DNA of 55,165 bases from a virus. The notes beneath the pieces are model-generated. The model searched no databases. It saw nothing but the letters and a program-made list of their open reading frames with translations, and was not told the origin of the DNA. The stretch covers positions 1 to 55,165 of IMG/VR virus record IMGVR_UViG_3300033144_001879. The stretch is one strand, 5' to 3'. Within the stretch, counting starts at the first letter, position 1. Each line of letters starts with the position of its first letter. Positions 1-55,165 of this stretch are shown one piece after another. The position numbers and the translations under genes are program-made.

Positions 1-114
1 ATCGCCGGCTCGGTGGATTGTCCGGCGGGAAACTGATCATTCTCGCGGCGCGTCCGTCACTCGGAAAAACATCGCTCGCGCTTCAGGCAGCACAAGCGGC
101 GGCGGCGGTCGGTT
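1..114. repeat. Terminal direct repeat, left copy
   Basis: These 114 bases are identical to the last 114 bases of the window (55052-55165). The repeat lies inside the dnaB-like helicase gene and the reading frame continues perfectly across it. It is best explained as an assembly overlap of a circular or circularly permuted genome rather than a biological terminal repeat. Confidence 0.97.
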
Positions 115-764
115 ATGGCGTCGGGATCATGTCGCTCGAAATGGGAGCGAGCGAGATCGCGGTTCGTGCGTTCGCTCACCAGTACGGCGTGAACAACACG
201 GCGTTAGCCGCCGGCGACCGAAAGACCGTCGCGGCTCTTACGCGGAAGATCTCGGACGACCGGGAGAAAATGGAAAAGGTGAAGTCGCTCTCGATCCATA
301 TTGACGAAGACACGTTCTCGCTTTCTGGGATCGTTGGGCGAATCACGGAATGGTCGCGGAAGCATAATATTCAACTCGTCATCGTCGATCACTTACAGTT
401 GATCGAAGTCGAGAAAGGACTCAATCGGAACGACGGTCTCGGCGAGATTACCCGAGCCCTGAAGATCCTCGCGAAGCGTCTTGATATTCCGGTGATGCTT
501 CTTTGCCAGTTGAACCGAAGCGTTGAGCGCGAACAACGAAAGCCGCGACTCTCGGATCTCCGCGACTCTGGAAACATCGAACAAGATGCGGACATCGTCA
601 TGACGCTTCACGGTCCGCTCGAAACGAACGACAACGGAACGCGCGAAGTTGAGATCGGGTTTCTCAAGTTTCGCGGTGGGCTCGTTGGTTGGGCCGGAAC
701 CGTGATGTTCAACGGACCGACGCAAACGTTTCACCGAATGGAATTCCGCTATGCCACTCCGTGA
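1..764 (+). CDS. dnaB: DnaB-like replicative helicase, C-terminal part
   Basis: This is the ATPase half of a DnaB-family helicase, the hexameric motor that unwinds DNA at the phage fork. The gene starts at 54526 and crosses the circular junction; the whole protein is about 429 residues, normal for phage DnaB. In whole-protein numbering the Walker A motif ARPSLGKT is at about 192-199, the catalytic Glu follows in SLEM (about 222), Walker B is VIVDHLQ (about 302-308), and the QLNRSVE sensor region is followed by SDLRDSGNIEQDAD, which is diagnostic of DnaB. The gene directly follows a replication-initiator-like gene. Its stop overlaps the next start at 751. Position 1 is the second base of a codon. 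Confidence 0.97.
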   Translation, partial: RRLGGLSGGKLIILAARPSLGKTSLALQAAQAAAAVGYGVGIMSLEMGASEIAVRAFAHQYGVNNTALAAGDRKTVAALTRKISDDREKMEKVKSLSIHIDEDTFSLSGIVGRITEWSRKHNIQLVIVDHLQLIEVEKGLNRNDGLGEITRALKILAKRLDIPVMLLCQLNRSVEREQRKPRLSDLRDSGNIEQDADIVMTLHGPLETNDNGTREVEIGFLKFRGGLVGWAGTVMFNGPTQTFHRMEFRYATP

Positions 765-963
765 CGTAATGGAATCGACGGAGATCGCGAAAGCCGAGAC
801 CGTCAAGCAAGAGCGATCGCGAGACGAAGAACGCGCGAGAGTCCGCGCGAAACTGTCGGAGCGCGACCGCAATTTTATTGATAAGATCTTGAGCGCGTTT
901 CCGGGCGCTCGGCTTGTCGCAATCCGTTTCGAAGACGGCGAACAATTGGGAGTAATGAGTTGA
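751..963 (+). CDS. Small charged hypothetical protein
   Basis: A 70-residue protein whose ATG lies 14 bases inside the end of dnaB, so it is probably translationally coupled to the helicase. Residues 8-45 are very rich in Arg, Lys and Glu and likely form a helix. The C-terminal third (FPGARLVAIRFEDGEQLG) looks like a small beta segment. I do not recognise a family. Its stop overlaps the TTG start of the next gene, which supports a real gene in a tight operon. Confidence 0.7.
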   Translation: MPLRDVMESTEIAKAETVKQERSRDEERARVRAKLSERDRNFIDKILSAFPGARLVAIRFEDGEQLGVMS

Positions 964-1187
964 ACGCAATTGAATTTCGAAAGTACAAATATCGGTTGAT
1001 GATGTTGGCCGCGCATAACGCGCTTCAGGCTCCGCAAATTACGGAGATCAAAGTCGCGTCGAAAGATCTCCGCGAAATACTGAAGCATTATTCGGACGAT
1101 CCCGCGTTTCAAAAAGATGCGGCCGGGAATTTGCTCGTTCTTCCGCATTCGACTTCGGAGCATGGTTGCCGGTTGGTTGCGGCATGA
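960..1187 (+). CDS. Hypothetical protein with TTG start
   Basis: A 75-residue protein. The start is a TTG that overlaps the TGA of the previous gene, and GGGAG at 948-952 gives a well-spaced ribosome site seven bases upstream. The sequence is helical and mixed-charge with no recognisable domain. The stop overlaps the next gene in an ATGA junction. Confidence comes mainly from gene packing, ribosome site and codon style shared with neighbours. Confidence 0.65.
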   Translation: MNAIEFRKYKYRLMMLAAHNALQAPQITEIKVASKDLREILKHYSDDPAFQKDAAGNLLVLPHSTSEHGCRLVAA

Positions 1188-1387
1188 ACAAGAAATATAT
1201 TTCCGTCGACGCAATCGAAGACGTCGTGATCGAGTCGCCCGAGTTAACGTGTCGATCGTGTCGACATTCGGGTTCGTATATGTCGGAAGAAGACGGTCTC
1301 GTCGACTTGTTTTGCCAGAAAGATGCGACGCCGCATCCGACGGTTTGCGGTTCGTTTGAATCCGAGAACGCGAACGATGCCGATTAG
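1184..1387 (+). CDS. Small Cys-rich protein, possible zinc ribbon
   Basis: A 67-residue protein beginning at an ATGA overlap with the previous gene. An upstream in-frame codon exists, but ATG 1184 fits the overlap pattern of this operon. Two cysteine pairs are visible: CRSC near residues 29-32, then single cysteines in DLFCQ and PTVCGSF about 17 and 30 residues later. The spacing is compatible with one structural zinc site. Such small zinc proteins are common in phage early operons. No specific function can be given. Confidence 0.7.
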   Translation: MNKKYISVDAIEDVVIESPELTCRSCRHSGSYMSEEDGLVDLFCQKDATPHPTVCGSFESENANDAD

Positions 1388-1778
1388 AAAGAGCCTTTCG
1401 TCACTGTACGAAGCGAAGGCCGCAATGCGTCGAGCAATTCTCGGCGCGGCAACTTACGACGGACCGGAAGCGCAACTCTTTGTCGCGATCATTGAGCAAG
1501 CCGTCTTCGACGCGCATCTTCAATCGACCGCCGGCGTTGCGAGCGCGACGAAGGTTGTCAAAGATGCTCGCGGATATTTCACGACCGACGGCTTTCAGTT
1601 TATTTGCGAACTTCTCGGCGTTGATCCCGATTGGGTTCGCAACATGACGAGCGCGATCGGTAGCGTTGCGCGCGATCGTCGTGGCGACGAATACGATCTC
1701 GCCATCGTTCCGCGAATAAGACGCCGGCGGCGAGCGGTTCACAGTAGAAGGGACAAGGGAAACTTTTTCAATGAGTAA
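1377..1778 (+). CDS. Conserved phage hypothetical protein (early-operon type)
   Basis: A 133-residue protein whose ATG overlaps the previous gene by 11 bases. The N-terminal half is helical (EAQLFVAIIEQAVFDAHL). A segment near residues 70-88 (FQFICELLGVDPDWVR) matches a pattern I associate with a widespread uncharacterised phage early-gene family in which this cysteine/leucine/DPD segment is the most conserved part. The basic C-terminus (RIRRRRRAVHSRRDK) may contact nucleic acid. It sits just before an HNH-like nuclease gene. Function unknown. Confidence 0.75.
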   Translation: MPIRKSLSSLYEAKAAMRRAILGAATYDGPEAQLFVAIIEQAVFDAHLQSTAGVASATKVVKDARGYFTTDGFQFICELLGVDPDWVRNMTSAIGSVARDRRGDEYDLAIVPRIRRRRRAVHSRRDKGNFFNE

Positions 1779-2463
1779 CGAAAACGAACAAAGCGCTTTG
1801 ATCGTCACGCGACGACCGGCGAAAGAATTAGTCGATGGAACGCTCCGCGTTCAAATCGATGTCGAACCAAACGATCGCCGACTCTTTCTCGACTTGTTTC
1901 CCGACGTCGGGGATCCGATGGCGGTCGCAAAACTTTCGGACGAAGTCGTTCGAGCCCACCAACAAAAAACGGCATTCGCGGATCCGCCGAAGAAGAAGTC
2001 GAAGGGCGACCACGGACAGTTCGCGAAGTGGCTTGTTCAAGTTGGGTTCTTTCGTCGGGTTGAGGTCTGGAAAATGGCCGGACGCGACTCTGATTATCTC
2101 GAATGGTTGAAGTCGCAAAAGTGTTGCGTCGTCGCCGGCAAGAAACACGAAGGCGACATCGTGCCGGCGCACGTTCGACGAATTGCGAGCGGGGCGGGAA
2201 CGGGAATCAAGCCGGAGTATTCGGCGGTTCCGATGTGCGACTTTCACCACAAATTGCAACACTCGAAAGGCGAGTCGGGGATCGGCGGAAAAGAATTCAT
2301 TGATCGGCAACGAGTGAAGCATCTTGAGCGATGGTCTCGTGAGCGCATTCGCGAACGAATGGGATTCGCGTCATGGTCGGAGATCTCACCCGCCGCGCTT
2401 TTGGTTCATGTCGGTGACGGATTTATTTTGAACATCCCACAGGAGTACCTTTCTCATGGTTGA
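1771..2463 (+). CDS. HNH/DUF968-like putative nuclease
   Basis: A 230-residue protein with an HNH-type treble-clef core in its second half. CC near residues 113-114, VPAHVRRIASGAGTGIKP and VPMCDFHHKLQHSKG follow the order seen in DUF968 and phage P1 Ref-like (RecA-dependent) nucleases: a His in the first strand, a Gly-rich link with KP, then C-x2-HH-x3-H. The N-terminal part resembles a substrate-binding extension. It probably cuts or remodels DNA during recombination. It is followed by a junction-resolvase-like and an MmcB-like gene, so three nuclease-type genes lie almost in a row. Family assignment is by motif only. Confidence 0.8.
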   Translation: MSNENEQSALIVTRRPAKELVDGTLRVQIDVEPNDRRLFLDLFPDVGDPMAVAKLSDEVVRAHQQKTAFADPPKKKSKGDHGQFAKWLVQVGFFRRVEVWKMAGRDSDYLEWLKSQKCCVVAGKKHEGDIVPAHVRRIASGAGTGIKPEYSAVPMCDFHHKLQHSKGESGIGGKEFIDRQRVKHLERWSRERIRERMGFASWSEISPAALLVHVGDGFILNIPQEYLSHG

Positions 2464-2644
2464 TATTTTCTTTTTTCTGTTAGCACTTCTCGGCTCGATT
2501 GTGGTGGTTTTTTGGATCGGCATTGCGTCCGTTTTGTGTCTCATCGGTTGGGGTATCGCCCGAATGGTGATGCGCGAAGTCGAAGACAAATATCTCGACC
2601 GGAAACTTTGGCCGAAAGATCCGAGAGCCGGCGACGATGGGTAA
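2456..2644 (+). CDS. Small inner-membrane protein
   Basis: A 62-residue protein with a continuous hydrophobic stretch at residues 3-38 (one long or two short membrane segments) followed by a charged cytoplasmic tail. AGGAG at 2441-2445 provides the ribosome site. The gene overlaps both neighbours. Function unknown; small membrane proteins of this kind in early operons sometimes alter host envelope functions, but nothing here shows that directly. Confidence 0.7.
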   Translation: MVDIFFFLLALLGSIVVVFWIGIASVLCLIGWGIARMVMREVEDKYLDRKLWPKDPRAGDDG

Positions 2645-2966
2645 AGCGTCACGAGCAAAAGGCCAACGCGGAGAACGTGAGTTCGCCGCGATCATGGCGG
2701 ACTGGCTCGGGCATCGTGTCGTCCGACGACTCGGACAAGAGCGCGACGAAGGTCACGACTTGAACGGGATCGAAGGCTTCGCCGTCGAGGTTAAGCGTTG
2801 CGAAGAACTGCGCATCAACTCATGGTGGCGACAAACGAAGAAGAGCGCGGCAACGATCGGCCAACGACCGGCGCTTGCATATCGACGCTCTCACGAACCG
2901 TGGCGAGTCATGGTCGAGTTGAGCGCCGAAGAGTTTGCGACGGTCATTCGGGAATCGATGAAATGA
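2637..2966 (+). CDS. Holliday-junction-resolvase-like PD-(D/E)XK nuclease
   Basis: A 109-residue protein with the layout of Hjc/Hjr-type resolvases: KGQRGEREFAAI near the start (conserved Gly and Glu), VVRRLGQERDEGHDLNG in the middle (metal-binding Asp), then FAVEVKRCEEL (E-x-K catalytic pair). Such enzymes cut four-way DNA junctions made during recombination and replication, which helps debranch phage DNA before packaging. The next gene starts inside the stop codon (ATGA). Confidence 0.85.
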   Translation: MGKASRAKGQRGEREFAAIMADWLGHRVVRRLGQERDEGHDLNGIEGFAVEVKRCEELRINSWWRQTKKSAATIGQRPALAYRRSHEPWRVMVELSAEEFATVIRESMK

Positions 2967-3793
2967 CGGACTGGAATCACAACGCTTTGTTGCGAGATCT
3001 CGCGGAGCATTTCGAGCGGCAAGGTCGGATTGTTTTTCGCGATCAGTTGATCGGGCCGGCGGGATCTCCGCGACCGGACGTTCTCACGATCAACAAAACT
3101 TACAACCGATGGAACCCGGCCGCATACGAAGTGAAGACGCATCGCTCCGATTTTCTTTCCGATGTGACGTCGGGGAAATGGGCGCAATATTACGACGCCG
3201 CCGCGTCGGTCACGTTCGCGGTTCCGAAAGGATTGATCAACAAAGCCGAACTTCCGAAAAAGGCCGGCTTGATTGTTCGGTCCGAGAACGGTTGGCGACA
3301 CTCGAAGAAACCGACGATCGATCACGTCGATAACTTCGATCGCTTCTTGTGGCTCGCGCTGTTATTTAAGCTCAGTAACCGCAACTCGAAGCCGGAGCCG
3401 AGAGCGTCATCATTTAGTCGCGCATCACGAGAGCGACACGAACTCGGAGAACGGATTGCGAAGTATTTGTACGACAGCACAACGGCCGAACGCGCCGTCG
3501 TTGAGGCTCGCAAGCACGTCGAAACAATTATGTCGTTAGCGAAAAGCGATGCGGAGAAGATCGTTAATAAAGCGATCGAAGAGAATCCGCTCGTTCTCAG
3601 TATTCTGCAAAAGACGCTCGCCGATCATGGAATCGGCGGAGCGCTCTCGTCGTGGCATTCGGTCGAGAAGCGAACAAAGGAACTTATCGAAAGATTGGAA
3701 AGCGCGTATTCGGAGAGCGAGTCGATCGCGGTAGCGCGTGAAGAGATCACGAAGGCGGCGAGCGCCGTCGGCTTAACTGTAACGGGAGAATAA
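2963..3793 (+). CDS. MmcB-like DNA repair nuclease
   Basis: A 276-residue protein. The first half matches the MmcB (DUF for PD-(D/E)XK-like repair proteins) pattern: RPDVLTI, then AAYEVKTHRSDFLSDV (E-x-K), SGKWAQYYDAA and VTFAVPKGLI. MmcB proteins are linked to damage-induced mutagenesis in alphaproteobacteria. The C-terminal 120 residues are a helical, charged extension not expected in the core family. The start chosen is the ATG overlapping the previous stop; an upstream extension in the same frame is unlikely. It probably works with the two nuclease genes before it. Confidence 0.8.
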   Translation: MTDWNHNALLRDLAEHFERQGRIVFRDQLIGPAGSPRPDVLTINKTYNRWNPAAYEVKTHRSDFLSDVTSGKWAQYYDAAASVTFAVPKGLINKAELPKKAGLIVRSENGWRHSKKPTIDHVDNFDRFLWLALLFKLSNRNSKPEPRASSFSRASRERHELGERIAKYLYDSTTAERAVVEARKHVETIMSLAKSDAEKIVNKAIEENPLVLSILQKTLADHGIGGALSSWHSVEKRTKELIERLESAYSESESIAVAREEITKAASAVGLTVTGE

Positions 3794-3798
3794 AACTC

Positions 3799-3978
3799 AT
3801 GGCAAAGAAAGAAAGATTTGTGTCGGTTGAGCGAACGAAGCTCGATGCGCTCGTCTCCGAAAACATTCGACTCCGAAAAGACGTCAACAAGATATGGCAT
3901 AAAGCGCCGCATTGGTTAATCGTAATAACGGCGGTCTCGGCTTTCTTTGGTGCGCTTATCGGGACGTTGCCGGTATGA
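3799..3978 (+). CDS. Short membrane-anchored protein
   Basis: A 59-residue gene with GGAGAA upstream (about 3785-3790). The N-terminal 38 residues are charged and helical; residues 39-57 (LIVITAVSAFFGALIGTLPV) form one membrane segment at the very C-terminus, so this is a tail-anchored topology. The stop overlaps the next ATG (ATGA), which supports it as real. Function unknown. Confidence 0.7.
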   Translation: MAKKERFVSVERTKLDALVSENIRLRKDVNKIWHKAPHWLIVITAVSAFFGALIGTLPV

Positions 3979-4457
3979 ATACCGAAGAAGAGAGACTCGA
4001 ATTTCGAATCGCCTTTCTCGAAATTATGGCGACCGCATCCGGCCGAGCGGACGTGACGAAGAAAGCGCTTCACAATTGCGCGACGACTTTGCGAGAGCAA
4101 GGCGAACGGATCAAGGAACTCGAAGAGTCGTACAACAAAAACGAGATTTGGTGGCAAAATCTTTATGCCAAAAAGATCGGGGAGATCTTGGATCTCGAAG
4201 CCGACAATGCGCTTTTGAAAGTTGCCGCAAGGCGCGCCGATAATATCGAGGAACATCGGGACGAGTTGCTTCAACGCATCGAGGAACTCGAAAAGTTCGA
4301 GCGTGTCGTGCAATGTCCGAAGCGCGCGGAAGTTCTCAAGAAGATGACCGCCGTCATCGAGGCCGCAAAGACGTTCGTCGCAAACGAAGAAGAAATTTAC
4401 AATGTCGGGTATTACGGCGCTCTTGAGAAAGCGATCAAGGATCTCGAAGCAAAATGA
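3975..4457 (+). CDS. Coiled-coil hypothetical protein
   Basis: A 160-residue protein, almost entirely helical and acidic/basic, with heptad-like patterns from residue 30 to 125 (ATTLREQGERIKELEES, ILDLEADNALLKVAARR). No enzyme motif is visible. It starts at an ATGA overlap with the small membrane-anchored protein and may be its partner, but that is inference from position only. Confidence 0.75.
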   Translation: MNTEEERLEFRIAFLEIMATASGRADVTKKALHNCATTLREQGERIKELEESYNKNEIWWQNLYAKKIGEILDLEADNALLKVAARRADNIEEHRDELLQRIEELEKFERVVQCPKRAEVLKKMTAVIEAAKTFVANEEEIYNVGYYGALEKAIKDLEAK

Positions 4458-4651
4458 AACGCCGCTTCGTCGTGTATCGAGACGGCTTTCGCTATTGGGC
4501 GACGAAGTCTCGACTTCACGACGGGCGCATTCGCTTCACGTTCTGGTCGTCTCACGATTGGCCGTTTTATCATGGACATTACACGCCGGATCGAGTAAGT
4601 TCGGGCGACGTCTGGAATCACTTTCTACGATGGATACCAAAAGGAACATGA
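4454..4651 (+). CDS. Small aromatic-rich hypothetical protein
   Basis: A 65-residue protein with many Trp, Tyr, Phe and His residues (FWSSHDWPFYHGHYTP) and an ATGA overlap with the previous gene. The pattern suggests a compact beta fold. No family recognised. Confidence 0.65.
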   Translation: MKRRFVVYRDGFRYWATKSRLHDGRIRFTFWSSHDWPFYHGHYTPDRVSSGDVWNHFLRWIPKGT

Positions 4652-4654
4652 CTG

Positions 4655-5056
4655 ATGAATGACTATCTCCCGTTAAATACAATTATCGACTTGACGTCGC
4701 CGGCGTTGCTCTTCGCGTTCCCGGTTGCCGTCTTGTGCTTCGCGCTTTTCGTGTCGATCTCGTCGGACATTGGGAGAGACATTCTTCCGAAGTATCCGAT
4801 TGTTGGACTCGTCGCGACAATGGTCCTGATCATGAGCTTCGGATATATGTGCATCGCGCCGTATACGGTCGACCCGAACCCGACAATGCGAGCCCGGATT
4901 GAGACCGGGATCTTTGACGGCGACGCTTTGACTTATCGATACGAAATCAGCGATCGCCTTTCGTTGGTCGCTTACCATTCGCCGGCGTGGTCGACTCACG
5001 GTTCGTGGAACGCCGGTCAAGATGCGGTCGCAATCGAATGGACGTTCGCCGAATGA
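4655..5056 (+). CDS. Two-span membrane protein with soluble tail
   Basis: A 133-residue protein. Hydrophobic segments at about residues 17-35 and 48-68 predict two membrane passes, leaving a 60-residue C-terminal domain that probably lies on the same side as the N-terminus. That domain contains aromatic beta-like strands (DALTYRYEISDRLSLVAYHS). AAGGA at 4641-4645 is the likely ribosome site. Function unknown. Confidence 0.7.
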   Translation: MNDYLPLNTIIDLTSPALLFAFPVAVLCFALFVSISSDIGRDILPKYPIVGLVATMVLIMSFGYMCIAPYTVDPNPTMRARIETGIFDGDALTYRYEISDRLSLVAYHSPAWSTHGSWNAGQDAVAIEWTFAE

Positions 5057-5220
5057 ACGGAAGACCCGGAATCAAGAAAGTGCGAGAAGCGGAATTGCGA
5101 GAGTCCGTGATTCGTTTACGCGAGCGTGGATTCACTTATTCGGAGATCGCGGCTCAACTCGGGATCACGCGCAATCAAGCGAGTTCGAAAGCTCGCTCGG
5201 CTCGGGGCGGCAATAAGTGA
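5053..5220 (+). CDS. Small helix-turn-helix protein
   Basis: A 55-residue protein starting at an ATGA overlap. Residues 20-50 fit a resolvase/sigma-type helix-turn-helix: LRERGFTYSEIAAQLGITRN, followed by a basic recognition helix end (QASSKARSAR). It likely binds DNA and could be a transcription regulator; its target is not visible. It is one of few candidates for recognising the repeated operator-like sites in this genome. Confidence 0.75.
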   Translation: MNGRPGIKKVREAELRESVIRLRERGFTYSEIAAQLGITRNQASSKARSARGGNK

Positions 5221-5245
5221 CGGCGTTCGCTGTTATCCTTTCCGA

Positions 5246-5464
5246 ATGGATTCGGAGAACACGACAAGGCGATGCGTCGCAAACGGGTGCGAGAGCAAGA
5301 CGGACAAGGTATTTTGCGCCGCTTGTTTTTGGCAACTCTCGAAAGAGATCCGATCGAAGCTTCAGGTCGGCGCGACAAAGACGCGAAGACACCCGGACGA
5401 CCGGAAGGCCGCGACGAAATACGCGCTCGTGGTTTCCGATGCCTGTCAGGAATTGAACGGATGA
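5246..5464 (+). CDS. Small zinc-binding phage protein
   Basis: A 72-residue protein with CVANGCESKTDKVFCAACFW near the start, that is C-x4-C-x8-C-x2-C, a pattern I associate with a family of phage early proteins that carry one zinc site followed by helical KEIRSKL and DRKAATKYAL segments. The ATG at 5246 is the first in-frame start; the 25 bases before it hold no gene. The overlapping Arg-rich frame from 5217 is taken as a shadow. Confidence 0.7.
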   Translation: MDSENTTRRCVANGCESKTDKVFCAACFWQLSKEIRSKLQVGATKTRRHPDDRKAATKYALVVSDACQELNG

Positions 5465-5571
5465 TTTATTTTCGGACCTATGCTCGCTCGATTGGTTGTG
5501 TCGTTGATCGACTCGGCGATCGCGACGTCTGGAATTATATTCGTGTCTATCAGGGAAGGCGGCGAATATGA
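5461..5571 (+). CDS. Very small hypothetical protein
   Basis: A 36-residue frame linked by ATGA overlaps on both sides (starts in the stop of the zinc protein, ends in the start of the next gene). The overlap chain and matching codon style are the only support. No features beyond mixed aromatic/basic residues. Confidence 0.45.
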   Translation: MIYFRTYARSIGCVVDRLGDRDVWNYIRVYQGRRRI

Positions 5572-5735
5572 TCGTTCGAGAACTACGAGCGATCCTGAAA
5601 GTGGCCGATCCGAATGCGGTCGTAATGATCGTAATTGACGGCGACGCCGAGCTTCTCGCCGAGGTTGAACGCGCTCCGCCGGGATCCCAACAAGACGAAC
5701 CGATGATCTTGCTTCGAAGCGAGCCCGGAGAGTGA
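5568..5735 (+). CDS. Small hypothetical protein
   Basis: A 55-residue protein with an ATGA start. It has the pattern helix (VRELRAILKVADPNAVVMI) then strand and acidic loop, then MILLRSEPGE, reminiscent of small phage proteins with a beta-alpha-beta fold. The stop overlaps a GTG start. Function unknown. Confidence 0.6.
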   Translation: MIVRELRAILKVADPNAVVMIVIDGDAELLAEVERAPPGSQQDEPMILLRSEPGE

Positions 5736-5890
5736 GTCCGATCTCGCGCCTATGGTGTGCGATGTTCCATGCGAATCACTATCGCAAGTTCCGCACGTTT
5801 CCGGCGGCCGTTACTTTGAGATCTTGCGATCGTCGTTACGATATGCGGTGCGAGAAGTGTCACCGGATTATCAAGGATCGCGGAAAGTGA
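5732..5890 (+). CDS. Small Cys/His-rich protein with GTG start
   Basis: A 52-residue frame starting at GTG inside the previous stop (GTGA). It contains HANHYRKF and, near the C-terminus, RCEKCHRIIKDRGK, a C-x2-C knuckle resembling a half zinc ribbon. Another overlapping frame covers part of this stretch, but the GTGA-GTGA coupling on both sides favours this reading. Confidence 0.55.
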   Translation: MSPISRLWCAMFHANHYRKFRTFPAAVTLRSCDRRYDMRCEKCHRIIKDRGK

Positions 5891-6078
5891 TCGGAGTTTG
5901 CGGCGACTTACCGCCGCCCGAGTATCATCTTACCCCGACGGACGATCTTCGCGATCACGAGCTTTCGCCCGAGTGTTGGTGTCATCCCACGGAAGACGAA
6001 GAGGATCCGCGTTGTTGGATTCACAACGCAATGGACGGGCGCGAAGCGTTCGAGACCGGGGAGCGCAAGCCGTCATGA
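5887..6078 (+). CDS. Conserved small phage protein (DLRxHE...CWCxP type)
   Basis: A 63-residue protein starting at GTG in a GTGA overlap. The segment LRDHELSPECWCHPTEDEED followed by CWIHNAMDGREAFETGERK is a pattern I recognise from many phage early regions (acidic loop, Trp-Cys pair, then HN-MDGRE). Two Cys-Trp elements and His may bind metal. The function of the family is unknown to me. Confidence 0.75.
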   Translation: MIGVCGDLPPPEYHLTPTDDLRDHELSPECWCHPTEDEEDPRCWIHNAMDGREAFETGERKPS

Positions 6079-6242
6079 AGAAATATCGTTTTTCCGCTTC
6101 TGAAATGGCGGCTCAATCCGTCCAGTGGCGGACAAGTTGGCAAAGGCATGGCTCCGGCCGCGAGCCGGTATCTCATGAAATAGGCCGAGGCAGTATCGCC
6201 CGAACGCCGCGACCGGAACAGCAACTAAGGTTTACAAAATGA
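6075..6242 (+). CDS. Small basic hypothetical protein
   Basis: A 55-residue protein coupled by an ATGA overlap on its 5' side and overlapping the next ATG at its stop. It is rich in Arg, His and Gln and contains several Trp/Ser residues. No family recognised. Confidence 0.55.
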   Translation: MKKYRFSASEMAAQSVQWRTSWQRHGSGREPVSHEIGRGSIARTPRPEQQLRFTK

Positions 6243-6646
6243 ACACCAAAGCAATGCACGAGAAGCTCGAAGAGATTTTCAATTGCGCGCTCGATCACGT
6301 TCACGCCGATATGCTTCACCGGGCGATCGACGATCAAGACACGACGATCGAACTTTTACGGCAAGCGGTTGCCACTCAAACCGCAAGAGTCGAGACGCTC
6401 GAACAAATAAAGAGTTCGCTCGGGCGAGCGCTTGACGCATACAAGTCTCAAGCTCGCGTCGTTGAGTTTTACGATGGTCCGTCCTATCCATTGACGGACG
6501 ATTCGAAGCGCAAGCCGTTCGAATTTCTTCTTCAGGTGTTGGGCTATGCCCGAACAATCGTCGCCGCGTTTCTCGGCTTCGCATTGGTCGCAACGGTATG
6601 GATCTCGCTTGATCAACTCGTCTCGATAATCGTGCAAATGCTATGA
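6239..6646 (+). CDS. Coiled-coil protein with C-terminal membrane anchor
   Basis: A 135-residue protein. Residues 28-72 form a probable coiled coil (DTTIELLRQAVATQTARVE), and residues about 102-133 form a membrane segment at the C-terminus. The topology is a cytoplasmic coiled coil tethered to the inner membrane. It is coupled to the following membrane-protein gene by ATGA, so the two may act together at the envelope. Confidence 0.7.
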   Translation: MNTKAMHEKLEEIFNCALDHVHADMLHRAIDDQDTTIELLRQAVATQTARVETLEQIKSSLGRALDAYKSQARVVEFYDGPSYPLTDDSKRKPFEFLLQVLGYARTIVAAFLGFALVATVWISLDQLVSIIVQML

Positions 6647-6945
6647 AGGTCTTCTTCTTTATTCTAATTCTCGCGTTTGTTCAGAATGTTTCGTTTACTA
6701 TGGTGAGTAGATCTCGCAATCGAGACAAGGCCGGATACCATGCAATTTGCTCGGTCTTCTCGAACGGCATATGGTTTTTGACAATGCGTCAACTCGTGGT
6801 TGCCGACTTGTCTTACTGGCTACTCTTGCCATACGTAGTTGGAACCGTTTGCGGATCCCTGTTCGGCGCAAAGGTCTCAATGCGCATCGAGAAAGCGATC
6901 GGAGCCCGAGCGGATAGTCCGCCGGATTCGGTCAAAACGCATTGA
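6643..6945 (+). CDS. Phage multi-span membrane protein
   Basis: A 100-residue membrane protein. The first 19 residues are a hydrophobic segment, then VSRSRNRDKAGYHAICSVFSN leads into two more spans (WFLTMRQLVVADLSYW and LLLPYVVGTVCGSLFG). The combination of an Arg-rich loop, GYHA, SNG-WF and the C-terminal glycine-rich helix occurs in small membrane proteins of several unrelated phages. Its role is unknown. It is the last gene before packaging genes. Confidence 0.7.
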   Translation: MKVFFFILILAFVQNVSFTMVSRSRNRDKAGYHAICSVFSNGIWFLTMRQLVVADLSYWLLLPYVVGTVCGSLFGAKVSMRIEKAIGARADSPPDSVKTH

Positions 6946-7002
6946 GCGGCGAACGCTACCCGAGGTAAACGTCGTCGCTGATTCTCAGGGAGAACCAGAA
7001 AG

Positions 7003-7689
7003 ATGACGAAGAAGAAGAGTCCGGCAAAGCGCAAAGTCCGAAGTGCGCCGAAAGCGAAGCCGAAGAAGAAACGGGTCACGAAGCGAACGGCAAAAGCCGC
7101 CGTGAAGAAAGTCGCGAAGAAGCGCGCGGTTCGTGTCGAGCGTCCGTCGAAGAAGACGAAGAAGAAAGCCGCGAAGAAGAAGACGAAGAAGAAAGGCGGC
7201 CGCCCGAGTAAGTTCAAACCCGAGTTTCAAGAGCAAGCGAAGCAACTCGCCGAGCTTGGCGCGACCGATGCGCAAATGGCGAAGTTCTTCGGCGTTACCG
7301 AGACAACGCTCAACAACTGGAAGAAATCTCACGCGAAGTTTTTTGAGTCCCTAAAGCTTGGGAAAGCGGTCGCCGACGATCGGGTCGAGAAGTCACTCTT
7401 TCAGCGCGCGAACGGTTACGAACACGAAGAAGAGAAGATCCATTTCGATCGGTGGGGCGACGTTTGTCGAGCGAACACGATCAAGCACTATCCGCCGGAC
7501 ACGACCGCGTGTATTTTCTGGCTCAAGAATCGCCGGCCGGATGACTGGCGCGACAAGGTCGAAACTCAGCACACGGTCACACCGGGCGAAGGCGGCTTGA
7601 TCGTTCCGATCGGGATGGACGTCGAGGCATGGAATAAAGCGGCGGCGCGTCAACAAGCGATCATGAAGAGCGGGACCGGCGGCGAGTAG
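7003..7689 (+). CDS. terS: Terminase small subunit with lysine-rich tail
   Basis: A 228-residue protein. Residues about 75-180 look like a phage small terminase: GGRPSKFKPEF, then a helix-turn-helix (LGATDAQMAKFFGVTETTLN), then DRVEKSLFQRANGYEHEEEK and CIFWLKNRRPDDWRDK. Small terminases recognise packaging sites and deliver DNA to the large subunit. The first 65 residues are remarkable: almost only Lys, Arg, Ala, Thr, Val and Pro, like histone H1 tails, and end in an AT-hook-like GGRPSK. The gene ends two bases before terL. The usual family length is about 150-180 residues, so the tail is an addition. Confidence 0.88.
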   Translation: MTKKKSPAKRKVRSAPKAKPKKKRVTKRTAKAAVKKVAKKRAVRVERPSKKTKKKAAKKKTKKKGGRPSKFKPEFQEQAKQLAELGATDAQMAKFFGVTETTLNNWKKSHAKFFESLKLGKAVADDRVEKSLFQRANGYEHEEEKIHFDRWGDVCRANTIKHYPPDTTACIFWLKNRRPDDWRDKVETQHTVTPGEGGLIVPIGMDVEAWNKAAARQQAIMKSGTGGE

Positions 7690-7691
7690 AC

Positions 7692-9173
7692 GTGAACGGA
7701 CCGGCAATAGCCGCGACGACGGAGAGCCTTGTCGCACCATTGCCGGTTTCCGCCGGCGTCTGGACGGCTCTAGAGGGCTCTCAACGGCTCTTCTTGAATT
7801 GCCCGCATTTCGAAGTTTTGTACGAGGGAACTCGGGGGCCGGGAAAAACCGACTCGATGTTGATGTGCTTTGCGCAGCGCGTCGGGCTCGGTTACGGCGA
7901 CCGATGGCAAGGCGTGATCTTTCGGCGCGAGTACAAGGAACTCGACGATCTCGTCAAGAAGTCGAAGCGGTGGTTCTACGAAATATTCGGCAACGACGTT
8001 CGATGGCTTGCTTCGAAATCGGATTACAAATGGGTGTGGAAGACCGGCGAAGAACTCTCATTCCGAACCGGCAAAAACGAAGACGATTATTGGAATTATC
8101 ACGGACACGAGATCCCGTTTCTCGGTTTCGAAGAACTCACGAATTGGGCGTCGCCGGCCTTTTACTTGACGATGTTCTCCGTCTGTCGTTGCGGAGATCC
8201 GCGCGTTCCGTGCATGGTCCGAGCGTCGGCGAATCCGTGGGGTAAAGGTCACGGATGGGTGAAGCTTCGCTTCATTGATAACAGTCCGCCGGGGATTCCG
8301 TTTCTCGATCCCGACACGAACAAAACGCGCGTTCGGATCTTTGGCTCGATCTCCGAAAACCCGTATCTCACCGACGAATATTTGAACACGCTTCGGAGCG
8401 TCGAGGATCCGAACAAGCGGAAGGCATGGATCCTCGGCGACTGGAACATCTCGGCCGGCGGGATCCTCGAAGGCGCATACGACGAGACCACTCACGAGAT
8501 CGCGCCGTTCAAGATCCCGGCGTCGTGGCGCGTCGATCGTGCGTTCGATTGGGGATCCTCGAAACCGTATTCGGCGGGATGGTTTGCCGAGAGCGACGGC
8601 TCGCCGGCGACGATCACGAACGAAGATGGAACGGAAACGAAGAAGCACTTCCCGCGCGGGACCGTCTTTCATATCGCCGAGCTTTACGGGTACAACGGAA
8701 AACCCGATGTCGGCGTGAAGCATACGAACAAAGAAATTTGCGAGCGCGTGAAAGAAGTCGAAGCCGGCTTGTGTCCGCGCTTGTTGAAGAAAGGGACGAT
8801 GATTTACGACGGACCGGCCGATGCCTCGATCTTCGACGTGATAAACGGCGACAGTTACGCGGACGAAATGTCGCGGAACGGCGTGGTATGGTTGGCAAGT
8901 TACAAGGGCAAGGGATCACGCGTTCAAGGTTGGGACCGACTTCGCTCGATGTTGCTCGCCGCAAAACGCGGCAATCGAGAAGAGCCCGGATTCTATGTTT
9001 TCAACACTTGCCGAAATTGGATTCGAACCGTCCCGGTGTTACCGCGCGACGACAAGAACCCGGACGACGCGGATTCCGAAGCCGAAGATCATTGCGGAGA
9101 TATGACCCGCTATCGGTTGCTTCGTGAGAAACCGCAAGAGCCGCAATTGATCGAAATAGGTTGGACTACTTGA
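7692..9173 (+). CDS. terL: Terminase large subunit
   Basis: A 493-residue packaging motor with GTG start. The ATPase half shows a Walker A GTRGPGKT at 46-53 and a Walker B IPFLGFEE at 141-148, with the coupling segment MVRASANPWGKGHGWV at about 175-190 as in phage terminases. The nuclease half has the expected acidic residues: FDWG near 285-288, YDGPAD near 372-377, and EDHCGD near 465-470. It cuts concatemers and pumps DNA through the portal encoded next. Length and order are normal for the family. Confidence 0.96.
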   Translation: MNGPAIAATTESLVAPLPVSAGVWTALEGSQRLFLNCPHFEVLYEGTRGPGKTDSMLMCFAQRVGLGYGDRWQGVIFRREYKELDDLVKKSKRWFYEIFGNDVRWLASKSDYKWVWKTGEELSFRTGKNEDDYWNYHGHEIPFLGFEELTNWASPAFYLTMFSVCRCGDPRVPCMVRASANPWGKGHGWVKLRFIDNSPPGIPFLDPDTNKTRVRIFGSISENPYLTDEYLNTLRSVEDPNKRKAWILGDWNISAGGILEGAYDETTHEIAPFKIPASWRVDRAFDWGSSKPYSAGWFAESDGSPATITNEDGTETKKHFPRGTVFHIAELYGYNGKPDVGVKHTNKEICERVKEVEAGLCPRLLKKGTMIYDGPADASIFDVINGDSYADEMSRNGVVWLASYKGKGSRVQGWDRLRSMLLAAKRGNREEPGFYVFNTCRNWIRTVPVLPRDDKNPDDADSEAEDHCGDMTRYRLLREKPQEPQLIEIGWTT

Positions 9174-9185
9174 GGGAATGAAATC

Positions 9186-10706
9186 ATGACAGTTAAAGCA
9201 ACGCACCCGGATTATTCCGATCGCGCGAACTCGTGGGAGAAAATGCGCGACGTGATCAACGGAGAAGAAGCGATCAAAGCCGGCGGCGTGAAGTATCTTC
9301 CGCAACCGAGTGGACGTGACGACGACGATTATTTGCGTTACGTCGAACGCGCTCAGTTCTTCGACGCGACGAGCAAGACTTCGGCCGGGATGGTTGGCTC
9401 GATCTTTCGGAAACCGCCGACGGTTGAACTTCCGAACGCCATCGAGTATTTGAACGATGATTCGGACGGGAAAGGAACACCGCTCGAACAACTCGCGAAA
9501 GATGCATCGAGCGAAGTGATCGATCTCGGACGTGTCGGGATCATGGTCGATATGCCTTCGGTCCCTGAAGCGAAGCGTCTCGACGAAGAGCGCGCTCTCA
9601 ATGCCGAAGCTCGGCTCTATGTTTATTCGGCCGAGTCAATTATCAATTGGTCTTATCGGCAAGTCGGAAGCGTTTACCAATTGGCGCGAGTTGTTTTGAA
9701 AGAGACGATCGAAGTTGAAGGCGACGACGAGTTCGAGGTTAAAGACGCGACGCTTTATCGCGTATTGGATCTCGAAGACCAGTCGGAAGAACTCGCGGCC
9801 GGTTATCGTGTGCGACTCTTCGAAGAAGACGCCGACGGTGAGATCGGCGACGCGACCGAATACCGACCGACGCTTCCGAACGGCGAGCGGCTCGACTTTA
9901 TTCCGTTTACGTTCGTCGGCTCGAATGACAATACGTCGAGCGTCGACAAGCCGCCGCTTCTCGACATCGCGAACGTAAACGTCGGGCACTATCGGAACTC
10001 GGCGGACTACGAAGACTCGTTGTTCATGGTTGGACAACCGACGCCGGTAATCACCGGGCTCGACAATCAATTCATCGAGAAGCACAAAGGCTCGTTTGTT
10101 GTCGGGTCTCGAACTGCTTGGCTCTTACCTACCGGATCGACGGCGGATATGCTCGAATCGACGCGAGATCTCGGGGCGATGGCGGGCGCTCTCGATCGGA
10201 AAGAAAAGCAAATGATTCAACTCGGCGCGAAACTGATCGACTCGAATCGTGCCGGCGTGGAAGCGGCCGAGACGATCAAGCTTCGGCAAGCCGGCGAAGC
10301 GTCCGTTCTCGGATCGATCGCCTCGAACGTGAGTCGCGGCTTTACGATTGCGCTCAACTGGCTTTCGTTGTGGATGTCGGGAACCGGTGACGATGTCACG
10401 TTCGCCGCGAACACCGACTTTTTCCCGGCGCGTCTTTCTTCGGCGGATCTGAAAGAACTCGTCGCGAGTTGGCAAGGCGGCGTGATCACTTACGGAACGC
10501 TGTTCGAAAACTTGGTTGCCGGCGAAATTGTAACCGCCGGAACCGACGTCGAGGATTACGAAGCCGAACTCGAAGAAGAGGCGCTCAAGAATCCGTCGCC
10601 GCCACTCGGCGACGAAGATCTCGACGACGACGACGAAGACGAAGACGAGACAATCGTCATTGTTGAAGAAGAGGAAGAAGAGGAAGAAGAGGAAGAAGAG
10701 GAATGA
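9186..10706 (+). CDS. Portal protein (DUF4055-like) with acidic tail
   Basis: A 506-residue protein. Its start (THPDYSDRANSWEKMRDVIN, then YLPQPSG, RAQFFDATSKTSAGMVGSIF) and middle (GLDNQFIEKHKGSFVVGSRT, EAAETIKLRQAGEASVLGSI) fit DUF4055 portal proteins. The portal is the dodecameric ring at the capsid vertex through which DNA enters and to which the tail attaches; its position after terL agrees. Residues about 478-506 are an extreme acidic tail of Asp then Glu residues ending in thirteen Glu. The next gene starts in an ATGA overlap at the stop. Confidence 0.9.
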   Translation: MTVKATHPDYSDRANSWEKMRDVINGEEAIKAGGVKYLPQPSGRDDDDYLRYVERAQFFDATSKTSAGMVGSIFRKPPTVELPNAIEYLNDDSDGKGTPLEQLAKDASSEVIDLGRVGIMVDMPSVPEAKRLDEERALNAEARLYVYSAESIINWSYRQVGSVYQLARVVLKETIEVEGDDEFEVKDATLYRVLDLEDQSEELAAGYRVRLFEEDADGEIGDATEYRPTLPNGERLDFIPFTFVGSNDNTSSVDKPPLLDIANVNVGHYRNSADYEDSLFMVGQPTPVITGLDNQFIEKHKGSFVVGSRTAWLLPTGSTADMLESTRDLGAMAGALDRKEKQMIQLGAKLIDSNRAGVEAAETIKLRQAGEASVLGSIASNVSRGFTIALNWLSLWMSGTGDDVTFAANTDFFPARLSSADLKELVASWQGGVITYGTLFENLVAGEIVTAGTDVEDYEAELEEEALKNPSPPLGDEDLDDDDEDEDETIVIVEEEEEEEEEEEEE

Positions 10707-11245
10707 AACCGGGTCTCATTATCGGAATAACCGGTTGCGCCGGATCCGGCAAAACGACGCTTGCGGATTTCTTTTCGTCGGCGTACTTCGCGACGCCGTT
10801 GTCGTTTGCGGATCCGATCAAAGCCGCGTTGAATGCGGCCTTCGGTTTTACCGGCGAGCAATGGCTCGACCGCAATTGGAAAGAGCAAGTCGATTTCGAA
10901 CTCGGGATCTCGCCGCGTGAGTTGATGCAAACGCTCGGGACCGATTGGGGGCGGAATATGATTTGCTCCGACGTTTGGGTGAAGTTGCTTTTCTCGAAAT
11001 GGAAGAGCGCCGGTCGACCGTTCGCGGTTGTCGCTGATATTCGTTTCGATAATGAAGCGCGGGCAATTCTCGCCGAAGGCGGAATCGTTGTGAATGTCGA
11101 GCGGCCGGAGATCGAGAAGGTCGCCGATCATGTTTCCGAAGATGGGATCTCGCGCGAACTTATTTCGGTAACGGTTTACAACATCGGAACGGTTGACGAA
11201 TTGACGCGACTCGGCGAAGCCGCGATCATTGCCCGGATCGAATAA
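10703..11245 (+). CDS. Deoxynucleoside monophosphate kinase
   Basis: A 180-residue P-loop kinase. The Walker A motif GCAGSGKT is at 11-18, followed by PLSFADPIKAALNAAFG, SPRELMQTLGTDWGRN and a VVADIRFDNEA segment; this order matches phage dNMP kinases such as T4 gp1. They phosphorylate dTMP, dGMP or modified dCMP to feed DNA synthesis. Its location between portal and minor head genes is unusual; nucleotide enzymes normally sit with replication genes. It overlaps the portal stop, so it will be expressed late with head genes. Confidence 0.88.
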   Translation: MKPGLIIGITGCAGSGKTTLADFFSSAYFATPLSFADPIKAALNAAFGFTGEQWLDRNWKEQVDFELGISPRELMQTLGTDWGRNMICSDVWVKLLFSKWKSAGRPFAVVADIRFDNEARAILAEGGIVVNVERPEIEKVADHVSEDGISRELISVTVYNIGTVDELTRLGEAAIIARIE

Positions 11246-12321
11246 TGCCGAAGACCGTCAACGAGCTTCTTCGCGATTCGTCGATTAAACATTCAATTTA
11301 TGTGACGCGATACACGACCGGCGTCGTGAAGCAAATGCTCGCGTTGATCAATAAGACCGATCAAGACATTTTGCGACGCCTTCGCTCCATGAACCTGCCC
11401 GGAGCCCGGACGCCTTATCAGCGGGCAAGACTCGAAAAACTGCTATCAGGGCTAAGGGGTATAAACGAAGCCGGCTACGGGGCGTTCAATGCGGCTCTGC
11501 GCAAGACGTTTATTTCGTTCGCGACGTATGAACTCGACTTCATGGCGCGGCAAATCGAGGCCGCGATCGTTGTCGACTTCGAAGCCGTCGTGCCGGCGGC
11601 CGGGACTGTTTACTCGGCGGCGATGACGACGCCAATGCAGGGAAAGTATTTCAAAAACTGGATGAAAGATCTTGAGGCGAACAAGATCCGGGCGATCAAC
11701 GACGCAATTCGGATCGGCGTCGTCGAGGGAGAGACGAACGCGGCGATCGTGAGTCGGTTGCGCGGAACTCGTGCGGCCGGATACAAAAACGGCGTAATGG
11801 GAATTCACCGGAGACACGCCGAAGCCATCGTTCGAACTTCGGTCAATCATCTTATGAGTACGGCGCGGCGAAACCTGATCAACAAGAACACGGACGTTCT
11901 TGCCGGCTGGCAATACGTCGCGACGCTCGATGGTCGGACAACTGATATTTGCATGAGTTTGGACGGCAACTTTTACAAGGTGAGGGCCGAGGGACCGACG
12001 CCGCCGCAACATATCAATTGCCGATCCGCGATGTCACCGGTCACGAAGTCATGGAAAGAAATGGGGATCGATAAAGAAGAGTTGACGCCGGCGAAGCGCG
12101 CCTCGATGTCGGGTCCGGTTCCGGCGAAGACGACTTATCAAACTTGGCTCAAGGGACAAGGGAACAAATTTCAGAACGACGTGCTTGGCAAAACGAAAGC
12201 GCAACTCTTCCGCGATGGCGGCGTGACGCTCGATCGTTTCGTCGACGCTTCCGGCCGGAGTTACACGCTCGCACAACTCGCCGCGAGAGAAGCGCAAGCT
12301 TTTGCCGCGATCGGCGGATAA
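11245..12321 (+). CDS. Minor head / head morphogenesis protein (Mu gpF-like)
   Basis: A 358-residue protein whose start shares a base with the kinase stop (TAATG). Residues about 195-275 carry the Phage_Mu_F signature: HAEAIVRTSVNHLMSTARRN, then GWQYVATLDGRTTDICMSLD and PPQHINCRSAMSPV. SPP1 gp7 and Mu gpF proteins sit inside the capsid near the portal and help DNA ejection or assembly. The N-terminal 150 residues are helical. A strong hairpin follows the stop. Confidence 0.9.
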   Translation: MPKTVNELLRDSSIKHSIYVTRYTTGVVKQMLALINKTDQDILRRLRSMNLPGARTPYQRARLEKLLSGLRGINEAGYGAFNAALRKTFISFATYELDFMARQIEAAIVVDFEAVVPAAGTVYSAAMTTPMQGKYFKNWMKDLEANKIRAINDAIRIGVVEGETNAAIVSRLRGTRAAGYKNGVMGIHRRHAEAIVRTSVNHLMSTARRNLINKNTDVLAGWQYVATLDGRTTDICMSLDGNFYKVRAEGPTPPQHINCRSAMSPVTKSWKEMGIDKEELTPAKRASMSGPVPAKTTYQTWLKGQGNKFQNDVLGKTKAQLFRDGGVTLDRFVDASGRSYTLAQLAAREAQAFAAIGG

Positions 12322-12347
12322 GCTTAAAGCTTCAGACAAGAAGAAAT

Positions 12348-12402
12348 CGGGCTCTCACGAATAGGGGTATTTCTCGGATGGTTTTACCCCTATTCGAGCC
12401 CG
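12348..12402 (+). terminator. Long hairpin after minor head gene
   Basis: The left arm CGGGCTC, a four-base bulge and GAATAGGGGTA pair with TACCCCTATTC and GAGCCCG, giving an 18-bp stem around a 15-base loop. There is no T tract after it, so it may be a factor-assisted terminator or an mRNA end-protecting hairpin. It separates head genes from the lipoprotein gene. Confidence 0.7.
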
Positions 12403-12431
12403 TAATACCCTCTTCGGAGAAAGGGCGAGCG

Positions 12432-12707
12432 GTGAAGATTTCGTTTGTGGTCGTGGTTTTGTTTTTGGTTTCGTGCGCAACGCCGACGCCGGAGCAACTC
12501 GCCGAGTGGGAGCGGGCGCGAGAAATGCGGCAATATGATCGCGTTGATTATTACGAAGAAATTTACTTGCCGGAGAAACATCGTTGCGATGCGTATTGGG
12601 TTGTTTATTCGGATAGCGTTGGAATGACGCGCCGGAATTCTATACCGTCAATTCATGAAATGAGGCGCGCTCGATGCATCCGAGATTTCTCGGAGATACT
12701 GTTTTAA
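12432..12707 (+). CDS. Small lipoprotein
   Basis: A 91-residue protein starting at GTG with an AGGGCGAG ribosome site just upstream. It begins MKISFVVVVLFLVSCATPTP, a classic lipoprotein signal with lipobox LVSC, so Cys15 should be lipidated and the mature 77-residue protein anchored to a membrane. Asp/Glu do not occupy the +2 position (Ala), so outer-membrane sorting by Lol rules is possible. The mature part has three further Cys. It pairs with the barrel-like gene downstream in an island flanked by hairpins. Confidence 0.8.
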   Translation: MKISFVVVVLFLVSCATPTPEQLAEWERAREMRQYDRVDYYEEIYLPEKHRCDAYWVVYSDSVGMTRRNSIPSIHEMRRARCIRDFSEILF

Positions 12708-12730
12708 CCAACGAAGGGAGAACCGAAAAA

Positions 12731-13285
12731 ATGAGCGATGATCAAGTGAAAATGAATCTTTGGCGGCGCTTCGAAGCCGTCGTGAAACCGCAATATATTG
12801 TCGCGGCGTTTGTCGTGTTGGTGCTTGTTGGCTTTTGCCATGAAGCGCGGGCCGAGGTCGAGCCCGGTGTTCAAGTCGAACTCGGCGTCGGATTCTTGTC
12901 GGGTGATTACTCGGAAGGTCAAGCGCTTTTATTGACGGAGACGTTTGCGAATAAATATTCAATCGGGATCGGTGTCTTTACCGAACAATGGGTCGTGCCT
13001 CGAACGGAGCCGCTCACGCGCGTTCCGCAAACGGCAATGGTTCAAGCGTACCGAAACGTTCGGATCTCCGAGAACTTCGGGCTCGGTCTCGGCGTCGCGT
13101 ACTGGAACGGAACGAGCCGCGCGGTCGGGAGTGAGTTCACGTTTTCGCTTTTGATTCGATACGAGATCGGCGATCACGCGACGTTGAACTTTCGACATTG
13201 GTCGAGCGCGGGATCCGGGTCGGTCGGCGGATCAAGGCCGCCGAACATGGGTCAAGATCTCTTTACGTTTGGTTGGTCGTTTTAA
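12731..13285 (+). CDS. PagL-like outer-membrane beta-barrel (putative lipid A deacylase)
   Basis: A 184-residue protein. The start is ATG 12731 behind GAAGGGAGAA; an in-frame upstream codon is less likely. After a positively charged leader, residues 21-36 are hydrophobic and EARA-EVE gives a signal-peptidase site near residue 41. The rest alternates in beta-barrel fashion and ends in Phe (GWSF), the Bam-recognition signature. The C-terminal FRHWSSAG (His156, Ser158) and RPPNMGQDLF resemble the catalytic H-x-S and N-x-G region of PagL / acyloxyacyl hydrolase proteins, which remove an acyl chain from lipid A. The acidic catalytic residue is uncertain, being Q or D here. A non-catalytic barrel is the alternative. 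Confidence 0.65.
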   Translation: MSDDQVKMNLWRRFEAVVKPQYIVAAFVVLVLVGFCHEARAEVEPGVQVELGVGFLSGDYSEGQALLLTETFANKYSIGIGVFTEQWVVPRTEPLTRVPQTAMVQAYRNVRISENFGLGLGVAYWNGTSRAVGSEFTFSLLIRYEIGDHATLNFRHWSSAGSGSVGGSRPPNMGQDLFTFGWSF

Positions 13286-13288
13286 GCG

Positions 13289-13331
13289 ATACGCGAAAGC
13301 GTATAAAACCAATCCATACGCGAACGCGTAT
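13289..13331. repeat. Pair of ATACGC inverted repeats
   Basis: Two small hairpins lie in tandem: ATACGC-GAAA-GCGTAT at 13289-13304 and ATACGCG-AA-CGCGTAT at 13316-13331. Each is self-complementary and they share the same arm. They lie just after the barrel gene and before a strong terminator; they could stabilise the mRNA end or bind a protein. Confidence 0.75.
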
Positions 13332-13345
13332 GAGAAAAGAAACGG

Positions 13346-13383
13346 AAACGCGGAACCCGGTGATCGGGCTCCGCGTTTTTCGT
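13346..13383. terminator. Rho-independent terminator between convergent genes
   Basis: AACGCGGA-(A)-CCCG pairs with CGGG-(C)-TCCGCGTT around a GTGAT loop and is followed by a T run on the + strand. The opposite strand has a moderately T-rich exit. It ends the rightward cargo island and probably also the leftward operon that stops at 13392. Confidence 0.85.
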
Positions 13384-13391
13384 TCAACGAT

Positions 13392-13811
13392 CTACCGAGA
13401 TTCGTCGTCCAATGAGACGTTAAGATTTATCGCCGCATAGGTGAAGCTCACTCCGTTGTCGAAACTCATGCTTCGGTCGTACTCGATGCCGACGTGATCG
13501 ACCGGCATTCCGGTGCGCTTCGTGAAACCGGTCAAGAGATCGAGAATCGTCTCTTCGGTTAACCGCTTCAGTTCTCGCGCGCCGGCTAACGTCTTGATGT
13601 CTTTCTCGGCGGCGGCGATTACGAGCAATTCTCGATATGACGGTGGTACGTCGGCGTACTTGATGACCGCGTCCGCTTCTTCGATGACTTCTCGCATTGT
13701 AAGATCGAAGCCTTCGATCGGATCGTCGATCGAATCGTTTTGTTGTGCGCTTGCCATCGCGTAACCGCAAAGCTTGTTGAGCATGAGTCGTGATTTCGTT
13801 GGGTTCTTCAT
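13392..13811 (-). CDS. Hypothetical early protein
   Basis: A 139-residue protein, last gene of the leftward operon that starts at 16763. It is mostly helical in its first 100 residues (IEGFDLTMREVIEEADAVIK, ELLVIAAAEKDIKTLAGARE) and ends in a beta-like segment with VGIEYDRSM. The start overlaps the previous gene's stop (ATGA). No family recognised. Confidence 0.75.
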   Translation of the reverse strand: MKNPTKSRLMLNKLCGYAMASAQQNDSIDDPIEGFDLTMREVIEEADAVIKYADVPPSYRELLVIAAAEKDIKTLAGARELKRLTEETILDLLTGFTKRTGMPVDHVGIEYDRSMSFDNGVSFTYAAINLNVSLDDESR

Positions 13812-14044
13812 GACTTTGGTTCTCCCTTGTCGGTGAATGGTGAGCGAACTCGAAGCTTTTCTCGGATTACTCCGAGATCTTCTTCGACGTCGCTCAAGTA
13901 TTGAAGCGCGAGTTCGAGAGTTCGAATCGAGACGCTTGCGAAATTATTTCGGCCGCTTCCGTGCTTCCGAGAATTGGTCGCGATCTTGATTGTCTCTTTC
14001 ACGCCGGCGAGTTTTTCTTCGCTTGTTAGATGTCCGTAAATCAT
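13808..14044 (-). CDS. Hypothetical early protein
   Basis: A 78-residue helical protein with a ribosome site of the AGGGAACC type ahead of its ATG at 14044. The reading frame is open further upstream but the AGGGAACC site fixes this start. Patterns such as SIRTLELALQYLSDVEEDLG suggest a helical hairpin. Function unknown. Confidence 0.7.
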   Translation of the reverse strand: MIYGHLTSEEKLAGVKETIKIATNSRKHGSGRNNFASVSIRTLELALQYLSDVEEDLGVIREKLRVRSPFTDKGEPKS

Positions 14045-14058
14045 TTCGGTTCCCTCGG

Positions 14059-14277
14059 TTACAGAACGGTGACGCGATAATACCGCCAACCGTAATCGGC
14101 GGAGATCTTGCCGGACTTGATCAGGCTCCGAACGGCGGCGGCGGTTGAGTGAAAGTCGAAACGATAGCCGGGTTTCGTCGTGACGTCGGCATATTGACTT
14201 GTTGCGATGTCGAGTTCCGTTCCGCGCTTCTTGCCGGCGATGAACTCGGAGAGATCTTGAACGTTTTGCGATTTCAT
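14059..14277 (-). CDS. Small hypothetical protein, possible winged-helix
   Basis: A 72-residue protein behind an AAAGGAACC ribosome site. TAAAVRSLIKSGKISADYGWRYYRVTVL resembles the recognition helix and wing of a small winged-helix fold (a helix, a Gly-Lys turn, then two strands). DNA binding is a possibility, not shown. Function unknown. Confidence 0.7.
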   Translation of the reverse strand: MKSQNVQDLSEFIAGKKRGTELDIATSQYADVTTKPGYRFDFHSTAAAVRSLIKSGKISADYGWRYYRVTVL

Positions 14278-14291
14278 GATCGATGGTTCCT

Positions 14292-14609
14292 TTAATTAGG
14301 TTGGGTTAATTCAAGGTTGGTGTGGTCGAGTTTCTTCAGGTGGTGAATCGGAAGGTTTGGCGGTATCGATTGCCAGCCATCGGCCGCGAGGATCTTACAG
14401 GTCGCGACGAGTGCTTCCGGGTGCGCTTCTTTCATGTGCGCATGGAGTCGACCGCGTTGCTTGTTGCCTTCGCGGAAACCGGCTCCGCGACCGCGACCGC
14501 ATCGGCGCACGTCGACGAAGTTACAAAGCCGGCAACCGCGAGCGATTGCAAACGGTCCCTTCGTGACGGTGACGAGCGCGTCGGTTGCTCTTGTGATGTT
14601 GTGTCTCAT
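14292..14609 (-). CDS. Zinc-finger-like phage protein
   Basis: A 105-residue protein with CRLCNF (C-x2-C) at about residue 27, a Gly/Arg-rich loop (RRCGRGRGAGFREGNKQRGR) and then LHAHMKEAHPEA, giving His ligands for a Cys2-His2-like finger. The loop is much longer than in classical fingers. The ribosome site is AAAGGAACC. It may bind nucleic acid. Confidence 0.7.
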   Translation of the reverse strand: MRHNITRATDALVTVTKGPFAIARGCRLCNFVDVRRCGRGRGAGFREGNKQRGRLHAHMKEAHPEALVATCKILAADGWQSIPPNLPIHHLKKLDHTNLELTQPN

Positions 14610-14627
14610 GAGTCGGGTTCCTTTAAG

Positions 14628-14807
14628 TCAAAAGACATTGAGCGGCGAACGTTGCTCTTGTTCGAGTCGGTCGATCCGACGAAGTGCGTTCGTCAATGCC
14701 GCGCGGAGTTCGAGAAGAATCTCGTCGCGGTTCGGTGTCGCGTCGCCGCTCAAGACGTCGGCGGCTTCGGATGCTTCGCCGTGAAGCAATGTATTGAAGC
14801 GACTCAC
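14628..14807 (-). CDS. Short helical protein with GTG start
   Basis: A 59-residue gene starting at a GTG that overlaps the stop of the gene before it (GTGA). The protein is acidic-helical (DEILLELRAALTNALRRIDR) and ends in LEQEQRSPLNVF. Both the coupling and the compact fit between neighbours support it. Confidence 0.65.
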   Translation of the reverse strand: MSRFNTLLHGEASEAADVLSGDATPNRDEILLELRAALTNALRRIDRLEQEQRSPLNVF

Positions 14808-14989
14808 GAGAAGATCCGCGCTTCGCGATAACGGCGAGCCTGTTTCTTCTTCGCGAGCTTCGAGATCTCTTTCGCTTTCCGCCGGCGCTTTTGCACGATG
14901 TCTTGCCGGTAGGAGTTGCGCCAGTTGTCGCCGACGTCGTGAAGGTCGGAGACGATGTCGAGCATCGTTGGTGCGGTTGTCGTGTTCAT
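14804..14989 (-). CDS. Small basic hypothetical protein
   Basis: A 61-residue protein beginning at ATG 14989 behind AAAGGGAACAACC. The second half is strongly basic (QKRRRKAKEISKLAKKKQAR), suggesting nucleic-acid contact. A longer frame reading through from 15421 is rejected because its extra part is an Arg-rich shadow of the gene at 15058-15465. Confidence 0.7.
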   Translation of the reverse strand: MNTTTAPTMLDIVSDLHDVGDNWRNSYRQDIVQKRRRKAKEISKLAKKKQARRYREARIFS

Positions 14990-15057
14990 GGTTGTTCCCT
15001 TTGTCGTTGGTCGTTGGTCGAGTGTGGATCTTAACCCGGCAAGCGGCCGGAGCGCAA

Positions 15058-15465
15058 TCAATATGTTTCGTCTTCGATGTACTTGTTCAGGGTCTTGGCG
15101 TCGTCCGAGAAGTGTCCGAGTCTTTCGCAATGCTCGAAGTGGTTCCGGTTCGTGTGATAAGCCGCCGGTCCGCGTTGGTTTTTCTTCGAGTCGATGAGAT
15201 AGGAAGTCCACAGTCTTTCGTGTCGGTCGTACCATGCGATTCGGATTCCGTTCGAAAACCATTCGTCGTCTTCGCTCCAGTTCGATCGGTGAAGAAGCGA
15301 CTTTTCTTTCGTTCGGTATTCGATCAAGCCATGCTCGTCGAGTTTCCAAAGCAAGCCGCGCTCGGCGCAATAAGTATCGATCGTGCGATTGCAGTCGTCG
15401 TAATCCATACCGACAAGCCACTGAAGGGCGCGTTCGGTGGTTCGTTGTCTTGAGAGTGTCTTCAT
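15058..15465 (-). CDS. Hypothetical early protein
   Basis: A 135-residue protein behind the strong ribosome site AAAGGAACCACGAC. It is rich in aromatic and His residues, with a central WYDRHERLWTSYLIDS segment and C-terminal NRNHFEHCERLGHFSDDAK. It may be a compact alpha/beta domain. No family recognised. Confidence 0.75.
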   Translation of the reverse strand: MKTLSRQRTTERALQWLVGMDYDDCNRTIDTYCAERGLLWKLDEHGLIEYRTKEKSLLHRSNWSEDDEWFSNGIRIAWYDRHERLWTSYLIDSKKNQRGPAAYHTNRNHFEHCERLGHFSDDAKTLNKYIEDETY

Positions 15466-15485
15466 TGTCGTGGTTCCTTTCGTGG

Positions 15486-15959
15486 TTAAGAGCGGAGCAT
15501 CCAAAACCCGTAAACGCATCGCGTACCGTTGCGGTCCGGGTTGTAAGTGTCTTCGATGACGTGGTGAATCATCGTCGTGTAATGTTTCGAGACGGCGACG
15601 ACGAGTCGCGCCTTCGGAAGTTCGTCATAGCGAAGGTGAATCTTGCAACCGGTTCCGATACCCATTGTCGGGATCCACTCGAAGCCGAGTTCGTTCATGT
15701 AGTCTTTGAACCACTTCCGGGTCGTGAAGATTCCGTTTCGAGCCGAGCGCTTTCCGGCCGATGCCGATTTGACTGTCGGCGAGCGCCGTTGCGTCGCGTT
15801 GCCGTGCGCGAGCCGATCATAGATCTCACGGTAAGGGCGTTCGGTTGCGATCGTTAGAGCGCGAGTCACGCAGTCTCCGGCGTTGCCTTTGAAGCCGGCC
15901 TCGGCGCGACCGCCGTCGTTGTATCTGAAGATCGTCGTTGTTGTCGTCGGGTTTTCCAT
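15486..15959 (-). CDS. Conserved phage protein, possible papain-like cysteine peptidase
   Basis: A 157-residue protein of a family common in phages. NDGGRAEAGFKGNAGDCVTR places Cys30 at the start of a helix (DCVTRALTIAT), as in papain-fold enzymes. Later, LVVAVSKHYTTMIHHVIEDT gives a candidate catalytic His and Asp/Asn, and GTRCVYGFW closes the domain. By fold logic this could be a peptidase, transglutaminase-like enzyme or a catalytically dead relative. I know no experimentally assigned function. It is well placed to alter a host protein early in infection. Confidence 0.75.
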   Translation of the reverse strand: MENPTTTTTIFRYNDGGRAEAGFKGNAGDCVTRALTIATERPYREIYDRLAHGNATQRRSPTVKSASAGKRSARNGIFTTRKWFKDYMNELGFEWIPTMGIGTGCKIHLRYDELPKARLVVAVSKHYTTMIHHVIEDTYNPDRNGTRCVYGFWMLRS

Positions 15960-15960
15960 C

Positions 15961-16308
15961 TTAGAATTTCCTGAATGTTGTTCCGATGATTTCTTCGGAG
16001 TGAGTGCCGTCTTTCAGAACGATGTGCTTCACGGTGTTGTGCTTCACGCGATCGCCGGACTTGTCCCAAGTGTAACGGTCGGACTCTGGCGTCTCCGGGG
16101 AGAGATCGACGATCGGATCGTGAGTGACGAACTCTCGCGAGCCGTCGCGATGGTTGAGTGACACGCCGTCTTGATGAAGCGCTTTCTTGATTTGCTTCTC
16201 GACGCTTGCAATCGCGTCCGGTGTGTTCGAGTAAAGATGGATCGTCTCGCCGTAACACGCGACGAGAATCGAGCCGTTCTTCAATCCGTCTTTGAGTGGA
16301 TGCGTCAT
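15961..16308 (-). CDS. Hypothetical early protein
   Basis: A 115-residue protein whose ATG overlaps the stop of the gene before it. It contains beta-strand-rich segments (SILVACYGETIHLYS, TVKHIVLKDGTHSEEIIG) and one helix (AIASVEKQIKKALHQDG). No family recognised. Confidence 0.7.
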   Translation of the reverse strand: MTHPLKDGLKNGSILVACYGETIHLYSNTPDAIASVEKQIKKALHQDGVSLNHRDGSREFVTHDPIVDLSPETPESDRYTWDKSGDRVKHNTVKHIVLKDGTHSEEIIGTTFRKF

Positions 16309-16763
16309 GATGTAAACCCTCGCGCTTTCCGGTTGGCTTTGTGGATTTCCATTTGCGCGTCGACTTCGTCTTCGTTGCCGCGATTGAAAGTTGACGGTGT
16401 GCAAGCTTTCAATTCGTCGCGATCTTCTCGGATGCCGTCTTGATAACCGAAAGAGTCGGATCCGTAACCACTTTCGAGAATCGACTCGTATCTCGCGATC
16501 GTTGATTCGATATTTCTTGCGGCGACTTCGATTGCTTTTGCGGCGGCGGCTTCGTCGGTTAAGAGTTTGAATGTTCCGCACGTTTCGGAAGCGGCGATCG
16601 GGGCGAAGTGGTGGCCGAGCATTTCGTTCGTGTCGCGGTCGTGCAAACACATTTGCTTTGCGCCGCAAGAGTGGACGCGGACTTGACGGAAAGAAATCGT
16701 TCCCTTGCCGTCCCAGTTTTCGATGAGAGTCGCGAGTTCGTTTTTCGTGAATTCTTTTGACAT
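16305..16763 (-). CDS. First gene of leftward early operon, hypothetical
   Basis: A 152-residue protein. ATG 16763 is chosen because it directly follows the conserved leader shared with the operons starting at 45951 and 49213; the open frame extends upstream over the promoter and cannot be used. N-terminal FTKNELATLIENWDGKG suggests a small helical domain, followed by a Cys/His cluster (VHSCGAKQMCLHDRD) and a long helix (AAAKAIEVAARNIESTIARY). Function unknown. Confidence 0.75.
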   Translation of the reverse strand: MSKEFTKNELATLIENWDGKGTISFRQVRVHSCGAKQMCLHDRDTNEMLGHHFAPIAASETCGTFKLLTDEAAAAKAIEVAARNIESTIARYESILESGYGSDSFGYQDGIREDRDELKACTPSTFNRGNEDEVDAQMEIHKANRKARGFTS

Positions 16764-16797
16764 GGTCGGGTCTCGTGAGTGGTCGGTCAATGTTGAG

Positions 16798-16826
16798 AAT
16801 GTACGCCTACCCGTTGGGTGCGCCAA
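16798..16826 (-). promoter_or_regulatory. Early promoter A with ACCC-N3-GGGT operator
   Basis: On the minus strand, TTGGCG and TACATT are separated by 17 bases. The spacer contains the inverted repeat ACCC-AAC-GGGT (TACCCGTTGGGT on the + strand at 16808-16819). The leader down to the ATG (ACCACTCACGAGACCCGACC) is nearly identical to that of promoters B and C. The site would let a bound protein block the promoter. Confidence 0.65.
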
Positions 16827-17087
16827 GCAAAACGCAACACTTTTTGAAAGAAAGTTCGGAAGGTCAATGTTTACGCGGGTTTGAGCGTTCCTGATTTTCC
16901 TCGATTTCGACAAACTTCACGCGGTTTGCGCGCTCTTTTTGGCCGATAAAACGCTCCGGCGTGTTCCATCGACAATCGCGTCGGAGCCGTTCGTGGCGTT
17001 CACTCTCGCTCGTTCTTTCCATTTGCTGTGATCTCCGTTTGACGTGTCGCGAAGTATCGCACGAGATCGAATCATTTTCTTATGCCG
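16827..17087. other. Non-coding divergent interval
   Basis: About 260 bases between the leftward early promoter and the rightward virion block. No convincing gene is visible on either strand; the leftward frame that enters it is upstream of the chosen start. It is richer in A and T than its flanks in parts (for example AACACTTTTTGAAAG). Apart from the bordering promoters I see no clear element. Confidence 0.5.
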
Positions 17088-17117
17088 TTGTTTGTTCCCG
17101 AAGTCGCGGTCTATACT
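17088..17117 (+). promoter_or_regulatory. Probable promoter for rightward block
   Basis: TTGTTT at 17088-17093 and TATACT at 17112-17117 are separated by 18 bases. The near-consensus minus-10 box lies about 19 bases before the TTG start chosen for the next gene, so an in-frame ATG at 17082 would be upstream of the transcript. Confidence 0.5.
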
Positions 17118-17135
17118 TGTCGAAAGGTTGATATT

Positions 17136-17360
17136 TTGAAGCGATTAAAATTGATACATTGCGCGGACCGGAGCCCGACGGGTGAAAGTTTGCACGAGCC
17201 GGAATATACTCTAGTGAGTTGTCCGGTTTGTAATTCGACGACAACGATCGAAGCGAACGTCGGAGCAATGACCCGAGACGGAAAGAACGTCGAGGGCGGA
17301 CACAAGCAACGCATTTGCGTTCAGTGTTTGATCGAAGGCAAGTTGACGCCAGTTCTTTAA
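17136..17360 (+). CDS. Small zinc-ribbon-like protein
   Basis: A 74-residue protein if TTG 17136 is used, preceded by GAAAGG eight bases upstream; ATG 17082 would give 92 residues but lacks a ribosome site and lies before the likely promoter. Two C-x2-C knuckles (SCPVCNS and RICVQCLIEG) about 37 residues apart fit a zinc ribbon. It could be a regulator of the following virion genes, since a terminator separates it from them, but this is inference. Confidence 0.6.
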   Translation: MKRLKLIHCADRSPTGESLHEPEYTLVSCPVCNSTTTIEANVGAMTRDGKNVEGGHKQRICVQCLIEGKLTPVL

Positions 17361-17381
17361 GAACGACGCGCTCAACTCAGC

Positions 17382-17417
17382 AAAGACAAACGGCGAAAGT
17401 CGTTCGTCTTTTTTTTT
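17382..17417 (+). terminator. Rho-independent terminator
   Basis: AAGAC-AA-ACG pairs with CGT-TC-GTCTT around a GCGAAAGT loop and is followed by nine T. It sits between the small zinc-ribbon gene and the scaffold gene. Virion genes would therefore need a further promoter, read-through or antitermination. Confidence 0.8.
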
Positions 17418-17460
17418 GGCTCGCCGAGCGAGCATCACAAGACCCCGAGGGAATAGGAAA

Positions 17461-18225
17461 ATGCCTGACGTAGATCTCAAAAGTCCAGAAGTAAAAGCGG
17501 CGATCGCGGAAGCAGTTAAAGAAGCAACCGGCGGATTGCAAAAGCAAATTGACACGGCGGTTTCGAAAGCGACCGAAGGTCTCAAGAGCAAAAACACGGA
17601 GTTGCTCGGAGAGGTAAAGAAATTTAAGACGAAGGCGTCGACAGTACCCGACGACTTCGACGTGAAAGCCTACGAAGAAATGTTGAAGGCTCAAACGGAC
17701 GCGGCGGAAGACGCGGCGAAACAAGCGGGCAAGTGGGACGAGTACAAAGCGGAATTGGTCGCGGAGCATAAGACGCGAGAAGCGGAGTTACTTCAGGGTA
17801 ACGAGAAGCTGAAAGCGCAACTCGAAAATGTTCTCGTCACGAACGAAATTATGGGCGCGATTGGACGCGCGAAAGGCAACTCTGATTTGTTGATGCCGCA
17901 CGTCCGAACGCAAGTGAAATTGATTGAAGAGAACGGCGAGCAAGTTGCTCGCGTGATCGACAAGGCCGGAAACGCAAGAATCTCCGGCGCGGAAGGCGAC
18001 TTCATGAACATTGAGCAATTGCTCGGTGAACTCAAAGAGTCGGAAACTTTCGCACCATGTTTTGAAGGCTCACGAGCGACAGGGTCGGGCGCGGGCGGAA
18101 GCGGAAGCGGCGGAGCCGGTGGTGATAATCCGTTTTCAAAAGACACGCTCAATCTTACCGAGCAAGCGAGATTGAAGCGCGTCGATCCGGTCGCGGCCGA
18201 ACGATTGAAAAAGGCGGCGGCATAA
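17461..18225 (+). CDS. Capsid scaffolding protein
   Basis: A 254-residue protein directly before the major capsid gene, as expected of scaffolds. Residues 10-150 are almost continuous charged helix (AAIAEAVKEATGGLQKQIDT, AELVAEHKTREAELLQGNEK), giving a coiled-coil rod. Residues 205-225 are a Gly/Ser linker, and the C-terminus (LNLTEQARLKRVDPVAAERL) is a short helical capsid-binding motif typical of scaffolds. It would shape the procapsid and leave before packaging. ATG 17461 follows AGGAAA. Confidence 0.85.
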   Translation: MPDVDLKSPEVKAAIAEAVKEATGGLQKQIDTAVSKATEGLKSKNTELLGEVKKFKTKASTVPDDFDVKAYEEMLKAQTDAAEDAAKQAGKWDEYKAELVAEHKTREAELLQGNEKLKAQLENVLVTNEIMGAIGRAKGNSDLLMPHVRTQVKLIEENGEQVARVIDKAGNARISGAEGDFMNIEQLLGELKESETFAPCFEGSRATGSGAGGSGSGGAGGDNPFSKDTLNLTEQARLKRVDPVAAERLKKAAA

Positions 18226-18254
18226 ACTTTTTTAACCATTGAAGGACAAAGCAA

Positions 18255-19241
18255 ATGGCCGCTACAAAAATTTCAGACATCATCGTTCCCGATGTCTTCG
18301 ATCCATATGTAACCGAGAAAACGGCCGAACTGACCGAATTATTTCTCGGTGGCATCATCAACCACGATCCGCAGTTCGACGAGCTTGCGAGTTCGGGCGG
18401 CACTATTTTGCAAATGCCGTTCTTCACTGATTTGACCGGAGCCGACGAAGTTCTCGCCGACGATGGTTCATTGACGGCGGGCGCAATCGGGACCGGTAAA
18501 GATCAAGCGCGGATGCACTTACGCGGCCGAGCTTGGGGCGTTAACGATTTGGCGAAAGCTTTGTCGGGCGAAGATCCAATGCGAGCAATCGCGGATCTCG
18601 TTTCTACTTATTGGGCGCGACGTTTTCAAGACGTCCTGATCGCTTCCTTGAAGGGTTGCTTTCTTGACGACGCCGGAGACGACGACGACATGAGTGTCGA
18701 CATTTCTCAGGCCGAAGGCTCGACTGCTGACGCAACCAATTGGATTGGTCCGGCCGGCGTAATTGCCGCCGCCGGTACACTCGGCGACGCCGCCGGTAAA
18801 CTCACCGCGATTGCAATGCATAGCGTCTGCTATCAGCGCTTGCAATTGCTCGAAGTGATTATCTACGAGCGTCCAGCCGGAACCAACATCAAGATTCCGT
18901 ATTACCTCGGTTATCGCGTGTTGGTCGATGACAATATGCCCGTTGTTGCTGGTGGAACCGATGGCTTCGTTTACACGTCGTATCTGTTTGGCGAAGGTGC
19001 GTTCGGATTCGGTCAAGGCTCCGCGCCAGTACCGAGTGAGACCGATCGCGATTCGTTGGCCGGTGAAGACTATCTCATTACGCGCAATCACTACATCATG
19101 CACCCTCGCGGTTATGCATGGGTAGAGACGACCGTAACGGGCGAGTCTCCGACGAATGTCGAGGCCGCTCTCGCCGTGAACTGGAATCGCGTCTATACGC
19201 GAAAGAACGTTCGTTTTGCTCAACTGAAGACGAACGGCTAG
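18255..19241 (+). CDS. Major capsid protein
   Basis: A 328-residue protein with the layout of the HK97-fold phage coat family: N-terminal KISDIIVPDVFDPYVTEKTA, GGTILQMPFFTDLTGADEVL, HLRGRAWGVNDLAKALSGED, LVSTYWARRFQDVLIASLKG, then IKIPYYLGYRVLVDDNMPV and C-terminal TRNHYIMHPRGYAWVE. It forms the capsid shell. It is placed after the scaffold, has a clear GAAGGA ribosome site and is followed by a terminator-type hairpin, consistent with high expression. Confidence 0.95.
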   Translation: MAATKISDIIVPDVFDPYVTEKTAELTELFLGGIINHDPQFDELASSGGTILQMPFFTDLTGADEVLADDGSLTAGAIGTGKDQARMHLRGRAWGVNDLAKALSGEDPMRAIADLVSTYWARRFQDVLIASLKGCFLDDAGDDDDMSVDISQAEGSTADATNWIGPAGVIAAAGTLGDAAGKLTAIAMHSVCYQRLQLLEVIIYERPAGTNIKIPYYLGYRVLVDDNMPVVAGGTDGFVYTSYLFGEGAFGFGQGSAPVPSETDRDSLAGEDYLITRNHYIMHPRGYAWVETTVTGESPTNVEAALAVNWNRVYTRKNVRFAQLKTNG

Positions 19242-19269
19242 TCGAGGCGATTGGTTTGGTTTGAACTTG

Positions 19270-19306
19270 AAGGCGGCGTTCTCATTTTGGGAGCGTCGCC
19301 TTTTCT
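19270..19306 (+). terminator. Terminator after major capsid gene
   Basis: AAGGCG-G-CG pairs with CG-T-CGCCTT across a 15-base loop and is followed by TTTCTT. It probably limits read-through from the highly expressed capsid gene. Confidence 0.8.
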
Positions 19307-19330
19307 TCACTACAAAGGGAAGACAAGATC

Positions 19331-19501
19331 ATGAGTGTTACCGCATTTAATCGTCAACGACGTGACGTTGCCGCGAGAGCCGCGAGCGAAGTTCCGGCCG
19401 AAGTTGAGGTCGTCGAAGAAGTTGTCGAGCCCGAAGTTGAAGTCGAGCCCGAAGTTGAAGTCGAGCCCGCTCCGAAGACGCGCAAGAAGAAAAAGAAATG
19501 A
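19331..19501 (+). CDS. Tiny protein with acidic repeat and lysine tail
   Basis: A 56-residue gene. N-terminal MSVTAFNRQRRDVAARAA is typical of small genes after capsid genes. The centre is a tandem repeat of VEPEVE units coded by an 18-base DNA repeat, and the end is KTRKKKKK. The stop overlaps the next ATG (ATGA). The opposed acidic and basic blocks are striking. Function unknown. Confidence 0.75.
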   Translation: MSVTAFNRQRRDVAARAASEVPAEVEVVEEVVEPEVEVEPEVEVEPAPKTRKKKKK

Positions 19502-19749
19502 TCGTTTGTTTCTGGGCGGAAACGAAAGCCGGCATCGCCGAGCTTTACGAAGATCCGCCAAACGTTCCCGCCGGTGCGTCGATTACATGGCGAACGGCTG
19601 GCTCGTATCAAGGTCCGGTCGGGCATTATTGTTTTGCGCCTGATCACCCGGACATCGAAGAGGGATACCGCGAGGCGAAGCTTCGCGTTTTGAAGAAAGA
19701 AGAAGACGTCGTCGACACTCCCGTCGCCGACGAGAACCCCGAGGGTTAA
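19498..19749 (+). CDS. Small head-region hypothetical protein
   Basis: An 83-residue protein coupled by ATGA to the tiny acidic protein. It has a beta-rich start (IVCFWAETKAGIAELYEDPP) and an acidic end. The stop lies within AACCCCGAGGGTTAAA, a 16-base sequence repeated before the holin-like gene at 40092. Function unknown; virion or assembly role inferred from position. Confidence 0.65.
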   Translation: MIVCFWAETKAGIAELYEDPPNVPAGASITWRTAGSYQGPVGHYCFAPDHPDIEEGYREAKLRVLKKEEDVVDTPVADENPEG

Positions 19750-19754
19750 AGGCT

Positions 19755-19955
19755 ATGGATCAAGGTAAGAAAGACGTCTTAACGCGCCATTTTTCGAAAG
19801 AAGATCTCGAAGCAATGGACGCGGACGAACTGAACGAACTTATTCGATCGGCTCCGCCGGGTGCGCAGTTTCACGCGAAGGCAGTTGTTCGAAAAGCAGA
19901 CGGAACGATCAAGTACGACGATCCGTCGAAGGCGGGTTCTTATGGCGAACTCTAA
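19755..19955 (+). CDS. Small head-region hypothetical protein
   Basis: A 66-residue protein behind AAAGG. FSKEDLEAMDADELNELIRS is an acidic helix pair, then HAKAVVRKADGTIKYDD gives beta strands. The end overlaps the next gene's start by 14 bases. Function unknown. Confidence 0.65.
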   Translation: MDQGKKDVLTRHFSKEDLEAMDADELNELIRSAPPGAQFHAKAVVRKADGTIKYDDPSKAGSYGEL

Positions 19956-20139
19956 AAAGAAAGTTCGCAAGAAGGGACAAACCGCGAAGCAAGTTCTTCA
20001 GACGCACGACAAATTGAAGAGCGCATTCGAAGAAACTCAAACGAATTTCTCCGAGGCGCAAGCGGCGCTCAAAAGCGCAAAGTCTGAACTCGTCGCTTTT
20101 CGTGAAAGGTTTGGCGGGATCGTAAAACTTTTCGAATAG
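19942..20139 (+). CDS. Small basic/coiled-coil protein
   Basis: A 65-residue protein. MANSKKKVRKKGQTAKQ is strongly basic; residues 17-55 form a coiled-coil-like helix (LKSAFEETQTNFSEAQAALK). ATG 19942 is preferred to upstream codons because it lies just inside the previous gene, as elsewhere here. Function unknown. Confidence 0.65.
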   Translation: MANSKKKVRKKGQTAKQVLQTHDKLKSAFEETQTNFSEAQAALKSAKSELVAFRERFGGIVKLFE

Positions 20140-20152
20140 AGGAATTTGCAAC

Positions 20153-20524
20153 ATGAGTATTGTTCTCGAAACGGCAGTAAAAAACACGCTCGGCGACGCG
20201 CTCGACGGTGCGGTCAATGTAGGGTCGGGAACGGCTCAACTGATCTTCGAGACATCGGGAGACGTTGAGGTCGCGGCGATCGATTTACAGAATCCCGCGT
20301 TTGGTAACTCGGCGGCCGGCGTCATAACTTTGGCCGGTGTACCGCTCTCGGATACGGATGCGGACGGTGGAACGGTCGCGCAGTTCTCGATCTATGATCG
20401 TGACGCAACGAAGATCCTCGAAGGCGTCGTCGCTGTTTCTGGCGAAGACATGGATCTTTCTAGTCTGTCGGTTGGTGTCGGTGACACCGTCGAGTTGACG
20501 AGCTTCACGATTACAGTTCCTTAG
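20153..20524 (+). CDS. Probable head decoration or stabilisation protein
   Basis: A 123-residue beta-rich acidic protein with AGAGGA ribosome site. Segments such as AAIDLQNPAFGNSAAGVITL and TVAQFSIYDRDATKILEGVV look like a small beta sandwich and are of a type often found just downstream of major capsid genes. A strong hairpin follows, as for abundant proteins. Capsid decoration is inferred from position and composition. Confidence 0.6.
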   Translation: MSIVLETAVKNTLGDALDGAVNVGSGTAQLIFETSGDVEVAAIDLQNPAFGNSAAGVITLAGVPLSDTDADGGTVAQFSIYDRDATKILEGVVAVSGEDMDLSSLSVGVGDTVELTSFTITVP

Positions 20525-20551
20525 CCGGAGCGCTTAATCGTCACGGTAACA

Positions 20552-20577
20552 ATCGGCGCGGCATTTGCCGCGCCGAT
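20552..20577 (+). terminator. Strong hairpin after decoration-like gene
   Basis: ATCGGCGCGGC and GCCGCGCCGAT form a perfect 11-bp stem with an ATTT loop. A flanking TCAC/GTGA pair extends it. There is no clear T tract, so it may act as a partial terminator or as an mRNA-stabilising end. Confidence 0.75.
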
Positions 20578-20655
20578 CTTGTGACACAAATTTAATTCTC
20601 GCCGGCTCGCGTTCAAGTTCGACTCGTTGTCGGCTTCGTAACGGAGTGAACGACA

Positions 20656-21267
20656 ATGGCGATCGAATTCTTCTTCGTACCAATCGACCCGGTTGCACCC
20701 GGTGGATTCGGTAATACCCGATTCAAAGTTAAATATTGGGATGACGACGCGGTCTCTTCTCAGGGATCGCAACGCTATTCGTGGGACACGTCCGCGCTTT
20801 TGATGTTGGACGCGACGCAAGTCTATCTCGATTTCGTTGCGGCTCAATCGGACACGTTGCGCTTTTGCGCTCTCGAAGATTTGTCGGAAAGAGTGGGCGG
20901 ACCGGCAAGCAACGAGATTAAAAACTGGCTCGATCCGTTGGGCGTTCCCGTAAATTGGGTTAACGCTAATACGTCTTATCGGGAAGTGTTGCGCGGCATC
21001 TTTGGGATGTTCAAATTTACTCAAGTCCACGAGCAACTGAACGAGAAAGGTTTCTTCACCGACTTAACGTCGCCGGAGAATGGCTTTAGTCTCAACACGC
21101 AATGGCAGAACTTGAGTCAAGAATTCAGGGACACCATGCAACTGACGATCGATCACTATGGGTGGCCCGATGTGCCGGCTCCGAATGATCAGGTGCGCAA
21201 GATCCTCAAAGATTTTTCCGACAAGTTCGAGGGCACTGTCATGTCCGTGTGCGGTGTTTGGATCTAG
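20656..21267 (+). CDS. Virion-region hypothetical protein
   Basis: A 203-residue protein with N-terminal AIEFFFVPIDPVAPGGFGNT, a mixed middle and a helical C-terminus (QLTIDHYGWPDVPAPNDQVR). It opens the 6-kb insert between the decoration-like gene and the head-tail adaptor gene. No family recognised; a structural or tail-attachment role is inferred from location. Confidence 0.65.
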   Translation: MAIEFFFVPIDPVAPGGFGNTRFKVKYWDDDAVSSQGSQRYSWDTSALLMLDATQVYLDFVAAQSDTLRFCALEDLSERVGGPASNEIKNWLDPLGVPVNWVNANTSYREVLRGIFGMFKFTQVHEQLNEKGFFTDLTSPENGFSLNTQWQNLSQEFRDTMQLTIDHYGWPDVPAPNDQVRKILKDFSDKFEGTVMSVCGVWI

Positions 21268-21271
21268 TTAA

Positions 21272-22840
21272 ATGAGTTACGGCGACAAACGTCAATTAGA
21301 AATTTCGGATAACTTCGATACCGAAATCGATTCGGGTGTCTGGTCGATTGGTCCGGGCGATTGGGGCGCTTACATTTGGGTGTCCGGCGGGTACATCAAT
21401 TGCTTCGACGAAGATGAAAGTTGCGCGATTGTCTTTACTGATTTCACTCCGAGCGATGATCAGTGGGCGAAGACGACCGTCAATAGCCAAGATTCGAGCG
21501 GTTCCTACATAAGCGCGGATACGCGGCATCAATCGAGCGAAGCGGTTTACACGGCGACCGCATCGTCAGAAGACGGCGATTACCAACTTTACGAATTCAC
21601 GAGTGGAATCGGCGGCGGCATCATTGCGTCGACGAGCGCGGGCGGAGAAATCCCGTTCGGTTCTGGCGACTTCATTCTTCTTGAAAGCGAAGGCGACTTG
21701 CATCGCGTCGGAAGTAACGCGGGCGGATCGGACGAAGAAAAATTCAATCACACCGACACTACGCTTTCGAGTGGCGAGATCGGTATAAGTGGATACGAGA
21801 GCGATAGCGCGTCGTCGTCTGATATTACGGCGTTCGAAGGCGGATCACTTGCGGAAGACTCGGGCGAAACCGCGAGCGGATCTCCGACACTCGGCGGCTT
21901 GACGTCTTCGGGTTCCGCCGAGATTAAAGTTATAGAACAAGCGAGCGGATCTCCGACGCTTTCCGGGTTAACGTCGAGCGGTGCTTCAGTCGTGAAGAAG
22001 ATCGCAAGCGCCGCCGTTGTCATTGCCGCGTTGACGAGCGTCGGGTCTTCGGTCGTCGAGAAGATCGCGAGCGGATCCCCAACACTCGACGCGCTCACTT
22101 CCGCCGGCGTCTCTGAAATCATTCGGTCGGCAAGTGGAACGCCGACACTCGATTCGATTACGTCGTCCGGCGTCGCCGAGATCTCGAAGCGCGCGAACGC
22201 GATTGCGATACTCGATCCGATTACGTCCGCCGGCGTATCAACGACCGGAAGAAAGGCGAGCGGATCTCCGACACTGGACTCGATAACCTCGGCCGGAGCC
22301 GGCAAACTCGGATGGAAGGCTTCGGGCTCTCCGACTCTCGGCGCGTTAACATCGGCCGGCGATGCGGAGATTAAAAAGGTTGCAAGCTCAAGCGCCACAA
22401 TTGACGCATTAACGGCGGCGGGTGTTGCGAACGTCAAGAAGTCCGCGAGCGGATCTCCGACAATTGACGCATTAACTTCGGCCGGCGATGCGGAGCCGCG
22501 AAAAATATCGAGCGGCGCTCCGACGCTTTCTTCGATTACTTCCGCCGGCGTTTCGGCGATACTGAAAGAAGCGGCCGGATCTCCGTTGATCGATGCTCTC
22601 GTTTCGAGTGGTGTCGGCGAAGTCAAAAAGATTGCGAGCGGATCTCCGACGTTGGCCTCGGTGACGTCCGCCGGCGAAGCCGAAGTGAAGAAGTTCTCAA
22701 GCGGCGGCGTTACACTTCAACCGATAACGTCCGCCGGTTTTGCGCAAGCGACGAGCGTCACGATTACGTCGGTCGGCATCGATGAGAATTGGCAAGACGG
22801 CGAAAGCGGAATCGAGATCGTCGGAACCGGGTTCGTCTAA
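21272..22840 (+). CDS. Repeat protein 1: lectin-like domain plus 14 x 21-residue repeats
   Basis: A 522-residue protein. Residues 1-190 resemble a concanavalin/LamG-type beta sandwich (DNFDTEIDSGVWSI, WVSGGYINCFDEDES). From about 200 to 500 there are about 14 copies of a 21-residue unit with consensus ASGSPTLDALTSAGVSEIKK; every unit keeps the L-x-x-[LI]-T-S-[SA]-G core. The last 25 residues (TITSVGIDENWQDGESGIEI then VGTGFV) look like the beginning of an IPT/TIG Ig-like domain that stops abruptly. The same repeat fills the gene at 24010. Probably a fibrous virion protein. Confidence 0.75.
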   Translation: MSYGDKRQLEISDNFDTEIDSGVWSIGPGDWGAYIWVSGGYINCFDEDESCAIVFTDFTPSDDQWAKTTVNSQDSSGSYISADTRHQSSEAVYTATASSEDGDYQLYEFTSGIGGGIIASTSAGGEIPFGSGDFILLESEGDLHRVGSNAGGSDEEKFNHTDTTLSSGEIGISGYESDSASSSDITAFEGGSLAEDSGETASGSPTLGGLTSSGSAEIKVIEQASGSPTLSGLTSSGASVVKKIASAAVVIAALTSVGSSVVEKIASGSPTLDALTSAGVSEIIRSASGTPTLDSITSSGVAEISKRANAIAILDPITSAGVSTTGRKASGSPTLDSITSAGAGKLGWKASGSPTLGALTSAGDAEIKKVASSSATIDALTAAGVANVKKSASGSPTIDALTSAGDAEPRKISSGAPTLSSITSAGVSAILKEAAGSPLIDALVSSGVGEVKKIASGSPTLASVTSAGEAEVKKFSSGGVTLQPITSAGFAQATSVTITSVGIDENWQDGESGIEIVGTGFV

Positions 22841-22856
22841 TTGGAGTGTTCGAAAA

Positions 22857-23204
22857 ATGAGTGACTTTGACAATAGAAATTTTCCCGACGCGGTCGACTC
22901 CGACGACGTTGGTTGGATGATCGTTGAATGGCGAATCGAGCGCGACCGGAAGCGGTGCGAAGATTGCGGCGGCGATTACTCGCTTTACTCGTCGCAGTTC
23001 GAAGACTTGCCGAAGGGAACGACGGCGGAACAGGCTCGAAGAATGCTTCGGCGATACGTGAAGAATCGCCGGGAACATATTTCGACGAGTTGCGACGGAC
23101 CGATTAGAACTTCTCTTTTCTTGTTGCGCGTCGATCGTGTCGCAAACATAACAGACGACGAGAACAATTTATTTGATGACGTCGAGGTCGTGAATCATGT
23201 CTGA
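22857..23204 (+). CDS. Small structural-region hypothetical protein
   Basis: A 115-residue protein starting at ATG 22857, 17 bases after the repeat protein. It has RCEDCGGDYSLYS (C-x2-C) and later TSCDG, with a strongly helical basic middle (TAEQARRMLRRYVKNRREHI). It overlaps the next gene by 8 bases. Function unknown. Confidence 0.7.
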   Translation: MSDFDNRNFPDAVDSDDVGWMIVEWRIERDRKRCEDCGGDYSLYSSQFEDLPKGTTAEQARRMLRRYVKNRREHISTSCDGPIRTSLFLLRVDRVANITDDENNLFDDVEVVNHV

Positions 23205-24006
23205 TTGGCTTTCAAATGGTGGATGCGTAAACGGGATCCGCTTCGCGGCGGACGGAGCCGGCGCGGGCGCGCGCGATTGGGTCGGAGACGTAGACGAAGC
23301 CGCTCAGTTCACAGACGCCGAGACGATCATCGTTGCGATTCCGTTTGATTCCGACGACATGAACGCAATCGACGGCGACTTTTCTCTCGACTGGAAGAAC
23401 GTTAGCGACGCGGGATCTTTTGCGGCGCTCTCGGGTTCCGGTGAATTGGTACTCGGAACGGTGTCGGATCTCGTAAACGGGAACGCCGTCGTCGAGGCCG
23501 AAGCGAACGGTTCGGAGAACTGCTCGGGAATGGGTGTCACTCGAATGGATGGTGTCGAGCGCGAGAATGCGAATTCCGTCTCAATGTCGGCGGTCGCGTC
23601 GAAGCGAGTTTTTGATCTTCATTGGGCGGTTGATTTGTCCGGCGCGGACGGAGCGAACGGCGACGAGTATCAATTTCGCGTGTCTGAAAACGGCTCGAAT
23701 TCTTACAAGGAATTCTCGGCATATATTACGGTCGTGACCGCCGGCAAGATCGACGGGATCACGAAAAACAAAGATCGAAGCGCGGCGGTCGGCGGCGTTA
23801 CCGTTTCGGCGTATCGATCCGATGAAGCCGGCTCCGATCCGAAGCCGATCGGCTCGCTTGTTTCGCAAGTTGTATCACACGCTTCGACCGGCGTTTATTC
23901 TTTAACCGGTTTAATCTCCGGCGCGAAATATTTTCTTCATGCCTACAAAGACGATACGGCGGACGTGTCCGACGGAACTGGCGAAGTGACCGCCGTCGAC
24001 GTGTAA
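23197..24006 (+). CDS. Virion protein with carboxypeptidase-regulatory-like Ig domain
   Basis: A 269-residue beta-rich acidic protein. Residues 1-180 are unassigned but alternate like beta sandwiches. The C-terminal 85 residues fit a CarboxypepD_reg/Ig-like fold: AGKIDGITKNKDRSAAVGGV, then TVSAYRSDE, STGVYSLTGLISGAKYFLHA and YKDDTADVSDGT. Such domains decorate phage capsids and tails and can bind surfaces weakly. Located between the two repeat proteins. Confidence 0.75.
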   Translation: MSDWLSNGGCVNGIRFAADGAGAGARDWVGDVDEAAQFTDAETIIVAIPFDSDDMNAIDGDFSLDWKNVSDAGSFAALSGSGELVLGTVSDLVNGNAVVEAEANGSENCSGMGVTRMDGVERENANSVSMSAVASKRVFDLHWAVDLSGADGANGDEYQFRVSENGSNSYKEFSAYITVVTAGKIDGITKNKDRSAAVGGVTVSAYRSDEAGSDPKPIGSLVSQVVSHASTGVYSLTGLISGAKYFLHAYKDDTADVSDGTGEVTAVDV

Positions 24007-24009
24007 ATT

Positions 24010-26490
24010 ATGGCGGACCCGATTCAAAACTTTGCGTTGAGAACCGAAGCCGAGAAAGGCTCCGGGGATCCGCAAGACTTATCGCTTCGGAACGAAGCCG
24101 AGAAAGAAGAGTCGGGCGGCGGTGCGGATGAAACGGCGAGCGGTTCGCCTACGCTTGGCGGATTGACTTCGAGCGGAACCGCCGAGATCGAAAAACAAGC
24201 AAGCGGATCTCCGACGCTCGGCGGACTCACTTCGGGCGGAGCGTCGAAAGTTGTTCGGGCGGCGATCGGTGCGGCGACTTTGGCGGCGATTGTGGTCGCC
24301 GGCGTGTCCGTCGTCAGTCGCCCTGCAAGCGGTTCTCCGGCACTTTCTCCGATTACGTCTCAAGGTATAGGCGTAATTCGAAAGGTCGCGAGCGGTACAC
24401 CGACGCTTGCTCCGCTCACGTCCGCCGGCTCCGGTGAGATTATCAAGTCCGCGTCGGGATCTCCGACGATTTTGGCGATCACTTCGACGGGTGCGGTCGA
24501 GATCATCAAGCCGGCTTCGGGATCCCCGACGTTGGATCCGATCACGTCGACCGGCGCTTCGGTCTTGGGTGTTGAGAAGACGGCGAGTGGATCTCCGACG
24601 CTTGAATCTCTGACGTCTTCGGCTTCGTCATTCATTTGGCCGCGCGTCTATTTGAACACGACTCCGACGCTCTCCGGTGCGGTCGAAATGCTCGTGACGG
24701 ATGCGAGCGCGGACGGAACATCAATCGAGTTCACGGATCCGATCGGAGCGCCACTCGGGGCCGCTTGGCTCGGCGTCGAAAACCAAAATAATCACGACAT
24801 CGGATGGATTGCCGTTGTCGTCGGCGACGACAAGACCGCGAGCGGAGCGGCGACACTTCAAGCAATCGTTTCGGCGGGTGCGTCGAAGATCGTCAAGCCG
24901 GCGAGCGGTGCTTCGGTATTGCCGGCGCTTATCTCGACCGGCGTCACCGAGGTTGAGAAACGGGCGAGCGGGTCGAGTGTACTTCAAGCGATCACGTCGA
25001 CCGGTAACGGTGAAGTCGAGAAGCAAGCGAACGGAGCGTCGACGCTTCAAGCGATTGTTTCTTCCGGTGTCTGTGAAATCGAAAAACAGGCAAGCGGCGC
25101 GGCGATACTTTCCGCCATTATTTCGAGCGGCGATTGTGAGGTCGTCAAGGTTGCGTCCGGCGCTTCAGTACTTCAGGAAATCACGAGCGCGGGCGATAGT
25201 GCGACGGGAAGAGAAGCGAGCGGCGCGTCGGTGCTTCAGTCGATTACGTCGAGCGGCGTTTCGAATATTGAAAAGCCGGCGAGCGGATCTCCGAGTTTAT
25301 CTCCGATCACGTCTTCGTCCGTTGCTTCGATCAAAAAGATTGCGAGTGGATCCCCGGTACTCGATGCGATCGTCTCGGCCGGTCTCTCTGAAATCATCGC
25401 AGTTGCGAATGCGACCGCGACACTCCAACCGATCACGAGTTCGGGTGTTGCTGAAGTAATCGGAGTCGCAACCGCCGGCGGCGGCGCGATACTTCAACCG
25501 ATCACGAGCGCGGGCGACTCTGAAATCATCAAGCCGGCGAGCGGCGATGCGACGCTTTCCGCGATTATCTCCGACGGTTCGGCCGATCTTGCCGGTAAAC
25601 TTACGGCGAGCGGCGGACCGGTTCTCGATCCGATCACGTCGGCGGGTGTTGCCGGCAAGGAATCTTCGGCGGCCGGCGCTTCGACATTGCAACCGATCAC
25701 GTCGGCGGGTGTTGCTGAAGACATTCGGAAGGCGAGCGGCGCTTCGGTTCTCGACGCGATCACTTCGAGCGGTGTTTCGTCTCGACAAGAGATCGCGAGC
25801 GGAGCGTCTTCACTTCAAGCGATAACTTCCGCCGGTGTTGCGGAGCGAACACTCGTCACGAGTGGATCCCCGAGCTTGTCGCCGATTACATCGGGCGGCA
25901 ATGCAACGGCGAAGAAGAAAGCAAGCGGAGCGCCTTCGCTCGATCCAATTACGTCCGCCGGTACTGCGACGACCGAAGAGCCGCCGAAGCAAGCGAGCGG
26001 AGCGCCGACACTTCAGGCTCTCACGTCCGCCGGTGTTGCGGAGCGCAAAGCAATCGCGAACGGCGCGGGGATTCTTTGGGAACTTTATTCGGCCGGAGAC
26101 GCGAACGACATTCAAGTCGCTTCGAGCGCGGCTTCGCTTCAACCGATAACGTCGAGCGGATCTTCGAGGATCGTCAAAGACGCCGACGCGTTTGCGACAT
26201 TGGATCCAATAACCTCGGCCGGTGTTGCCGGACTGAAGTTGACATCGAGCGCCGCGATTACGTTGCCCGCTCTTATTTCGAGCGGCGTCGTTGTCAATCT
26301 CGACGCGCCGAGAACGCCGTCGGTCGAGGTTACTGCGAACGTCGACGGAACCGAGATCGAGGTTCTCACCGAAGAGAACGTCGAAGTCGGCGCGCTTGTT
26401 TCGGATCTTCTCGATATACTGACCGAGTCAAGTGTCGAAGTTGATGCGCGAGTTTCGCCGCTTAATCTTAACGGCTACATGGACACATAA
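24010..26490 (+). CDS. Repeat protein 2: about 31 x 21-residue repeats
   Basis: An 826-residue protein built almost entirely from the same unit as the gene at 21272 (consensus ASGSPTLQAITSAGVAEIKK). I count about eight units, an unrelated 65-residue insert at about 213-277 (from SFIWPRVYLNTTPT to VVVGDDK), then about 23 more. A few units have two or three extra residues. Residues after about 765 (PSVEVTANVDGTEIEVLTEE) form a distinct acidic end. It is Ser/Thr/Ala/Gly-rich, has no Cys pairs or signal peptide, and probably forms an extended fibre or coat on the particle. Confidence 0.75.
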   Translation: MADPIQNFALRTEAEKGSGDPQDLSLRNEAEKEESGGGADETASGSPTLGGLTSSGTAEIEKQASGSPTLGGLTSGGASKVVRAAIGAATLAAIVVAGVSVVSRPASGSPALSPITSQGIGVIRKVASGTPTLAPLTSAGSGEIIKSASGSPTILAITSTGAVEIIKPASGSPTLDPITSTGASVLGVEKTASGSPTLESLTSSASSFIWPRVYLNTTPTLSGAVEMLVTDASADGTSIEFTDPIGAPLGAAWLGVENQNNHDIGWIAVVVGDDKTASGAATLQAIVSAGASKIVKPASGASVLPALISTGVTEVEKRASGSSVLQAITSTGNGEVEKQANGASTLQAIVSSGVCEIEKQASGAAILSAIISSGDCEVVKVASGASVLQEITSAGDSATGREASGASVLQSITSSGVSNIEKPASGSPSLSPITSSSVASIKKIASGSPVLDAIVSAGLSEIIAVANATATLQPITSSGVAEVIGVATAGGGAILQPITSAGDSEIIKPASGDATLSAIISDGSADLAGKLTASGGPVLDPITSAGVAGKESSAAGASTLQPITSAGVAEDIRKASGASVLDAITSSGVSSRQEIASGASSLQAITSAGVAERTLVTSGSPSLSPITSGGNATAKKKASGAPSLDPITSAGTATTEEPPKQASGAPTLQALTSAGVAERKAIANGAGILWELYSAGDANDIQVASSAASLQPITSSGSSRIVKDADAFATLDPITSAGVAGLKLTSSAAITLPALISSGVVVNLDAPRTPSVEVTANVDGTEIEVLTEENVEVGALVSDLLDILTESSVEVDARVSPLNLNGYMDT

Positions 26491-26494
26491 GAAC

Positions 26495-26836
26495 ATGACA
26501 ACCGAAATCAAATATTATCGAAATGATACCGCCGTGATTCGCGTCACCATTCGAAGTCGTTCGACTTTGGAACCGATCGACATTACTGCGAAAGAATTAC
26601 TCTTGACTGTCGATCCCTCGGAGAACCCCGAAGACGACTCGTCGAATCTCGTTCAACTTACCGGCGCGATCGAAGATGCGGCGGGCGGAGTTGCGACGTT
26701 TACGCCGGACTCTGACGACATGGACTTCGATCCCGGTTCGTATTGGTACGACGTACAAATTCAAGACTCCGGCGGAACGAATCGTCGAACCGTTGTGAAA
26801 GGTGTCTTCACGCATCAACAAGACATCACGAAATAG
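26495..26836 (+). CDS. Ig-like virion protein (BppU-like fold)
   Basis: A 113-residue protein. KYYRNDTAVIRVTIRSRSTL, ITAKELLLTVDPSE and DFDPGSYWYDVQIQDSGGTN give the strand order of small Ig-like phage domains like the N-terminus of BppU baseplate proteins. ATG 26495 lies four bases after the repeat gene, so it probably belongs to the same insert and may anchor it. Confidence 0.65.
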   Translation: MTTEIKYYRNDTAVIRVTIRSRSTLEPIDITAKELLLTVDPSENPEDDSSNLVQLTGAIEDAAGGVATFTPDSDDMDFDPGSYWYDVQIQDSGGTNRRTVVKGVFTHQQDITK

Positions 26837-26845
26837 GAAAAGATA

Positions 26846-27352
26846 ATGTCGATTACAATTCCGCCGAGCGTTTCCGCCGACTCATATGTCGCGCTTGCCG
26901 TTGCCGACGCTTACCACGCGACGCGGCTCAATGTAGATTTGTGGGACAGTGCGAACGAAGAAACGAAAGAGTCCGCGCTCAAGATGGCGACGCGTCGACT
27001 CGAAGCCGAAAATTGGAAAGGGTTGAAAACGCATTCGCTTGCGTCGAATATTCTTCGTTGGCCGCGTTCCGATTTGTACAACGACGACGGTCAAATCGAA
27101 AGCTCGACGACGGTTCCGATTGCGGTTCAACACGCGACCGCCGAGCTTGCTCTCGAAATGCTCAAGGCGGCGGCGGACGAATTGGCCGGCGCACAATCGA
27201 AGACTTCGGAGATTCAAGTCGGACCGGTGAAGCTCAAACTCGACACGGACCAAACGAACGCGACGTCGGTCGAGGAACTCTCCGGCGACGTCGAGAACTT
27301 GATCGCCCGATATAGAAATTCCACGGCGATGACGTCTCTCGTTCGAGCGTGA
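26846..27352 (+). CDS. Head-tail adaptor (DnaT_2-like)
   Basis: A 168-residue protein. SADSYVALAVADAYHATRLN, then ALKMATRRLEAENWKG, ILRWPRSDLYNDDGQ, and VPIAVQHATAELALEMLK match the so-called DnaT-like ssDNA-binding family found between capsid and tail genes, now understood as a head-tail connector (adaptor) type. It would bind the portal and extend the connector. It overlaps neither neighbour but is only two bases from the next start. Confidence 0.8.
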   Translation: MSITIPPSVSADSYVALAVADAYHATRLNVDLWDSANEETKESALKMATRRLEAENWKGLKTHSLASNILRWPRSDLYNDDGQIESSTTVPIAVQHATAELALEMLKAAADELAGAQSKTSEIQVGPVKLKLDTDQTNATSVEELSGDVENLIARYRNSTAMTSLVRA

Positions 27353-27353
27353 A

Positions 27354-27734
27354 GTGAGTATTCAAGCGACAGTGCAAGCGGGAGTCGAAACGGCGTTCGC
27401 GTCGCTCGGTGATCTAGTTGCTTCGGTTTGGTTGGTTCGACAAGTTGCGGGCTCGTACAGTTCCGAAGAAGGCGAGATTACATTTCAAGACATCGAATTC
27501 GAATACGAAGCGATCATCGATGATTCGGAGCATACGGGCGAAGCACAATCGTCCGGGGCGACGGACGTCGAGAAAAGTACGTCGCTCGTTTACATGAAGC
27601 CGGCGAACGATGTCGGTCCGGTGCGCGGCGACGAGCTTCGAATCAATGAAGATCGTTTTCGCATTCTCAATGTAAATCCGATAAAGCCGAACGGCGTTGA
27701 TGTTCTGCTTTGGGAAGTTAAGATCTCGCGATGA
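27354..27734 (+). CDS. Probable head closure / neck protein
   Basis: A 126-residue protein with GTG start. It is placed exactly where head-closure proteins lie, between the adaptor and the tail-completion gene. EGEITFQDIEFEYEAIIDDS and EDRFRILNVNPIKPNGVDVL suggest a small beta barrel as in such proteins. Assignment rests on gene order. Confidence 0.65.
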   Translation: MSIQATVQAGVETAFASLGDLVASVWLVRQVAGSYSSEEGEITFQDIEFEYEAIIDDSEHTGEAQSSGATDVEKSTSLVYMKPANDVGPVRGDELRINEDRFRILNVNPIKPNGVDVLLWEVKISR

Positions 27735-28153
27735 GTACATTCGCCGCACAAATAGCGGCCTTCGGAACGAAGGCGAAAGAGAAGCAAATTCAGGCTTTGA
27801 AGAAAGTCTCTTTCGAAATGTTCGGTCGCGTGATCATGCGCTCGCCGGTCGACAAAGGTCGGTTTCGTGGTAACTGGCAAGCGACGATCGGTCAACCGGC
27901 CGCCGGCGAAGTTGATGTCGTCGACGAGGGTCCGGTTAATGCCGGCGGATCGCTCTCGGGTTCGGGAGAAGCGGTCGCAAATATGGCGGTCGTTGTTTTG
28001 GGTGCGGACAATCCGACGCATTTCTATTTGACGAACACGCTTCCGTACGCGGCAAAACTTGAATACAAGCAACATTCCGACCAAGCGCCGGCGGGAATGG
28101 TACGAGTCACAGCGTCCGAGTTTGCCGGCGTCGTTGGGGAAATGGAATTATGA
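27731..28153 (+). CDS. Tail completion protein (HK97 gp10-like)
   Basis: A 140-residue protein. VIMRSPVDKGRFRGNWQ and then TNTLPYAAKLEYKQHSDQAP and AGMVRVTASEF give the HK97 gp10 pattern (VDTG-R/NW, then PYA-LE-G-S-QAP-G). Such proteins join the tail to the neck. ATGA overlaps link both neighbours. Confidence 0.85.
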   Translation: MSTFAAQIAAFGTKAKEKQIQALKKVSFEMFGRVIMRSPVDKGRFRGNWQATIGQPAAGEVDVVDEGPVNAGGSLSGSGEAVANMAVVVLGADNPTHFYLTNTLPYAAKLEYKQHSDQAPAGMVRVTASEFAGVVGEMEL

Positions 28154-28551
28154 TTTCATATGATGCAGCACGACGAGCGCTCGACGAAAGACTCGAAGCG
28201 TTTCAATCCGACGATGTGCAATGGGAAAATACGCAATACACTCCGGTTGAGGGAACGGGATATTTGCGATCGTTTCTTTTGCCGGCGGAACCGTTTCAAG
28301 CGTCGACCGGCGCGACCGGTCTCGATTATAATTCGGGGATTTATCAAATCGACGTCGCCGAACCGAAAGACGTCGGAGCCGGCGCGATTCAACGAAAGAT
28401 CGATTTGGTGATCGCGCAATTTGCTCGCGGGCTGAATGTCACGGCGGACGGTGTTACGCTCACTATATTACGGAGTTGGCCGGGACCGGCCTTCACTCGG
28501 GATTCGTTTTACATTATCCCGATTTCCGTTTCTTGGTACTCATACGAATAA
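28150..28551 (+). CDS. Tail terminator (DUF4128-like)
   Basis: A 133-residue protein. AARRALDERLEAFQSDDVQW, SFLLPAEPFQASTG, YNSGIYQIDVAEPKDVG and RDSFYIIPISVSWYSY match DUF4128 phage proteins, which by gene order are tail terminators that cap the tail tube. It lies just before the tube gene. Confidence 0.85.
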   Translation: MISYDAARRALDERLEAFQSDDVQWENTQYTPVEGTGYLRSFLLPAEPFQASTGATGLDYNSGIYQIDVAEPKDVGAGAIQRKIDLVIAQFARGLNVTADGVTLTILRSWPGPAFTRDSFYIIPISVSWYSYE

Positions 28552-28563
28552 AGGTAAAAGACA

Positions 28564-29469
28564 ATGACATTAGCGACAGGCGCACAAGCCGAACTCGGTT
28601 ACATCGAAGAAGTTGTGTATGGAACGACGCCGGCGACGCCGTCACTCGTTCAACTACCAATTTCCAGTTTCACGCCGGAACTTACGAAAGAAGGTTTTCA
28701 ATCGGGCGACTTGCGCTCCGATCGACAAATCGCTGATTATCGACACGGCGCACGACAAGCCGCGATCGGAATGGAATTCGAATTGAAGCACACCGAATTC
28801 GACGAGTTTCTCGAAGCGGCTCTCTGGGGTACTTGGGCGACCGACACTCTGAAGGCTTCGACCGATCGGAAGTTCTTCTCGATGGAAGCGGCGTATCGAG
28901 ACATCGCACAATTCCATCTGTACAAGGGAATGCTTGCAAACTCGTTCGGGTTATCTCTCGGCGTCGATGGCGTCGTCAAGTGTAATTTGGCGTTACTCGG
29001 TCAAGACATGGTGACGGCTCAAACGTCCGCCGATTCTGGTCCGTACGAAGTACCGAGCGCGGCTCGTTCGTTTGATTCCTTTACGGGAACAATCGACGAA
29101 GGCGGCGGCTCAATCGCCATCGTGACCGGGCTCGACTTTCAACTCGAAAACGGTTTGACGCCGGCGAAGGTTGTCGGCTCGGCAACGGTCGCGGATTTCT
29201 TCGACGGTCGATCGAATCTCACCGGAACCGTGAACGCGTTCTTCGAAGACGAATCGCTTCTCGATAAGTTCCTTGACGAGACTCCGAGCGACATCGAATT
29301 CGTTTTGACGGATCCCGATTCGGAGACGTTGACGTTTACGATCCCGCGCATAATCTACACTGGCGGCTCGGCTCCGGTTTCTGGCGAAGCCGGTATCGTG
29401 ATCGCTCTTCCGTTCCAAGCGACTTATGATTCGTCGGAAGATACGAATATTAAAATCGTCCGGTCGTAA
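28564..29469 (+). CDS. Major tail tube protein
   Basis: A 301-residue protein. The N-terminal GAQAELGYIEEVVYGTTPAT is typical of phage tail tube proteins, and EGFQSGDLRSDRQIADYRHG with later SDIEFVLTDPDSETLTFTIP fit the family. It polymerises into the non-contractile tail tube. A strong hairpin follows, as expected for an abundant product. Confidence 0.9.
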   Translation: MTLATGAQAELGYIEEVVYGTTPATPSLVQLPISSFTPELTKEGFQSGDLRSDRQIADYRHGARQAAIGMEFELKHTEFDEFLEAALWGTWATDTLKASTDRKFFSMEAAYRDIAQFHLYKGMLANSFGLSLGVDGVVKCNLALLGQDMVTAQTSADSGPYEVPSAARSFDSFTGTIDEGGGSIAIVTGLDFQLENGLTPAKVVGSATVADFFDGRSNLTGTVNAFFEDESLLDKFLDETPSDIEFVLTDPDSETLTFTIPRIIYTGGSAPVSGEAGIVIALPFQATYDSSEDTNIKIVRS

Positions 29470-29489
29470 GTTTGATCGGAAACAATAAC

Positions 29490-29511
29490 GGCCGCGTCGA
29501 GCGCGGCCTTT
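29490..29511 (+). terminator. Terminator after tail tube gene
   Basis: GGCCGCG and CGCGGCC form a perfect 7-bp stem around TCGAG, followed by TTT. It would reduce transcription into the tail-chaperone and tape-measure genes. Confidence 0.75.
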
Positions 29512-29523
29512 GAGGGCTAAAAC

Positions 29524-29928
29524 ATGAGCAACGATCTCGGCGCGTTTGAGACGCGCAACACAGACGGCGAATGGTTGGAAATTCTTAATCCGGTAACGGG
29601 TGACGTCATTCAAGACGACGACGGCAAAGCAATGCGCTTTCTTCTCGTCGGCAAAGATTCGCCCGAGTACCGGAAGGCGCAGCGCGCCGGAACCGAAAGG
29701 CGACTGAAATCGCGATCGAAGAAAAATCGAATCGATGCGGATTCAATCGAAAGAGAAGCGACCGAAGTTCTTGCGGCTTGCACGAAAGATTTCGAGAATG
29801 TTTCTCTCGACGGTGACGAGCTTATTTGTACGCCGATTAGCACCCGGAAAATTTACACGGACTATCCGTGGATTCGTGAACAGATCGACGACTTTGTCGA
29901 TGATCGCGGAAATTTTATCGAGGGTTAG
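29524..29928 (+). CDS. Tail assembly chaperone, short form (gpG-like)
   Basis: A 134-residue protein between tail tube and tape measure. TRNTDGEWLEILNPVTGDVI begins a domain seen in siphophage G-type chaperones, which bind the tape measure during tail assembly. The C-terminal YPWIREQIDDFVDDRGNFIE precedes the slippery site. It is made by ribosomes that do not shift frame. Confidence 0.85.
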   Translation: MSNDLGAFETRNTDGEWLEILNPVTGDVIQDDDGKAMRFLLVGKDSPEYRKAQRAGTERRLKSRSKKNRIDADSIEREATEVLAACTKDFENVSLDGDELICTPISTRKIYTDYPWIREQIDDFVDDRGNFIEG

Positions 29929-30251
29929 TCGACGAGCTTGTCGAGTTTGCGACGGCGGAGTTCGTTCTCAGTGAGAACAACTTGCGACGTCAACTCGAAC
30001 ACGTCGAAGAGCAGACGGGAAAGCGGCCGCCGCAATTGGACAGCGGCGGCAATTGTCCCGAAGAGTTCGTTCACGTTTGGGACTGGTTTCTCGAATGTAG
30101 CGCGAGCCGGCAAAACGGGCAACCGTTAAGCCACACCGAGCTTGTAAGTTTTTTCGGTTTGTACGGCATCGAGCCTAGTTTTTTGGAACTCGAAGCAATG
30201 AAGCGCCTTGATCGCGAATACACTTTGCACAAGGTCAACTCGAAAAACTAA
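29524..30251 (+). CDS. Tail assembly chaperone, -1 frameshift fusion (gpGT-like)
   Basis: Ribosomes slipping back one base at 29910-29916 join the 131 codons of the G-like gene to a 111-residue extension read from 29916, giving about 242 residues. The extension (VHVWDWFLECSASRQNGQPL, then EAMKRLDREYTLHKVN) matches the T part of chaperones in many siphophages. The downstream frame has no good start of its own (only a TTG at 29982), and overlaps the G gene in the -1 frame, which is exactly the expected design. Confidence 0.85.
29910..29916 (+). promoter_or_regulatory. Programmed -1 frameshift site AAATTTT
   Basis: In the zero frame the bases read A-AAT-TTT, a perfect X-XXY-YYZ heptamer; after slipping they read AAA-TTT-TAT. 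It lies four codons before the zero-frame stop. A small hairpin TCGAC-GAGCTT-GTCGA at 29929-29944 follows 12 bases downstream and may stimulate the shift. Confidence 0.85.
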
Positions 30252-30260
30252 AGGGTCGGA

Positions 30261-32912
30261 ATGTCTACAGATCTTGCAACGCTCTCGCTTCGAATCGAGT
30301 CGCTCGAAACGGTTGTCGCCGGCAAGCGTCTTGATACATTGTCGGCGAAAGGAACGAAAGCCGCCGCGTCAATGGGTGTGATGTCGAAAGCTGCGAAGGC
30401 TCTCGGCGGAGTGTTGGCCGGTCTCTTTGCGTTCCGTGCGCTCGGTGGAATGTTTGCGAACATTTCGAAAACCGCGAGCAAGTTCGAGGCGTCGATCTCC
30501 GAGCTTGCGGCGATCACCGGAGCGGCCGGAAAGAATCTCGAATATTTAACGGCGAAGTCAAAAGAGTTCGGTCGAACGACAACGCTCTCGGCTTCACAAG
30601 CGGCCGAGGGTTTCAAACTTGTTGCAAGTGCGAAACCGGATCTTCTCGAAAACGCCGAGGCTCTCGCGAAAGTAACCGAGAACGCGATCGCTCTCGCGGA
30701 AGCGACGGGCTCGACGTTACCGGAAGCGGCCGAAACTCTCGGCTCCGCTTTGAATCAATTCGGCGCGGGCGCGGAAGAAGCGGATCGCTTTATAAACGTT
30801 CTCGCCGCCGGCGCACAACGCGGCGCGTCAATGGTTCGCGATACCGCCGAAGCTTTACGCTTTGCCGGCACGGTTGCCGCGAGCGTCGGCGCATCGTTTG
30901 AAGTTACGAATGCGGCGATTCAACAACTCTCGACGGTCGGCATCAAGGGAAGTGAAGCGGGTACGGCGCTTCGTAATATTTTCCTGAAGCTCGAAGGTCA
31001 AATGTCACAGCAATTCAAACCGTCTGTGGTTGGCTTTACTCAAGCGTTGAGAAATTTGCGTGATGCCGAAGAGGGTCAAATCGACACGTTGAAACTTTTC
31101 GGTCTTCGCTCCGTTGTCGCCGCGAACAACTTAATCGCTCAAGCCGATAACGTCGAGATCCTCGAAAAGAAGATCACGAAGACGTCGACGGCGTTCGAGC
31201 AACAAGCGACGAAGGTCGACAATCTCGAAGGGTCCATGAAGCAACTCGCAAGCGCAACCGAGGGATTAACGATTCGGCTCGGTGAGGGAATGGAACCGGC
31301 ACAACGAGCGAGCGTCGATTCTTTGACGAAGGCGGCGAACGCGTTTACGACTTACCTCGGCCGCGTCGAAGAGAGCGATCGCGCGACGTCGAAGTGGGGT
31401 TTCGTTGTGCAAGCAACCGTGAAGATCTTGTTTGCATGGTATATCGAATTTTTGGACTTGATCGATTTGATTAAGAAGTTCGGCGAGCATATTTCGATCA
31501 CCGGGCAAATGATCATGGTCTCGTTTCGCGACATGGGAGACGCGGCTTCGTCGTTCGGTCGATCAATCGTCGCGCTCGCGCAACTCGACTTCGACATGGT
31601 CGATCGAATCGCCGCCGCTCGGGAGACCGCGAAGCTTCAGGCCGAAGAAGAACTCAAGCTTTTGAGCGAACGACGCGTCGTCGTTAACTTGTCGCGCATT
31701 GCACAACGCGCCGAGGCCGAAGCTCAAATCGAGTTGTTCAATTCTCGTGTTGAATTCGGAGCGGTGCAAACGGATCTCGAAAACAATTCAATCGAACGTG
31801 CGCAAGTAAGTCTCGAATTGACAAAGGAACAAATCGCCGCCGAAGCCGCGAGAGCGCAAGCCGCCGAAGATGCGTTGACCGCCGACTCGCAAGCGGGAAT
31901 CGAAGACGTCGCGGACAAGTACGCGACCGACATCGAAGCGGCCGAGCAAAACGCGGCCGAGCAAAAAGCGATCCTTGCGGGGATTACCGCGTTTACGGTT
32001 GAGCAAGAAGAACTCAAGGCCGAGACGATTCGTCGTATCGATCAGGAACTCACCGATCTTAAATCCGAGGCGTTCGAGAAGATCGCGGATCAAGCTGCGA
32101 AAGAAACCGAAGTGGAGTTGAAGGCGATTCAAGATCGGCAAGACGTCATAACCGAATTTAAGATCATGGCGGCCGAGACCGAAACCGAGCGCGAGCAAAT
32201 TCGTTTCGAGGAACGTCTCGAACTCATCGAGGAACAAGCCGAAGAAGAAGCGATCGCGAAATCGTTGCTTGATGCGGCGATCGAGCAAGCGAGCGCCGAA
32301 CACGAAAAGAAATTGACGGACATCAAAGCGCGCGAACTGAAAGCTCGCAAGCGTCTCGAAGACATCGCGGCGAAGGGTAGCGTCGCAAATCAATTCGGAT
32401 ACATGGCGCAACTCACGAGCGGAGTCGCGCAACACTCGAAGAAGATGTTCAAAATAAACAAGATCGCGGCTATGGCTCAAGCGGCTATGAATATTCCGAG
32501 AGCGGCGTCGGATGCGTTTGCGGCGGCCGGAAACCCGATCGTCGGTGCGATATTTGCGGCGCTTGCGATCGCGGCGGAAGTTGCACAATTGAACGCGATT
32601 CGTTCGACGACATTCGAGGGCGGCGGCGGCGGAACCACACCGAGCGCCGCCGGCTCAATGCCGACTATAAACGGAACCCCGGTGAGTTCTCGCGGGCAGA
32701 ATGAAACAACCGGCGACTTTTTGAATCCGCCGTCGGCGGACGACGACGAGATCGGCGGCCGAACGCAAATCGTTGTGACCGGGAACGTTGGCTTCACTCC
32801 CGATATAATCGACGAGATCGCGGACGGTATTCGCGAAGCAACCGGCGACCGCGATGTCGTTCTCTTTGATGAAAACAGTCGACAAGCGCAAGACGTCGTG
32901 AGGGCGACTTAG
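30261..32912 (+). CDS. Tail tape measure protein
   Basis: An 883-residue protein after the chaperones. TTTLSASQAAEGFKLVASAK, TLPEAAETLGSALNQFGAGA and AALRFAGTVAASVGASFE-like segments (AEALRFAGTVAASVGASFEV) fit the TP901-type tape measure core, with GLFAFRALGGMF near the N-terminus as a hydrophobic stretch. The middle (500-710) is a long charged coiled coil (AQVSLELTKEQIAAEAARAQ). Near the C-terminus GNPIVGAIFAALAIAAEVA is a second hydrophobic region. The length suggests a tail of roughly 130 nm by the usual rule of about 0.15 nm per residue. Confidence 0.93.
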   Translation: MSTDLATLSLRIESLETVVAGKRLDTLSAKGTKAAASMGVMSKAAKALGGVLAGLFAFRALGGMFANISKTASKFEASISELAAITGAAGKNLEYLTAKSKEFGRTTTLSASQAAEGFKLVASAKPDLLENAEALAKVTENAIALAEATGSTLPEAAETLGSALNQFGAGAEEADRFINVLAAGAQRGASMVRDTAEALRFAGTVAASVGASFEVTNAAIQQLSTVGIKGSEAGTALRNIFLKLEGQMSQQFKPSVVGFTQALRNLRDAEEGQIDTLKLFGLRSVVAANNLIAQADNVEILEKKITKTSTAFEQQATKVDNLEGSMKQLASATEGLTIRLGEGMEPAQRASVDSLTKAANAFTTYLGRVEESDRATSKWGFVVQATVKILFAWYIEFLDLIDLIKKFGEHISITGQMIMVSFRDMGDAASSFGRSIVALAQLDFDMVDRIAAARETAKLQAEEELKLLSERRVVVNLSRIAQRAEAEAQIELFNSRVEFGAVQTDLENNSIERAQVSLELTKEQIAAEAARAQAAEDALTADSQAGIEDVADKYATDIEAAEQNAAEQKAILAGITAFTVEQEELKAETIRRIDQELTDLKSEAFEKIADQAAKETEVELKAIQDRQDVITEFKIMAAETETEREQIRFEERLELIEEQAEEEAIAKSLLDAAIEQASAEHEKKLTDIKARELKARKRLEDIAAKGSVANQFGYMAQLTSGVAQHSKKMFKINKIAAMAQAAMNIPRAASDAFAAAGNPIVGAIFAALAIAAEVAQLNAIRSTTFEGGGGGTTPSAAGSMPTINGTPVSSRGQNETTGDFLNPPSADDDEIGGRTQIVVTGNVGFTPDIIDEIADGIREATGDRDVVLFDENSRQAQDVVRAT

Positions 32913-33311
32913 ATGGCAAGTACAACTTACCTCGCACAAAGATCTTTGAAGGGCGGCGTTGATCCCGACGACGAGATCGATTTCGATTTCGATATTTCGA
33001 GCGCGGATCGCAAGACGAAGCCGAAACGAAAAGATCATATCTCGCTCGACGGAAGTCAAGAATCCGTGCGCGAGCGAACCGATATTTTATATCGCATTAA
33101 AACGTTGCCAGTTATCGAAGCGAACTTCGACGACTTTCGCCAGTTCCTTGACTCGGTCGATGGCGGCGAAGCATTCGTCTTTGACGTTTACGGAACGATT
33201 GCGTCTCCGGTGGATCCGCAACCTTGCAAAATGCAGAGCAAGGGTTACACCGAGAAGCGCGTTTCGGATCTTTACCTTTCGGCTACGTTCATGGTTCGGA
33301 TTACGTCGTAA
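32913..33311 (+). CDS. Distal/minor tail protein
   Basis: A 132-residue protein immediately between tape measure and tail hub with no gap on either side. DDEIDFDFDISSADRKTKPK, then NFDDFRQFLDSVDGGEAFVF and SKGYTEKRVSDLYLSATFMV are of the kind seen in minor tail proteins that link tape measure tip and hub. The exact family is not recognised. Confidence 0.7.
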   Translation: MASTTYLAQRSLKGGVDPDDEIDFDFDISSADRKTKPKRKDHISLDGSQESVRERTDILYRIKTLPVIEANFDDFRQFLDSVDGGEAFVFDVYGTIASPVDPQPCKMQSKGYTEKRVSDLYLSATFMVRITS

Positions 33312-36300
33312 ATGCGTTCGAACTCTGACAACTTTAACGAGTATAATTTCGCGGTCGCGAAAGAACTTCGGCTAGTTGTTCGGATCAATTTTCCGACGCC
33401 GATTTATCTCACGTCTCACTCGGGGATCTCCGGCATTCCGGCTAATCGAATCGATGGATGCCTGAAGAATGTTTCGAGTACGTCGCAACGGTTAAGCCCG
33501 GATCAAGGTCGCTCGACGATCGGTTCGATTTCATTCGACGCGCTAGATCTCGACGGAGAGATCACGACAGAATTCAGGGCGCAACAAGCCGCCGGCGAAG
33601 GTTTGGCCGGACGTCGGGTCATCCTGTATCGAGGCGGCGAAGGCATGGCATGGTCCGACTTCCGCGCCGAACAAACTCAGCAAATCGACGGAAGCGTCGC
33701 GTTTAATAAAGGCGTCTACAAAGTTCAGTGTGCCGACATTCAGCGCGCTATGCGGAAAGACATTTTCGACGTTGCGAAAACCGCGCTCGCCGCCGACTTT
33801 AATCAAGGCGCTTCGACGCTAAACGTTTTCGATACTTCCGAGTTCGAGGCTTGTACGCATAAGGCAAGCTTCGGTGATCAGCAATCCGGCTCGTATTATT
33901 ACGCGAAGATTAAATACGACAACGGCTTCGAAATTATCCGGGCAACTGGCAAGACGGCGGACTCATTTACGGGAGTAACTCGCGGCGTCTTCGGAACTAG
34001 TGACGTCGACCACGTTTTCCCGACTGGCGAAGACGACGATTCGAGCATCGAAATCGAGGAATATGTTTATCTCGAATTGCCCGCGCCGGCGTTAGCGTAT
34101 GCGCTTTTAACTGGCGACATTATTGGCGGCGGAACATTGCCGTCGAACTGGCATCTTGGCATCGATTCGGCGGACGTTGATCAACCTTCATTCGAGGATC
34201 TCGCCGAAGACTGGTTCGATTCGAGCGACTATTCGACCGGCCTGATTTTCCGCTTTCAGGGTGTCGGCAAAGAAGACGGAAAGCGTTTCATCGAGCGAGA
34301 AGTTTGCTTGCTTGCCGGCGCGTTCTTGCGAGTCGGAGCCGACGGCAATATCTACATAAAACAAATGACGGGAGTCATCGAGTCCGCCGATTACATTATC
34401 GAGCTTACGGAAAAAGAAATCGTGAAGTATGGCTCGGTTCGTCACTCACTCAATAAGCTTCGAAATATTTACGATGTCGAATGGGCGTTCGTCGATTTAC
34501 CGGGCGAAGATAAGCCGCGATTTGTTCGTCGGAATATTCTCGCCGACGCGACGTCGATCGCTATACACGGCGAGTCGAAACCGCTTGCTCTTAAATTCAA
34601 GGGATTGCACAACGAGCGCCACACCTATACGACGTTGATCAATCGGTTCGACGCGTTGCGCGATCGTTACGCGGGTCCGCCTATCGAAATGAACGTCGAT
34701 CTTTTACCGTCGACAAATGACATCGAGGTCGGCGATATTTGCCGGGTCGTTTTGGATGACGTGCGAGACTATGCCGGGACCGGTTCGCTTCGGCGCGCGT
34801 TTGAAGTTCAGCGAATTCGAGTCAATCAAAGAACCAACAAAGTGACCGCGACGTTATTCGGCTCGACGTTGAAGGCCGATCCAATTGTCGACATCGGAGC
34901 CGGCGTCAATTCGGAATTGCCGGATGGTTGGTATAGCTCGGCCGGAACCGACATGGACGGAGAACTGACGATCAACGGTTCCGGTGTCATGACGTCGAAT
35001 GGCTCGCTTACCGGCGGTACGACAACGCGAACGATTTATTATTATCTCGGCGACTTCACAATTCAAAACGGCGTGACGTTAACGACATCCGGTAACGTCG
35101 AGCTTCGCATTCGCGGACACTGTCAAATAAACGGAACGCTCAAATCCGAAGGCGGAATGCCGGCGGATACGAACGGGTTCCTCGGCGTCGGGCTCGGCGG
35201 AAACTTTGTCATGATTCGCGGGAGCGGCGAAGTTGTGTATTGGCGCGGACCGGCGACGGCGGATCATGGTCGCGAAGCGATGCCGATTTCCGAAATCGAA
35301 AATTTGGCCGGCGTCTTGACTGGTATTCGCTCGGATATGCGCGGGTGCGGTGGTGCGACCGGCGGCAAGGTCATGGAGTGGAACGGAAGTTCTTTCGTCG
35401 AAAAGGCGGCCGGCGGAAACGCCGGCGTCGGCGGTGGTTCGCCCGTTATCATTTCACGCGGCGCGGGTTACGGAGCCGGCGGCTCGACCGTTACGTCGGG
35501 AACCGACGGAAGTGTCGGCGCGAATTACGGCAACGAAGAAGCGGGCTCGGGCGGCGGCGGCGCACCCGGCGGCTTGCTCCATGTTCTCGACGGCTCGAAC
35601 GTCTCATTTCCAATTCTCGCCGGGAAGGTTGTCGCGGCATATGGAACGAGCCCGATCAAAAATAACAATCCGCTCACGCAAGGAAAGGCAAAAGCGGGAG
35701 ACCCGATAGATCTCGGTACGGCGGCGGCTCGTGTTGCGTATGTGCCGAAGAGTCGCGAGCCTTATCCCGATTACGTGAACGATGATCTCGGTCCGCAAGA
35801 CGGAGTCGACGGACAAGACGGCAACGACGGCAACGACGGCAACGACGGCGACCACGGCGATTCTGTCGACGTAATTTTTCAGCGATCGGCGACTCAACCG
35901 ACGACGCCGGATCCATCGGCCGGGGTTCCGGCGGGATGGTATGCGGATGTTGCAAGCGTTCCGGCGGCCGCGAATCCGTTGTGGTCTTCGTTCGGTACGA
36001 TACCGGGCGGCGGTTCGACTTATACATGGTTGACGCCGGTTCTTCTTGAGGCGTCGAATTCTCTTTACGTGCGCGGAACCGGTTACAACAACGCGTCGAA
36101 TCGAATCGTAAAGCTCGGCGGAGTAGATTTGAAAAATAGCGGCGGCATCGGGCTTTGTCTCACCGTTGTTCGCCGCGTTGACTTGGTCGAATTGTCATAT
36201 CACCGAGACGGTGGCGTCGGCGCGGACGCGAAGTCGCAAGTCTATAACACGTACTCAAGCGAAGACGATCGTCTCAAGCTACGCGATGCGCTTGTCGAAA

Positions 36301-38879
36301 TGCGTACGAACGGAAACGCAACGCAATCGGCCGGCGACTTCGGCGAAGATGTTTTCGTAATTATCACGAGTTACGACTCATCCGTTTTGAACAACACGAA
36401 CGGCGAGCTTCTCAAAACAGAAGCGAAGCTTCACGGCGCAAGCTCGTCGATTGATCGGTTCGACAACATCGAGTACCGGATCCCGTATTTACTGATCGGA
36501 ATTCCGGGCATCGGGGACGGAAGGGGAATCGAGGTTATGACCGACGACGGTGCGACGACGCCGCCGGCGGAATATTTCGGCACGATTCAAGATGGCGCGC
36601 TCGCCGGCCTCGGTATGCGCGGCAACGACGGTGATCCCGGCAACGACGGCAACGACGGGAACGACGGGAACGACGGAGACGACGGCACAGCCGCGCCGGT
36701 GAATTGGGCGAAAGACTATGCGTCGTTCGAGTCGAGTCCGAACAAGTCCGTCGACAGTGGAAGCGTGACATCGTCATACGATACCGGCGAAAAGTGGTCG
36801 GGATCTCAGTCGCTCAAGCTCGTTGCAAACGCATCCGACGGATACACATATTTCGGCATCAATGGGAACGATTACAATATCGAAATCCCGGCAAATCAAA
36901 GTTGGATTTTGTCGGGATACGTTCGATTGACGAATGCGAATTCGCCGAAGGTGTCGGACAATGTTCAACTTTACGTGCGCGCTTCTAGTACGACTCATTA
37001 TGGCGGCGGAACTCCCGGCAGTATCGCGGCCGATGATGCTTGGCATCGAATCGAAACCGTTTGCGATCTCTCGGCCGATGCGTCGACGTCGTTAGTTATA
37101 AGAGTTGACAACGACTCGTTTAACTCCGCCGGCGACACGACGATGCACTTCGACGGCTTGCAACTTGAACTCGACGACGGTTCCGGCGTTGCTCGTGTTT
37201 ACACGCCGCCGGCGGATGCGATCAGTTCGATTGTGGTTTCGATTTACCAGCGGGCGCGAATTGCTCCGTCGACTCCGACCGGTGGAAGTTATAACTTCGC
37301 GACGGGAATTCTTACCGTTCCGGGCGGCGGTTGGGCCGAAGAAATTCCCGCCGCGATCGGTCATCCACTTTACGTTTCGACTGCGCAGTTTGAATCGTCT
37401 GGTTCGTTCGGTATCGACTCGGTCGTGACATGGTCGTCGCCGGTGCAAATGGTAAACGACGGCGTCACCGGATTGATTCTTTCGTCGCGCGATTGGGTGA
37501 ATCCGATTACGGAATTCATGGGTGCATGGTCAAGAACGGCGAACGCCGGAACGGTTTCAATTGCTTCCGATGACGCCGGTCCGTTCGACGAATATCCGCA
37601 AGCAATTCAAATTACGGGCGCGGACAATAACCCCGGATGGTTCGGCCGCTTCGAGGGAAATTTCGGATACGACGCGAATCGATCTTATATTATTTATCAG
37701 TGGGTCAAGCGGTTGAACAGTGTCACCGCCGGACTTTATGTCGGATTTGAAACCGCCGGCGCGGGTTCGGAAATTGTTCAATCAACTGGCGGAACTCCGT
37801 CGGAAAATCCATATGTATTCGCGAACGCCGGGGCGAATCTTACAACCGACAAATGGTATTTGATGGTTTCAATTTGTTGGGCCGATGGCTTCGGCGGCGG
37901 CGGACAAGGCTTGTCGGGTATCTACGATCCCGACGACGGTTCGAAAGTTATCGGTGGGACCGAATGGCAATGGAACGGACAAGAAAAGGAATTGACTTAT
38001 TACCGTTTCGGATATTACGACAATGCGGCTCCGACGATTCCAGATACCGACGGCTACAAATTTACGCGCGTTTCCGGTTGGCTTCGCAACGGTGACGAGC
38101 CGTCGATCGAAGCGGTTCTCGGAGCCGGCGCAATTACGGGTGCGGACGGATCGGACGGACAAGACGGTGGCGACGGCGATAGCACTTTCGTCGCTCAAGT
38201 GTTCCTCAGAAAAGCGACGGCTCCGTCGACGCCGGACGTGGACGACGGCGAGTATAACTTCTCGACGTCGACATTAACGCCGCCGACGATCTCCGGCGGA
38301 TCCGACGAAGATTGGTTCGTGACGCCGCCGACGACCGACGGCAATCCGCTCTATGTTTCGGTTGGATCCTTTTTCGTTAACGGCACGACCGGAACCGATA
38401 GCACGGTGACGTGGACCGCGCCGGCGATTCTTGTCGAAGACGGTATCGACGGAGCCGACGCCGGGTTCCCGGTTGTACTCACTCAACTTAGTGTTAGTTT
38501 TTCGCAAGAAGAAGTTGCCACGTATGCCGGCATTCGATTTAATACCGACGGCTCAATCGATGCGCGCGGTTGGGCGGGTGGAACGTATATTCAACAGAAC
38601 GTCGGCGAGTGGTTTACCGGCGAGCCGGAAGCGGATTACGGCGACGACTTCGAGGTTCGTTGCGAGGAAATACTTTCAGGAGCGTGGGTGACGTCGGCAG
38701 CACCCGAGGGAACTTGGGTTCCGCTTACGTCCAATCGTTTGTGGAGCGTCGGCGCGTTGGCAATGGCCGCACCATATTATCAATATACGCCGGCGAACTT
38801 TGAGATCCGGCGAATCGGAACAACCGGCCCGGTCGCGTCGGCGACGATGTCTTGCGAGGCGGAGATTACGGAACCATGA
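33312..38879 (+). CDS. Central tail hub/fibre protein with collagen-like segments
   Basis: An 1855-residue protein, the largest in the genome. Residues 1-530 resemble a tail hub/host-specificity protein (LRLVVRINFPTPIYLTSHSG, ERHTYTTLINRFDALRDRYA). A very Gly-rich segment follows (about 670-760). Gly-X-Y collagen-like runs (for example GNDGNDGNDGDHGDS) occur near residues 830-850, 1100-1125 and 1610-1625. After each run comes a related module with APSTP, a Gly-Trp segment, NPLYVS and TVTW. The C-terminal 130 residues form a tip domain (SVSFSQEEVATYAGIRF). It is likely a trimeric fibre that contacts the host. Confidence 0.85.
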   Translation: MRSNSDNFNEYNFAVAKELRLVVRINFPTPIYLTSHSGISGIPANRIDGCLKNVSSTSQRLSPDQGRSTIGSISFDALDLDGEITTEFRAQQAAGEGLAGRRVILYRGGEGMAWSDFRAEQTQQIDGSVAFNKGVYKVQCADIQRAMRKDIFDVAKTALAADFNQGASTLNVFDTSEFEACTHKASFGDQQSGSYYYAKIKYDNGFEIIRATGKTADSFTGVTRGVFGTSDVDHVFPTGEDDDSSIEIEEYVYLELPAPALAYALLTGDIIGGGTLPSNWHLGIDSADVDQPSFEDLAEDWFDSSDYSTGLIFRFQGVGKEDGKRFIEREVCLLAGAFLRVGADGNIYIKQMTGVIESADYIIELTEKEIVKYGSVRHSLNKLRNIYDVEWAFVDLPGEDKPRFVRRNILADATSIAIHGESKPLALKFKGLHNERHTYTTLINRFDALRDRYAGPPIEMNVDLLPSTNDIEVGDICRVVLDDVRDYAGTGSLRRAFEVQRIRVNQRTNKVTATLFGSTLKADPIVDIGAGVNSELPDGWYSSAGTDMDGELTINGSGVMTSNGSLTGGTTTRTIYYYLGDFTIQNGVTLTTSGNVELRIRGHCQINGTLKSEGGMPADTNGFLGVGLGGNFVMIRGSGEVVYWRGPATADHGREAMPISEIENLAGVLTGIRSDMRGCGGATGGKVMEWNGSSFVEKAAGGNAGVGGGSPVIISRGAGYGAGGSTVTSGTDGSVGANYGNEEAGSGGGGAPGGLLHVLDGSNVSFPILAGKVVAAYGTSPIKNNNPLTQGKAKAGDPIDLGTAAARVAYVPKSREPYPDYVNDDLGPQDGVDGQDGNDGNDGNDGDHGDSVDVIFQRSATQPTTPDPSAGVPAGWYADVASVPAAANPLWSSFGTIPGGGSTYTWLTPVLLEASNSLYVRGTGYNNASNRIVKLGGVDLKNSGGIGLCLTVVRRVDLVELSYHRDGGVGADAKSQVYNTYSSEDDRLKLRDALVEMRTNGNATQSAGDFGEDVFVIITSYDSSVLNNTNGELLKTEAKLHGASSSIDRFDNIEYRIPYLLIGIPGIGDGRGIEVMTDDGATTPPAEYFGTIQDGALAGLGMRGNDGDPGNDGNDGNDGNDGDDGTAAPVNWAKDYASFESSPNKSVDSGSVTSSYDTGEKWSGSQSLKLVANASDGYTYFGINGNDYNIEIPANQSWILSGYVRLTNANSPKVSDNVQLYVRASSTTHYGGGTPGSIAADDAWHRIETVCDLSADASTSLVIRVDNDSFNSAGDTTMHFDGLQLELDDGSGVARVYTPPADAISSIVVSIYQRARIAPSTPTGGSYNFATGILTVPGGGWAEEIPAAIGHPLYVSTAQFESSGSFGIDSVVTWSSPVQMVNDGVTGLILSSRDWVNPITEFMGAWSRTANAGTVSIASDDAGPFDEYPQAIQITGADNNPGWFGRFEGNFGYDANRSYIIYQWVKRLNSVTAGLYVGFETAGAGSEIVQSTGGTPSENPYVFANAGANLTTDKWYLMVSICWADGFGGGGQGLSGIYDPDDGSKVIGGTEWQWNGQEKELTYYRFGYYDNAAPTIPDTDGYKFTRVSGWLRNGDEPSIEAVLGAGAITGADGSDGQDGGDGDSTFVAQVFLRKATAPSTPDVDDGEYNFSTSTLTPPTISGGSDEDWFVTPPTTDGNPLYVSVGSFFVNGTTGTDSTVTWTAPAILVEDGIDGADAGFPVVLTQLSVSFSQEEVATYAGIRFNTDGSIDARGWAGGTYIQQNVGEWFTGEPEADYGDDFEVRCEEILSGAWVTSAAPEGTWVPLTSNRLWSVGALAMAAPYYQYTPANFEIRRIGTTGPVASATMSCEAEITEP

Positions 38880-39313
38880 GCAAATTTGAAGCAATCTTCG
38901 ACGACCGAACATTGATCGCCGGCACAACGGCGGCGGATTTTGCCGCCCTGCCCGATGTCGGTTTGCTATTTGTAATCGTTCAACTCGACGACGGATCGAT
39001 CGAGGTTTTTTTCGCGCTCGACGAATACGAGTATCTTGGCGAGACGAAGCCGGGATCGTGGACGACGACAGAAAATTTCAATTCGATTCGCGCGGATCTC
39101 CCCGAGTTGTCACTGATATTGAATCCGCTTCGTCATATCAGCGTGAAGCGACAACAAGCGAAAGACAAGATCGATTCCGAGATCGTGTTGCGGGCGTTCG
39201 CCGAGGTCGTGATCGATGAGTTTAATATTCTTCGGGCCGAGCATGGACTCGCGGCGCGGTCGTTGTCGCAACTCGTGACGGCAATCAAGAGCAAGATCAA
39301 CGAGTCGGCATAG
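38876..39313 (+). CDS. Hypothetical tail-end protein
   Basis: A 145-residue protein that starts in an ATGA overlap with the tail fibre. Its N-terminal part is beta-like (LLFVIVQLDDGSIEVFFALD) and the C-terminal part helical (SEIVLRAFAEVVIDEFNILR). Position suggests a fibre accessory or chaperone, by analogy with small genes behind large fibres. No family recognised. Confidence 0.65.
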   Translation: MSKFEAIFDDRTLIAGTTAADFAALPDVGLLFVIVQLDDGSIEVFFALDEYEYLGETKPGSWTTTENFNSIRADLPELSLILNPLRHISVKRQQAKDKIDSEIVLRAFAEVVIDEFNILRAEHGLAARSLSQLVTAIKSKINESA

Positions 39314-39391
39314 CTAATTTCTCCGGTCGGGTGTAGTCTTTTTCCTATGGATGAAGGCCGCCGGCAAAGAGAAAAAACAAGGAAACGAACA

Positions 39392-39598
39392 GTGGTCGAT
39401 AATAAATGCGGTGAGCGCTTGGCTACACTTGAAGAGAAAGCGAGAGTCGTCGAAGAAGACATGGTCGAGATTAAAGAAGGTCTCGACGCGATTCAATCGA
39501 CGCTCACGAAACAACGCGGTTTCTGGGCCGGCGTTACTTTCGTGATCACGCTCGCCGCGTTCTTCGCTCGCGAGCTTTGGATGAGGGTTACGACTTGA
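39392..39598 (+). CDS. XhlA-like small membrane protein (holin accessory)
   Basis: A 68-residue protein. GTG 39392 is chosen because AAGGA stands eight bases upstream; an in-frame ATG at 39347 has no ribosome site. Residues 5-40 are a coiled coil (GERLATLEEKARVVEEDMVE) and 44-62 a membrane segment (FWAGVTFVITLAAFFARELW), the architecture of XhlA/haemolysin-type holin partners. The stop overlaps the endolysin start. Confidence 0.7.
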   Translation: MVDNKCGERLATLEEKARVVEEDMVEIKEGLDAIQSTLTKQRGFWAGVTFVITLAAFFARELWMRVTT

Positions 39599-40074
39599 GA
39601 TTTACACGACGACCGGCCGGCGGATTCACGTCGGCGCAAATGCTTTCGCTTGCGCAACGCTTCGTCGGATCGAAAGAGGTTCCCGGCGCGATGTCGAATC
39701 CGATCATTCTCGCAATGCTCAAGCTCGATCTTGAATTTCCCGAAGACGATTCCGTTCCGTGGTGTTCCGCCTTCGTCAATTGGATTTGTTGGCTTGTCCG
39801 CTTTCCGCGCTCGAAGAGTTTGCGCGCCCGATCATGGTTGAACGTCGGTCGTGGAATCGAACTCGGTCGGGCAAGACCCGGAGACGTCGTCGTCTTTCAA
39901 CGCGGCTCCGGTCCGCAACCGGGCGCGGACGTCATCAAAGCGCCGGGTCATGTTGGTTTTTATGTCGGGATGTTCGGAGAATTTATCGAGGTTCTCGGCG
40001 GCAATCAATCCGACTCCGTGAAGGTCTCAAGATACCATGTCGGTCGCTTGTTGAGCGTCCGTCGTCTCACCTAA
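39595..40074 (+). CDS. Endolysin (CHAP/TIGR02594-like)
   Basis: A 159-residue lysis enzyme. TTG 39595 is preferred (GAGGG seven bases upstream, TTGA overlap with the previous stop). The TIGR02594/CHAP-type layout is clear: SLAQRFVGSKEVPG, VPWCSAFVNWICW with catalytic Cys57, ARPGDVVVF, then APGHVGFYVG with His119 and LGGNQSDSV with Asn137. It would cleave peptide cross-links in murein. There is no signal peptide, so export depends on the holin. Confidence 0.85.
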   Translation: MRFTRRPAGGFTSAQMLSLAQRFVGSKEVPGAMSNPIILAMLKLDLEFPEDDSVPWCSAFVNWICWLVRFPRSKSLRARSWLNVGRGIELGRARPGDVVVFQRGSGPQPGADVIKAPGHVGFYVGMFGEFIEVLGGNQSDSVKVSRYHVGRLLSVRRLT

Positions 40075-40091
40075 CCCCGAGGGTTAAACGA

Positions 40092-40298
40092 ATGGCAATT
40101 TCCAAACCGTCAAGCACGATTCAAGCAACTGCGATCGCCGGCTTCGTTGCCGCGACAATTCTGCTAATTGTCAAGGCGAAGTTCCCCATCTTTTACTTGA
40201 TGATCCCGGCGGATTATCAACTTCACATGGTCGTCGCGATTGCGACTGCTATCGGTTGGTACAAGAAAGAAAACGTCTTGCCGTCCGCGCGGCCATAA
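40092..40298 (+). CDS. Putative holin
   Basis: A 68-residue membrane protein between endolysin and spanin genes. Hydrophobic stretches at about 10-28 and 33-58 give two membrane passes, and the C-terminus is basic (GWYKKENVLPSARP). This is the size and place of a class II holin. The start follows AACCCCGAGGGTTAAA, the 16-base sequence also found at 19735. Confidence 0.75.
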   Translation: MAISKPSSTIQATAIAGFVAATILLIVKAKFPIFYLMIPADYQLHMVVAIATAIGWYKKENVLPSARP

Positions 40299-40747
40299 TG
40301 TTTCCGTTCTCGATAAAACAAACGGCGTACGCCGTTGGCGTCGCCCTGATCTTCGCCGGCGGGTTCAAAACGTCCGCTTATTTCTGGTCGAACCGTTACG
40401 ATTCGCTAGTCAATGCGCAAGCAAAAGCAATCGTCGAAATGCGCGATCGGTTGCTCGATCGAATCGAGCGAATCAACTCCGAAACCGAAGATCGCGAGCG
40501 CAACTTGCTCCGCGATCTCGAAACATCAAGGCGAAATTATGATCTCTTATCCGAAGAAATTGCGACGGCTCCGCTCACCATTGCGCCGCCAGTTGTGCCG
40601 ACCGATGACGGTGTCGTTTGCCGTCGTGTTGATTGGTTTAAGTTTGGCCGCTTGTACGACGACGCCGCCGATCCCCGAGGATCCGCCGAAGTTGACGAAG
40701 CCACTCGTCGCAATGATGCCGCCGCCGGAGTTACCGAAACTCGGTGA
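40298..40747 (+). CDS. i-spanin (Rz-like)
   Basis: A 149-residue protein whose ATG shares a base with the holin stop. Residues 8-25 form a single N-terminal membrane segment (AYAVGVALIFAGGFKTSAYF), followed by a periplasmic coiled coil at 40-85 (IVEMRDRLLDRIERINSETE). The C-terminal third is read through the overlapping lipoprotein gene and is low in structure. This is the inner-membrane half of a two-component spanin. Confidence 0.8.
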   Translation: MFPFSIKQTAYAVGVALIFAGGFKTSAYFWSNRYDSLVNAQAKAIVEMRDRLLDRIERINSETEDRERNLLRDLETSRRNYDLLSEEIATAPLTIAPPVVPTDDGVVCRRVDWFKFGRLYDDAADPRGSAEVDEATRRNDAAAGVTETR

Positions 40748-40895
40748 CGACTTCGCCGCGCTTTGCGAGCGCTCTCTCGATGATTGTGTCCGGCGGATCT
40801 TAACCGTCGCGGCTCAACGTGCCGAGTTCTACAACGCTCTCGGGGCGAAGCACGGAGATCTCGTGAACTGGATTGAGGGACTCGATGGTGACTAA
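40605..40895 (+). CDS. o-spanin lipoprotein (Rz1-like)
   Basis: A 96-residue protein in the +1 frame, with its first half embedded in the i-spanin gene. MTVSFAVVLIGLSLAACTTT is a lipoprotein signal with lipobox LAAC (Cys17). A Pro-rich stretch follows (PPIPEDPPKLTKP, MMPPPELPKL), the hallmark of Rz1 proteins. The last 50 residues extend beyond the overlap as a helix, longer than lambda Rz1. Together with Rz it disrupts the outer membrane, so the host is Gram-negative. Confidence 0.85.
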   Translation: MTVSFAVVLIGLSLAACTTTPPIPEDPPKLTKPLVAMMPPPELPKLGDDFAALCERSLDDCVRRILTVAAQRAEFYNALGAKHGDLVNWIEGLDGD

Positions 40896-42150
40896 GCCGG
40901 GAGAATCTTCGACGCCGCCGATTGACGACGTCACATACGCGGACATCGAGCGCGCGATCTCCGAGACGCGCTCGGTTCGAGCGGCGGCCGCATATTTGGG
41001 GATTCCTCGCTCGACGCTTCGCTCTAAACTTTCGGAGTGGAAAGTCGACGATCTCATTCACAAATATTCCGACGGCTCGCTCATTAGCGAAACGGTGAGA
41101 GCGAAGAAGCAATCACAAAAATATCAGGACATGAACCGGGTCGAGCGGAAATCGTTTCGTGAACACGCGCGGGTTGAGAATGCCGTCGAGGTCTACGCGG
41201 CCGAGATCGTGAAGATTCTTAACAAGAAGAAATTTGTCGCTCCGCCGAGATCGAAAATCATTACGGCGCAACCGGGGGCAATTATCCATTGGTCCGATCA
41301 CCACTTGAACGAGCGAGTTGCGATCGCGAACAATACTTTTGATTGGCGAGTCGCCGGCCAACGATTGCGGAAGCACGTTCACGAATCGATCCGGCTTTGC
41401 AAAGCCTACGGGATCGAACACGTCTTCGTGGCATTTACCGGAGACGTTCTGAACTCCGATCGTCGAGTCGACGAGCTTCTTTCGAATGCCGGCAACCGTG
41501 CGAAGGCGACCGTTCTCGCCGTCGACTTGTATCAACAAGCGCTCCGCGAATTGAACAAGCACGTCGAGGTATCGGTCGGCTCGGTCACTGGTAACGAATC
41601 GCGAGTCGGTCAATTCGTTCAATGGAACTATGAGAGCGCGTCCGACAATTACGACTTTATGGTTCACGAACATTTGTCGATGCTCTTGCAAGATACAGGC
41701 ATTCACTTTTTCCCGATTCACGATCCGGGCGAAATGTGCGTCGAGATCTCCGGGCAAAATTGCTTGTTCCTGCACGGACACGGCGCGCTCACTCGCGACA
41801 TTCAAAAGTCGGTGCAAGCGGCAAAGGGTCGATGGTTGGAGCGTAACGTGAAAGTCGATCTTCTTTTTTGGGGCCACATACACGAAGCGCTCGTCGCCGA
41901 CACATACGCGAGATCGTCTTCGCTTGTCGGCTCAAACGAGTACGCGCAAAAAGCTTTGAATCTGAATTCGCGATCGAGTCAAAATTTTTACGTGGTTCTT
42001 CCCGACTCCGGCTTTCACGGATTCAAACTCGATCTTCAGAATGTCGACGGCGTCGAGGGTTACAACATCGACGAGCGGCTCGAATCGTACAACACGAAGT
42101 CGGCTCTCAAGGTTCGGCCGCAAGAAACCGTGTTGAGGGTCGTTGTCTGA
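40885..42150 (+). CDS. HTH plus calcineurin-like metallophosphoesterase
   Basis: A 421-residue protein starting at ATG 40885 behind GAGGGA. Residues 20-50 form a Fis-type helix-turn-helix (SVRAAAAYLGIPRSTLRSKL). From about 130 on there is a calcineurin-like phosphoesterase: IIHWSDHHLN (D-x-H), AFTGDVLNSD (GD), GSVTGNESRVG (GNE), LFLHGHGAL (His) and LLFWGHIHEAL (GH-x-H), all metal ligands present. This architecture occurs in phages, usually without known substrate; it could be a DNA-end or nucleotide phosphatase or nuclease. Its place after lysis genes gives no hint. Confidence 0.85.
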   Translation: MVTKPGESSTPPIDDVTYADIERAISETRSVRAAAAYLGIPRSTLRSKLSEWKVDDLIHKYSDGSLISETVRAKKQSQKYQDMNRVERKSFREHARVENAVEVYAAEIVKILNKKKFVAPPRSKIITAQPGAIIHWSDHHLNERVAIANNTFDWRVAGQRLRKHVHESIRLCKAYGIEHVFVAFTGDVLNSDRRVDELLSNAGNRAKATVLAVDLYQQALRELNKHVEVSVGSVTGNESRVGQFVQWNYESASDNYDFMVHEHLSMLLQDTGIHFFPIHDPGEMCVEISGQNCLFLHGHGALTRDIQKSVQAAKGRWLERNVKVDLLFWGHIHEALVADTYARSSSLVGSNEYAQKALNLNSRSSQNFYVVLPDSGFHGFKLDLQNVDGVEGYNIDERLESYNTKSALKVRPQETVLRVVV

Positions 42151-42272
42151 TCTCAGGACGCCGGGAAAGTGCCTTGACGGTGGGTCCGGCGGTTTACCGG
42201 TACGGGAGTGGCGGGCTAGTTTTGCAAATGCCGTGAGCGGGCTCTCAGGCGCTCTCGTCGAAATACCCGGTT

Positions 42273-42292
42273 TTTAGGTGGATCCACCTAAA
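42273..42292. terminator. 20-bp palindrome, bidirectional terminator
   Basis: TTTAGGTGGATCCACCTAAA is a perfect palindrome with extra T and A on its flanks, so transcripts from either side would form an AGGTG/CACCT hairpin followed by U-rich sequence. It lies between the convergent genes ending at 42150 and 42288; the leftward gene's stop codon is inside it. The 120 bases between 42151 and 42272 hold no gene that I can see. Confidence 0.65.
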
Positions 42293-42524
42293 TATATTCG
42301 ACGACCACGAGTTCGCGCTCGCCGAGTTTCAATTCGAGAAGTTCGAGCATCGCGTCAGACATCCGTCGGAAGTTGCCGGGATCCGCCGGCGAAGAAAGCC
42401 ACTTATTTACGGCGGCCGATTGCCCGGACTTCGAGAGCGGCAAGTGTAAAAGTTCCGCGACGTTCTCGCGGTCGAGTTTATATTTCGCGATCAGTTCCCG
42501 AAGGCGTTCGTTGTTCGTCATCAT
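42288..42524 (-). CDS. HTH regulator-like protein
   Basis: A 78-residue protein, last gene of its leftward operon. LRELIAKYKLDRENVAELLH resembles the first helices of a Cro/C1-type helix-turn-helix, and SAAVNKWLSSPADPGNFRRM the recognition-helix region and following helices (MSDAMLELLELKL). It starts at ATG 42524 in an ATGA overlap. As a small HTH protein next to the ACCC-N3-GGGT sites at 42718-42754, it is a good candidate to bind them, but this is inference. Confidence 0.75.
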   Translation of the reverse strand: MMTNNERLRELIAKYKLDRENVAELLHLPLSKSGQSAAVNKWLSSPADPGNFRRMSDAMLELLELKLGERELVVVEYI

Positions 42525-42700
42525 GCCGACGCCGGCGCTTCGCTCAAGAGTCGCTGAACTTTCGTCGTCAATTCGCAAGCGCACGAAAGGCAATACTCGT
42601 CGATTCGTATATCCGTTTTGACCATGATCACGAGCCGCTCGTCTTCCGATCGGCAACTCGCGCACGGTACGCTTTGAGTTTGAAGTTTTGCTTCGATCAT
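42521..42700 (-). CDS. Small four-Cys zinc protein
   Basis: A 59-residue protein with VPCASCRSE and EYCLSCACEL, two C-x2-C knuckles about 20 residues apart, typical of a zinc ribbon. It is coupled by ATGA overlaps to both neighbours. Function unknown. Confidence 0.7.
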   Translation of the reverse strand: MIEAKLQTQSVPCASCRSEDERLVIMVKTDIRIDEYCLSCACELTTKVQRLLSEAPASA

Positions 42701-42951
42701 TTTTCCAGTTCTCCGGCTACCCGTTGGGCGAAGTGTAATCGCCCAAAGGGTAGACAATCAAGTGCGTTCGTTTTCCATTCGCGAAGTAATCGATTGATCT
42801 CCGTTACTCCCGACTTCCGCTCCGCTTGTGCGGTGTTCCTGCAAATGATACACGCGTAGGCGAAGCCGTCTCTTGTGGTCCGGTCCCGGTGGAATTGATC
42901 TTCTTCCCGGTCCCGGTGACAAGTGTTGCAAGTTCTAAGTTCAGGCTTCAA
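42697..42951 (-). CDS. Small zinc-finger/HNH-remnant-like protein
   Basis: An 84-residue protein. CNTCHRDREEDQFHRDRT then YACIICRNTAQAERK gives C-x2-C and C-x2-C knuckles with a His between, as at the start of many phage HNH or recombination-endonuclease-VII proteins, but the catalytic part is absent here. It could be a short relative or a simple zinc protein. The operator-like pair at 42718-42754 lies inside its 3' end. Confidence 0.65.
   Translation of the reverse strand: MKPELRTCNTCHRDREEDQFHRDRTTRDGFAYACIICRNTAQAERKSGVTEINRLLREWKTNALDCLPFGRLHFAQRVAGELEK
42718..42754 (-). promoter_or_regulatory. Paired operator-like sites inside gene end
   Basis: TACCCGTTGGGC at 42718-42729 and GCCCAAAGGGTA at 42741-42752 face each other as an inverted pair, each with the ACCC-N3-GGG half-site layout of the operators in promoters A-C. 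On the minus strand TTGATT and TACACT, 18 bases apart, could form a promoter with one site in its spacer. Since this is inside coding sequence, promoter activity is uncertain. Confidence 0.4.
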
Positions 42952-43585
42952 GGTTCTTTCGCAAACCCGGAACGCCGGCGATGCCTTCGTGCGGCTTGTC
43001 CGCGTGGTTTACCGGAGCGCCGCGCTTGTCCGTATAAGTCTCGGTCTCTCCGTCCATCGCGTCGGCGTTTGCCTGAACTCGGCGAGCGTTGTCGAAGTCG
43101 TTTTCGCGATTGATTACCCGGTCCCGCAACACGAGCGCTTTGTCGCCGGTGTCATTGTCGAGTCCGCGCCGGCAATCGTACAAGAGCGAGCGCTCGAAAC
43201 TCTCGGCGCTCCATCCCCGGTCCCGTTCCCATCGCTCGTTTAAGCACTTGCCATTCGAACAAAAGAAATTGACCGCGCTAAAACATCGGCGAGCTTGCCG
43301 GCTACCTTCGCGAAGCTTTTTAACTTGCTTCATTCTGGCGAGAACGTCGAACGCAAGGTCGATCGTTTGTTGCGAGAAACCTTCGGCGATCAATGCGTCG
43401 AAGTTCGAGCGCGTTTCAAGTTGGCGCTTTCGATCCGTCAACTCGCGGCCGATGTCGTACAGTTGGCGCTTGCAATTCGCGAGATCTTTTTCGAAGTCCG
43501 CTTGCCGCGCGTTGTTAAAGATGATCGCATTTTCGAGCATCGAGATCTCGGCCGTGATTTCAGTTTTTGGTCGTTGGTGTCTCAT
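42941..43585 (-). CDS. Coiled-coil hypothetical protein with Cys cluster
   Basis: A 214-residue protein. Residues 5-65 are a coiled coil (LENAIIFNNARQADFEKDLA, LYDIGRELTDRKRQLETR). Near 105-140 there is a Cys-bearing region (FSAVNFFCSNGKCLNERW, SLLYDCRRG). The last third is polar and probably loosely structured. It overlaps both neighbours. Function unknown. Competing + strand frames exist but are Arg/Ser/Val-rich and lack ribosome sites. Confidence 0.7.
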   Translation of the reverse strand: MRHQRPKTEITAEISMLENAIIFNNARQADFEKDLANCKRQLYDIGRELTDRKRQLETRSNFDALIAEGFSQQTIDLAFDVLARMKQVKKLREGSRQARRCFSAVNFFCSNGKCLNERWERDRGWSAESFERSLLYDCRRGLDNDTGDKALVLRDRVINRENDFDNARRVQANADAMDGETETYTDKRGAPVNHADKPHEGIAGVPGLRKNLEA

Positions 43586-43878
43586 GATTTTGCCTTCTTC
43601 AAAAGTGCTTCGCTGGCTCGACGTTGCGCCGGTGACTCCGATCCGCGATGCGCGCCGCGCTCGAATTGTAAGAAGTCGCGAAGAAACGCGGTGTCGTTAA
43701 TCTCGATCGCGTCGATAATTGGCTCGACCCACGACGCGACATAGCGAAGCGTTGCGTCTTGAATTGCCTCGGTGTCTTCGGCGGGAAAGTTAGTCGTCGG
43801 AAGACGAAGGCAAGCCGTCTCGAACCGAATGCGCCGGCGGAGAACTCGGCAAGCGCTTTGAATGATTTTCGTTGTCAT
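43582..43878 (-). CDS. Hypothetical early protein
   Basis: A 98-residue protein starting behind AAAGGAAACGACATC. It is helical (AIQDATLRYVASWVEPIIDA) with a basic end (AQRRASEALLKKAKS). No family recognised. Confidence 0.7.
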   Translation of the reverse strand: MTTKIIQSACRVLRRRIRFETACLRLPTTNFPAEDTEAIQDATLRYVASWVEPIIDAIEINDTAFLRDFLQFERGAHRGSESPAQRRASEALLKKAKS

Positions 43879-43901
43879 GATGTCGTTTCCTTTTTGGTCG
43901 T

Positions 43902-44789
43902 TTATTTGAAGAGTGAGATCGGCGCGTCGGAACTGTCCCAACAAGAATAATTCGGTTCGTAATCGTCGAACGCCGAGTCGTTCATAAGATGGTGCGATGC
44001 CATGAAGTCGGCGAAAGAATCGTGCGCGTCGAGGCCGCCTTGAACGGAGATCGCGACGACGTTCTCGTCGTATCCTTTCAGGGTATCGGCGCAACGCGCG
44101 ATCGCCTTTCCGCTTATCTGATTAACTTCGAGGAACTCCGGCCAATGACTCCCGATCCGCTCGCCGTCTTTGTCGAGCCCGATCACTTCGACGCCGCGAT
44201 GCGTGAAGTGAAATCGATTCGGTTCGCGCTTGGCGTCTGCCATGCAATCCCGAGCAAGCTTCGTGACGTGTTGCGCGAATTGAGCTTGACTCTCGAACGG
44301 CGCGCGGCCGAGAAGTCGGTTCATGCCGACGAGATTCTTCCGCACGATTGAAACGGCTCCGATCGGATCTTGCCCGACTTTCCGAACTTCGCGCTTAAAG
44401 ATGAGAAGGTCGCGTTCGAGCGATTCGATTTCCGCAACGATCTCGCGGCGCGTCATGGTGAGAACTTCGTGATCGATGTCGAAGTTCAAATTCATTTGCA
44501 AGGCGTCGGCGTGAGCGCGCGTCAACTCGTTACCGTTCCGAGTTTCGTATGCGCGGCGGTTGCGATTTTGTTCGTTGATCTTTTGTTCTTCCGGCGTTCT
44601 TCCGGTTCGGAATGCGCGACGGAGATCTCCGCGCTTCGTCATGGCTTCGTCGTAAGCGTCGGCGAGTTCGAGTCGGTCTTCGGTGCTAACGTCGATCGTC
44701 GGGCGATAGCCGCCGCGAGCCGAGAGAAGATCGTCGAAGTTGACGAAGCAGGTTTCGCGAGAGAGCAAGTTGTCGAGTCGTGTTGTCAT
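43902..44789 (-). CDS. Hypothetical early protein, helical
   Basis: A 295-residue protein behind AGGAACCACGACC. The N-terminus includes a polar loop region with LARGGYRP-like residues (LLSARGGYRPTIDVSTEDRL), then a long charged helix (ELADAYDEAMTKRGDLRRAF) and a coiled-coil-like segment (TRREIVAEIESLERDLLIFK). The C-terminal 70 residues are acidic (DDYEPNYSCWDSSDAP). No family recognised. It is among the larger genes of this operon. Confidence 0.75.
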   Translation of the reverse strand: MTTRLDNLLSRETCFVNFDDLLSARGGYRPTIDVSTEDRLELADAYDEAMTKRGDLRRAFRTGRTPEEQKINEQNRNRRAYETRNGNELTRAHADALQMNLNFDIDHEVLTMTRREIVAEIESLERDLLIFKREVRKVGQDPIGAVSIVRKNLVGMNRLLGRAPFESQAQFAQHVTKLARDCMADAKREPNRFHFTHRGVEVIGLDKDGERIGSHWPEFLEVNQISGKAIARCADTLKGYDENVVAISVQGGLDAHDSFADFMASHHLMNDSAFDDYEPNYSCWDSSDAPISLFK

Positions 44790-44800
44790 GGTCGTGGTTC

Positions 44801-45094
44801 CTAATAGTCTTCGTGAATGACGTCGAGGTCTGTGATCAGTTTTTGCGGTTCCGGGTCTCCGGGTTTCCGCGTCGTGATGTGTTCCCAATATGCTCCGCCT
44901 TCGCCGGTGCATTGGTCGAGAAGATCGAAGCCGTCGGTATACTCGACGGTGACTTTATGAACGGAGTCGACGTCGAAAGAATCGGTGTTCCAATGTTGCG
45001 CGGCCTCGGCAAGCGCGGCGCGTTTTGTTCGGGCGCGGATCGAATAGCAATCGGCGTCGTCGTTACATTGAATATGCCAGTACGTGAGTCGCAT
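44801..45094 (-). CDS. Hypothetical early protein
   Basis: A 97-residue protein. MRLTYWHIQCNDDADCYSIR and then RTKRAALAEAAQHWNTDSFD give a beta-alpha pattern; TVEYTDGFDLLDQCTGEGGA follows. The start ATG shares a base with the stop of the gene before it (TAATG). Function unknown. Confidence 0.7.
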   Translation of the reverse strand: MRLTYWHIQCNDDADCYSIRARTKRAALAEAAQHWNTDSFDVDSVHKVTVEYTDGFDLLDQCTGEGGAYWEHITTRKPGDPEPQKLITDLDVIHEDY

Positions 45095-45321
45095 TAGATT
45101 ATCCTGTACTTGATTGGAGTCGGGTGAAATGAGTTGACGAACTCGCCGTCGAAGCTCACTCGGAAAAGCCGCCGGGATCCATCGAACCGGATCCCGGTCG
45201 CGCCGTCGAATTCCAAAACTTCCGCGATCGTCTTTTCGATCTCGCGGAGTCGTGCGCCGATCGCGTTGTGAGCGTAGATCGCTTCGCGTTGGAGTCGGAT
45301 TCTTTGGCCGGTCTTAAACAT
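45094..45321 (-). CDS. Hypothetical early protein
   Basis: A 75-residue protein starting at ATG 45321, six bases after the previous gene's stop. A basic helix (IRLQREAIYAHNAIGARLRE) is followed by strands (FDGATGIRFDGSRRLFRVSF). A longer frame upstream is Arg-rich shadow of the neighbouring gene. Function unknown. Confidence 0.7.
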   Translation of the reverse strand: MFKTGQRIRLQREAIYAHNAIGARLREIEKTIAEVLEFDGATGIRFDGSRRLFRVSFDGEFVNSFHPTPIKYRII

Positions 45322-45326
45322 GATTC

Positions 45327-45734
45327 TCAGTCTCTCAGGATGTGATCGATTTCGCGGCGTTGCTCGTCGGTCGGCGGCTCGCCTTCGTAATCCCAGATAG
45401 CCATGCTTACGAGATAACCTTCGAGGCGCGCTCCGGTGTCGCCGGTCGATTCGATATGTCCGTCGCGGATCGCGTCGCCGATCAACTTGGCGCGACGCTT
45501 CGTCTCTTCGCTTCCGACCACTTCGCCGTCGATGACGGTCAACCACTCGGCCGGTCCGCCTTGTCCGTTGCACTGTCCGCCACAAGTCGCGTTCAAAACT
45601 TTAATGACTTGAAAGCCGTCGAAGTCGTGTTCGCTGCAAAGCGTTCCCCAACGTAATCGTTCGCCGGTCTCGGTCGTCGTGCAGAAATCTCGGTCGGATT
45701 TCCATGCTTGAATATTTGTTCGTCGGTCTGCCAT
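45327..45734 (-). CDS. Hypothetical early protein
   Basis: A 135-residue protein with AAAGGAACTC ribosome site. NATCGGQCNGQGGPAEWLTV contains a C-x3-C turn and Gly-rich loop; ETKRRAKLIGDAIRDGHIES is a helix. Acidic C-terminus. No family recognised. Confidence 0.7.
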   Translation of the reverse strand: MADRRTNIQAWKSDRDFCTTTETGERLRWGTLCSEHDFDGFQVIKVLNATCGGQCNGQGGPAEWLTVIDGEVVGSEETKRRAKLIGDAIRDGHIESTGDTGARLEGYLVSMAIWDYEGEPPTDEQRREIDHILRD

Positions 45735-45747
45735 TGGTCGAGTTCCT

Positions 45748-45951
45748 TTAAGAGTTTTCTGCGATCCATTTTGCGCCGGCTTTCGCGTCGCGCAAAAGGT
45801 TGTAAGTTTGACACCACTCCCAATTTCCGATGACGTCGTCGTTGCGTTGAAGAAGCATCCAAAAGCCGTCGTCTTCGCGGCGTTGCGCTTGAAACTGGCG
45901 GTCGCCCGTTTCGTATGTTCCGGTTCCTACTTTGTTCCACTCGTGGGGCAT
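45748..45951 (-). CDS. First gene of operon B, hypothetical
   Basis: A 67-residue protein. ATG 45951 directly follows the conserved leader of promoter B, which fixes the start. WNKVGTGTYETGDRQFQAQR, FWMLLQRNDDVIGNWEWCQT and a C-terminal helix (LLRDAKAGAKWIAENS) fit a small beta-sheet plus helix fold as seen in some phage and prophage small proteins. Function unknown. Confidence 0.7.
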   Translation of the reverse strand: MPHEWNKVGTGTYETGDRQFQAQRREDDGFWMLLQRNDDVIGNWEWCQTYNLLRDAKAGAKWIAENS

Positions 45952-45986
45952 GGTCGGGTCTCGTGATTGGGTGAGTCGATGAGTGG

Positions 45987-46016
45987 AATTTACGCGTACC
46001 CGTTGGGTGGTGGCAA
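45987..46016 (-). promoter_or_regulatory. Early promoter B with ACCC-N3-GGGT operator
   Basis: On the minus strand, TTGCCA and TAAATT are 18 bases apart, with TACCCGTTGGGT (+ strand 45997-46008) in the spacer, identical over 12 bases to the site in promoter A. The leader ending ATCACGAGACCCGACC before the ATG matches those of A and C. Confidence 0.65.
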
Positions 46017-46026
46017 GCTTTTGAGG

Positions 46027-46056
46027 CAAATAAAAACCCCGACCGGGGCCGGGGTT
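46027..46056 (-). terminator. Leftward rho-independent terminator
   Basis: On the minus strand AACCCCG and CGGGGTT form a 7-bp stem, followed by TTTTTATTTG. It ends the operon whose last gene is at 46090 and lies just upstream of promoter B, so operon B is transcriptionally separate. Confidence 0.85.
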
Positions 46057-46057
46057 C

Positions 46058-46075
46058 CTGAAAGCCTTATGCCGT
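46058..46075. repeat. 18-bp repeat near promoter B
   Basis: CTGAAAGCCTTATGCCGT occurs here on the + strand and again, inverted, at 49330-49347 close to promoter C. Both copies lie in intergenic regions upstream of conserved early promoters. Role unknown. Confidence 0.85.
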
Positions 46076-46089
46076 GCGGCTTGTGGGAT

Positions 46090-46272
46090 TCAAAAAGAAA
46101 GGCCGCGAACTGGTCTCGCGGCAACTTTCCGGTTGTTTTCCGCACGTTTTCGGGCCGTTTCGTCGAGCCGATCTTGCCGGATCTCGTCGTGAACTTCGTC
46201 GGGATCCGGCTCGGCTCGAACGGTCTCGGGCTCGTCGTCGGCGTACGGTAAGACCATGTGATTTTCGATCAT
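46090..46272 (-). CDS. Small acidic/basic hypothetical protein
   Basis: A 60-residue protein in an ATGA overlap with the gene before it. The centre is acidic (ADDEPETVRAEPDPDEVHDE) and the end basic (RKRAENNRKVAARPVRG). It is probably disordered. Last gene before the terminator. Function unknown. Confidence 0.6.
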   Translation of the reverse strand: MIENHMVLPYADDEPETVRAEPDPDEVHDEIRQDRLDETARKRAENNRKVAARPVRGLSF

Positions 46273-46562
46273 GACTTCGCCGCTTCGTTCAAAAACTTTC
46301 GTGCGGCCTTCGTGATGTTGAGTCGCTTTCCGGCTTTCAACATCGTTCGAGCGGCGCGCTTGACTGTCGACAACTTGCCGTGAAGTTCCGAAGTGTAATT
46401 CTTGACTTCGTGATTCGAGATCTTGCGCAATCGAATCGGCGAGTCGATCCAAACGAGCGGAGTATAGAGTCGCTTCGCTTCGCCGAGAATGGCGACGACC
46501 GTTCCCGATGACTTCGAGCCGACGGCGTTCTTTCCTTTGTACCGAACGAGCTTCATCTTCAT
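46269..46562 (-). CDS. Basic hypothetical early protein
   Basis: A 97-residue Lys-rich protein behind AAAGGAACCACGACC. A short beta segment (GTVVAILGEAKRLYTPLVWI) is followed by basic helices (LSTVKRAARTMLKAGKRLNI, TKAARKFLNEAAKS). It may bind nucleic acid. No family recognised. Confidence 0.7.
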   Translation of the reverse strand: MKMKLVRYKGKNAVGSKSSGTVVAILGEAKRLYTPLVWIDSPIRLRKISNHEVKNYTSELHGKLSTVKRAARTMLKAGKRLNITKAARKFLNEAAKS

Positions 46563-46756
46563 GGTCGTGGTTCCTTTGGTTGGTTGTGTCTCGGGATGGT
46601 GAAGCCGGCTCCGAAGCCGGCGTGACTCTTTTTCAATTTGCGTCCACAGATGCAACGGACGTGTTCTCCGTCGGGAAGTTCTTGCGCGCCGTGGTATCGG
46701 GCGTCGATGATTTTCATATTCGACCAACCGCACCACACTTTGAGGCAAGATCTCAC
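46559..46756 (-). CDS. Small Cys-rich protein with GTG start
   Basis: A 65-residue protein starting at GTG 46756 within the stop of the preceding gene (GTGA); ATG 46717 is an alternative that would lose the first Cys pair. CLKVWCGWSN and VRCICGRKLKKSH give four cysteines in two Cys-Gly knuckles, suggesting a zinc ribbon. Function unknown. Confidence 0.65.
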   Translation of the reverse strand: MRSCLKVWCGWSNMKIIDARYHGAQELPDGEHVRCICGRKLKKSHAGFGAGFTIPRHNQPKEPRP

Positions 46757-46941
46757 GACGGTTTCTTTTGCTGTGAGTAGAGTTCCAAAATCTCGACGTC
46801 GGCTCCGTAGCTTGCGCGAGCGGCCTTCGGCGAGTCATAGACGGGGATCATACCAATACACCCGTCGTCGACGTCAGAGAGCGCTACACGAGCGCCCGTC
46901 GTCAATTTGATGTCTTTCAAGAGTCGCATCGCCGCAAACAT
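46753..46941 (-). CDS. Small hypothetical protein
   Basis: A 62-residue protein whose ATG shares bases with the stop of the gene before it (TGATG). A helix (FAAMRLLKDIKLTTG), strands and a helix with SPKAARASYGADVEILELYS follow. Function unknown. Confidence 0.6.
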   Translation of the reverse strand: MFAAMRLLKDIKLTTGARVALSDVDDGCIGMIPVYDSPKAARASYGADVEILELYSQQKKPS

Positions 46942-47198
46942 CACGGACACTCATGGACGCATGGACATTCATCAAAGGCCGGGTGAAGCTCGCGACCGCA
47001 ACGACCGCACTTCGTCGGCTCGTGGTAAACGTGAGCGGATCCGATCGGTCGTTCGCAGTTGTCGAAGATCGTTCGGTAAAGCGGATCGGCGTCGGCGGCC
47101 GAGACAACGATCGGCGTCAAGATCTCGGAGATTTGATCGGCGGTCAATCGGTCGCCAGTCGTGCGGCATCCGATGTCGATTTCAATTTTCAATTTCAT
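46941..47198 (-). CDS. Small zinc-binding protein
   Basis: An 85-residue protein behind AAAGGAACCCAACG. The last 28 residues contain KCGRCGREL and ECPCVHECP, six cysteines that could form one zinc knuckle plus extra ligands. The first part includes a helix (GDRLTADQISEILTPIVVSA). Function unknown. Confidence 0.7.
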   Translation of the reverse strand: MKLKIEIDIGCRTTGDRLTADQISEILTPIVVSAADADPLYRTIFDNCERPIGSAHVYHEPTKCGRCGRELHPAFDECPCVHECP

Positions 47199-47211
47199 TC
47201 GTTGGGTTCCT

Positions 47212-47415
47212 TTATAGTCCGATGTGTAAATCGTCACCGGTCGCGATTTTGAACGCCTTCGATATGGCGGCGAGTTTGACGTTCCGGCCGAAGACCGGAT
47301 GCGACGGAAAAGCGAGTTTGTTCGCTTCGTTTCCAATCACCGACCGCGCTTCGTCGGACGACAAGTCGGGGAGACTTTTCGCAAACGTGCAAAGTTCTTT
47401 CGTCGGTGATTTCAT
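47212..47415 (-). CDS. Small helical hypothetical protein
   Basis: A 67-residue protein behind AAAGGAACCGAACG. Mostly helical (TKELCTFAKSLPDLSSDEAR, LAAISKAFKIATGDDL). No domain recognised. Confidence 0.65.
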   Translation of the reverse strand: MKSPTKELCTFAKSLPDLSSDEARSVIGNEANKLAFPSHPVFGRNVKLAAISKAFKIATGDDLHIGL

Positions 47416-47504
47416 TCGTTCGGTTCCTTTGAAGTGGCCGGCGACTTTCAGGCCGCCGGCCGAGGGTTACGATTTGTTGTTTCGCTACTTCATGCGGTCT
47501 CCCA

Positions 47505-48719
47505 TTACGCCGCGACTGCGACTCGATTTACGATTGTCTGTTTTACGCCGTGATATTCGTCGTGGTCTTTGACGGTCATCTTCGCGGTTCCCTTTTGACC
47601 GACTTCGAGATTATGAGTCGAACTCCACCACTTCGCAACATTGCCGGAAATCAACATCGTGTAAAGCGTGGTTCCACCGAAGTCGTTGTCGAAGAAGTTC
47701 TCGGAGATCACTTCGAATTCGTACTCGGCGCGCTTCTTGATCTCGCCGAAATGTTCCGAGTTTGCGCTCGCGGCGTCGGCGGCCTTCCGGTCTTCGCCGC
47801 GCTTCTTTAATGCCGGCAAGCAAGCGGCGAACCCGGTCATGTTCTGGGGAACGTTCTCGGCGTCGAGAATGCCGGCGACGTTCAAGACGAACGAGTCGCT
47901 CGATCGAGTGTCGGGTCCGCCGTCGGTTCCGTCGTTGCCTTGATCGACGAATTCGCCGCGAGCCCAATCGATGACGACGTCGGCTTCGGCGTATTGCTCA
48001 TTCGTGAAAGGTCCGCGCAACGGGTTCGCTTTGTTGGGCGAGTAGATGCTCGCGTTTACACGGTCGCTCGTTGCTTGTCTGATCGGCTCGCCGTATTCGT
48101 CTTCGGAGTTGGCGCGCGATACGTAACCGTGTTCGCCGATAACGTCGATCGCGATGGCGACGACATGACGAAGAGAGTTCGACGGAGTCTCTCGGATCCA
48201 CTGGCGATCGTTGTCTTCCCAATTGCGAACGTCGTTCCAAAATCCCGCGCCTTTGAGAGCATCGGCGGGCGAGTATCCGAAGAAGTCTTTCGCGCAGGAT
48301 TTTCCGACTTGCTTCGTTTCGCCGGTTTCGAGATTGCGAAGAACGAAGATGTTCTTCCGGTAGCGGCTCGTCTTGCAATGATCGCAAGCGCTCGTGATCT
48401 CGTCGTAACCGTCGAAGCCGTCGGCGTTAAAATCGAAATATTGATTCGGGTCTTCGAGCTTGGCGAGACAAACGAACTCGAAGCCTTCGATCGAGAATGA
48501 CGGGCCGGTGATCTCGACGTCGATTACGCGAACCGGAACGTATGTGATTTCGCCGGCGCGGTCGACGGGTTGCTTCGAGATTCTTTCGTCGCCGAGCTTC
48601 ACGGAGAATTCGCCGGCGCGTTGAACGGCGGCTTTCTTATTCAGTCGCTTGAGGTTGCGAAAGAGAACGCCGGTTCGGAATGCCGGGATCGTGATTTCAA
48701 TGGTCTTTGTATCGGTCAT
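47505..48719 (-). CDS. Large zinc-finger early protein, possible nucleic-acid binder
   Basis: A 404-residue protein, the largest of this operon. At about 110-150 it has ACDHCKTSRYRKNIFVLRN and KQVGKSCAKDFFGYSP, a treble-clef-like C-x2-C plus single Cys pattern that I recall from large early phage proteins of unknown function. The C-terminal 60 residues (GNVAKWWSSTHNLEVGQKGT, AKMTVKDHDEYHGVKQTI) look like an OB-fold strand set. The protein may coat or modify nucleic acid. The role in the early operon is inferred only. Confidence 0.75.
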   Translation of the reverse strand: MTDTKTIEITIPAFRTGVLFRNLKRLNKKAAVQRAGEFSVKLGDERISKQPVDRAGEITYVPVRVIDVEITGPSFSIEGFEFVCLAKLEDPNQYFDFNADGFDGYDEITSACDHCKTSRYRKNIFVLRNLETGETKQVGKSCAKDFFGYSPADALKGAGFWNDVRNWEDNDRQWIRETPSNSLRHVVAIAIDVIGEHGYVSRANSEDEYGEPIRQATSDRVNASIYSPNKANPLRGPFTNEQYAEADVVIDWARGEFVDQGNDGTDGGPDTRSSDSFVLNVAGILDAENVPQNMTGFAACLPALKKRGEDRKAADAASANSEHFGEIKKRAEYEFEVISENFFDNDFGGTTLYTMLISGNVAKWWSSTHNLEVGQKGTAKMTVKDHDEYHGVKQTIVNRVAVAA

Positions 48720-48730
48720 GGTAGTGGTTC

Positions 48731-48946
48731 CTACAGGTAAGTCTTCGTCGTCATATAAATGGCGATCGTGGTCGCCTTGCTACGACTGAAGCATTTGCGA
48801 ACTTCGCGGTCGGTTGTTCCGTCGTTCCAGTATGTGAGAATTTCGACGGCGTGATATGTCCCGCCGTTGGTTCTGATCGTCACGTCGACGGACCGGTTAT
48901 CGAAGTCCGCCGAATAACTTTGAACGAAATGGAGTTCGCGAGGCAT
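48731..48946 (-). CDS. Small hypothetical protein
   Basis: A 71-residue protein, mainly beta strands (ELHFVQSYSADFDNRSVDVT, YHAVEILTYWNDGTTDREVR), with a short helix. It is the second gene of operon C. Function unknown. Confidence 0.65.
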   Translation of the reverse strand: MPRELHFVQSYSADFDNRSVDVTIRTNGGTYHAVEILTYWNDGTTDREVRKCFSRSKATTIAIYMTTKTYL

Positions 48947-48952
48947 TGGTTT

Positions 48953-49213
48953 TTACCGAACGTCGAACGTAAAGAAGAAGCGGCCGTCTGGGATCGTGTG
49001 CTTCGTTGCGAAGATCTCGTGATCTTCTCCGTAATTGCGAATCGTAACGCGGCCATCGTTGTGGATTTTCGGAATCCGTCGGATCGTTTGAATGTGGACG
49101 ACTTTTCCGAATCTCATGCATTCGATATTCCAACCGCCGACGAGAACGTTCTTCAGGCATCGCGTGGAATGTTGAACTGCTTCGATAATGTTTGCGGGTT
49201 CGTGTGTGGTCAT
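48953..49213 (-). CDS. First gene of operon C, hypothetical
   Basis: An 86-residue protein. ATG 49213 follows the conserved leader of promoter C. A helix (EPANIIEAVQHSTRCLKNVL) is followed by strands (HNDGRVTIRNYGEDHEIF, GRFFFTFDVR). No family recognised. Confidence 0.7.
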   Translation of the reverse strand: MTTHEPANIIEAVQHSTRCLKNVLVGGWNIECMRFGKVVHIQTIRRIPKIHNDGRVTIRNYGEDHEIFATKHTIPDGRFFFTFDVR

Positions 49214-49247
49214 GGTCTGGGCTCGTGAGTGGTTGGTCGATGGGTGA

Positions 49248-49289
49248 AATTTAAGGCCAAAGCGGATCCGTGGCAATACCCAACGGGTA
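49248..49289 (-). promoter_or_regulatory. Early promoter C with upstream operator
   Basis: On the minus strand TTGCCA (+ strand 49271-49276) and TAAATT (49248-49253) are 17 bases apart. The operator ACCCAACGGGTA (+ strand 49278-49289) lies just upstream of the minus-35 box and in opposite orientation to those in promoters A and B, although the core inverted repeat is the same. The leader before the ATG at 49213 shares CACTCACGAG with A and B. Confidence 0.65.
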
Positions 49290-49329
49290 GATATTTGGGC
49301 CGAGTATTCGAAGAAGCGCTCAAACCCTT

Positions 49330-49347
49330 ACGGCATAAGGCTTTCAG
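49330..49347. repeat. 18-bp repeat near promoter C (inverted copy)
   Basis: ACGGCATAAGGCTTTCAG is the exact reverse complement of the 18 bases at 46058-46075. It lies in the intergenic region upstream of promoter C. Confidence 0.85.
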
Positions 49348-49504
49348 CGCCGAAGTTATTTCGAATTATTTTCGGATCTTGCGGCGGAAATGGCGCAACG
49401 GCGCGCGTTTGCGCACGTTTTTCGGGGGTTGCGCGTACTTTTCGGAGACCGAAAGACGCCGGTTTATTTTTCACGAGCGGGAAAACCGGCCAACAAAAAC
49501 CCGC

Positions 49505-49560
49505 GCTTCGCAAAGAACCCGACCAAAAGTCCCGACGCCGTGAAGCGTCGAATGCGAAGC
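49505..49560 (-). terminator. Nested hairpin, probable terminator of recombination operon
   Basis: An inner stem CGACGC/GCGTCG (49533-49538 with 49545-49550) sits inside an outer stem GCTTCGC/GCGAAGC (49505-49511 with 49554-49560). On the minus strand short T runs follow. It lies downstream of the leftward gene at 49582. The rest of the 368-base gap 49214-49581 holds promoter C, the 18-bp repeat and no evident gene. Confidence 0.5.
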
Positions 49561-49581
49561 GGAACCCTGTTCATTGTAACG

Positions 49582-49821
49582 CTAGAAATTAGACGCGTCG
49601 ATGACCGACTTTAATCCGTCGATGACAAACTCGTCGCCGACGTTGAGTTTTATCACGTTCATTTCGAACACGTCGCAACCGTCGCATTGCGCCGTCAACC
49701 GAAAAGTATTTCGAGTTAAACGCTTGAGACAAACGTCGAGCGAATTGTCTTTCGACAACAATCGAAGAACGCGATTTTTCGCGGCCTTCGTTAGTTTGAA
49801 TTGCATTCTTGAAGTAAGCAT
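49582..49821 (-). CDS. Small hypothetical protein of recombination operon
   Basis: A 79-residue protein. FKLTKAAKNRVLRLLSKDNS is a basic helix region; CDGCDVFEMNVIKL gives a C-x2-C turn and strand. It lies after the DUF1351-like gene with a 14-base gap. No family recognised. Confidence 0.7.
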   Translation of the reverse strand: MLTSRMQFKLTKAAKNRVLRLLSKDNSLDVCLKRLTRNTFRLTAQCDGCDVFEMNVIKLNVGDEFVIDGLKSVIDASNF

Positions 49822-49835
49822 TTATTTTTCCTCGG

Positions 49836-50849
49836 TTAGAAAAGCGGTTGCGCCGATCTTATTTTGTCGAGCGCCGACGGTTCGTCGACGACTTCGTGAT
49901 GACAAAGATCGATCCATTCGCTCGCGAGTGCCTCGGGTACGCCGAACGCTTTCGCGAGGGCGGCAACGATTGAATTGCGACCGGGGAACCATTTCACTTC
50001 TTCGATAGTTTGCGGTCCGATCTCTTCGACGATTTCTTTCAGGCCGAGAACGGTCGCTTCGCCGGCGTCGAGATCTCCGCAATCGGTCGAGGCTTGCGTT
50101 CGCGGAAGCGCGCCGATCGATCCGTCGACGTCTTCTTTCTCGTATTCGCCCTCGATCGATTCGTCGAGTAACGCTTGTCGCTCGGCGAATTGTTGCTTCG
50201 CGCGCTCTTGTTTCTCTTCACGGAGAAGTTGAAGCTCGGCCGCGTCCGCTTCGGCTTTCAACATCTCTTCATGAAGCGCGCCGAGTGATTTCATTGCGTG
50301 ATGTTTTTGCGATGCCGCGACGTCGGAGAATTCTTCGAAGCCTTCGATCTCGATTCGGTCGAGGTCGTCCATGTATTGAACAATGAGATCCGAGTTCGCT
50401 TGTTCCTTTCTCGCTTTCTCGAACGTCTCACCGAAGAACGCGATTCGCGTGTTAATCGCCGCGATGCGTTCTTCTTCTTCTCGACGCTTCGCTTCTTCGG
50501 CGTCTTTGATCTTCTTCTCTTCGTCTTTGATTTGATCGTCGATCGGAGTTTCGAGCGCGAACAATGCGGCGGTTAACGACTTCGCCGCCGCGTCGATCGA
50601 TTTCCCGAGCGCAAGAATCGGAGCCTTCGCCGCCGTGCGAACGTGTTCGATCGCGAAGCGCGGACGCCGGATCTCTTTGCGAGCCGCTTGCGCCGCCTTC
50701 ATTCCGTCGGACTCGTCGACGTCGAAAATCACGCCGGCGTATTTCTCGGTCAAGTCGGCGATGCCGGCTTCGGTTGCGTTGAACTTTTGAACGGCGGTGA
50801 CGACTTCGTCGGCGGCCGGTGTTGGGATCGTTTCAATGTCGGTTGTCAT
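49836..50849 (-). CDS. Coiled-coil protein (DUF1351-like) beside recombination genes
   Basis: A 337-residue protein. Residues 15-140 (TAVQKFNATEAGIADLTEKY, KAAQAARKEIRRPRFAIEHV, FALETPIDDQIKDEEKKIKD) resemble proteins often encoded next to phage exonuclease and Bet/RecT genes (DUF1351 type). A long charged coiled coil follows, and the last 70 residues form a small separate domain (NSIVAALAKAFGVPEALASE). Role in recombination inferred from neighbours. Confidence 0.75.
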   Translation of the reverse strand: MTTDIETIPTPAADEVVTAVQKFNATEAGIADLTEKYAGVIFDVDESDGMKAAQAARKEIRRPRFAIEHVRTAAKAPILALGKSIDAAAKSLTAALFALETPIDDQIKDEEKKIKDAEEAKRREEEERIAAINTRIAFFGETFEKARKEQANSDLIVQYMDDLDRIEIEGFEEFSDVAASQKHHAMKSLGALHEEMLKAEADAAELQLLREEKQERAKQQFAERQALLDESIEGEYEKEDVDGSIGALPRTQASTDCGDLDAGEATVLGLKEIVEEIGPQTIEEVKWFPGRNSIVAALAKAFGVPEALASEWIDLCHHEVVDEPSALDKIRSAQPLF

Positions 50850-50945
50850 GATTTTGGTTCCTCGGTTTGTTGATGTTCAGGTCGGCACTTTGCGGCCGGA
50901 TATGATCGCCCAGAACATACCCGGCCGCCGATCGCGCCAGAAAAA

Positions 50946-51251
50946 TTAAACAGTTCTCCAAACTCGCTTCGGCCGGGAATGACATTGTGGAAGGTCGGAC
51001 TTTTTGACTCGATCCGTTGCCACAATAACGCCGATCTTTTGCAATCGCATCATGACCGGTCCCATTGCTCGCGGTTCGGACGGTCGCCGATCGGGATTTA
51101 ACGCTTTCCAGATGTCGTCCGAAGTAAACTCGGAACATCGAAGCGAAACAAGCTTTCCGATGTCGATGGCGTATTCGATCCACTTGCGATTTCTTGACGC
51201 CGTCAATCGGCAAAGCGCCTGATCTCGAAGCATATCCCCTTGCGTCGGCAT
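50946..51251 (-). CDS. Small winged-helix-like phage protein
   Basis: A 101-residue protein starting at the TGATG overlap with ssb. FTSDDIWKALNPDRRPSEPR then AMGPVMMRLQKIGVIVATDR and KKSDLPQCHSRPKRVW follow a pattern I associate with phage proteins that have a winged-helix core (helix, helix, then wing with VIV-TDR). It probably binds DNA; its coupling to ssb suggests replication or recombination. Confidence 0.75.
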   Translation of the reverse strand: MPTQGDMLRDQALCRLTASRNRKWIEYAIDIGKLVSLRCSEFTSDDIWKALNPDRRPSEPRAMGPVMMRLQKIGVIVATDRVKKSDLPQCHSRPKRVWRTV

Positions 51252-51715
51252 CAAAACGGAATATCGTCGTCGAAGTCGTCGGGGTGCGGCGCTTGCCCGC
51301 TACTTTCGCCGGCGGTCGCAGGTTGTGAACTGCTATCGCCCGTCGAGTTCGCAGGTTGTGAACTGCGCGGCGCGGCTCCGCCTTCCGGTTTCTTGTCGAG
51401 CATTTTCATTTCGCGGCCTTTGATCTCGGTCGTGTAGCGCTTCACGCCTTCTTTGTCGGTCCACTCGCGAGTTTGAAGCGAGCCTTCGACATAGACTTTC
51501 GATCCTTTGCGGAGAAACTCGCCGCACACTTCGGCGATGCGGCCGAAGAACGCAATCTTATGCCACTCGGTCCGCTCGCGTTGCTCGCCGGTTTGCTTGT
51601 CTTTCCATCGTTCGGAAGTCGCGACGTTGAAGTTCGCGCAAGCGTCTCCGCTCGGCATATATCGAACCTCGGGATCTCCGCCGAGGTTCCCGATAATCAT
51701 TACTTTATTGAGCAT
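51251..51715 (-). CDS. ssb: Single-stranded DNA-binding protein
   Basis: A 154-residue SSB. The OB fold is clear ([80 protein letters not shown]). Residues 110-145 are a Ser/Gly/Pro linker, and the end DDFDDDIPF is the acidic tip that recruits partner proteins. It protects single strands during replication and Bet-mediated annealing. The start overlaps the bet stop by 11 bases. Confidence 0.96.
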
Positions 51716-52496
51716 TGTTTCCGTCTCCCGTTTCCGTGTCTTTACTGATAACTTCGCCCGTCGCTTTGTCTACGTCCGCCGGCGGCTCTTCGGCCGCTTC
51801 GCCGACGCCGAGGACCGACTTAATCCGTTTCGTCGTTGTGTCGCCTTTCACTTCGGGAGCGTCCACAACTTCGTATTCTGCCTCGATGATTCGCTCGGCT
51901 TCGTCGGCGTCATGGATCCCGACAAACCCGAAGCCGATCCGCGCGGCTTGAATCAAAGCCTTGTGACGGAGCATCCGCTTCGTGTGCGTTTGCCACGGTC
52001 CCTTGATCGTGTTTCCGTTCTTCACGAACGGCGGCCGGTACACTTCGTCGAAGTACTCGCGAACGGTGACGGTGTGCGCGCGGTCCGATCGGTGAATGAT
52101 GACTTCGCACCACGACGGACAATCCTTATGTTCGCCGTTCTTCACGATGTCTTCGGAATAAACGAACTCCAATCCGTCGAAGGCTTTATGCTCGTTGATG
52201 ATCCGAGCCCAACCGTCGACGCCGACGACCGGGACGATTCCGCCCTGATCGGGATAGGCGTAAATCTCTTTCGTCCACGGATTGAGGTTGTATTGATCCG
52301 CGACGACGATCAACGCCGCCATTTGTTCGTTAGTGATCTCGACGGCGTTCCGGCCTTTCTGTTTGAACGCAGTCGACTTGAGAGTCGTCATCATTATGGC
52401 GGGATCGAGCCCGTATTTTCCTGCGAACTTTTGAATCAGGGAAACCGACTTCTCGGCTTTGTCTGTGGTCGCAACTTGCTTCGTGTCGTCGGTCAT
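51705..52496 (-). CDS. bet: Bet/RecT-type single-strand annealing protein
   Basis: A 263-residue protein strongly resembling lambda Bet: LKSTAFKQ, then [47 protein letters not shown] and [20 protein letters not shown] and [16 protein letters not shown]. It anneals complementary strands exposed by the exonuclease encoded next to it. The C-terminal 70 residues are acidic. It overlaps ssb at the 3' side and the exonuclease stop at the 5' side (ATGA). Confidence 0.96.
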
Positions 52497-53419
52497 GATT
52501 TCGGTTCCTCGGTGATTTTAAGATTCGGCCGGAACGTTCGGATCGACTTCGGCGAAGAATACTCTTCGTATAGTCCGGGGTGAGCTTGGTCGAATGACTT
52601 GCGATTGAACTGCGAGCGATCCGAGTTACTCCACGTCGCGATCTTCTTCCCGTCGTGCATCAAAGCGACGGCGTCTCCCATCGATGCCTTGATTTGATTT
52701 CGAAGTCCGTCGTCGTGAGCTTTGAGCTTCTTGATCTCGGCGTGAACTGTTTTCAGTTCGCCGTGGATCAATGCGATTTCTTCCGACGCATCGATCGCGA
52801 GTTGTGTCGCCGTCGGATATGCGAGATCGATCTCGACTCCGGTCTTCGGATCCGGCTCGATGCCTTTCAAGATATGATCGGTCCACCATGTCCGAATTTT
52901 CTCCGATAGAAAGTTCCCGAGTTCTTCGTCATACTCGATCCGATAGATCTTGAAGTCGCCACCAATGTCGGCGGCAAGATGCCACACTCGCCAACCGGTC
53001 ACGATCATGTAATGTAAACATTGAATCAAATAGTACGGCGGAACGTCATCGGTTCCGGCTTCGCCGAAGTGCATCGCCATGCGCCAATTCGCGGTTTTTG
53101 CTTCGAGTCCCTCTTTCTTTCCGACGATGCGTCGATCGATATGTCCTACCATGAAAGGGAAGTCGGGATTCGTCAAAGTTTTGTTGACGCGATGCGCAAC
53201 GAGATCGGTCTCTTCGGAGAACCATTTGCAAACAAGCGCTTCCATATCGTTGCCGCGCTTGACCGCAAACTTCTCGGAAATATCTTCGGGGATAACCTGC
53301 CCGGTCTTCTCTTGCCAAAGTTCGTACGGCGTTTTGTACGGGTTCAAATAAAGAAGCGTCGCGGCATCGGATCCACCGATTCCGGTCTTTCGTTTTTCAA
53401 GTTGTTCAGTCGTAAGCAT
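52493..53419 (-). CDS. YqaJ-type alkaline exonuclease (lambda Exo-like)
   Basis: A 308-residue protein with all YqaJ elements: GIGGSDAATLLYLNPYKTPY near residue 13-32, RGNDMEALVCKWF with Glu60, FPFMVGHIDRRI with Asp95, GLEAKTANW with Glu106 and Lys108, and PPYYLIQCLHYMIVTGW with conserved Gln133. It degrades one strand of double-stranded DNA to give substrates for Bet. It is the first gene of the leftward recombination operon from the divergent control region. Confidence 0.95.
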   Translation of the reverse strand: MLTTEQLEKRKTGIGGSDAATLLYLNPYKTPYELWQEKTGQVIPEDISEKFAVKRGNDMEALVCKWFSEETDLVAHRVNKTLTNPDFPFMVGHIDRRIVGKKEGLEAKTANWRMAMHFGEAGTDDVPPYYLIQCLHYMIVTGWRVWHLAADIGGDFKIYRIEYDEELGNFLSEKIRTWWTDHILKGIEPDPKTGVEIDLAYPTATQLAIDASEEIALIHGELKTVHAEIKKLKAHDDGLRNQIKASMGDAVALMHDGKKIATWSNSDRSQFNRKSFDQAHPGLYEEYSSPKSIRTFRPNLKITEEPKS

Positions 53420-53535
53420 GGTCGTTTAATCCTCTGGTCTTCGGTCGAGGCGTCGACTTTAATCGATGTAATTCACGAACGCAAGCCGCGCGAAATCCCT
53501 GTTTTTGTAGGGTGAAACGACAAAAGCGGCGGAGC

Positions 53536-53564
53536 ATTATAAGCGCTTGTTATGCCGGGGGAAA
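53536..53564 (-). promoter_or_regulatory. Probable leftward promoter of recombination operon
   Basis: On the minus strand TATAAT (+ strand 53536-53541) is a perfect minus-10 box, with TTTCCC (53559-53564) 17 bases upstream as a weak minus-35. It would drive the exonuclease, Bet and SSB genes, with a leader of about 110 bases. Confidence 0.5.
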
Positions 53565-53568
53565 TGGC

Positions 53569-53588
53569 GATCGTCTAGCAAATGCTAT
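53569..53588 (+). repeat. 20-bp control-region repeat, copy 1
   Basis: GATCGTCTAGCAAATGCTAT contains the inverted repeat TAGCA-AA-TGCTA. A second copy with one different base is at 53704-53723. Each copy runs into a TATNAA minus-10-like box (TATAAA here), so a bound protein would cover the promoter. It could instead be an origin iteron. Confidence 0.7.
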
Positions 53589-53703
53589 AAAAACTTAGCA
53601 CGTTTTTAAGTGACGGAAAAACCGAGAAAACGGCGCGTGAAACCGGCCGCAAAAACACGACAGTTTTTTTTCGTAAGTCATTGGGTGGCCCGAGCGTTTT
53701 TCC

Positions 53704-53723
53704 GATCGTCTAGCAACTGCTAT
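53704..53723 (+). repeat. 20-bp control-region repeat, copy 2
   Basis: GATCGTCTAGCAACTGCTAT differs from copy 1 by a single base at the centre of the TAGCA-N2-TGCTA palindrome, so both arms are preserved. It lies 153 bases before the replication gene. An A+T-rich stretch (GATAAGAAGAAGATAAAGAT) follows at about 53737-53756, which would suit a replication origin. Confidence 0.7.
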
Positions 53724-53767
53724 CAATTTGTAACTAGATAAGAAGAAGATAAAGATATAAAACCCTT

Positions 53768-53784
53768 GCGCGCTTCGCGCTTTT
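53768..53784 (+). terminator. Short GC hairpin with T tract in leader
   Basis: GCGCG-CTT-CGCGC followed by TTTT lies in the leader of the rightward replication operon. It could attenuate transcription. The remaining bases of the 456-base gap 53420-53875 hold the divergent promoters, the two repeats and no convincing gene. Confidence 0.45.
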
Positions 53785-53875
53785 CGGGGGAGACGAAAAA
53801 GCTTGCGTGAAAGAATGACTTCAACTAAAGTCGACGCCGATTTGAACCGACGACCAACAACGGGACAGCGAACGC

Positions 53876-54532
53876 TTGAACTTTTTGAAAATCAGAAATT
53901 GGTCCGACTTCCAACACTACAAAACTTGTCGGCATCCGCCGCCGTGGATTAAACTTCACAACGAGATCTTGACGTCGCGAACTTGGGTCTCATGCGACGA
54001 CACGAATCGCGCTCTCATGATCGCGTTAATGTTGATCGCTTCACGATGCAACAACCGGATTCCGCTCGACGAAGTTTATTTGATGCGAGCTTGCTATCTT
54101 TCCGAGCCGCCGGATTTCTCAATGCTTCTCGATCTCGATTTTATTCGGGTCATCAATGACGAAGGCGAAGCCGTCGAGGATCCCGCCGTTCAACTTAAAC
54201 TCAAGCCGCCGAAGACGCCGCCGAAGAAGCGAACCGCGAAGAAGAAACACGACGAGCGCTTTCCTGAATTTTATGACATATATCCGCGCAAGAGAGATCG
54301 CGCGACGGCGCTTCAAAAGTGGATCACGAAAAAGCTTGATTCAAAAGCCGACATGATCATCGCCGACGTAGCGAACCGGATCAAAAACGATCCACAGTGG
54401 GCGAAAGACGGCGGGAAATATATTCCGCATCCGTCGCGGTATCTACATCGCGAACTATGGAACGACGAAGTCGAGTCGAAAACAAAACGAACCGACGAAC
54501 TCGGACAAATACCGGAAGACCGCCGATGGTGA
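53876..54532 (+). CDS. Replication initiator / helicase-loader-like protein
   Basis: A 218-residue protein with TTG start (GGGA ten bases upstream). FLKIRNWSDFQHYKTCRHPP, WIKLHNEILTSRTWVSCDDT and ALMIALMLIASRCNNRIPLD follow the winged-helix pattern at the start of phage replisome-organiser proteins. The second half has FPEFYDIYPRKRDRATALQK and WITKKLD, the motif found at the C-terminus of DnaT/O-like helicase-loading proteins, with the basic linker KTPPKKRTAKKKHDE between. It would bind the origin upstream and recruit DnaB, encoded in an overlapping frame downstream. Confidence 0.8.
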   Translation: MNFLKIRNWSDFQHYKTCRHPPPWIKLHNEILTSRTWVSCDDTNRALMIALMLIASRCNNRIPLDEVYLMRACYLSEPPDFSMLLDLDFIRVINDEGEAVEDPAVQLKLKPPKTPPKKRTAKKKHDERFPEFYDIYPRKRDRATALQKWITKKLDSKADMIIADVANRIKNDPQWAKDGGKYIPHPSRYLHRELWNDEVESKTKRTDELGQIPEDRRW

Positions 54533-55165
54533 CGACATATTACGATCAGTCCGAAGGCTCCGTCGTCGGTGCGTGTATTCAAGACAACGACGCGTATTGG
54601 AAAGTTGCCGGCATGGTTCGACCGTCTGATTTTGCGTCGGCGTTTCTTTCGACGGCGTGGTCGCTTATTGAAGCGGCCGCGAATCGTGGCGACGCATTCG
54701 ACGCGGTTAGTTTGGCCGAAGAGTCGGATCTCGAACTCGGCGCGCTTGTCGCGCTCGCAATGGATACGCCGGGATCGGCGAACGTCAAATCTTATGCGCG
54801 GATCGTTCGCGATCGAGCGACAGTCCGAAGCGCGACCGCCGAGATCGAATCATGTCGAGAGCGGCTCGTCGGCGGAGATAAAACGGCAATCGCCGAATTA
54901 CAATTGAAGCTCGAAGCGCTACATCGAACCGACAAGCCGTCGACGAATTTTAACGAAGCGTTGATCTCCGGGCTCGATGACATCGAGAAAGCACAAGAGC
55001 GCGCGAGCGTCGGCGGACTCGTCGGCGCTCCGACCGGAATCGAGTTGATCGATCGCCGGCTCGGTGGATTGTCCGGCGGGAAACTGATCATTCTCGCGGC
55101 GCGTCCGTCACTCGGAAAAACATCGCTCGCGCTTCAGGCAGCACAAGCGGCGGCGGCGGTCGGTT
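54526..55165 (+). CDS. dnaB: DnaB-like replicative helicase, N-terminal part
   Basis: The gene begins at ATG 54526 inside the initiator gene (a following GTG at 54529 is an alternative) and continues past the end of the window into position 1. Residues 8-100 are the DnaB N-terminal domain (SEGSVVGACIQDNDAYWKVA, VRPSDFASAFLSTAWSLIEA, AFDAVSLAEESD), which mediates hexamer formation and primase contact. The linker reaches LVGAPTGIELIDRRLGGLSG at the junction. Split only by linearisation. Confidence 0.95.
   Translation, partial: MVTTYYDQSEGSVVGACIQDNDAYWKVAGMVRPSDFASAFLSTAWSLIEAAANRGDAFDAVSLAEESDLELGALVALAMDTPGSANVKSYARIVRDRATVRSATAEIESCRERLVGGDKTAIAELQLKLEALHRTDKPSTNFNEALISGLDDIEKAQERASVGGLVGAPTGIELIDRRLGGLSGGKLIILAARPSLGKTSLALQAAQAAAAVG
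55052..55165. repeat. Terminal direct repeat, right copy
   Basis: Identical to positions 1-114. Removing one copy gives a circular genome of 55,051 bp with an intact dnaB reading frame. Confidence 0.97.

Follow-up and report, generated by a model that had tools for sequence, protein, structure and literature searches.

Oppositely charged tails on the small terminase and portal of a siphovirus head gene cluster: absence of mutual charge covariation, and charge covariation of portal tails with a MuF-type head protein

The small terminase (TerS) and the portal protein encoded in the virus record IMGVR_UViG_3300033144_001879 (55,165 bases, analysed as a whole and referred to here as the window) carry terminal tails of opposite charge. 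Within the portal family concerned the charges of these two tails are unrelated, and the acidity of the portal tail covaries with the basicity of a MuF-type minor head protein encoded in the same cluster. We give about an even chance to the reading that the two tails are independent additions, namely a long DNA-binding arm on TerS and a portal tail that lies inside the capsid, where it would anchor the MuF protein and repel DNA. Judged by comparison with homologous sequences, both tails are extreme forms of features that recur in their families.

The window holds a typical siphovirus head gene cluster. On the plus strand it encodes TerS (7003-7689, 228 aa; phrog_309 terminase small subunit, E 2.7e-54), the large terminase subunit TerL (7692-9173; PF03237, E 1e-4; phrog_2, E 1.3e-34), a DUF4055 family portal (9186-10706, 506 aa, net charge -62; PF13264/DUF4055, E 1.6e-35, 122.8 bits against a cut-off of 25; phrog_145, E 9.8e-142, with the match spanning residues 1-485), a deoxynucleoside monophosphate kinase (10703-11245; PF21448, E 2.2e-22; phrog_139) whose start overlaps the portal stop codon (ATGA), and a MuF/SPP1-gp7-like minor head (head morphogenesis) protein (11245-12321; phrog_241, E 2.4e-137; PF04233, 50.7 bits against a cut-off of 29.6) with a net charge of +20 and a pI of 10.0. 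The scaffold (17416-18225) and the major capsid protein (18255-19241) are also encoded. The gene order TerS-TerL-portal, which we looked for in assigning the small terminase to the phrog_309/Sf6 type, is thus present.

By composition, TerS residues 1-64 (7003..7194, plus strand) form a basic N-terminal extension in which 34 Lys or Arg stand against a single Glu (net +33; binomial p ~2e-12 with the TerS core composition as reference), much as the preliminary description had it (about 65 residues rich in Lys, Ala and Arg). No secondary structure is predicted for this extension, and its pLDDT in the AlphaFold2 model is about 50-60. The same description let the tail end in an AT-hook-like GGRPSK, a reading we reject. 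In an alignment of relatives, residues 65-70 (7195..7212, plus strand) make up the conserved GRPxK motif with which the TerS core opens, so that the GRP is not the free-standing core within a basic stretch that defines an AT-hook but the fixed start of a helix-turn-helix (HTH) domain, similar to the arm of Hin and the resolvases. G66, R67 and P68 are nearly invariant across 13 aligned TerS sequences, and the relatives begin only a few residues upstream of G66, which indicates that the tail is an addition ahead of a complete domain. The Pfam resolvase HTH_7 match likewise begins at residue 66 (at a score below the curated cut-off), and residues 66-119 align with the DNA-binding domain of Hin recombinase (1jkq) from its start (Z 4.0). 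The core (7195..7689, plus strand) probably comprises the HTH DNA-binding domain (helices 74-109) and an oligomerisation part, judging from phrog_309 and from the similarity of the model (mean pLDDT 67.5) to gp1 of Shigella phage Sf6, with which 92 residues align at Z 6.7.

An assembly artefact is unlikely for the TerS tail, because a phage fragment recovered from another metagenome (L005, 99.9% identical) carries the TerS gene, tail included, with the same base at every position; this fragment stops short of the portal and the comparison covers TerS. A wrong start codon was considered and rejected, as codon 34 (GTG) offers the sole in-frame alternative within the tail and the annotated ATG is preceded by AGGGAG. 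GC content by codon position in the tail is similar to that of coding sequence. Among 105 other loci the median TerS leader length is about 6 residues, with a median net charge of 0, and short Lys-rich leaders recur in a few relatives (L222 with MVKKKTPTKKKVVKKAKAKKRSK, L207, L196, L170, L217); automatic TerS calls with long leaders of doubtful start (e.g. L221, L223, L189) were not relied on. The likeness of the tail to histone H1 is compositional: residues 1-64 gave no Pfam match to the H1 or Hc1 families at E 0.01, in profile searches that are weak on low-complexity sequence.

Our search of the open-access literature turned up no publication about small terminases with an N-terminal tail rich in Lys. 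Shorter arms provide a precedent: the N-terminal arm of HK97 TerS enters the minor groove, and a Lys6Ala exchange in the unstructured N-terminus of Sf6 TerS abolishes DNA binding (PMC11331095); the TerS of Bacillus phage SF6 seemingly also has a DNA-binding N-terminal arm (PMC4737164). By analogy, and given its place immediately ahead of a DNA-binding domain resembling that of Sf6, the simplest reading of the tail is a lengthened N-terminal arm that adds non-specific DNA affinity. We infer DNA binding, and any effect on packaging, from these cases; arms protruding from the TerS ring could grip DNA regardless of its sequence while the packaging site is located by the HTH domains. If so, the tail would be a naturally occurring test of how much non-specific affinity for DNA can be tolerated in a small terminase.

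The acidic C-terminal tail of the portal comprises residues 471-506 (10596..10703, plus strand), which by their low pLDDT are predicted to be disordered past the crown; structure alignments stop before them. Of the last 35 residues 25 are Asp or Glu (p ~3e-12). The preliminary description of an Asp-then-Glu tail with thirteen terminal Glu holds for the composition and for the Glu count, with the correction that a TIVIV segment separates the D-rich part from the Glu run. The 13 terminal Glu (10665..10703, plus strand) are encoded by a perfect 9-bp tandem repeat, (GAAGAAGAG)4 followed by GAA, which is the only purine or pyrimidine run of at least 16 bases in the entire window. A perfect repeat that is the sole run of its kind suggests that slippage probably lengthened the Glu stretch, recently and at the very end of the gene. 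The run of 13 Glu could be nothing more than an expanded repeat, a point against our favoured reading of the tail.

DUF4055 portals occur in 1,481 phage records, and acidity of the C-tail is widespread in the family. Among 200 unique portal relatives the mean net charge of the tail is -6.6 (sd 3.0), and 92% have tails of net -3 or lower. With a net charge of -25 the present tail is the most acidic of the 201 unique portals. The next in this set (net -17) belongs to the nearest relative, L108 (49% identical), and has a different Asp-rich sequence, which suggests that charge rather than sequence has been kept. A portal with a tail of net -19 (L389) was added by a later TerL-based search and lies beyond the 201-portal set.

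The AlphaFold2 model of the portal monomer (mean pLDDT 80.5) ends in a last helix at residues 455-468, after which pLDDT is mostly below 50. Portal C-terminal tails are often disordered and absent from structures. Model residues 1-470 align with chain residues 5-468 of the portal of Acinetobacter phage SH-Ab15497 (8xb5, Z 36.1) and residues 1-466 with residues 43-476 of the 80alpha portal (8v8b, Z 20.9); the SPP1 portal (7z4w) is matched with Z 20.0. These matches identify a portal fold with a C-terminal crown. In the 80alpha portal, residues 432-480 form the crown, which faces the packaged DNA and may interact with it, and the last 29-35 residues are invisible (PMC10541612). Since homologous portal structures have their C-terminus at the crown, the acidic tail is expected inside the capsid, away from the clip.

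This topology bears directly on the proposal in the preliminary description that the basic TerS tail binds the acidic portal tail and thereby docks the terminase-DNA complex on the portal. The terminase of 80alpha most likely uses the clip, at the opposite, external end from the lumenal crown (PMC10541612), and a map of the HK97 motor shows the large and not the small terminase at the portal (PMC10359639). Docking would agree with the presence of both tails, each at its family extreme, in one genome, and with a locus (L375) in which a fairly basic TerS leader accompanies a portal tail of net -12. However, the two charges vary independently in relatives: among loci that combine a DUF4055 portal with a same-family TerS, the charge of the TerS leader shows no correlation with that of the portal tail (n=23, rho -0.07; n=24, rho -0.11). 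Many upstream genes in the survey of 200 portal relatives are unconfirmed as TerS, and neither the L108 nor the L028 contig is long enough to include TerS. A correlation in the pooled set of mixed portal families (rho -0.31) is in the direction expected from docking, but it is confounded by portal family and vanishes within DUF4055 portals; moreover, pooled portal tails that accompany strongly basic TerS leaders are no more acidic than others (-4.2 vs -4.0). The preliminary description named, as evidence against docking, relatives that lose one tail, keep the other and package normally; mismatches of the tails themselves are found in both directions. Strongly acidic portals occur with a profile-confirmed TerS devoid of a basic tail (L389, -19; L373, -15; L316, -13), portal tails of net -12 (L077, L089, L091) likewise accompany a TerS that has no basic tail, and in L265 a basic TerS tail occurs with an average portal tail (-6). 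The lack of covariation, the mismatches in both directions and the topology together make direct docking unlikely; we have dropped it as the leading model and consider it highly improbable.

Charge comparison points to a different candidate partner for the acidic tail. Among 70 representatives at 60% portal identity, with the portal and MuF protein of the present record excluded, portals with a more acidic tail are accompanied by a more basic MuF protein (rho -0.48, p=2.5e-5). This relation is stable from 90% to 45% clustering (at 40%, n=26, p is 0.05), is unchanged after removing GC, and persists when charge is taken per residue and when the MuF proteins are limited to those of ordinary length (rho -0.52). 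L108 combines its portal tail of net -17 with a MuF protein of net +12. In independent contrasts on the representatives r ranges from -0.43 to -0.46 with sign-flip p of 0.0001 to 0.005 (e.g. r -0.44, p=0.001); rank tests of these contrasts are weaker (p 0.003 to 0.085, with 0.06-0.09 at 60% and 50% clustering), and contrasts over all 181 unfiltered nodes give only r -0.15 (p 0.05). TerL of the same loci shows no charge relation with the portal tail, and in rank tests neither the scaffold nor the portal core shows a relation of the kind found for portal tail and MuF. Scaffold, TerL and major capsid protein (the latter with a small set) were therefore rejected as partners, as none gave a consistent charge relation. 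Since several partners were tried, the p values for portal and MuF have to be discounted somewhat for multiple testing.

A basic MuF protein held in part by an acidic crown tail is topologically possible and is backed by this covariation. Binding of the two would have its closest parallel in SPP1, where the portal protein gp6 interacts strongly with gp7 and directs it into the procapsid (PMC6316719). The most likely reading is that the disordered tail on the crown acts as an electrostatic anchor that helps to bring the MuF/gp7-like protein into the procapsid, and at the same time keeps the crown clear of packaged DNA by repulsion. Assembly of SPP1 can do without gp7, so a link between tail and MuF may bring little benefit. 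More tentatively, and with the balance of probability somewhat against it, acidic crown tails and basic MuF proteins of DUF4055-portal phages may co-evolve in charge as a general electrostatic means of loading the internal proteins of the head, of which the present phage would show an extreme form. The charge relation is a lead to follow, as it bears on one possible task of the tail, the recruitment of a protein to the head interior. Interest in MuF-type proteins goes further, since some carry fused toxin domains for which targeting to the capsid by the same route has been proposed (PMC6316719).

Other explanations account for part of these observations. The acidic tail might act without any protein partner and simply keep DNA away from the lumenal opening of the portal, either by repelling DNA or by mimicking it, which would prevent non-specific DNA binding or help release. 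This agrees with a crown that faces packaged DNA and with the net negative tails of most relatives, and in P22 the acidic N-loop of the scaffold has been linked to release of the scaffold as DNA is packaged (PMC12005531). The preliminary description had offered a similar pair of roles as its alternative (a basic tail that binds DNA, an acidic tail that keeps DNA away), and precedent from other phages is what speaks for both. Repulsion alone, however, leaves unexplained why portal tails covary with MuF but not with scaffold, TerL or portal core, and we think it somewhat unlikely to be the full account. A little less probable still is that both tails are near-neutral low-complexity expansions, in which slippage at purine-rich codon repeats lengthened an ordinary leader and an ordinary C-tail with little added selected function. 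Such an origin would fit the perfect repeat behind the terminal Glu run and, within the TerS tail, a 12-bp repeat that is imperfect; it would also fit the lack of conservation of the tail sequences and the fact that both tails extend weak family-wide tendencies. On the other hand, codons are varied and perfect repeats are absent in the D-rich part of the portal tail and in most of the TerS tail, the L108 portal has retained acidity with a different sequence, and the covariation with MuF suggests that charge is under selection. Finally, the Glu codons might serve the RNA, the GAGGAA repeats being the ribosome-binding site of the overlapping kinase gene. The kinase ATG indeed overlaps the portal stop with repeated, Shine-Dalgarno-like GAGG motifs ahead of it, and neighbouring genes carry Shine-Dalgarno-like sites; yet a single GAGG would suffice, the Asp-rich part and the acidic tails of relatives would be left unexplained, and the D-rich tail of L108 runs directly into the MuF gene. 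We regard this reading as improbable.

Compared with known systems, the TerS described here shares the GRPxK start and probably the HTH domain with small terminases of the phrog_309/Sf6 gp1 type, from which it differs by its basic leader of 64 residues in place of a median of about 6. The arms of the HK97, Sf6 and Bacillus SF6 small terminases are flexible and contact DNA or are needed for binding, and they are short, in contrast to the 64 residues of histone-H1-like composition found here. The solved example of a DUF4055 portal, that of SH-Ab15497, has the same fold over residues 1-470 and its C-terminus at the crown. An acidic C-tail is the norm among DUF4055/phrog_145 portals, whereas a net charge of -25 and 13 terminal Glu are peculiar to the present one. 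SPP1 gp6 and gp7 correspond to the same pair of neighbouring genes, which are separated here by the nucleotide kinase gene; binding of gp6 to gp7 is known in SPP1, and the electrostatic link between portal tail and MuF protein that we propose by analogy would be a new element of this association.

Possible genes on the minus strand occupy about 4 kb (13300-17400) and separate the gene for the MuF/SPP1-gp7-like minor head protein (MuF) from the scaffold gene, running opposite to the direction of the head cluster. Most of them have an unknown function, and two PHROG matches were to families of unknown function. Genes for a RecT/Bet-like annealing protein and a RecE/YqaJ-like exonuclease (51705-53419) also lie on the minus strand.

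Immediately past the major capsid gene, there is a perfect 18-bp repeat of 2.6 copies (GTCGAGCCCGAAGTTGAA; 19424-19469). Other repeats are located within ORFs: two arrays of a 63-bp repeat (24412-24551 and 25605-25776) both fall within a single 826-aa ORF (24010-26490), for which no Pfam match was found, and 9-bp and 27-bp tandem repeats (35795-36687; units such as CGGCAACGA) are found in a 1855-aa ORF (33312-38879).

A nucleotide kinase gene (10703-11245), which overlaps the portal stop codon, lies between the portal and MuF genes; in L108, the locus of the nearest portal relative, the MuF gene directly follows the portal gene. The 586-aa portal relative of another related locus (L039:2159-3916) carries a C-terminal extension of approximately 100 residues consisting of repeating Val/Glu-rich units (PPTVTVEAAQINVEAPNITVEG), in contrast to the short, acidic tails of the other relatives.
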